IMG/VR virus record: IMGVR_UViG_3300045738_000159
Span: 1-24,264 of that record
Reading direction: 5' to 3' (one strand)
Origin: a virus
DNA length: 24,264 nt
Positions 1-24,264 of this stretch are shown piece by piece. Made by a program: the position numbers and the translations under genes. Each line of letters starts with the position of its first letter. Position 1 is the first letter of the stretch. Below the pieces are notes generated by a model that worked only from the letters and a program-made list of their open reading frames with translations, ran no database searches and had not been told where the DNA came from.

Positions 1-81
1 GTATTTAAGAAGGGAGGAGTCGGCAGGCTCCTGTCGATATCTATAACTAAATGAGTCTAGTATATTAATTAAAATACTGGA

Positions 82-112
82 CAACAGCCCACTAGGGCAC
101 ACACAATTATGA
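82..112 (+). promoter_or_regulatory. Duplicated hairpin leader, type III, copy 1
   Basis: A 31-bp segment ending in a start codon is repeated at 439-469 with one mismatch. It holds a 4-bp hairpin (GCCC at 87-90, loop ACTA, GGGC at 95-98) followed by ACACACAATT and ATG. No Shine-Dalgarno sequence is present. I infer an RNA-level element, either a translation leader or a processing/stability hairpin, because it sits directly before a start codon both times. The function is not known to me. Confidence 0.55.
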
Positions 113-168
113 CTACATACGAACAGACAGAAAAAACAGAGACAGGACTAGACGTAGCAATCAAGTAA
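109..168 (+). CDS. Possible 19-aa micro-ORF behind a type III leader
   Basis: This ORF starts at the ATG that ends the first type III hairpin leader, in the same position as the start of the better supported gene at 466. It would encode a 19-residue hydrophilic, Thr/Glu-rich peptide starting MTTYEQTEK, with no signal or membrane segment. The next gene starts 16 nt after its stop. It could be a genuine micro-protein, a leader peptide for translational coupling, or chance. The only support is the shared leader and the MTT-type beginning seen in several other small genes here. Confidence 0.35.
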   Translation: MTTYEQTEKTETGLDVAIK

Positions 169-184
169 GCACATATTAACAACT

Positions 185-376
185 ATGAAAATCACAACTA
201 GAACACACGATAAGTATATAAACATTGAGGTGGACATTGACAGTGCTCACTTTGATCTGGGATTCCACGGAACATCTGAGGCAAAGGAGCTACTTGAGCA
301 CCTGCGAGAGACAGTGGAAGGGCTGGAACTTGAGATTGAAGACATCGAACGCCACGCACTTGATTTACTAGCTTGA
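185..376 (+). CDS. Small acidic protein, unknown function (63 aa)
   Basis: Encodes 63 residues starting MKITTRTHDKYINIEVD. The N-terminal half looks like beta strands (alternating TRTHDKYINIEVDID). The C-terminal half is a strongly charged helix (about residues 31-60) rich in Glu and Leu that could form a coiled coil. There is no signal peptide, membrane segment or cysteine. It lies in a unit of small genes closed by the terminator at 651-676. The start is the first ATG after the micro-ORF stop and has no Shine-Dalgarno sequence. I do not recognise a family. Confidence 0.6.
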   Translation: MKITTRTHDKYINIEVDIDSAHFDLGFHGTSEAKELLEHLRETVEGLELEIEDIERHALDLLA

Positions 377-438
377 CGGGTTGGTGGACGAATGATGGAC
401 AAAAAGCGATGGCACGTTTGCATGCTCCACCTGCAAAC

Positions 439-469
439 CAACAGCCCAGTAGGGCACACACAATTATGA
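439..469 (+). promoter_or_regulatory. Duplicated hairpin leader, type III, copy 2
   Basis: Second copy of the 31-bp leader seen at 82-112. The stem GCCC (444-447) and GGGC (452-455) is kept, and the only difference lies in the 4-nt loop (AGTA here, ACTA in copy 1). It again runs into ACACACAATT and the start codon at 466. The preserved stem, the mismatch confined to the loop and the fixed distance to ATG argue for a functional RNA hairpin. They also settle the start of the downstream gene at 466 rather than at an upstream TTG (373). Confidence 0.55.
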
Positions 470-618
470 AACTAATAACAGAAAACATCGGAGTATTATC
501 ACTCATCACAATTTGCGGATGCATAGGGTATTTCCTAGGAAACCCTCTGAAGGGAGTAGTAACTGGAATCGCTATCGTCGCAACTGTCACTCTCGCTTTC
601 GTTTATATCGATCGCTAA
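466..618 (+). CDS. Small protein with two membrane segments (50 aa)
   Basis: Encodes 50 residues starting MKLITENIGVLSLITICG. Two hydrophobic stretches (about residues 8-24 and 30-46) are separated by a short polar turn (GNPLKG), and the tail is basic (YIDR). This suggests a hairpin-like inner membrane protein. The reading frame is open further upstream from a TTG at 373, but the ATG at 466 is preferred because it carries the type III hairpin leader. The size and topology resemble small holin-like or superinfection-exclusion proteins, but nothing here is diagnostic. It is the last gene before the terminator at 651. Confidence 0.6.
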   Translation: MKLITENIGVLSLITICGCIGYFLGNPLKGVVTGIAIVATVTLAFVYIDR

Positions 619-650
619 TAAATTAAAGTCAGAAAAAACTGACTGCTCGA

Positions 651-676
651 GCCTCCTAGAGATAGGAGGCTTTTTT
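651..676 (+). terminator. Intrinsic terminator of the first small-gene unit
   Basis: Perfect 8-bp stem GCCTCCTA (651-658) / TAGGAGGC (663-670), loop GAGA, followed by six T and GTGT. A second hairpin, AGTCAG / CTGACT with an A6 loop, sits just upstream at 627-644. The same GCCTC...GAGGC stem and T-run, often followed by GTGT, recurs at the other terminators of this window. Confidence 0.9.
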
Positions 677-685
677 GTGTCCTCT

Positions 686-794
686 AAAATAATGTGAAAA
701 TAATGAGAATAACTATTGACGTCCTATATCTCGTAGTCTTTATTCCTGTCTATCGGAGCGATTAACGCGACGAACTAAACACGAAAAACACGAC
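686..794 (+). promoter_or_regulatory. Type I promoter-leader, diverged copy (unit 1)
   Basis: Sigma70-like promoter with TTGACG at 716-721, a 17-bp spacer and TTTATT at 739-744. A hairpin follows at 753-773 (TCGGAGCG, loop ATTAA, CGCGACGA), then an A-rich leader ending ACACGACATG at the start codon. It is a diverged relative of the three near-identical copies at 5997, 6614 and 8028. Here two A-T pairs in the middle of the stem are replaced by tandem G.A mismatches, which are tolerated in RNA. Two GTGAA/GAGAA-like half sites lie upstream of the -35, as in the other copies. Confidence 0.75.
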
Positions 795-896
795 ATGACA
801 CTACACATCGAAAAACTTACTCGCAACTACGCAGCAATCTTCGCGCTCGTCGTAGCTATCCCTTCAATCATTCGCATCGTCGAAGCAGCAATCTAA
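795..896 (+). CDS. 33-aa membrane micro-protein
   Basis: First gene after the type I promoter-leader; its ATG is the one in the conserved ACACGACATG context shared with the genes at 6117, 6735, 7137 and 8145. It encodes 33 residues starting MTLHIEKLTRNYAAIF. A short basic N-terminus is followed by one hydrophobic helix (about residues 12-31, rich in Ala, Val and Ile), so a single-pass membrane peptide is likely. It is followed after 18 nt by the gene at 915. Functions of such phage micro-proteins (membrane perturbation, exclusion, toxin) cannot be told from sequence. Confidence rests on the promoter and start context. Confidence 0.6.
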   Translation: MTLHIEKLTRNYAAIFALVVAIPSIIRIVEAAI

Positions 897-914
897 TCCC
901 ACCTACTAAATACT

Positions 915-1145
915 ATGAAACTGGAAATCGAAAATAAATTGTTCAAAAATGAATCTTGCGAAATCTTCAAGCGCATCTGCTCCCTTACAGATATCGAGGT
1001 CGCCGCAAACATTGCAACTCGCATTTGCGATTCAATTAATTACTCTGGCACATTAGAAATCTATCGGGGCGGTAATCACATTGCTTTGCTTTCAAAAGAT
1101 ATTTTCGGCAAGGGGTTCAAACGGGTCGCGATCTTTACCATCTAA
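915..1145 (+). CDS. Small protein, unknown function (76 aa)
   Basis: Encodes 76 residues starting MKLEIENKLFKNES. The pattern suggests a mixed alpha/beta domain: an N-terminal strand, a helix around residues 24-40, then strands (TLEIYRG, HIALLSK, KRVAIFTI). There are three cysteines and no membrane segment. The start lies in the leader ACCTACTAAATACT, which is repeated exactly before the gene at 1205 and resembles ACCTACAAAAATAC of the type I leaders, so this is probably the real initiation region without a Shine-Dalgarno sequence. It is the middle gene of a three-gene unit. I do not recognise a family. Confidence 0.65.
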   Translation: MKLEIENKLFKNESCEIFKRICSLTDIEVAANIATRICDSINYSGTLEIYRGGNHIALLSKDIFGKGFKRVAIFTI

Positions 1146-1156
1146 TCTACTCATCA

Positions 1157-1179
1157 CGGGGAGCAGCATCCTACACTGC
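1157..1179 (+). promoter_or_regulatory. Type II intergenic hairpin, copy 1
   Basis: CGGGG (1157-1161), one spacer base, then a 4-bp stem GCAG (1163-1166) / CTGC (1176-1179) enclosing the 9-nt loop CATCCTACA. The copy at 7089-7111 keeps CGGGG, the spacing and the whole loop, but changes the two outer stem pairs on both sides (AGAG / CTCT). That compensatory change supports a real RNA hairpin. Both copies lie between a small gene and a larger downstream gene of a cassette. The function is unknown to me. Confidence 0.6.
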
Positions 1180-1204
1180 ATCTAATCTCAACCTACTAAA
1201 TACT

Positions 1205-1585
1205 ATGACAGAACTAAAAAAAATCCGCTCCCTACAACGCGCAGCCTCCGAGCTAAAGAAGAATCGGAGGATCGAGCGCGAGAAGGATGTCCTAATAGAG
1301 ACGATCGTCACATATCTACAACTGCAGCGAGAGAAGAACGCGATCGAGATGGGAGGGACTGCTCTCTCTGTTTCCCGCGAGAAGGCTCGGGAGGACGTCC
1401 TGTTTATCCTAGCCTACGAGAAGAATATTAAGTCCGTAGAAGACTTTAGAGCCTTCTCCCTATGGGAAGCCTTCGAGGATCTCTACAAGGAGCTAAACGG
1501 GATCTCTCCTAATTGGCTGCGATGGTATGATCACAGCTACGAGGAATGGCAGGGAATCTTCGAGGATCTGCAGGAAGAAGTCTAA
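1205..1585 (+). CDS. Helical protein, unknown function (126 aa)
   Basis: Encodes 126 residues, almost entirely predicted helix. Residues 1-47 are very basic and heptad-like (MTELKKIRSLQRAASELKK) and could form a coiled coil. The C-terminal half has aromatic residues (SLWEAFEDL, SPNWLRWYDHSYEEW) and ends in an acidic tail. There is no signal, membrane segment or cysteine. It is the last gene of the unit driven by the promoter at 716 and is followed 6 nt after its stop by the terminator stem at 1592. A nucleic-acid or protein-binding role is conceivable, but no family is recognised. Confidence 0.75.
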   Translation: MTELKKIRSLQRAASELKKNRRIEREKDVLIETIVTYLQLQREKNAIEMGGTALSVSREKAREDVLFILAYEKNIKSVEDFRAFSLWEAFEDLYKELNGISPNWLRWYDHSYEEWQGIFEDLQEEV

Positions 1586-1591
1586 GCTCGA

Positions 1592-1621
1592 GCCTCTCTA
1601 CGAAAGTAGGGAGGCTTTTTT
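1592..1621 (+). terminator. Intrinsic terminator of unit 1
   Basis: Ten-base-pair stem from GCCTCTCTAC (1592-1601) and GTAGGGAGGC (1606-1615), with one G.T pair and a GAAA tetraloop (1602-1605), followed by six T. It has the same architecture as the terminators at 651 and 8452. Confidence 0.92.
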
Positions 1622-1733
1622 ATGCCTACAGGAGACTCTACAGGAGCCTCTAGCCTTCCTCGCTAATGAGAAGACTCCTCGAGATCTGCAGGCTCTCCTG
1701 CGTCAAATTAGAGCATCTAAACACGCCTTTTGA
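1606..1733 (+). pseudogene. Possible 3' remnant of a displaced gene
   Basis: Downstream of, and overlapping, the 3' half of the unit 1 terminator is an open frame ending with TGA at 1731-1733 whose last about 35 codons look coding. It reads LQETLQEPLAFLANEKTP and continues RDLQALLRQIRASKHAF, with the same CTA, CAG, GAG, GCT and CCT codons as real genes here. It has no credible start of its own, since upstream it runs into another frame of the gene at 1205. I read it tentatively as the tail of a gene whose 5' part was replaced when unit 1 was inserted. Chance is possible. Confidence 0.25.
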
Positions 1734-1874
1734 CAGCTTTTGACAGGCTGTCGAAAGGGTAAATGGCTAAAACAGGAGAGGGACTACTTTTGACAGGCTC
1801 TGTCATTTTTTATTCTCTAAGGATCAAAGGCTTACAGATTATTGACACGAGTTTTGCCAGCCCGTGTCATTTTT
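1728..1874 (+). repeat. Cluster of three TTGACA hairpins with T-runs
   Basis: Three hairpins each begin with TTGACA. (1) 1728-1756: TTTTGACAGC / GCTGTCGAAA, 10 bp with one T.G pair and a loop containing a second TTTTGACAG. (2) 1791-1811: TGACAG / CTGTCA with a 3-nt loop, followed by T6. (3) 1843-1874: TGACACG / CGTGTCA with a 13-nt loop, followed by T5. The last two have the form of short intrinsic terminators; the first lacks a T-run. Similar arms with different bases suggest a repeated element or a set of operators. No gene is convincing here. Confidence 0.5.
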
Positions 1875-1883
1875 GCCGACACC

Positions 1884-1908
1884 TATATAGTAATGTCATA
1901 ACTATATA
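1884..1908. promoter_or_regulatory. AT-rich inverted repeat
   Basis: Inverted repeat TATATAGT (1884-1891) and ACTATATA (1901-1908) around a 9-nt centre AATGTCATA. The 8-bp arms, their AT-richness and their place between the hairpin cluster and the large hairpin at 1931 would suit an operator or promoter core. I cannot define a -35/-10 pair with standard spacing, so the call is open. Confidence 0.35.
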
Positions 1909-1930
1909 TTGTTGGATTGTTGGATCGCTA

Positions 1931-1993
1931 GAGGACGAATCCGAGACATCGCCTCCGCAAGCGGGGCGGCTGTCTCTACTCGTCCTCCTTTTT
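1931..1993 (+). terminator. Long three-tier hairpin followed by T5 (terminator or structured RNA)
   Basis: Nested stems GAGGACGA (1931-1938) / TCGTCCTC (1980-1987), GAGACA (1943-1948) / TGTCTC (1971-1976), GCC (1951-1953) / GGC (1968-1970) and CCG / CGG around a small CAAG loop make a hairpin of about 57 nt with small internal loops. CTTTTT follows at 1988-1993. That is more structure than a terminator needs, so it may also be the body of a small structured RNA ending at its own terminator. No protein-coding gene is evident in this region. Confidence 0.6.
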
Positions 1994-2002
1994 GGGGGGG
2001 GG
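1994..2002. repeat. G9 homopolymer
   Basis: Nine consecutive G directly after the T5 of the large hairpin. A C8 tract occurs at 2734-2741, just after a stop codon, and a G8 tract at 22385-22392 inside the dehydratase gene. Tracts of this length can slip during replication; here it lies upstream of the start at 2059. Confidence 0.85.
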
Positions 2003-2058
2003 AAGGGAATGTCTATACAGGATTTGACTTAGGGAGGATCCGAGCGCAGGGTTCGAGC

Positions 2059-2328
2059 ATGGAACAAATCTACGAACTTACGGCTCTTCGATCTATTCGA
2101 GAGATTCACATAGCAGTCCGCGACTTGGAGAACCAAGCTGCAGCAACTTCTAAGCGATACAAAAAAGGGATTAAAACCCTACTCGGAGAGGTCTCCGCTG
2201 TCGAGGCGTCTCTAGACGATGGAGGAGTAATCGAAGGCATGGAGCCTTGGAACATCCAAAGCGAGCAGATCAAGTCTCTGATCTCTAATCCCGTCCTATC
2301 TAACATCGGGGAGGATAACTTAATCTAG
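2059..2328 (+). CDS. Small helical protein before the packaging genes (89 aa)
   Basis: Encodes 89 residues starting MEQIYELTALRSIREIH. It is mostly helical and amphipathic over residues 5-55, with a basic patch (SKRYKKGIK) and an acidic C-terminus. There are no cysteines or membrane segments. The frame is open upstream to about 1909, but that part crosses the large hairpin and G9 tract. The ATG at 2059 with an AGGG about 8 nt upstream is the best start, and one of the few here with any Shine-Dalgarno-like sequence. The next gene starts 3 nt after its stop, so the two are likely co-translated. I do not recognise a family. Confidence 0.65.
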   Translation: MEQIYELTALRSIREIHIAVRDLENQAAATSKRYKKGIKTLLGEVSAVEASLDDGGVIEGMEPWNIQSEQIKSLISNPVLSNIGEDNLI

Positions 2329-2331
2329 GCG

Positions 2332-2730
2332 ATGAAGACTGTAAGGCTCATAGAAGGACTAGCTTATCCCTCGGACGAGCCGTCCGAAGTTGCAGAGCAT
2401 CACGCGATCTCCTGCGAGATAGCCGCTCGAGTTCAGCAGCTAGATTCTCTCCTCCCTGGGGATGGCTGCTCCCCTGCAGGAGTCCGCCTCCTTAGCAGGC
2501 TCTCTAATCTTTACAGACAATCCCCCCGAGCCTATCGTCTGCTGCTAGATATGCTCTCCTCGCAGGATAGCTTCTCTCATTCGTTCGAAGAGCTTGCAGC
2601 TAGGCATAATCATTCGCGGCAGTCATGGCTACAGAACGCACAGGCGGACGTAGACATGATCACAGCGGTCTGGCCAGAGGTGGGAGAGGTAATGCGCGAA
2701 TTAATCAAGCGGAGGACGCTAGAGGACTAG
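2332..2730 (+). CDS. Helix-turn-helix-like protein upstream of terminase (132 aa)
   Basis: Encodes 132 residues starting MKTVRLIEGLAYPSDE. The C-terminal half (about residues 78-125) contains SFEELAARHNHSRQSWLQNA followed by a long helix. This resembles the helix-turn-helix of small phage regulators and of sigma region 4-like proteins, a gene type often found just before terminase genes as a late-gene activator. That role is inferred from position and the motif outline only. The gene starts 3 nt after the stop of the one at 2059 and is followed by a C8 tract (2734-2741). A second small packaging factor is an alternative. Confidence 0.6.
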   Translation: MKTVRLIEGLAYPSDEPSEVAEHHAISCEIAARVQQLDSLLPGDGCSPAGVRLLSRLSNLYRQSPRAYRLLLDMLSSQDSFSHSFEELAARHNHSRQSWLQNAQADVDMITAVWPEVGEVMRELIKRRTLED

Positions 2731-2834
2731 CAGCCCCCCCCGTTATTAGGTTCTCCTGCCCGAAAACAGGCTGCAAGTCGCGCTCGAACCCTTGCGTTTT
2801 TATGAGATTGAGTCTCAAATCCTAATTGAATAAC

Positions 2835-3341
2835 ATGAATAGACCTATCGTAAAAACTTGGAAGAAGGTCGCAGAGGCTATCGGAGTCACTCCGCAGACG
2901 CTTTCTAAGTGGAGGCGTGAGTCGGATGACTGTCCGCAGACGAAGGATCTCGAGGCATGGGATCTATGGTCTGCAAACAGAGCGAACTCGCAGGAACGCG
3001 GCGGAGGACGGATCGCTATCGAGGGTAGGGAATACACTGCAGCCGACATCGCAGATCTCAAAGCAAAGCTTATCGCTGCACAGGAGCGCAGGGAAAACGC
3101 GATGGCACAGATCCGAGAGATCGAACTAGCACAGAAGCGCGACAACTTAATACCAGAGTCCGAGGCGACGGAGACTCTGATCAAACTTTTAACTCCCCTA
3201 AGACGCTTACTAGATGCTCTGCCTCGACAAGTCGCTTCGCAAGCTAATCCTGCAAATCCCAATATCGCAGAGCTTGCAATTCGGAACGGACTTGACGACA
3301 GGGTCTTTAGTGAGATTGAAAAACTGTTTCTCGACAGGTAG
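2835..3341 (+). CDS. Terminase small subunit, Nu1-like
   Basis: Encodes 168 residues. An N-terminal winged-helix/helix-turn-helix is visible at about residues 6-28 (KTWKKVAEAIGVTPQTLSKW). A charged central helix follows (about 75-115, DLKAKLIAAQERRENAMAQI) of the kind that mediates oligomerisation, then a C-terminal region that would contact the large subunit. This layout matches lambda Nu1 and related DNA-packaging proteins, which bind the packaging site on DNA. The TTG at 2826 would add MNN; ATG 2835 is the ordinary choice. The next gene lies 75 nt downstream, and the large terminase subunit follows one gene later. Confidence 0.75.
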   Translation: MNRPIVKTWKKVAEAIGVTPQTLSKWRRESDDCPQTKDLEAWDLWSANRANSQERGGGRIAIEGREYTAADIADLKAKLIAAQERRENAMAQIREIELAQKRDNLIPESEATETLIKLLTPLRRLLDALPRQVASQANPANPNIAELAIRNGLDDRVFSEIEKLFLDR

Positions 3342-3416
3342 TCTAGCTATTAAGATGCTAGTTGGCTTAGTCGTGTTTGCCATTTCGTCACCTGCTCGAG
3401 AAACCAATTTTAAAAA

Positions 3417-4184
3417 ATGAAAAATCAGATGTCTATAAATTCAACGGGATTCGACGACATGCTTCGAACTCTAAAGAAAAAGACAGGAGCCTCCTATGCT
3501 CAAGTCATAAAGGGAGTGACAGGATCTATCCTAGAGAATACTGCTAGGAATACTAAAAAATCTAGCGCGAAGATTCTAAAGGAAGCGGTCGAAGAGTCCC
3601 TCTCTACTCGCTTCGTGTCTTCTGTCGGAGACAAGATCCGAAAGGCTAAAGACGGATCTCTTATCTTTAAAGAGAACGGATCTGCCGCAGGTCGTTGGAT
3701 ACGAGTTCGAAGATCCTACAAGCTAGGAGCAGTCGGAGCTAAGAATCCAGCAGGGCGTTTTTTAGACAAAGACGTTCAGAAGAGAATAAACAAGGCTCTC
3801 GGACAGCTTCGAAAACTGCAGGCTAAGATCATTAAATATAAGAAGTCAAAGCTCGCATCGTCGCAGGGATCATGGCTAGAGATCATGCGGAAGCTGCGGA
3901 TCCCCGTTAAGGTTACTCGAGGTCTAGGAGCAGCTATGAAGGTTAAGATCGGGTCGAAGCATTCTAAGGTCGTGTCGGGAAAGCTCTTTAAGACTAAATA
4001 TACTGCAGAAATAATCGTAAGGAGTCGATCGGAGTCCGCTCTCAACCCTAAAGGGGGAGGGATCTTCGCCTTTCAGAAAGCATTTAACGGACAAGCGAAA
4101 GCCTTTGCTACTGCTGCGTCTAAGGATCTAGAAGGATACGTAAAAAATTTCGCGACTCGCAATGGCTTTTCTGTTAAAAAATGA
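3417..4184 (+). CDS. Basic gp10/Z-like virion protein between the terminase subunits (255 aa)
   Basis: Encodes 255 residues, very rich in Lys and Arg. The N-terminal helix region (FDDMLRTLKKKTGASYAQVI, then LENTARNTKKSSAKILKEAV) and the C-terminal helix (FNGQAKAFATAASKDLEGYV) resemble HK97 gp10 and lambda Z, the neck or tail-completion proteins. The middle is a long basic stretch rich in Lys, Arg and Gly. In lambda-type genomes Z lies after the capsid gene; here the gene sits between small and large terminase and overlaps the large subunit start by 23 nt, which is unusual. Family assignment is from overall pattern only. A DNA-binding packaging accessory is the main alternative. Confidence 0.5.
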   Translation: MKNQMSINSTGFDDMLRTLKKKTGASYAQVIKGVTGSILENTARNTKKSSAKILKEAVEESLSTRFVSSVGDKIRKAKDGSLIFKENGSAAGRWIRVRRSYKLGAVGAKNPAGRFLDKDVQKRINKALGQLRKLQAKIIKYKKSKLASSQGSWLEIMRKLRIPVKVTRGLGAAMKVKIGSKHSKVVSGKLFKTKYTAEIIVRSRSESALNPKGGGIFAFQKAFNGQAKAFATAASKDLEGYVKNFATRNGFSVKK

Positions 4185-5997
4185 AGTAGGGAAACTGTTT
4201 TCTCCTAGACGTCTGAAGCCTCCTGTAGATTGGGCGTTCGATAACTGCGTTTTACGCGACAACGTCTCCGAGCTGCCTGGATCCCTAAAGGTTTTCCCAT
4301 ACGCGCAGGAGCCTCTTAACTCTCTAATCGATCCTACTGTAAGTAAGATCACTCTCTGCTGGGGATCACAGTCTAGCAAGACTACGACTATGTATGCAGG
4401 GATCGGCTATCTCCTGTCGGAGTTTCCGAAGGACACGCTATGGATCATGCCTAGCGCGGAGAACGCTCGTAACTTTTCTAAGGGAAGATGGCTCCCCTTC
4501 ATCGACGACTGTAAACCGCTAAAGGAGCAATGTCCTGTCAGCGCAGCTACAGGCAGAGTAGACACTGATAAGATCACGAACATGCGACAGGAGTTCCTAT
4601 CCTGCACTCTAACCTTCGCGGGAGCAGGATCGGAGAATAATGTAAAGTCGGCTCCCGTCGCCTATCTAGTTCTCGACGAGATCGACGAGATCGACGCAGA
4701 CATTCGACTCGCTGCTCTCGAGCGGATTAAAGGTCGGCGAGAATATAAGATTATTCAGACATCGACTCCGAAGGAAGAGACAGGAGGGATCTGGGAGGAG
4801 TTCCTCTACGGCGATCAGCGTAAATATTTTATGCCTTGTCCTCACTGCGAGGAGTTCATCGAGTTCACTTGGAAACAAAAGGACAAGGACGGAAACTCTC
4901 GCTACTCTATCTCGTTCGACGAGGAAGCAAAGCTCGAGGACGGAGGATACGACTACGACTTAGTCGCATCTACAGCAGCCTATACTTGTCCCTGCTGCGA
5001 CGAGAAGATCCTCGACGCTCATAAGCCGACGATGGTAAAGAGCGGAGAATGGAGAGCGCAAAATCCGAATGCTCCTGCGAATCATAGGAGCTATCATCTT
5101 AACTCCCTTTACGCTCCCGCGATGACTTTCGCGACTCTCATTATTAATTGGCTGCAGGTTAGCTCCTCTATGCATGGTCTAAAAAAGTTCGTGCAGGGAA
5201 ATCTCGCGGAGCCTTGGAAAGACGACTGGGCGAACCAAGAGCAGGCAGAAGCGAACGAACTCGAACTCGATTACGAGCAAGGAGATCTCCGAGGCGAGTA
5301 TCGCGTAATGGGAGTCGATACGCAGACGGACTCCTTCTGGTTCGTCGTCCGAGGCTTCGATCGCGACGGGACTAGCTATCTGATCGACTGCGGACAGGTC
5401 GCCTCGTTCTCCGAGTTAGACATCACTTACGACATGCATAAATGTCACGCAGCGATCATCGACTGCGCAGGCGACAGAACGTCGCAGATCTACGAGGAAG
5501 TATTCCGTCGTCGCTCTAAATGGTTCGGCTCTCGAGGCTGGAAAAACCTGCAGGGCGATCAGCCTTATCGTCTACAGATGAAGGATCCTTTTACGGGAGA
5601 TAACAAAGGACGAGGAGGTCGATCTAAGATCCGCTATCTTCATGTTAATAAAAGCATCTACGAGGAGGAACTTTCTCGCCTGCGCTCTAGACAGCTCTCG
5701 GGATTCCACACTTTCACGGACACTCCGAAAGTCTACTACGATCAGCTCTTCTCTACTTATTGGACGAAGGAGACGGATCGGAGCGGACATATCAAAGTCG
5801 TAAAGAAGCTGAAGCGCAGCAAGGGCGATCACTTATGGGACTGCGAGATCCTCGTTCGCGCTCTCTCTAAGTTTATCGGGATCGCTCGAATCGATAGAGC
5901 CGATATGCCTACGATGCTAGATGAAAAGCCGAAGCCGAAGAAGAGAGACGCCTCGACTAGGAACAGAAGCGCGGCTGCTTTTTGGCAATCAAAATAG
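4162..5997 (+). CDS. Terminase large subunit, lambda GpA family
   Basis: ATP-driven DNA translocase and nuclease of the packaging motor, 611 residues. The Walker A-like loop is GSQSSKTT (residues 68-75). Walker B is YLVLDEIDE (about 168-176), and the coupling motif region is STPKEETGG (201-209). A zinc ribbon typical of the GpA family has CPHC (226-229) and CPCC (277-280). The C-terminal nuclease domain starts near VMGVDT (382-387), continues with AIIDCAGD (431-438) and ends near GDHLWDCE. Length is close to lambda A (641). ATG 4162 overlaps the preceding gene. The stop codon TAG (5995-5997) shares its last base with the start of the repeated promoter-leader A, so the next cassette begins exactly here. 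Confidence 0.95.
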   Translation: MAFLLKNEVGKLFSPRRLKPPVDWAFDNCVLRDNVSELPGSLKVFPYAQEPLNSLIDPTVSKITLCWGSQSSKTTTMYAGIGYLLSEFPKDTLWIMPSAENARNFSKGRWLPFIDDCKPLKEQCPVSAATGRVDTDKITNMRQEFLSCTLTFAGAGSENNVKSAPVAYLVLDEIDEIDADIRLAALERIKGRREYKIIQTSTPKEETGGIWEEFLYGDQRKYFMPCPHCEEFIEFTWKQKDKDGNSRYSISFDEEAKLEDGGYDYDLVASTAAYTCPCCDEKILDAHKPTMVKSGEWRAQNPNAPANHRSYHLNSLYAPAMTFATLIINWLQVSSSMHGLKKFVQGNLAEPWKDDWANQEQAEANELELDYEQGDLRGEYRVMGVDTQTDSFWFVVRGFDRDGTSYLIDCGQVASFSELDITYDMHKCHAAIIDCAGDRTSQIYEEVFRRRSKWFGSRGWKNLQGDQPYRLQMKDPFTGDNKGRGGRSKIRYLHVNKSIYEEELSRLRSRQLSGFHTFTDTPKVYYDQLFSTYWTKETDRSGHIKVVKKLKRSKGDHLWDCEILVRALSKFIGIARIDRADMPTMLDEKPKPKKRDASTRNRSAAAFWQSK

Positions 5998-6116
5998 GCT
6001 CTAAAAGAAAGTGAAGAAATAGTGAAAATAGGCATTGACGTCCTATATTCTGTAGTTCTTTATCTGTCATATCGAAGCGATTAACGCTTCGAATCTAACC
6101 TACAAAAATACACGAC
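5997..6116 (+). promoter_or_regulatory. Type I promoter-leader, copy A
   Basis: Two GTGAA half sites 11 bp apart (6011, 6022), TTGACG (6035-6040), an 18-bp spacer, TTTATC (6059-6064), then a perfect 8-bp hairpin TCGAAGCG (6072-6079), loop ATTAA, CGCTTCGA (6085-6092), and an A-rich leader ending ACACGACATG at 6117. With a start point about 7 nt after the -10 (near 6071), the hairpin would be the very 5' end of the mRNA. Such 5' stems are known to protect mRNA in enterobacteria (for example ompA). Copy A differs from copy B by one inserted A. Confidence 0.85.
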
Positions 6117-6368
6117 ATGAAACTCATTCAATCACAGCACCAGTCCATCGAAGGAAACAAGGCCATTGATCTAATCAACATTGATCTACTAGAGAAGGAG
6201 ATCAAATCCACATATAAACATGCTAGTGACTTGCGCGAAGCTGGTTGCCTTAGTGACGCAGAGGATGCCATTGAGGGTCTCATGGCTGAATATGAGCAAC
6301 TCATTGCACTTGACCCTGAGAATGACCTACTGATTGAGCTTGAGGCTGAATTGATGGTTAACGCTTGA
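6117..6368 (+). CDS. Cassette A protein 1, acidic, unknown (83 aa)
   Basis: Encodes 83 residues starting MKLIQSQHQSIEGNKAID. It is acidic and predicted almost all-helical, with two helix-loop-helix-like halves (IDLLEKEIKSTYKHASDLRE and LSDAEDAIEGLMAEYEQL) resembling a tetratricopeptide-type hairpin. The acidic C-terminus is rich in Glu and Leu. No membrane segment. Codons such as GCC, ATT, TTG and GAG-CTT are more frequent than in the structural genes, hinting at a different origin. It is first in a moron-like cassette inserted after the large terminase. No family recognised. Confidence 0.65.
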   Translation: MKLIQSQHQSIEGNKAIDLINIDLLEKEIKSTYKHASDLREAGCLSDAEDAIEGLMAEYEQLIALDPENDLLIELEAELMVNA

Positions 6369-6393
6369 ATATATCAAAAAAAACTTCTAATCT

Positions 6394-6576
6394 ATGAAAA
6401 ATAAAACAGCAAAACAGCACGCCAAGTCAGCTATTCGATTAGCACTGTGGGGGCGAATGTCAGATCTAATCTCTGAAGTTGACGAGGGTTTCGAGTCTAG
6501 CAGCGAAAAAAACAAAGCAGAGATCAAAAGGCATATACAAATATATTTAGATAGAATTGAAAAATATATAAAGTAA
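6394..6576 (+). CDS. Cassette A protein 2, basic, unknown (60 aa)
   Basis: Encodes 60 residues starting MKNKTAKQHAKSAIRLALWG. It is basic at both ends and helical throughout (second helix EKNKAEIKRHIQIYLDRI). It starts 25 nt after the gene at 6117 in an A-rich leader with no Shine-Dalgarno sequence. A weak terminator follows at 6590. It is a compact all-helical protein that could bind nucleic acid or a partner protein; nothing in the sequence decides. It shares the cassette with the acidic protein upstream, so an acidic/basic pair that interacts is possible but unproven. Confidence 0.6.
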   Translation: MKNKTAKQHAKSAIRLALWGRMSDLISEVDEGFESSSEKNKAEIKRHIQIYLDRIEKYIK

Positions 6577-6589
6577 TTTATAAGCTTTC

Positions 6590-6613
6590 AGCTCTTACGC
6601 TGCGAGCTTTTTT
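6590..6613 (+). terminator. Weak intrinsic terminator of cassette A
   Basis: Stem AGCTC (6590-6594) / GAGCT (6604-6608) with a 9-nt loop, followed by a T-run (6608-6613). It is weaker than the other terminators in this window but similarly placed, directly before the next repeated promoter. Confidence 0.55.
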
Positions 6614-6734
6614 GGCTCTAAAAAGAAAGTGAAGAAATAGTGAAAATAGGCATTGACGTCCTATATTCTGTAGTTCTTTATCTGTCATATCGAAGCGATT
6701 AACGCTTCGAATCTAACCTACAAAAATACACGAC
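6614..6734 (+). promoter_or_regulatory. Type I promoter-leader, copy B
   Basis: Same structure as copy A: TTGACG (6653-6658), an 18-bp spacer, TTTATC (6677-6682), hairpin TCGAAGCG (6690-6697), ATTAA, CGCTTCGA (6703-6710), and a leader ending ACACGACATG at 6735. The copy is identical to A over about 123 bp except one extra A near its 5' end. The match with copy C continues past the start codon into ACTACTACTAC. Confidence 0.85.
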
Positions 6735-7079
6735 ATGACTACTACTACAAACTCCTTCGAAAAATCCAACTTCAACTGGGACGGAATGTATCTCACCTAC
6801 GGCGACATCCTCTCCCCTCTCTACAGCGAGACTCACATGTTTATCGCTCGCTTCAAATATCGTAACGTTCCGATTACTAAAGCTAAGTTCATGAAAGAGC
6901 TTATCGCTTCGAAGATCTCTGTCGCAGACTACAAGGCTAAGATCGACGGCGGGATGACTCCTCACGCAATCCTCGACGAGAATAACGAAGGATGGTCGAA
7001 GCGCGTCGCAGCAGCTTGGAACGAGAAGATCATTAAGAAGTCTCAGTCCCGCTACTCTCACGTTCTTAAACTAGCATAA
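6735..7079 (+). CDS. Cassette B protein 1, unknown (114 aa)
   Basis: Encodes 114 residues beginning MTTTTNSFEKSNFNWDG. It is rich in aromatic residues near the N-terminus and ends with a basic helix (AAAWNEKIIKKSQSRYSHVL). There are no cysteines, signal peptide or membrane helix. The run of ACT codons after ATG is shared with the genes at 8145 and, partly, 7137. Strongly biased codons (CTC, TAC, AAG, ATC, CGC) resemble the capsid gene and suggest high expression. It is separated from the next gene by the type II hairpin. No family recognised. Confidence 0.7.
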   Translation: MTTTTNSFEKSNFNWDGMYLTYGDILSPLYSETHMFIARFKYRNVPITKAKFMKELIASKISVADYKAKIDGGMTPHAILDENNEGWSKRVAAAWNEKIIKKSQSRYSHVLKLA

Positions 7080-7088
7080 ATCAATCTA

Positions 7089-7111
7089 CGGGGCAGAGCA
7101 TCCTACACTCT
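7089..7111 (+). promoter_or_regulatory. Type II intergenic hairpin, copy 2
   Basis: CGGGG (7089-7093), one spacer base, AGAG (7095-7098), loop CATCCTACA (7099-7107), CTCT (7108-7111). Relative to copy 1 at 1157-1179 the loop is unchanged and the two outer stem pairs are replaced by other Watson-Crick pairs. The leader then continues to CAAAAATACACGACATG, the same end as the type I leaders. Confidence 0.6.
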
Positions 7112-7136
7112 AACTTAACTTTCAAAAATACACGAC

Positions 7137-7961
7137 ATGACTACTTCTACTAAAATCCAAAAGCATCGCCTCGCAGGAGGCTTCGAGCCTTTAGCTTACA
7201 CTTACGTCGATCAGTTCGATCACAGGCAGAACGAAGTTACGGATCCTCAAAGCGGCAGCTACGGCGAGGCTCACGATCCTATCGACGCAGACTATAATGA
7301 CGAACTCGAGTCGAACGGCTACGACTGCGATCACTGCACTCACTGCGGCTCGCGTCTCTCGAGCGGATCTCTCTATCGCCACACTAGCGGCGAGCTAATC
7401 GTAATCGGTAACATCTGCGTTAATCGCCTAGCCTTCTCGACTGCGGACGAGATACAGAAGGCACATCGCGATAATCGGATTCAGCAGGGACTGCTCCGAG
7501 GAATCATGAACGCGAGTTGGAGGTGGCGTATCGTCGGCGAGTTCCTGCAGCAGAACGCAGAGAAGAACGACATCCTCGAGGACATGCTTAACAAGCTCGC
7601 AAAATACTTCTCCCTCTCTCGTCGTCAAATCTCTTTCGCTCGCAAGCTCGTCCGCGAAGCAGACTCGAAGCAGGCTCTCGCAGCAGAGCGCGAAGCGAAG
7701 ATGGTAGACGCTGCAGACTGGGAAGACGGACGCTTCGAGATCGAAGGAAAAATCCTTTCTGTAAAATGGAAAGACAACGACTTCGGAGGATCCTACAAGA
7801 TGATCGTAGAACTCGCAGACGGACGACGCTGCTGGGGATCAGTTCCGAGCAAGCTAGGCGACTCGGAAGTCGGCGACGTCGTTCGCTTTAAAGCAACCTT
7901 CAGCAAGTCGAACGACGACTCTAAGTTCGCATTCTTTAAGAGACCTACAGTCTCTAAGTAG
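7137..7961 (+). CDS. Zinc-finger plus OB-fold-like phage protein (274 aa)
   Basis: Encodes 274 residues. A treble-clef-like zinc site is visible at about residues 62-90: YDCDHCTHCGSRL, then GNICVNRL, giving C-x2-C-x2-C and a fourth cysteine. A charged helical middle follows. The C-terminal domain (about 200-272) has the outline of an OB fold: FEIEGKILSVKWKDNDFGG, then a KMIVELADGRRCWG segment, then GDVVRFKATF and FAFFKRPT. I know this architecture as a recurrent uncharacterised family in diverse phages. Nucleic-acid binding is the natural inference but is not proven. It is second in cassette B, behind the type II hairpin, with capsid-like codon bias. Confidence 0.75.
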   Translation: MTTSTKIQKHRLAGGFEPLAYTYVDQFDHRQNEVTDPQSGSYGEAHDPIDADYNDELESNGYDCDHCTHCGSRLSSGSLYRHTSGELIVIGNICVNRLAFSTADEIQKAHRDNRIQQGLLRGIMNASWRWRIVGEFLQQNAEKNDILEDMLNKLAKYFSLSRRQISFARKLVREADSKQALAAEREAKMVDAADWEDGRFEIEGKILSVKWKDNDFGGSYKMIVELADGRRCWGSVPSKLGDSEVGDVVRFKATFSKSNDDSKFAFFKRPTVSK

Positions 7962-7988
7962 TAAACGTGTAAAGTGTTAGATAGGTTA

Positions 7989-8022
7989 AGCCTACTCGGA
8001 GTCGTGTCCGAGTAGGCTTTTT
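7989..8022 (+). terminator. Intrinsic terminator of cassette B
   Basis: Twelve-base-pair perfect stem AGCCTACTCGGA (7989-8000) / TCCGAGTAGGCT (8007-8018), loop GTCGTG, followed by T5 and CGTGT. Confidence 0.93.
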
Positions 8023-8027
8023 CGTGT

Positions 8028-8144
8028 CTAAAATAAAGGTGAAGAAATAGTGAAAATAGCTATTGACGTCCTATATTCTGTAGTTCTTTATCTGTCATAT
8101 CGAAGCGATTAACGCTTCGAATCTAACCTACAAAAATACACGAC
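8028..8144 (+). promoter_or_regulatory. Type I promoter-leader, copy C
   Basis: TTGACG (8063-8068), an 18-bp spacer, TTTATC (8087-8092), hairpin TCGAAGCG (8100-8107), ATTAA, CGCTTCGA (8113-8120). It is identical to copies A and B from the -35 to the start codon at 8145, about 87 bp, with two substitutions just upstream of the -35 and more differences further 5'. Confidence 0.85.
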
Positions 8145-8438
8145 ATGACTACTACTACTACAAAATCAGAAGATTGGACTTCAGAAACTGTTACTTTTAA
8201 AAGCAGCAAGACATCGATCGAGATGCTCGGCTATAAGTTCTCGATCGAGAAAGACGTTAAGCAAAGTCACGGCGAGCTTGGCTTCGAATGCTGGAACATT
8301 ATCGAAAGCGGCAGCGTCGCTTTTAGCGTCTCGAAATTTGACGACGATAAAGAATACATGTCAATCTGCGGAAGCATCGTAAGAGAAGCTCCTACAGTCG
8401 CAGAGGCTGCTGCGAAAATGATCGCTAACATCTACTAG
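8145..8438 (+). CDS. Cassette C protein, unknown (97 aa)
   Basis: Encodes 97 residues beginning with five Thr codons after Met. It looks like a small alpha/beta fold: strands around EMLGYKFSIEKD, CWNIIESGSVAFSVS and EYMSICGS, then a C-terminal helix (APTVAEAAAKMIANIY). It has two cysteines and no membrane helix. It is the only gene between promoter C and the terminator at 8452, a one-gene moron. Codon bias is like the other cassette B and C genes. I do not recognise it. Confidence 0.7.
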   Translation: MTTTTTKSEDWTSETVTFKSSKTSIEMLGYKFSIEKDVKQSHGELGFECWNIIESGSVAFSVSKFDDDKEYMSICGSIVREAPTVAEAAAKMIANIY

Positions 8439-8451
8439 GAATAAAGCTCGA

Positions 8452-8481
8452 AGCCTCCCTGCGAAAGCAGGGAGGCTTTTT
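8452..8481 (+). terminator. Intrinsic terminator of cassette C
   Basis: Eleven-base-pair perfect stem AGCCTCCCTGC (8452-8462) / GCAGGGAGGCT (8467-8477) with a GAAA tetraloop, then T5 and CGTGT. It stands directly before the head genes, so read-through, antitermination or a separate promoter is needed for them. Confidence 0.93.
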
Positions 8482-8514
8482 CGTGTCCGCAAATTGACAG
8501 CGAGTCGCTTTTTA

Positions 8515-8757
8515 ATGGCGTCTACTACTACACTAGCTCAACTGATCGCGATCCGCGATAAGCTTCTAACTGCGATAATGAAACTCGCGGAGGACGGGAT
8601 CACGTCCTACAGCATCGGCGATCAGACTTTCTCGCTCGCAGACGTCGGAGATCTAATTACGCAAGTCGAGAAGCTAGACAAGCTTATCGCTCTGAAGGAT
8701 CGAACTCTAGGAGGTCGAGGACGCAATCGAATCACGCTGCAGAATTTTAATGGATAA
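8515..8757 (+). CDS. gpW-like head-tail joining protein (80 aa)
   Basis: Encodes 80 residues starting MASTTTLAQLIAIRDKLL. A helix (about 5-26), a short hairpin (TSYSIGDQTFSL) and a second helix (about 43-62) reproduce the alpha-beta-alpha layout of lambda W, which completes the filled head and lies between terminase and portal in lambda, as here. ATG 8515 was chosen over a TTG at 8494, because the latter lies in the TTGACA motif found before several other starts. It overlaps the portal gene by 8 nt. The basic tail (RTLGGRGRNRI) also fits W-like proteins. Assignment is by size, fold outline and position. Confidence 0.65.
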   Translation: MASTTTLAQLIAIRDKLLTAIMKLAEDGITSYSIGDQTFSLADVGDLITQVEKLDKLIALKDRTLGGRGRNRITLQNFNG

Positions 8758-10210
8758 AAAAACTAAAAAACCGAATCGAGTATCTTTTGCATTTAAGCAA
8801 TTTGTTCGAGCCTTCCGAGGTTACGACGCAGTCCGTAATACTCGCTATCGAGCGCGACGGGGGACTACGCCTATTAGGTCGGAAGAGATGGAGCTTAACT
8901 CGAGCGATCGCGACAGGCTCGTCGCTACATGCTTAGAGTTCCGACGGAATAATCCTGTAGTCGCCTCCCTGTCTCGGCTGCGTAAAGCAGACATCGTAGG
9001 CAGAGGACTAATTCCGCAGCCTGCGACAGGAGACGACGAGACAGATTCTAATATCCTCGATGCATGGATGAAGTTCGCGGAATCTCCCGAAGCTACGGGA
9101 ATGATGGACATGCGAGAGATGCAGCAGCAGATGATCGACTCGCTGCTCTTCTACGGCGACTGCGGTTTAATCGTAGGTAAAGACAACGTTCAGTTTATTG
9201 ACGGTTCGCGAATCGGAAACCCGAGCGGCGAATTTACATCTAGCGAAGACTCTAGCTTTCAGAACGGAGTCGAGGTCGATAAGATCGGAAAGCCTTTATC
9301 CTACGTCGTAGGAAATCGCGTATCTGGAACCCTACGAGACACGAAGCTAATCCCTGCTCGAGACTTTATCCCGTTCCTGCGTCGAGTTCGTCCTAATCAG
9401 TATCGCGGAGTCCCAGAACTAGCGACAGTGATTAACACTCTGCAGGACTGCGACGAATACGATCGAGTCGAGATGATGGCTGCTAAGGTTAGCGCGTCGC
9501 TTTCGGTCGTCGTCAAGCGCGAGAATAGCTACGAGTTCGAACTACAGAATAGACTCGATGCAGGAGAGCAGGACTCGGAAGGAAATCTCGAGCAGTTCGA
9601 ACCTGGACGCTTTCACTACATGGAGCCAGGCGAGGACGTGAGCGTAATCAGCAGCAACGGCAGACCAAACGTAGACGGGATCCAATGGGTTAGTTATCTC
9701 TTACGTAAAGTAGGAAGCGCAGTAGGGATCCCTCTAGAGTTCCTGCTAATGGAGATCGGAGGAAGCTCCTTCTCTGCATCGCAGGGAGTCGTCCTACAGT
9801 ATCAGCAGACAGTAGAGAGCTATCAGTCGGATCTAATCCGAGTAATGGGTCGCCTCTATCGTCGATGGCTTTCGCAGCAAATCGCAGCAGAAAAGATCGA
9901 TGTCGCGGCTGCAGCTAATCCCTTCGGAGTTCGTTGGCAGCGTCCTGCCTTCCGTTGGATCAATAAGTCAGCACAGGTAAAAGCGGACATGGAATACTTC
10001 CGAGCGGGAGCGATGTCGCTCGATGATATTACTGCTCCATTCGGATATACTGCAGAGGAAGTCCTGCTAAGAAAAGCGCAGAATATAAAGAAAGCGCAGC
10101 AGATCGCAGCAGACGCAGGACTCGATTGGCGCGAACTAATTAATCCATTCCCTACATCTATGTCGGGGAACTACTCCGAGATCGTATCTGCCGACGAAAA
10201 AATAATCTAG
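8750..10210 (+). CDS. Portal protein, lambda gpB family
   Basis: Forms the dodecameric ring at the head vertex through which DNA is packaged and ejected. It has 486 residues (lambda B: 533). Family-like segments are visible: the basic N-terminus with YRARRG; SSDRDRLVATCLEFRRNNPV followed by ADIVGRGLIP (about 45-90), typical of lambda-type portals; the wing region with RDFIPFLRRVRPNQYRGVPE; and the stem/clip region with GGSSFSASQGVVLQYQQTVE. The C-terminus contains FRAGAMSLDDITAPFGYTAE, also typical. It is translationally coupled to the gpW-like gene (8-nt overlap). Confidence 0.93.
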   Translation: MDKKTKKPNRVSFAFKQFVRAFRGYDAVRNTRYRARRGTTPIRSEEMELNSSDRDRLVATCLEFRRNNPVVASLSRLRKADIVGRGLIPQPATGDDETDSNILDAWMKFAESPEATGMMDMREMQQQMIDSLLFYGDCGLIVGKDNVQFIDGSRIGNPSGEFTSSEDSSFQNGVEVDKIGKPLSYVVGNRVSGTLRDTKLIPARDFIPFLRRVRPNQYRGVPELATVINTLQDCDEYDRVEMMAAKVSASLSVVVKRENSYEFELQNRLDAGEQDSEGNLEQFEPGRFHYMEPGEDVSVISSNGRPNVDGIQWVSYLLRKVGSAVGIPLEFLLMEIGGSSFSASQGVVLQYQQTVESYQSDLIRVMGRLYRRWLSQQIAAEKIDVAAAANPFGVRWQRPAFRWINKSAQVKADMEYFRAGAMSLDDITAPFGYTAEEVLLRKAQNIKKAQQIAADAGLDWRELINPFPTSMSGNYSEIVSADEKII

Positions 10211-10213
10211 CAC

Positions 10214-10315
10214 ATGGCAGAATCCTACAACGACTATCCCGAGGCGATCTCTAAACTAAAACAAATTGACAAAAAAAGAATAGTATGTCGTCGAAACAAT
10301 TTGCATTCGGAGTAA
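10214..10315 (+). CDS. 33-aa ORF overlapping the protease start
   Basis: This short ORF starts 3 nt after the portal stop and overlaps the protease gene by 31 nt in another frame. It encodes 33 residues beginning MAESYNDYPEAISKLK. The YNDYPEA string resembles, from memory, a motif common near the N-terminus of some phage proteins encoded around the head genes. The rest is short and basic. It may be a vestigial N-terminus, a translational coupler between portal and protease, or chance. Confidence 0.35.
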   Translation: MAESYNDYPEAISKLKQIDKKRIVCRRNNLHSE

Positions 10316-11505
10316 CAGCTTTAAGCGAGACTCTAGTTAATAAGGAGGACGGGATAATGTCCTCCGTCGCTCTAATCTCTGCTGGTCCAGCCTTGGGACA
10401 TGGTCTCTACGTAGACAGTAAGTCTCTCGAAATGATCGAGGAAGAGTTAGACGGAATCCGACTCCCTGCTTACATCACGCATCGAGGCGCGATCTTCGAG
10501 GATCGACTAACTCGGGAGATCGGAATGTTCGATAACATTCGAATCAAAGGCGATCGCATCCTCGGAGACTTCCAAGCTTTTGAATCCTTCCGCGAGGACG
10601 ACTCGCGTAAATATAACAGGCTCTTCGAACTAGCGGAGAAGATGCCAGAGCGATTCGGACTCTCTATCGTATTCTCTGCAGCGACAGCATGGGCGACAGA
10701 GGACGGAGACGTAGACACTGTAGAGCAGCCCGAGGGAGCTTTGTTCGAATACCCTTCTATTCGTGTCGAGGAAGTATCTAGCGCGGACTTCGTAGATAGC
10801 CCAGCGGCTAATGAGCGAGGACTATTTTCTAATATTGACAAAAAACCCACATATAAGATGACAAAAGCAGAACTCGTAGAACTAAACAAAGATCTAGAGG
10901 AGCAGAATAAAGCTCTCGCTCTAAGCGTAATCGAATCCGAAGCTCAAGTAGAAGAGCTAAAGATCTCCCTCGAAGAAGGTAAGGACAAGTCGAAAGACTC
11001 CCTTATAGAAGATGACTCCGAAGAGGAAGTAGTAGAGGACTCCGAAGAGGAAGTCGTCGAAGACTCCGAGAAAGAGATCGTAGAAGAATCCGAAGAGGCA
11101 GTCGAAGAAGACTCCAAAGAGGAGGATCTGCGCGATAGCAAAACTTTACCCGACGCTCGTCCTATGGAGGAGCAGATCGAGGAACTTAACAAGGAGATCG
11201 AGGATCTTAAATCTAAGCTCGCAGAAAAAGATGGAGACATCGCAAGCAAGGACGAAGAGCTAGAAGAGCAAGGAGCGAAGGAGGAAGAGATGAAGACAAA
11301 AGCTTCGGAACTTTCCTCCAAGGTCGTAACTCTTCAAAAGCTAATCGAAGGATCCGAGCTAGTTCAAGCTCCTACAGGCGACGAAGTTTACGAGCCTAGC
11401 AAATCTAATCGCTCGAAGATTATCTCCGAGTTCGCTAAAGAAAACAAAATTTCCGAGTTCTCGGCGACTCTTCGTCTCGGCAAGGAACGTCCAGAATTAT
11501 TCTAA
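10285..11505 (+). CDS. Prohead protease-like domain fused to an acidic scaffold
   Basis: Encodes 406 residues. Residues 1-181 look like an assemblin-type prohead protease: His at PAYITHRG (H66), Ser at FGLSIVF (S127), and a conserved-looking end SSADFVDSPAANERGLF. A linker follows, then from about residue 192 a long coiled coil with an acidic repeat (units like EDSEEEVV at about 243-281). The C-terminus is basic (LRLGKERPELF). This equals the lambda C plus Nu3 arrangement in logic: a protease and scaffold that direct capsid assembly and are then cleaved. Catalytic residue assignment is by motif shape only. A TTGACA motif lies 13 nt before the start. Confidence 0.75.
   Translation: MSSKQFAFGVTALSETLVNKEDGIMSSVALISAGPALGHGLYVDSKSLEMIEEELDGIRLPAYITHRGAIFEDRLTREIGMFDNIRIKGDRILGDFQAFESFREDDSRKYNRLFELAEKMPERFGLSIVFSAATAWATEDGDVDTVEQPEGALFEYPSIRVEEVSSADFVDSPAANERGLFSNIDKKPTYKMTKAELVELNKDLEEQNKALALSVIESEAQVEELKISLEEGKDKSKDSLIEDDSEEEVVEDSEEEVVEDSEKEIVEESEEAVEEDSKEEDLRDSKTLPDARPMEEQIEELNKEIEDLKSKLAEKDGDIASKDEELEEQGAKEEEMKTKASELSSKVVTLQKLIEGSELVQAPTGDEVYEPSKSNRSKIISEFAKENKISEFSATLRLGKERPELF
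10858..11505 (+). CDS. Possible internally started scaffold (Nu3-like, 215 aa)
   Basis: In-frame ATG at residue 192 of the protease-scaffold gene, exactly where the protease-like domain ends and the coiled-coil scaffold begins (MTKAELVELNKDLEEQN). Upstream is TTGACAAAAAA, the same string as before the main start at 10285, with 17 nt between the hexamer and ATG. In lambda the scaffold Nu3 is made from an internal start in gene C, so a separately made scaffold is plausible here. This is inference; only protein data would show it. Confidence 0.45.
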   Translation: MTKAELVELNKDLEEQNKALALSVIESEAQVEELKISLEEGKDKSKDSLIEDDSEEEVVEDSEEEVVEDSEKEIVEESEEAVEEDSKEEDLRDSKTLPDARPMEEQIEELNKEIEDLKSKLAEKDGDIASKDEELEEQGAKEEEMKTKASELSSKVVTLQKLIEGSELVQAPTGDEVYEPSKSNRSKIISEFAKENKISEFSATLRLGKERPELF

Positions 11506-11527
11506 TCTAACCTAATCAAAAAAAATT

Positions 11528-11893
11528 ATGTCAGCTACAACTGTATCAAACAATACCCGCACTTTTGTAGCAGGGGAAGCACTCGATGCTTACTTGCTCG
11601 TTAAAGTTCAATCCGACGGCACAGTCGTCAAAGCAACTGCTGCAGTATCAGAAGCTAAAGTCGGCTTCACTGTCGCTCCCGTCGCTTCTGGCGCAGCCTC
11701 TAGCGTCTCTCTCTCTCACGGAGGAGGCACAAGCTACGGCATCGCTTCCGAAGCTCTCGCTATCGGCGACAAAGTCTTCGGCGATGCAGGCGGCAAGCTT
11801 GCAGCAGCAGGCGGTGCAGGCGATCTCGTAGGCATTACTCTAACAGCAGCAACTGCAGACGGCGATGTCGTCGAGGTTGCTACAATCTACTAA
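11528..11893 (+). CDS. Capsid decoration protein, DUF2190-like (121 aa)
   Basis: Encodes 121 residues, small and rich in Ala, Gly, Val and Ser, starting MSATTVSNNTRTFVAGEALD. The order of strands (AYLLVKVQSDGTVVKATA, then KVGFTVAPVASG, then AIGDKVFGDAGGKLAAAG, ending DGDVVEVATIY) matches the family of small beta-rich head proteins that stabilise capsids. It lies immediately before the major capsid gene, as lambda D does. Codon bias is extreme (TCT, GCA, GGC), consistent with an abundant virion protein. The leader contains CTAACCTA and A8, close to the cassette leaders, and has no Shine-Dalgarno sequence. Confidence 0.8.
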   Translation: MSATTVSNNTRTFVAGEALDAYLLVKVQSDGTVVKATAAVSEAKVGFTVAPVASGAASSVSLSHGGGTSYGIASEALAIGDKVFGDAGGKLAAAGGAGDLVGITLTAATADGDVVEVATIY

Positions 11894-11912
11894 TAACTAA
11901 GAATTTAATTAT

Positions 11913-12836
11913 ATGAGCTTATATACTTCAGCTACATTCAATCCTGTTCTTTCCGAGGCTCTTAACAAGATTGGCGAGAACAAATTCGTAGGAACTCAGA
12001 TCCTCCCCGTCCGCGACATCGCGACTAAGAGCGGTCAGTATCCTGTATTCGGCGACGATCAGTTCGATCTAAACGCTTCTAAGGTTCGCGCTGCAGGCTC
12101 TGCCTTCGCTCGTCGCGACTTCGCCTATGGTCAGCAAGACTTCTCCTGCAAGCAATACGCTTTGGAAGGTCTGCTCCCAGACGAGGACGCAACACAAGCA
12201 AGCGACGACGGCGTCTCTGATGCTTCTGCAGCTATCGCACAAAAGCTACAGCGCGACATCATGGTCGGACACGAACTTCGTGTAGCGGCAGCAATGAACG
12301 CAGCCGCCTTTAACTCGACTGCAGTTACTGCTTCGTTCAACAGCAAAGCTACTGCTCTTCCTATCGAGGACATTCAGCTCGCAGTTGAACGCCTCAACGG
12401 AAACGGCTTCTACGATGGTCTCGCTCTTATCATCGAGACTTCTCTGTTCAACAAGATGATCAACACGGACGACGTTCGCGGGATCTTCAACGGTAACGGT
12501 CAATATACTAACCGCCAAGTTATCCTCGACGCTCTAGGCGTTAATCAAATCATCGTCACTCCTACTCGCTATAACAGCGCAGCTAAGGGTAAAGCAGCTT
12601 CCCGCACAAAGGTCTGGCCTACAGGTCATTTCTTCGTAGGTCAAGTAGCAGGCGGCGACTTCGCTAACGGCGGCTTCGGTCGGACTTTGTCTTATGGTCC
12701 AGACGGCGGCGTGTTCAGCGCAGAGTCTTATCGCGACGAGCCTATTAAGAGCGATGTCCTTCGCGTTCTTAACAGCGTAGACGAAGTGATCATTAACACA
12801 AACGCCTGCGAAAAGCTCACAGGCGCGAACGTTTAA
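11913..12836 (+). CDS. Major capsid protein
   Basis: Encodes 307 residues. The family outline of HK97-fold coats of this type is visible: N-terminal FNPVLSEALNKIGENKFVGT, then ILPVRDIATKSGQYPVFGDD, RAAGSAFARRDFAYGQQDFS and the E-loop/P-domain region with YALEGLLPDEDA. Later come AIAQKLQRDIMVGHELRVAA and the A-domain end DEPIKSDVLRVLNSVDEVII. There is no obvious cleaved delta domain at the N-terminus, and the scaffold is supplied by the gene at 10285. Strong codon bias and position after the decoration gene support high expression. It ends 20 nt before the terminator stem at 12856. Confidence 0.88.
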   Translation: MSLYTSATFNPVLSEALNKIGENKFVGTQILPVRDIATKSGQYPVFGDDQFDLNASKVRAAGSAFARRDFAYGQQDFSCKQYALEGLLPDEDATQASDDGVSDASAAIAQKLQRDIMVGHELRVAAAMNAAAFNSTAVTASFNSKATALPIEDIQLAVERLNGNGFYDGLALIIETSLFNKMINTDDVRGIFNGNGQYTNRQVILDALGVNQIIVTPTRYNSAAKGKAASRTKVWPTGHFFVGQVAGGDFANGGFGRTLSYGPDGGVFSAESYRDEPIKSDVLRVLNSVDEVIINTNACEKLTGANV

Positions 12837-12855
12837 TCGATCTAGATTACTTATC

Positions 12856-12886
12856 AGCCTCTCCTTTAATCGGGAGAGGCTTTTTT
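12856..12886 (+). terminator. Intrinsic terminator after the capsid gene
   Basis: Nine-base-pair stem AGCCTCTCC (12856-12864) / GGAGAGGCT (12873-12881), a short loop, T6 (12881-12886) and GTGT. It would limit transcription after the most strongly expressed head genes; tail genes follow on the same strand. Confidence 0.9.
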
Positions 12887-12911
12887 GTGTTTACAAATCG
12901 TCTATTAGTAA

Positions 12912-13232
12912 ATGAGCCTAACAGATCTGATATCGGATAATCTAAAGTTCGCGATCGCGCAGATTAACGTCTCGCTTACTTCCCTTCCTAGCAACGGAGA
13001 GACCTACTCCGCGAATAAGCAGGACGCAGAGTCGAGCTTCGACATCTACGAGGACGGACGCGAGGAGATGATCGACACGAAGTTTTATATCGCTCGATCG
13101 GATTACTCTATCCTCCCGTCTAAGGGAATGATCTTAACGGACGGAACTACTAACTACAAAGTTGTAGGAGTTCACGACGACTCCGTAGGAGTTACTCGAC
13201 GCCTAGACTGCTCCTCAGAATATCATAGATAA
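12912..13232 (+). CDS. Head-tail connector, lambda FII-like (106 aa)
   Basis: Encodes 106 residues starting MSLTDLISDNLKFAIAQI. An N-terminal helix is followed by a small beta barrel: ANKQDAESSFDIYEDGREEM, KFYIARSDYSILPSKGMILT, NYKVVGVHDDSVGV. This matches the layout of FII-like connector proteins that close the head and dock the tail. It lies right after the capsid gene and before the tail terminator, where FII is found in lambda. TTTACA lies 16 nt before the ATG, close to the TTGACA motif seen before other starts. Confidence 0.65.
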   Translation: MSLTDLISDNLKFAIAQINVSLTSLPSNGETYSANKQDAESSFDIYEDGREEMIDTKFYIARSDYSILPSKGMILTDGTTNYKVVGVHDDSVGVTRRLDCSSEYHR

Positions 13233-13233
13233 A

Positions 13234-13977
13234 ATGCAAGCTTACGACTTTGAAACTAATATCGAGGAGACTTCGATAGACTTCCTCTCCCAAGCTACAG
13301 GTCTCTCTGTTAATAGCTTCTATGCTTCCCTTGGACAGGAGACCTTCGTATCTCCTCGGATCTCTGTTCGCTGCGAGATCCAAGGAGCAGACGATCCTCC
13401 TACTAAGAACGACATCGGAGACTTTGAATATTCACAGTTTAACGCGAGCTTTAGTATCTCGATAATTTCAGACGCTAGTATAGACGCGACGCAGGTAGAT
13501 CATAGAGCCTACAGGACAGCGGCTCGAAAGGCTATGCTACTTAACTCCGCTAATTGGAGCGGAGCAGATATCTCTGCTAACGGATCGGGAGCCTCTGCAG
13601 TTAATGCAGGATTCAACGTAACAGGCGTCGATAACGGGAAGGACGAATATCGAAGCGCGAACGGAGAAGGGAGTAACCGAGTTCAAATCCGCTGGTCTGG
13701 GACTCAGTGGGAGATATCCCTAGAGGACAACGGATCCTCGCAGGCTTTCTACAGCTCCACAGAGGACGCTCTTACTCCAGATCTAGTTACGACATGGACG
13801 ATCGAGGCGGACGGCTCCTCCCCTACTCCCTCCTTCACTACGGGATGGAATCCGCTCCCTTACTACGAAGTCAAATATGTAAAGCCTGCAGGGACAGACT
13901 TCGAAGTAGACGGAGATCTAGCGATCTCGACGCTAACCTACGACATGAAGTTTACCATAAATCCCTCCGCCTACTAA
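13234..13977 (+). CDS. Tail terminator-like protein with an inserted beta domain (247 aa)
   Basis: Encodes 247 residues, longer than typical tail terminators. Residues 1-117 and about 205-247 (NPLPYYEVKYVKPAGTDFE, ISTLTYDMKFTINPSAY) read as one alpha/beta terminator-like fold that caps the tail tube. Between them, about residues 118-204, is a separate Gly/Asn/Ser-rich beta domain with NRVQIRWSGTQWEISLEDNG and STEDALTPDLVTTWT. I recognise this pattern as a small decoration domain seen inserted in many phage and surface proteins. It starts 1 nt after the connector stop. The U-like role is inferred from position and C-terminal pattern. Confidence 0.6.
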   Translation: MQAYDFETNIEETSIDFLSQATGLSVNSFYASLGQETFVSPRISVRCEIQGADDPPTKNDIGDFEYSQFNASFSISIISDASIDATQVDHRAYRTAARKAMLLNSANWSGADISANGSGASAVNAGFNVTGVDNGKDEYRSANGEGSNRVQIRWSGTQWEISLEDNGSSQAFYSSTEDALTPDLVTTWTIEADGSSPTPSFTTGWNPLPYYEVKYVKPAGTDFEVDGDLAISTLTYDMKFTINPSAY

Positions 13978-14032
13978 ATTGACAGCAGGCGGATACTTGA
14001 AACCCTTTAACTAAAAATCTAAAACTCACATT

Positions 14033-14362
14033 ATGGCTATTACACAAGACGGATCGCAGCTCTTCGGATTTACTACAGATACATTTAAATCAATGATCGT
14101 CGAGAGCTTCACGCTTTCGACTCCAGCTAATCGAGTAGATCTCGACGACGGCGACGGCGAGCCTCTAGGCGCGACTATCGTTCCTCAACGAGTAGAGGCT
14201 TCATTGACTGTCCAAGTAGGAGCAGCGCAGGCTCCTCCTACTATCGGAGAATCCGTAACTTACGGATCCTATACGATCCTAGTTACGAGCGTAGACCTTA
14301 CAGAGAGTCAAGCGGACTATCAGCGTTACTCGATTAGCGGCTACGAGCAGACTAACCCGTAG
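14033..14362 (+). CDS. Candidate tail tube protein (109 aa)
   Basis: Encodes 109 residues, all beta in appearance, starting MAITQDGSQLFGFTTD. Ends with strands (SVTYGSYTILVTSVDLTESQ, DYQRYSISGYEQTNP). It is small for a siphovirus tube but lies between terminator and chaperone, exactly where the tube gene belongs, and starts after a 55-nt A-rich gap carrying TTGACA at 13979. No other gene nearby fits a tube. A baseplate-hub-like or other small tail beta protein is the alternative; the call rests mostly on position. Confidence 0.5.
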   Translation: MAITQDGSQLFGFTTDTFKSMIVESFTLSTPANRVDLDDGDGEPLGATIVPQRVEASLTVQVGAAQAPPTIGESVTYGSYTILVTSVDLTESQADYQRYSISGYEQTNP

Positions 14363-14367
14363 TTATA

Positions 14368-14979
14368 ATGCTTTGGAAAGCAGCTAGTTTCGATGAAGCT
14401 GCAAAACAGCGCATCGCAAAAGCCGCAGCCTTTGAGAAAAGGCTGCGGCTCGAGGCGGTTATCGGCATCGATCAAGACATCGCGGGATTCTCTCTTCGGC
14501 AGATCACAGTCCGAGATCTAGTTAATCTAGAGTTTACGGAGAACAGATTAACGCAGGGAGAAGAGCCTAAGCTAGATGATCTATTAGCTCTCGTCTTTAT
14601 GCTATCGAATGATCGATACTTCTTTAGAGGCAGATATGCTCGAAAAGTAGGAAAGATTATTAGAGATCATGAAGTAGTAAGGCAGGAGCTAATCTCCTAT
14701 TTTAACGCAGCTTTTAACGACATGCCTTACTCTCCTAATTCTAGCTCTAGTAAGGCGTCCGACGAGGTCGATAGCTCTGTCTCAGTTATGACGCTCGTAG
14801 ATAGCATAGCGTCTAACTACGGGTGGACTCTAAACGAGATATTAGATCTCCCTATATCGACGGCTCTGCAACTATTGCAGCGAATCGTTCAGCGTAACTC
14901 GGAGAATTATTCCATGCGGAACGGAATTACTCAACAGGCGAAAGCCTGCGAACTTAAAAGACTAAAAGAAGATGGCTAA
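14368..14979 (+). CDS. Tail assembly chaperone (203 aa)
   Basis: Encodes 203 residues, helical. The C-terminal half (MTLVDSIASNYGWTLNEILD, then LPISTALQLLQRIV) is a pattern I know from tail chaperones, which coat the tape measure during tail assembly. In lambda the two forms G and GT arise by ribosomal frameshifting; here both halves are fused in one frame and I found no need for a shift. It overlaps the tape measure start by 8 nt, supporting the pairing. The N-terminal part (EAAKQRIAKAAAFEKRLR) is highly charged. Confidence 0.65.
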   Translation: MLWKAASFDEAAKQRIAKAAAFEKRLRLEAVIGIDQDIAGFSLRQITVRDLVNLEFTENRLTQGEEPKLDDLLALVFMLSNDRYFFRGRYARKVGKIIRDHEVVRQELISYFNAAFNDMPYSPNSSSSKASDEVDSSVSVMTLVDSIASNYGWTLNEILDLPISTALQLLQRIVQRNSENYSMRNGITQQAKACELKRLKEDG

Positions 14980-16702
14980 ATTCTCACTACTCGCAAAAAT
15001 AGGACTAGACTCTAAAGCTTTTCAGACGGGTCTTAATACAGCAAAATCTAGCGTCGGCAAGTTTAGCAAGAGCGTCGTAAACGCTTCGAACAGACTCGCT
15101 AAAATGGGACTCGCGTCTGCTGCGGCAGGCTTCCTCCTGCTATCTCGTAGAGCTATACAGCTCGGATCGGAACTATCAGACGTCGCAGCTAATACAGGCT
15201 TCGCCACAGAGGAGTTCCAAGTCTTTCGCGGAGCGATGATCGACGCTGGCGGTTCGGCTAAAAGCATGGAGAAGGCTATCGTGATCATGCAGAAAGCAGT
15301 AGTCCAAGGATCGGAGGGTCTGACTACTTATGTAAGAGCATTCGAGCGAATAGGTCTAAACGTAGACGATCTTAGGAAAATGCGTCCAGAGCAGCAGTTC
15401 GAGGAAATCGGTAAAGCTATCGCAGGAGCAAAGGATCAGCAGGGAGCATTAACTGCGGCTCTCGAAATCTTCGGTCAAAAAAATGCAGGCAGACTTATCG
15501 AAGTATTTAAGCGACTCGATAAAGAAGGCTACGGAAAAATGGCTGAAGATATCAGAAAGGCTTACGGGATAATGGATGCAGAGACTCAAGCTGCTCTAGA
15601 TAAAGCAGCAGACACTATTGAGAGATTCAAAAACAAGGCGACTATCTACGTCGGCGAACTAATCGCAGGAGAGGCAGACGGAGCGGCATTAAAAAAACTA
15701 GGATTTAGAATCATGGAGGCGGGGGCGAATCTAGGAGTCTCTATGGTTACAGGAATAGCAGAGGCAGTAGCTTTCGCTCGAAATGGCTTCGGAGCCTTTT
15801 CTGACTTTTTCTACGACAAGCTAGGATCGACGATAGGACTGATCGGGACACTCCTGAAGATAACTCTAGCAGAGTCTATTAATCCTATGCTAGAGAAGTT
15901 AAACAAGATCCCGAAGATTAACATAGATCTAATCGATACGGATAAGTTGAACGATGATTTAACGAAGGATCTAGATAAGGGATCGAAAGCCTTTAGCGAA
16001 TACTTCGACGCGAGACAAGCGAAGCAAAAGGAGTTCGAGCTTGGCTATGATCCCGCGAAGTTTTGGAAAGAGGCTGCACAAGCAGAGGAGTCTAAACTAG
16101 AGACATCACGCAAGGCAGCGAAGGAAGCTAGAGACGCTGCTAAAGCTAGTCTCGAGGCTCTAAACGGAGGAGGAGGATCGGGAGGATCGGGAGGATCGGG
16201 AGGAGAGGAAGACAAGAAGGAGAAGCTAAAAGGCTTAGAGAAGGACATTAACGATATGAAGCTAAAAGCTCTCCGCGCACAGGCGAACGGAGACAAGGAA
16301 GCGCAGGCAGCGATGGAGCGTAGAGCTAAACTCGCTCAAAGGATCCTCGATATAATGAAGAAATTTAATGTCTCGCAGGAGGAAGCGACTCTCCTAGCTA
16401 ACAAGACAGCAGAGGGAGGAGACATAACGGGAGAGATCGAGAAGAGAAGCTCTTTAAGCGGTCGAGAACTAAAGGCGGCTTCTGATCTTGCGGGTAAGGG
16501 TAAAGGCGAGAACGGAGAAGACATCCGCTTCGATCGTCTCGCAGGTGGCGGTTTTCAACAGTTCGTAGGAGGTAAGAAGGGGAAGAAGTTCTCCGAGGCA
16601 GAGATGCAGGCAGGTTTACAAAAGCAGATTAATAAGGATCCCTCCGAAGCTTTACTCGAAAAAATCAATCAAACCTTAGAGGGGAAATTCGTTTCTCAAT
16701 AA
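14972..16702 (+). CDS. Tape measure protein (576 aa)
   Basis: Sets tail length and is ejected with DNA. The N-terminus starts like other tape measures (AKIGLDSKAFQTGLNTAKSS), followed by hydrophobic segments (AAAGFLLLSRR; about residues 255-300 with GVSMVTGIAEAVAFARNGFG). The rest is Lys/Glu-rich coiled coil. At 576 residues it is short, so a short tail is expected (roughly 85-90 nm by the usual about 1.5 Angstrom per residue). A flexible (GGS)n linker at about 399-411 separates two helical halves. The terminal part EALLEKINQTLEGKFVSQ resembles ends of other tape measures. Confidence 0.8.
   Translation: MAKFSLLAKIGLDSKAFQTGLNTAKSSVGKFSKSVVNASNRLAKMGLASAAAGFLLLSRRAIQLGSELSDVAANTGFATEEFQVFRGAMIDAGGSAKSMEKAIVIMQKAVVQGSEGLTTYVRAFERIGLNVDDLRKMRPEQQFEEIGKAIAGAKDQQGALTAALEIFGQKNAGRLIEVFKRLDKEGYGKMAEDIRKAYGIMDAETQAALDKAADTIERFKNKATIYVGELIAGEADGAALKKLGFRIMEAGANLGVSMVTGIAEAVAFARNGFGAFSDFFYDKLGSTIGLIGTLLKITLAESINPMLEKLNKIPKINIDLIDTDKLNDDLTKDLDKGSKAFSEYFDARQAKQKEFELGYDPAKFWKEAAQAEESKLETSRKAAKEARDAAKASLEALNGGGGSGGSGGSGGEEDKKEKLKGLEKDINDMKLKALRAQANGDKEAQAAMERRAKLAQRILDIMKKFNVSQEEATLLANKTAEGGDITGEIEKRSSLSGRELKAASDLAGKGKGENGEDIRFDRLAGGGFQQFVGGKKGKKFSEAEMQAGLQKQINKDPSEALLEKINQTLEGKFVSQ
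16172..16198 (+). repeat. 9-bp tandem repeat encoding a Gly-Gly-Ser linker
   Basis: Three perfect copies of GGAGGATCG plus a partial fourth, inside the tape measure gene. They encode repeated Gly-Gly-Ser in a linker between charged helices. Such a repeat can change copy number by slippage without breaking the frame. Confidence 0.9.
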
Positions 16703-16705
16703 ATT

Positions 16706-17428
16706 ATGGCTAGAACAGATGACATGCCTGCAGCTACTCCCTTAACGGGGCGAGTGACTTTAGATGAAGAGTCTAACTTCTTTATTAAGGATCCGAGCAT
16801 CCCCGAGTCCTACGTAGTCGTAGAAAAGTCTGCACAGAATAAGGGAAACTACGTTCCGACGCCTATCGGAACTGCACATCCTACGCAGATTCTTTATTTT
16901 CTGTATGAAGAATCCGTGCGCGACATCGGGAACGGAATCTTCGAGATAGACTCTAAATACGCTATCGTTCCTCCGACATGGTATTCCTTCGAAGCGCAGA
17001 ACATTCCCTTTACGAAGTTCGTCGGAGTCTCTGTAGTTGGCTCTGGTTCTATCATTATTACAAGTTCCTACAAATTCGCTTGGCTCAACTTGCAAGGAAT
17101 CGGGGACGTAAGAAACTTTGACGAGAACGTCTACGCATCGACGGAGCAGAAGCAGGGATCTATTAACTGCGTAGTTAGAATTAAGCACGAATATGCTGCC
17201 GCTACTCTCGCTGCAATTAAGGACGGAACGCTCAATCCCTTTACAATCGCTACAGCAGGATATGAGGCGAATACATTAAACGGGACTATAGGAAATATCG
17301 ACGACGATATGACTTTTACTTTTACGCCTGCAGCTCCTAGCGATCCGATAAAATTCGAGGCGGGAAAATACGTAGGAAATATCTACTATAATAAGAAATT
17401 CGAAATCGTTAGCGCGTTCGTCGTATGA
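16706..17428 (+). CDS. Tail-tip protein, unknown (240 aa)
   Basis: Encodes 240 residues, beta-rich with many Ile, Val, Tyr and Phe. The N-terminal part is loose and proline-rich (DDMPAATPLTGRVTLDEESN). The central part has hydrophobic strands (VGVSVVGSGSIIITSSYKFA), the C-terminal part GKYVGNIYYNKKFEIVSAFV. There are no catalytic motifs, and I do not recognise a family. It follows the tape measure by 3 nt and overlaps the next gene by ATGA, so it belongs to the tail-tip module where distal tail and hub proteins lie. Confidence 0.6.
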   Translation: MARTDDMPAATPLTGRVTLDEESNFFIKDPSIPESYVVVEKSAQNKGNYVPTPIGTAHPTQILYFLYEESVRDIGNGIFEIDSKYAIVPPTWYSFEAQNIPFTKFVGVSVVGSGSIIITSSYKFAWLNLQGIGDVRNFDENVYASTEQKQGSINCVVRIKHEYAAATLAAIKDGTLNPFTIATAGYEANTLNGTIGNIDDDMTFTFTPAAPSDPIKFEAGKYVGNIYYNKKFEIVSAFVV

Positions 17429-18003
17429 TCGAAAAACTAGTAAGAAACGAAGCTCCCTCCCTGCTCGATACGGACAAGGCGAACGAGTTAATAGCAGCTA
17501 TAAATGGACTTCTAAACTCTAGAGGCGAAGGAGGAATCTCCGTAAAACAAGATCAAGACGGATCGCTACTTATTGCTCCCGCAGCGAGCGAAAATGGATT
17601 TATAAAATATCGTCCGTTCGAGGTTATTTCTGTAAGCGCATCGAACATCGTCATAAACCCTGGACTCGTAAACGGACTAATCGTCTCGAACGTAAATGTC
17701 GCAGGATCGACAGGGACAAACTATCTCTGTCTAAACATAGCGGGAGACTCGGACGGAGTAACGTCCGTAGATCTAGTCCTAGAGAGTAGTCCTCCAGACG
17801 GAATCGAGTTCGTAGAGAACGGAGTAAATACGACTTTTAAATATCCGATAGCGATCGTAGGAGAGACTAGTCTAATTAGTCAGCTTGTAGATCATAACTT
17901 ATTCTTCTCGATTCATGTCGCTTTCGAACAGCCAAAGGAATCTGTCATTATCGGAGAATATCCGAACGACATTTATTATACTTGGAAACAGACCGCAGGA
18001 TAA
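17425..18003 (+). CDS. Phage tail-associated beta protein (192 aa)
   Basis: Encodes 192 residues. The N-terminal part (DTDKANELIAAINGLLNSRG, then EGGISVKQDQDGSLLIAP) is a helix plus hairpin pattern that recurs, in my experience, at the start of small virion proteins encoded near tail fibres. The remainder is beta-rich (VISVSASNIVINPGLVNGLI, TSVDLVLESSPPDGIEFVEN) and ends YYTWKQTAG. It is coupled to the previous gene by an ATGA overlap (start at 17425). A tail-tip or fibre-attachment role is inferred; no enzyme motif is present. Confidence 0.55.
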   Translation: MIEKLVRNEAPSLLDTDKANELIAAINGLLNSRGEGGISVKQDQDGSLLIAPAASENGFIKYRPFEVISVSASNIVINPGLVNGLIVSNVNVAGSTGTNYLCLNIAGDSDGVTSVDLVLESSPPDGIEFVENGVNTTFKYPIAIVGETSLISQLVDHNLFFSIHVAFEQPKESVIIGEYPNDIYYTWKQTAG

Positions 18004-18012
18004 AAAAACGCA

Positions 18013-20508
18013 ATGGCTTTTACGCACTATACTCCTACAGCGCAGAGGAACTACGGCGTCGAATATAGCTATACTACTGGCATTCCAAATGCGAGTTCGA
18101 CCTTCAGTCGAGATTATTCCGCAACGAATACAACCGGAGCGACTCGAAGCGAAACTTACGCAGATACACAGGTCAGATCCTACGATGCAAGTGGATATTA
18201 CGAGTCTCGCTTTTTTACGAGATCCTCATCTGGATTAAATGGATCTAATGGTGCCGAATATGACTATGGGAAGTCCTATAGCTCTACCGAGAGCTTCTAT
18301 GAATTTGATAACTACTTGTCCTCTTCTCATACAGGATCTGGAGAGAATGGTTCGACATCTAGCTATGCTAGTCAAGCTACGGGCGAAGGGCGATCTTACG
18401 CAGCAGGAGGAGCTTTCGGTCAGACAGCCAGTAGCGTATCTACCGAACTCGCACAATTTAATTCTACATATAGAGTTTATACGACATCTAGGAGCGCATC
18501 TAGATCTAGCTCGGCTAGTTATACAATACGAACGTGGGACGGAGATGGGAATACAGGAGTCTCTAATGTTAATAATAATGGCGCATTTTCAAGCTACTAC
18601 TATCTCGAGTCTGGAAGGACTGTAACTCAATCCGCAGGAAATACACAAGTCGTCTCTACTTCTCTCTCCTCTAGCTCTGGATATACTACTACAAATAATA
18701 GGGGAGTTATCCCTGCTCAATCGGACGGGACGGAGGAGGGCGATTCTTATACGCAATTCGGACTCGGTGCTTCGTATCGAATTGCGACAGCTTTATCTAC
18801 ATATACATATAATAATGGATATCCTTCTACAGTTACTACGTCTAAAAGTTTTAGCTACTCTTCTTCTTCCTCTAATTTAATAGAGACAGAAAGCAGCTCC
18901 TACTCCGTAAAGACTACGACGAAACACTTTTCTAATCCTAACTATACATTCGTCCGAAGCTATGAGCAATACACCACCGAAAGCGAAGTCGCCACAGAGA
19001 GGGCAGGAAAAACTTACGGACTATCTACTATACACGGAGGAGCGGCTTTTATCTCTGGAGGAGATACACTCGATAACGGAGTTATAACAGGAGCGACTTA
19101 CGGATCTATTTTCTCCGCTCCTTTAGTGTCGCAGCCTACGGACTTCAATACAATCTCAATACACTACTACCAAGGAGATTCGCAGACTCTAACATTAACG
19201 ACATGGAGAGCGACTTATGAGACAGGCAATGTAGTGAATACATTAATTCAGACGTCATCAAATATAAGTATTTTAACGACTACTTCTAGCGGATTAACGG
19301 AGACTGTAGACTTTGGTCGCCTTACAAGTTCTGCGAAAGTCTTTACCGATATAACTGGCTACGACTTCTATTATGAGGAAGGGAACTCTAGCGGAGGACG
19401 CTACTATTCTACGACATCGAGTTTTGGTAATCGTAAGTCTACAGTTTTCTCTGGATACACTACGACTACATTTAATAGATCTAAGAGCTACGTAGGAATA
19501 GACGGATTCTCTACTTTTACTTGGCTCTCGAATGTCTTCTCGGATACTACTTACGAAACTCACTTTAATGTCGGAGATCAGAATACAGGATTCCAGTCTA
19601 GAATAACCTGGAAAGAAACAGTAGGAGTTTCACAAAGGAAAGCGCAGAGCGCGACAGCAACAGGTTATTTTACTTCTATAGATTATTCAAATAAAATAAT
19701 AACTCTCGACAAGGGTCGGCAGGGAGGAGTCCAATATGAAAAGTCGAGCGACGTATCTGGAGCAGTTCGCAGCACTAGACCGATGACGATAGCAGACGAA
19801 GTAATTACTTCGACTACTTATACTTCTCCTGCTGCTACGATTAATATAACAGGAAACACCGCAGAGTCTAATAGCTATACTTACAGCGCAGGATTAGCTC
19901 TAGGATTAGAGCTAAAACTTAATCGCTACCTAAGCTATTTTCCGCATGAGAGATACGGCGATATCGTAAGCTCGATCGACTCGATGCAGTATAGCTACAG
20001 CGACGAAGGAATCGGATCGTCTATAATTCGATTTACATCGACAGGGAAATATTCGACTACCAAAAATGGGACAGCAGGATCTAGTCTAAACACTCAGTCT
20101 TTTTCCTCGGAGCTTTTCGGAATAGTTAAACCTGGATTAGGAGGAGTATATACGGAAGGACAGAGGACAGCTTTAAAGGCTTCTTATTTCGATGCTCTAT
20201 TCGAATCACCTAAAGCTATTTTAGGAGGTCAAAAGTTTACGGATGAAACTGGTATTTATGAATATGGCTCACAGAATCCCCCTTACTCTTTTTATGCTTT
20301 TGGCTCTAGCGACTCCTCTCTTATTACGCAGGCTATCGGAGATATAATAACAGGATCAGATACACTAAGAACTATATCTCTACCAGCGCAGAGCGTTATA
20401 TTTAATCCTGTAAGTAGCTTCTTAGTAGCAGCGGGAAATGCTCAAACCTACGACAGGAATCAGATCCGAGATTACGACGGATATTACAGCAGCTATTACT
20501 ACGGTTAG
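18013..20508 (+). CDS. Giant Ser/Thr/Tyr-rich putative tail adhesin (831 aa)
   Basis: Encodes 831 residues of strikingly low complexity: Ser, Thr, Tyr, Gly and Asn dominate and I saw no cysteine. Local strings such as SRSASRSSSASYTIR, FSYSSSSSNLIETESSSYS and the C-terminal DYDGYYSSYYYG are typical. The N-terminal two thirds look like irregular beta repeats built on Ser/Tyr/Thr stretches. The last third is more ordinary (LALGLELKLNRYLSYFPHER). No enzyme motif, signal or membrane segment is seen. Position after the tail-tip genes points to a fibre or adhesin. A dense Ser/Thr surface next to a glycosyltransferase suggests possible glycosylation, which is unproven. Confidence 0.65.
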   Translation: MAFTHYTPTAQRNYGVEYSYTTGIPNASSTFSRDYSATNTTGATRSETYADTQVRSYDASGYYESRFFTRSSSGLNGSNGAEYDYGKSYSSTESFYEFDNYLSSSHTGSGENGSTSSYASQATGEGRSYAAGGAFGQTASSVSTELAQFNSTYRVYTTSRSASRSSSASYTIRTWDGDGNTGVSNVNNNGAFSSYYYLESGRTVTQSAGNTQVVSTSLSSSSGYTTTNNRGVIPAQSDGTEEGDSYTQFGLGASYRIATALSTYTYNNGYPSTVTTSKSFSYSSSSSNLIETESSSYSVKTTTKHFSNPNYTFVRSYEQYTTESEVATERAGKTYGLSTIHGGAAFISGGDTLDNGVITGATYGSIFSAPLVSQPTDFNTISIHYYQGDSQTLTLTTWRATYETGNVVNTLIQTSSNISILTTTSSGLTETVDFGRLTSSAKVFTDITGYDFYYEEGNSSGGRYYSTTSSFGNRKSTVFSGYTTTTFNRSKSYVGIDGFSTFTWLSNVFSDTTYETHFNVGDQNTGFQSRITWKETVGVSQRKAQSATATGYFTSIDYSNKIITLDKGRQGGVQYEKSSDVSGAVRSTRPMTIADEVITSTTYTSPAATINITGNTAESNSYTYSAGLALGLELKLNRYLSYFPHERYGDIVSSIDSMQYSYSDEGIGSSIIRFTSTGKYSTTKNGTAGSSLNTQSFSSELFGIVKPGLGGVYTEGQRTALKASYFDALFESPKAILGGQKFTDETGIYEYGSQNPPYSFYAFGSSDSSLITQAIGDIITGSDTLRTISLPAQSVIFNPVSSFLVAAGNAQTYDRNQIRDYDGYYSSYYYG

Positions 20509-20568
20509 TATCCGTATTACTAGCGCAGATTTGACAGACAGTGAATATATATTTCCATTAGTATTAAA

Positions 20569-21585
20569 ATGAAAATCGCTACAGTTATAGTCGCTACTAA
20601 ATCCTATCTAGATCCTCTCGAGGTATGCCTTCGCAGGACTAGGACTGCGGTCGAGAACGAGAGCGCAGAGTTTGAGCATAGGTTAATCGTAGTAACTGAT
20701 AAAGCTAGTAAGACTCGAGTCGAGGAGATGACTACGGACTTCGAGGATCGCGAGATTATAGCGATCGAGATGGAGGAGAGCGGCGAACATTATAAGAAGG
20801 ATCGACAGATCCTTATCGCCTCCCTGCAGTCTACAGGATTCGACGCTGCGCGGCGTTGGAACTGCGACTTTCTATGGAGCGTAGAAGCAGACGTCCTCGT
20901 TCCGCATAATGCTCTCTCCGTCTCTCTAGACATGCTACGCTTCGACGGAGGCTATTACGATGTCTCCTTCGTTACTTATCCCTCGCAGGGAGGCGGGAGC
21001 TTTCTAGGAGGTTACGGCAGCTATCAGCATCCTATCGCGGAGGACTATCTCCCCGAGGAGCGAATCATTCCTAGTAAGCTGCAGCTCCTCATGGACTCCT
21101 GCGAGGAGAGACTAAAGAAGGAGGGACTCGATAGGGACTCTATCGATAAGGAGCATAAGAGAATGGGGAGGATCCTCGAGAAGGTTAAGCAATGTCCTCC
21201 GAGCGGAAACGTCTTCGAGCTTAACGCTAAGAAATGGCGTCGCAGAGGATGGCTCGATAACAGTCACGTCGGGACAGGTCGAGGAGCAGTAATCGAGACG
21301 GACTGGACAGGACTCGGCTGCACTCTAATGAGTAAGAAAGCAGCAGCTCTAGCGCACTTCGACGGATACGACGGAGGAGGAACGCAGGATCTCTATCTTA
21401 ATTGGCACAAGTGGAAACCCGAAGGACTTCGCTTTTGCTGCATCACTCACACTGTCTGCGATCACGTCGTAAGAGACGAAAAGGCGGAGGGAGGACTTAC
21501 TACTCTAAAGAGCTATCACGAAGCAGAGGGAGAGACTAAAGGACATCTACGCTACAGGAGAGTTCCATTCCATAAATTTATATGA
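20569..21585 (+). CDS. GT-A-like glycosyltransferase (338 aa)
   Basis: Likely transfers sugar from a nucleotide donor. The N-terminus MKIATVIVATKS begins like a Rossmann-type GT-A domain. The segment CDFLWSVEADVLVPHNAL (about 99-116) has the hydrophobic strand and an ExD (EADV, 106-109) in the place of the metal-binding DxD motif. The acceptor-side region DWTGLGCTLMSKKAAALAHF (about 245-264), then TQDLYLNWHKWKPEGLRF and ITHTVCDH, completes a GT-A outline. The central helical insertion (about 160-215) is long. It is translationally coupled to the dehydratase by ATGA and flanked by fibre genes. The substrate is unknown. Confidence 0.65.
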   Translation: MKIATVIVATKSYLDPLEVCLRRTRTAVENESAEFEHRLIVVTDKASKTRVEEMTTDFEDREIIAIEMEESGEHYKKDRQILIASLQSTGFDAARRWNCDFLWSVEADVLVPHNALSVSLDMLRFDGGYYDVSFVTYPSQGGGSFLGGYGSYQHPIAEDYLPEERIIPSKLQLLMDSCEERLKKEGLDRDSIDKEHKRMGRILEKVKQCPPSGNVFELNAKKWRRRGWLDNSHVGTGRGAVIETDWTGLGCTLMSKKAAALAHFDGYDGGGTQDLYLNWHKWKPEGLRFCCITHTVCDHVVRDEKAEGGLTTLKSYHEAEGETKGHLRYRRVPFHKFI

Positions 21586-22565
21586 AAAGACTACTAATAA
21601 CAGGCAGCGCAGGATTCGTCGGATCTCATACGGCAAAATGGATCCTAGAACATACAGATTGGGAAGTCGTCGGACTTGACTCCTTCCGTCATTTAGGAGA
21701 CGCAGAGCGGATCTCTGCGGATCCTCGATACTCTATGATCTGTCACGATCTAAACGCTCCCATCTCGAAGCGAACTGCGGCTCGCATCGGAGAGATAGAC
21801 TACATTATTAACTGCGCGTCGATCTCTCACGTAGACACTTCGATCGAAGATCCCGTCTACGTGTGGGAATCAAACACTCGTCTAATCGGAAACATCCTGC
21901 AGTATGCTCGAGAGCTTCCTAGCCTCGAAAAATTTATCCATTGCTCCACAGATGAAGTCTTCGGATCTGCTTACGGCGATCACTGTCATCACGAATGGGA
22001 CGTCATAGCTCCCTCTAATCCTTACGCAGCATCGAAGGCAGCGCAGGACTCTCTCTGCTTCGCTTATTGGAGAACCTACGGAACGCCTATAGCGATTACT
22101 CACTGCATGAACATGATCGGGACTATGCAAGACGCGGAGAAGTATCTCCCGAAGATCGTCTCTCGAGTTCATAAGGGAGAGACTGTAACAGTTCACGGAC
22201 AGCCCGATAAGGTCGGATCTAGAATGTATATCGACTGTCGAAATCTAGCGGACGCATGGCTATTTATGCTGCAGGAGATCGACTTCTCTTCCTACGGAGA
22301 GGAAACTCGAATGACTAAATTTAACATCGCAGGACTAGAGGAGATTACGAATCTAGAACTAGCGCAAAAGATCGCGGATCGAATGGGGGGGGATCTAAAA
22401 TACGAGTTCGTAGACTTCCATAAGACTAGAGCAGGACACGATCTACGATACGCTCTAGACAGCAGCAAGATCTACGCTGCAGGATGGAAGCCTCCTATCG
22501 ATCTCGAGCAGACATTCGACGAGGTTATCGATCACGTCCGAAAGAATGAAGCTTGGCAGGAGTGA
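21582..22565 (+). CDS. dTDP-glucose 4,6-dehydratase-like (RmlB family) SDR
   Basis: Extended short-chain dehydrogenase acting on a nucleotide sugar, 327 residues (E. coli RmlB 361). NAD-binding GSAGFVG is at 8-14. The catalytic STDEVFG at 122-128 carries the Thr-Asp-Glu (123-125) that distinguishes 4,6-dehydratases. The Y-x3-K motif YAASK lies at 148-152, and RAGHDLRYALDSSKI at 283-297 is the RmlB C-terminal signature. All key residues are present, so it should be active. It would supply a 4-keto-6-deoxy sugar. A G8 tract (22385-22392) lies in the coding region and could slip. It is coupled to the upstream glycosyltransferase. Confidence 0.88.
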   Translation: MKRLLITGSAGFVGSHTAKWILEHTDWEVVGLDSFRHLGDAERISADPRYSMICHDLNAPISKRTAARIGEIDYIINCASISHVDTSIEDPVYVWESNTRLIGNILQYARELPSLEKFIHCSTDEVFGSAYGDHCHHEWDVIAPSNPYAASKAAQDSLCFAYWRTYGTPIAITHCMNMIGTMQDAEKYLPKIVSRVHKGETVTVHGQPDKVGSRMYIDCRNLADAWLFMLQEIDFSSYGEETRMTKFNIAGLEEITNLELAQKIADRMGGDLKYEFVDFHKTRAGHDLRYALDSSKIYAAGWKPPIDLEQTFDEVIDHVRKNEAWQE

Positions 22566-22589
22566 ACTTGACATAGGGACTATTTTTAT

Positions 22590-24230
22590 ATGGGACAGTC
22601 TTTATACATAAACTTCGACGCAGAGAATCTTTTATCGGCTAGAGTTCGCGGAGCTACTGATCTTCGCAGTCAAAACTTTACGCAATTCGTAGCAGGCGAC
22701 AGCCTAAGTTTAGATCTCTTTCTAGTCGGATCTAGCGGAGCTTTAAATATTCAAGACTACGCAGAGGTTCGTCTCGGCATGGGAGGTCTAGATTCTAGAC
22801 CAGAGTCGGGGAGCTACGTAGTAGCAGGGACAGATACTCTCTCCTATGATCACACTGCCGCAGAGCTAGAGGCAGTCGTAGACGCGCAGGTCGCAGGAGC
22901 TACTGTAACTAAGCTTACGGACTTCGTCTTTAAAGTTCAGTTTGACGCAGTAGGGACGCAGACTATCCCCTCTCTAGACTTCATAAACCTGCAGCCCCGA
23001 AGCACTGTAAGCGTTACAAGATTAACGACAGGGGACGCTACTACGAAGGAGACTTGGCTATGGCGTCTATTTAGGAATCCTGTAGCATTTACGAACACGT
23101 TTACCAATATCGCAGGAGACGGGATCCGAGGGACTCTATCTCTAGCGACGGCGGGGATCTATGATTTACTCGCGCAGAACGAGGACGTAAGGACGTTCTT
23201 CGAGGTCGAGCTTACGGACACGGACGGAAACGTTCAGACAGTCCTGCAGGCGAAGGTTAAGCTAAACGGAGAAGTTATCGGACATAACTTTAGCGGATCT
23301 ATCCCGACTTCTCCGACGAATAGTCCCGAGGCTAATGCTTTTCTCGAGTCTTTCCCAGATCCTACAATTGTAGGAGATCTTACAGTTGGAGGCTTTGATC
23401 TTCCAACAGGCGCGGCGGACGGATACGTCCTCACGTCGGACGCGAGCGGCAGCGGAACTTGGGCATCGGCAGGTGGCGGTGCAGCATGGGGAGACATTAC
23501 AGGAACTCTAAGCAGTCAAACGGATCTTCAATCCGCACTTGATGCAAAGGAAGTTCGAACAGATACCAATGGAGCATTCAGCGCAGGTGATCTTGACGGT
23601 AATGCTCGTGGGGCAAATGCGATTAACATTCAATCGGCTCGTAGTGCTGTAACGAAGGTTGCTAGTGGGGTTAACTCCATCGCCATTGGCAACAGCACCA
23701 CGGCCAGCGGTTACTACGGGTATGCTACAGCTATCGGTGTCACCGCTACAGCCAGTGGTAGCTACTCCACAGCAGTGGGTTACGCCGCAGAAGCCTCGGG
23801 GCTTACATCCACAGCAATCGGCAACGACGCAGAAGCCAGTGGCAGCTTCTCCATAGCCATTGGCCGCACCGCCATAGCCAGTGGTAGCAATGTCGCAGCT
23901 ATCGGCTTCCGCGCAACCGCATCGGGCAACAACTCAACCGCATTAGGATACTACGCAAAAACAACAGTCAATAACAGCAGTGAAATCGGCTACTGGTCTA
24001 ACTCAACCACAAGAGCAGGAGCAATCCGAGTTCACGGAACTGGCATGGTTGCTCAGACTATTCAGAATCGTGCGACAGCATACGGCGATGGTGGAGCAAC
24101 TAAAGGCAGCGAAGCCGACAACACTGTCATTCGTGAAGGCATTGCACTTCGTCGCGATGGTAACGAGATTCTAGTTGATCTAAACATTGGCGGGACAGTT
24201 ACCACTCTTTCACTAGGCACAGCTTCTTAA
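22590..24230 (+). CDS. Chimeric tail fibre with YadA-type head repeats (546 aa)
   Basis: Encodes 546 residues. Residues 1-250 form a beta-rich virion attachment part (SLYINFDAENLLSARVRGAT; FVAGDSLSLDLFLVG) like upper baseplate or fibre base proteins. A linker with GYVLTSDASGSGTWASAGGG (about 275-300) is common in fibres. Residues about 360-472 are a run of 14-residue YadA-head-like repeats, each with an xAIG or xAxG core and a SG turn. A final globular tip (EADNTVIREGIALRRDGNEI) follows. The fibre is probably trimeric, as YadA heads are. Codon and base use changes abruptly near 23590, suggesting the distal part was acquired. A TTGACA motif lies 16 nt before the start. Confidence 0.8.
   Translation: MGQSLYINFDAENLLSARVRGATDLRSQNFTQFVAGDSLSLDLFLVGSSGALNIQDYAEVRLGMGGLDSRPESGSYVVAGTDTLSYDHTAAELEAVVDAQVAGATVTKLTDFVFKVQFDAVGTQTIPSLDFINLQPRSTVSVTRLTTGDATTKETWLWRLFRNPVAFTNTFTNIAGDGIRGTLSLATAGIYDLLAQNEDVRTFFEVELTDTDGNVQTVLQAKVKLNGEVIGHNFSGSIPTSPTNSPEANAFLESFPDPTIVGDLTVGGFDLPTGAADGYVLTSDASGSGTWASAGGGAAWGDITGTLSSQTDLQSALDAKEVRTDTNGAFSAGDLDGNARGANAINIQSARSAVTKVASGVNSIAIGNSTTASGYYGYATAIGVTATASGSYSTAVGYAAEASGLTSTAIGNDAEASGSFSIAIGRTAIASGSNVAAIGFRATASGNNSTALGYYAKTTVNNSSEIGYWSNSTTRAGAIRVHGTGMVAQTIQNRATAYGDGGATKGSEADNTVIREGIALRRDGNEILVDLNIGGTVTTLSLGTAS
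23667..24005 (+). repeat. YadA-head-like 14-residue repeats
   Basis: About eight units in the translated sequence, such as GSYSTAVGYAAEAS, GLTSTAIGNDAEAS and GSFSIAIGRTAIAS. One unit is two residues longer and the last is degenerate. These are the left-handed beta-roll repeats known from YadA-type trimeric adhesin heads. The DNA is enriched in GCC and ACC and lacks GATC, unlike the upstream half. Confidence 0.85.
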
Positions 24231-24264
24231 TGGGTAAAACTATCCATATGATTAGTGGACTGCC
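24230..24264 (+). CDS. Start of a probable sulfotransferase (partial)
   Basis: The ATG overlaps the fibre stop codon (TAATG), a coupling typical of phage operons. Eleven residues plus two bases can be read before the window ends: MGKTIHMISGLP. The string IHMISGLP matches the beginning of many sulfotransferases, in which (I/F)ISGLPRSGST forms the 5'-phosphosulfate (PAPS) binding loop. The diagnostic RSGST lies beyond the edge, so this is a prediction from a short fragment. Confidence 0.5.
   Translation, partial: MGKTIHMISGL

Follow-up and report, generated by a model that had tools for sequence, protein, structure and literature searches.

A repeated promoter-leader block that may serve for gene exchange in an apparently lytic group of uncultured phages

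How phages gain or swap small genes without breaking their operons is an open question, and the locus described here addresses it. The window, a 24,264-nt stretch of an uncultured virus (IMG/VR record IMGVR_UViG_3300045738_000159), was analysed by sequence alone. The first-pass annotation had noticed three moron-like cassettes behind the same promoter-leader, here called E1, between the genes for the large terminase and a gpW-like protein. What is this shared control region, and why does it recur? The features concerned, in order along the window, are these:

682..797, + strand: E1 copy D, before the terminase region; TTGACG 716-721, -10-like TTTATT 739-744, dyad 753-773, ATG 795
795..896, + strand: predicted membrane peptide of 33 aa, the first gene after copy D; L100 has a homologue that follows the same leader
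1155..1181, + strand: E2 upstream of ORF 1205, a hairpin with the conserved loop CATCCTACA; 46.3 bits
4162..5997, + strand: large terminase subunit, GpA type (ATPase and nuclease), left flank of the site
5997..6119, + strand: E1 copy A; TTGACG 6035-6040, -10-like TTTATC 6059-6064, dyad/hairpin 6072-6092, ATG 6117
6117..6368, + strand: cassette A gene 1, 83 aa; a search found no relative
6394..6576, + strand: cassette A gene 2, 60 aa, function not assigned, 35% G+C
6590..6613, + strand: weak terminator-like hairpin (5-bp stem) and T-run, end of cassette A
6614..6737, + strand: E1 copy B; TTGACG 6653-6658, -10-like 6677-6682, dyad 6690-6710, ATG 6735
6735..7079, + strand: cassette B gene 1, 114 aa; L016 has a homologue that follows the same leader
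7087..7113, + strand: E2 between the two genes of cassette B; 40.9 bits
7137..7961, + strand: cassette B gene 2, 274 aa; Cys-rich N-terminal part, C-terminal OB-fold-like domain
7988..8024, + strand: intrinsic terminator before copy C, 13-bp stem
8027..8147, + strand: E1 copy C; TTGACG 8063-8068, -10-like 8087-8092, dyad 8100-8120, ATG 8145
8145..8438, + strand: cassette C gene, 97 aa; its family has 10 members that follow this leader
8452..8482, + strand: terminator closing cassette C, AGCCTCCCTGC-GAAA-GCAGGGAGGCTTTTT
8515..8757, + strand: gpW-like head-tail adaptor (phrog_118), right flank of the site
12856..12895, + strand: terminator downstream of the major head protein, at the second cassette site; this site is empty in the window

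The repeated copies are confirmed. Against copy B (100%), BLAST gives 99% identity for A, 96% for C and 80% for D, and a separate repeat search recovers the copies as repeat families D1 and D2. The identity of A, B and C from the -35 to the start codon, put at about 87 bp, is an exact block of 86 nt (ATTGACG...ACATG, TTGAC through ATG). A and B, said to match over about 123 bp, are exactly alike for 117 nt, with a likeness that extends upstream of the leader proper, and between B and C the identity carries on for 14 nt, counted from the start codon (ATGACTACTACTAC). The longest exact repeat among 50 first-order Markov sequences of the window's length and composition was 18 nt. Copy D is the diverged copy that had been placed at 686-797, and the first base of copy A is indeed the final one of the terminase stop codon (TAG 5995-5997). 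Both flanking genes were named correctly, the terminase carrying GpA ATPase and nuclease domains and the gpW-like gene belonging to phrog_118.

The account of the cassettes themselves needs some amendment. Each was said to hold one or two small genes, but the 274-aa gene of cassette B is not small. Each was also said to end in a terminator; this holds well at 7988-8024 and 8452-8482, while cassette A has only its weak 5-bp stem. Copy D appears to drive a unit, as proposed, although the first gene of that unit is the 33-aa peptide, which the earlier gene list lacked. The terminator at 8452-8482 has sequence in common with those at 1591 and 12856 (repeat family D8). Anti-defence genes are often found among small phage genes; defence-system models gave no convincing match, and Pfam gave nothing over the cut-off for ten cassette genes. 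The OB-fold-like domain of the 274-aa protein is related to phage ssDNA-binding proteins.

From 5' to 3', E1 comprises AT-rich sequence, a -35 (TTGAC) and, about 18 bp beyond it, a -10; then follow a dyad (TCGnnGCGAnnnACGCnnCGA) and an A/C-rich, SD-poor leader of 20-30 nt that ends at the ATG. The leaders are predicted to fold into a hairpin at the 5' end, the tail remaining open (copies A-C, z = -5.8); some variants fold poorly (z of -0.6 and -0.8). Covariation was dropped as proof of the hairpin because the signal is weak, with 0.80 of cells paired versus 0.77 after shuffling and 80 of 2000 shuffles equally good. The outer TCG/CGA and inner GCG/CGC positions of the dyad are kept and its middle is free; at least four unrelated phage types also have the dyad, 20-25 nt ahead of start codons. 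A generic sigma-70 scan missed the TTGAC pair and showed no clear promoter excess. E1 looks like the phage's own early-type promoter followed by a 5' hairpin and an A-rich, SD-poor leader.

E1 is not confined to this window. The annotation had proposed searching for the core in other genomes, and there it adjoins different genes: 37 protein clusters lie behind E1 in uncultured phages, some related and some not. The case that would have refuted the annotation, a core without different neighbours elsewhere, thus does not hold. E1 also offers a search handle, genes behind it in uncultured phages being probably accessory or early. A search of viral contigs with a degenerate promoter pattern gave no match, and the one match of the core in genomes, in Alicyclobacillus, has no gene start right behind it and was taken as chance. 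The apparently near-complete G001 (36.3 kb) carries six copies, one of which heads an operon of lytic transglycosylase, PD-(D/E)XK nuclease, DnaA-C, RuvC-like and primase-helicase genes (family names taken from homologous L066 genes). L066 also has E1 at the head of its replication operon, and L074 and L075 have divergent E1 pairs in the early region. Neither a tyrosine integrase nor a clear repressor was found in 14 related records, where all HTH_3 matches over the cut-off were the small terminase. Because E1 heads the replication operon in a group without tyrosine integrase or clear repressor in these records, it would be the phage's own promoter class rather than a moron-specific one, and the group is apparently lytic. 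The phage itself is of lambda-head type, about 37 kb, with a lambda-type portal and a GpA-type terminase. DNA searches of isolated phages gave chance matches only, and isolate relatives of terminase (about 26% or less), portal and helicase are distant, so we name no host; the terminase alignment had no match in bacterial and archaeal genomes, and a tRNA search for host clues found none.

About 26 related contigs, with terminase identities as low as roughly 83%, have E1 after the terminase stop codon, which argues for an old site with recent genes behind it and against the recent insertion suggested earlier. Empty terminase-gpW sites were not found in close relatives and occur in clades at 63-73% terminase identity. 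The capsid site, after the major head protein, is empty (77-81 bp) in the window, L011 and L050, and filled (537-1150 bp, with a GGCTTTTTYGTGTYTA-like terminator tail at both ends) in the otherwise collinear L068, L049 and L008 and in L006, L012 and L013. In many copies the terminator tail runs directly into E1; the terminase copy instead follows the stop codon. Gene families also differ in position between phages. Depending on the phage, E1 precedes the MKITNAIKK family at the terminase site, at the pre-terminase one or in the replication operon, and eight gene families are found behind different elements (E1, E2 or E3) in different phages.

Exchange can be read directly from close relatives. 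L008 and L012, about 99.4% identical elsewhere, differ at three places in the genes that follow the same leader. Their identity of 98.4-99.7% reaches into the leader, breaks at 3306, 5316 and 10855, within about 13 nt of start codons, and returns at 4036, 5997 and 11229, which is the next leader or stop codon. Among 168 same-site pairs with different genes, which share ancestry and are not independent, homology ends between -25 and +25 nt from the ATG (median +4). The cassette loss or swapping foreseen in the annotation is thus visible, both as exchange and as cassettes present or absent between fixed flanks. Since near-identical relatives have different small genes joined exactly at its start codon, the E1 block appears to act as both a gene switch and a socket for gene exchange. 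The junctions are readable to a few bases in genomes about 99.4% identical and the block is defined; the role of regulatory homology in gene turnover is therefore testable here.

The second element, E2, is a covarying hairpin present in at least 119 viral stretches (ACGGGG-n-NNNG-CATCCTACA-CNNN) that likely has a pseudoknot (GGGG/UCCU). It is clearly an RNA element; one pairing figure of 100% is partly by construction, the sequences having been pre-filtered for the stem. Rfam gave no match at E <= 1 for positions 500-9000 of the window or for six E2-bearing loci, and E2 is a candidate new RNA family. A bolder reading, which we offer tentatively and think less than even, is that E1 and E2 belong to an undescribed set of phage leader RNAs marking every gene start as an exchangeable socket in phages of an SD-poor host lineage. 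On that view E2 would be a novel and widespread class of RNA enabling translation of inserted genes, and genes would move between positions headed by E1 and by E2.

Our preferred reading, to which we give a probability of roughly 0.7, is that E1 is a reusable control module of this apparently lytic group that enables gene exchange by recombination at leaders and terminators. E1 would drive the replication operon, and further copies would drive small accessory operons among the late genes: downstream of the large terminase and of the major head protein, and upstream of the terminase region, each closed by a terminator of a shared family. In the transcript, the dyad would form a 5' hairpin. A shared leader stands at the start of every gene (E1, or internally E2 or E3) and shared terminators close the operons; by acting on these blocks, homologous recombination could thus insert, delete or replace single genes, leaving the late genes and the exchanged gene's own expression undisturbed. 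Late transcription would cross the cassette terminators by readthrough or antitermination.

Morons of lambdoid phages are genes that bring their own promoter and terminator and sit among late genes; their expression is independent of the lytic programme and usually comes from a prophage. The cassettes resemble such independently acquired genes, which stay active while the rest of the (pro)phage is silent, in having their own promoter and terminator by sequence, in lying between genes of a phage operon, in their lack of assigned functions, in the lower G+C of cassette A gene 2 and in their presence or absence at the capsid site. We nevertheless consider classic morons unlikely: the control region seems to be the phage's own, common to the replication operon, the leader stays at its site while the gene changes, the cassettes are multigene operons under one shared promoter class, and the group, with no tyrosine integrase in 14 records and with HTH_3 matches over the cut-off that are all the small terminase, shows no sign of lysogeny. 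The dyad could alternatively be a DNA operator for a repressor or shut-off protein, with the repeats forming a regulon kept alike by selection and swapping incidental. Its conservation pattern, its position near the expected +1 and the weak RNA covariation would suit this, and we grant it a modest chance; however, a search of the records for HTH_3 gave no repressor candidate, the unrelated phage types sharing the dyad would all need the same protein, and E2 in the same operons is clearly RNA.

That a recent tandem duplication or gene conversion of one cassette made a repeat without special role, as the annotation had partly suggested, seems very unlikely as a full account, which the data contradict. 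The A/B identity, reaching upstream of the leader, and a private loop (GACAAACGC) common to two L010 copies speak for it. Yet in other genomes the E1 copies are quite dissimilar, copies from one genome resemble each other no more than copies from different genomes do, with no concerted evolution seen within genomes, the cassette genes are not related to one another, and E1 occupies the same sites in many phages. At most, duplication or conversion may account for the additional likeness of A, B and C, a near-identity that, among the genomes compared, is peculiar to this window. Least credible is a misjoining of metagenome fragments at the ~120 bp repeats: the 117-nt exact repeat approximates a read length, but the independent contigs L017, L049 and L059 repeat the order 274-aa gene, E1, 97-aa gene, gpW, and collinear stretches of 1281 bp and longer span leaders.

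Other repeated elements offer points of comparison for the exchange module. In Cluster K mycobacteriophages, SAS/ESAS are short conserved sequences, often containing an inverted repeat, just before many unrelated starts; SAS is a 13-bp site, GGGATAGGAGCCC, near start codons with partial Shine-Dalgarno character (PMC3203893). E1 likewise sits just before the start codons of many unrelated phage genes, but it is about 120 bp, comprises promoter, dyad and SD-poor leader, and is tied to gene exchange; the 13-bp site is absent from the E1 leader sequences. Boundary or linker sequences of lambdoid phages provide short homology at gene borders that promotes modular exchange, whereas with E1 the border itself would be a regulatory leader. 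By comparison, the closest known system is the PeSL (promoter-early stem-loop) cassettes of T4-type phages, reportedly the subject of Arbiol 2010 (doi 10.1093/gbe/evq006) and Comeau 2014 (doi 10.1093/gbe/evu129) in RB49 and phi1. PeSL cassettes are repeated blocks of early promoter and terminator stem-loop between small dispensable genes, and are reported to mediate gene shuffling among close relatives (as cited in PMC4503421). E1 shares, in many copies though not at the terminase one, the terminator tail leading directly into the promoter, the repetition between small genes and, as L008/L012 and the 168 pairs suggest, shuffling among close relatives by recombination at the blocks. Unlike PeSL, with its T4 early promoter consensus, E1 has another promoter sequence and belongs to phages with a GpA-type terminase and lambda-type portal. 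Its block also takes in a conserved 5' leader and extends to the start codon, where the junctions fall; its cassettes lie in the late region, with the same block also heading the replication operon; and a second RNA element, E2, heads internal genes of the cassettes.

The repeated promoter-leader of the window (E1) is best explained as an early-type control block, phage-wide in use, that serves repeatedly as a socket for accessory genes and has terminators as its opposite border. The source is an IMG/VR virus record of 24,264 bases, equal to the window, and its gene order is lambda-like: a small terminase, then a GpA-type large terminase and lambda-type portal, with a gpW-like adaptor, scaffold-type protein, major head protein and tape measure. 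The three cassettes occupy the terminase-gpW interval. No close isolate was found; the nearest isolate terminases are ~26% identical, and all contigs compared are metagenomic and were analyzed from sequence throughout.

An exact 86-nt block running from ATTGAC to ATG is common to copies A, B and C, and A and B are identical over 117 nt, where chance exact repeats reach at most 18 nt; copy D is 80% alike. In B and C the first 14 coding nucleotides also match (ATGACTACTACTAC). Cassette proteins often start MTTTT or MTTST (ATGACTACTACT...; window 6735, 7137, 8145 and many loci), and the shared block therefore reaches into the coding region; this common start is possibly a translation signal. Recent local copying may account for how alike A, B and C are. 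Gene conversion, which the first-pass annotation suggested alongside recent spread, may explain the likeness of these copies, but does not hold generally across genomes.

A terminase search yielded 54 related loci, in many of which an iterated HMM detected E1. It begins 10-20 nt past the terminase stop in ~26 contigs. Terminase and gpW are separated by 28-241 bp in diverged clades (L042-L048), against 845-2929 bp in the other loci. Other copies follow the major head protein, precede the terminase region or head the replication operon. Contig G001 (36,331 bp), apparently near complete because its ends lie in adjoining tail genes, has six copies; the one at 11939 stands first in a co-directional operon, and the operon's L066 homologues are lytic transglycosylase, PD-(D/E)XK nuclease, DnaA-C, RuvC-like and primase-helicase genes. 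In two contigs, paired copies in the early region drive divergent genes:
L074 77-283: back-to-back promoter-leaders
L075 1364-1564: back-to-back promoter-leaders
Among 14 records there was no tyrosine integrase, and every HTH_3 match above cut-off was small terminase.

The anticipated finding of the core beside different genes in other genomes was borne out: first genes behind E1 form 37 clusters, unrelated phages included. The MKITNAIKK family lies after terminase (L006, L012), before it (L011) or at the replication operon (L066), and MNNETNELR after terminase (L018, L019, L022, L024, L026, L054) or in the early region (L074, L075). Eight families stand behind different elements in different phages, and genes therefore move between element-headed positions. 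Homology, domain and defence-model searches recognized almost no functions among the cassette proteins. One 274-aa protein, with a Cys-rich N part and C-terminal OB-fold-like domain (predicted structure: mean pLDDT 80.6, pTM 0.48), is related to phage proteins annotated ssDNA-binding, which fits an early role.

Exchange junctions lie at the start codon. L008 and L012 are ~99.4% identical where collinear; identity crosses the leader, breaks at L008 3306, 5316 and 10855 (positions -3, +12 and +9 nt relative to the start codon's first base) and returns at 4036 (the next gene's leader), 5997 (just past a stop codon) and 11229 (at a stop codon), with different genes between. Wherever two phages have unrelated first genes at the same site (168 pairs, which are not independent), homology ends -25 to +25 nt of the ATG (median +4). 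At the third position, operons across phages hold MKLKNYST, MKLKNYST plus MNYKLLN, MNYKLLN, or MSNSIEI plus MKNYRTLKS, as if single genes were gained and lost. The empty capsid site reads terminator, then GTGTTTACAT; the filled form reads same terminator, E1, gene(s), second terminator, same GTGTTTACAT.

The -35 and TATCT-like -10 are 18-19 nt apart, and a dyad (conserved positions TCG..GCGA...ACGC..CGA) therefore falls at the expected 5' end. Folding prediction gives the leader a hairpin followed by an unpaired A/C-rich tail. Covariation in the dyad is weak because its two middle pairs vary freely, and hence it may instead be a DNA operator. At least four unrelated phage types (L064/L070; L069/L078/L087; L084; L114-L116) carry the same 25-nt core 20-25 nt 5' of a start codon; its left part was selected by the search pattern, while in the first scan the right part (RACGAAC) and start codon were not. 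Even a loose SD-like motif precedes just 9/40 starts in SD-poor G001. The -35/-10 spacer varies by site, and some copies hold their own inverted repeat, possibly an operator:
L018 ~2640-2670: GGGGCA-GGTG-TGCCCC
L027 ~3240-3265: GAGGAC-GGACGA-GTCCTC

The layout fits the earlier moron label, but likely expression does not. Late transcription would read through, or restart after, the terminators, because these sit inside the late region. The cassettes work like the promoter-early stem-loop (PeSL) cassettes of T4-type phages but differ in phage type and promoter, and on both counts fall outside that group; the E1 block extends the PeSL idea in reaching the start codon.

A second leader element, E2, lies between cassette genes in the window; its positions there and at a few of the many other loci that carry it are:
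Window 7087-7113 and 1155-1181: E2
L066 4914-4940: E2
L195 7589: E2
L159, minus strand: two E2 copies
It is a covarying hairpin with conserved loop CATCCTACA. Across 91 unique sequences, gathered by a pattern without fixed stem, its three stem pairs form in 99, 99 and 97%, where independence of the columns would predict 76, 46 and 91%; 100% pairing in a set filtered for the stem arises partly by construction. Every GGGG is accompanied by loop TCCT, and every AGGG by TCTT or TCTC, a preference agreeing with a probable GGGG/UCCU pseudoknot. The strict pattern occurs in at least 119 viral stretches (~5 chance matches by rough estimate). E2 lies 29-74 nt 5' of a start codon in 82/91 cases, versus 65% at random positions, and 78 of those 82 codons are ATG. 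E2 matched no Rfam family, and the pattern variants tried did not find it in isolated phages or plasmids; it is a candidate new RNA family. In one clade a third leader hairpin, E3 (GCCTCAGCCTCTTCGGAGGCGAGGC, UUCG loop), precedes internal cassette genes:
L008 ~3533-3560: E3
L012 ~3592-3620 and 5566-5594: E3
L050 ~3173-3200: E3

Elsewhere in the window, a 31-nt direct repeat (82-112 and 439-469, 97% alike; CAACAGCCCACTAGGGCACACACAATTATG) forms another small hairpin (GCCC/GGGC) immediately 5' of start codons. By eye, the tail module includes glycosyltransferase-like and NAD-dependent epimerase-like genes (20569-22565), a pair conserved in L074 and G001.
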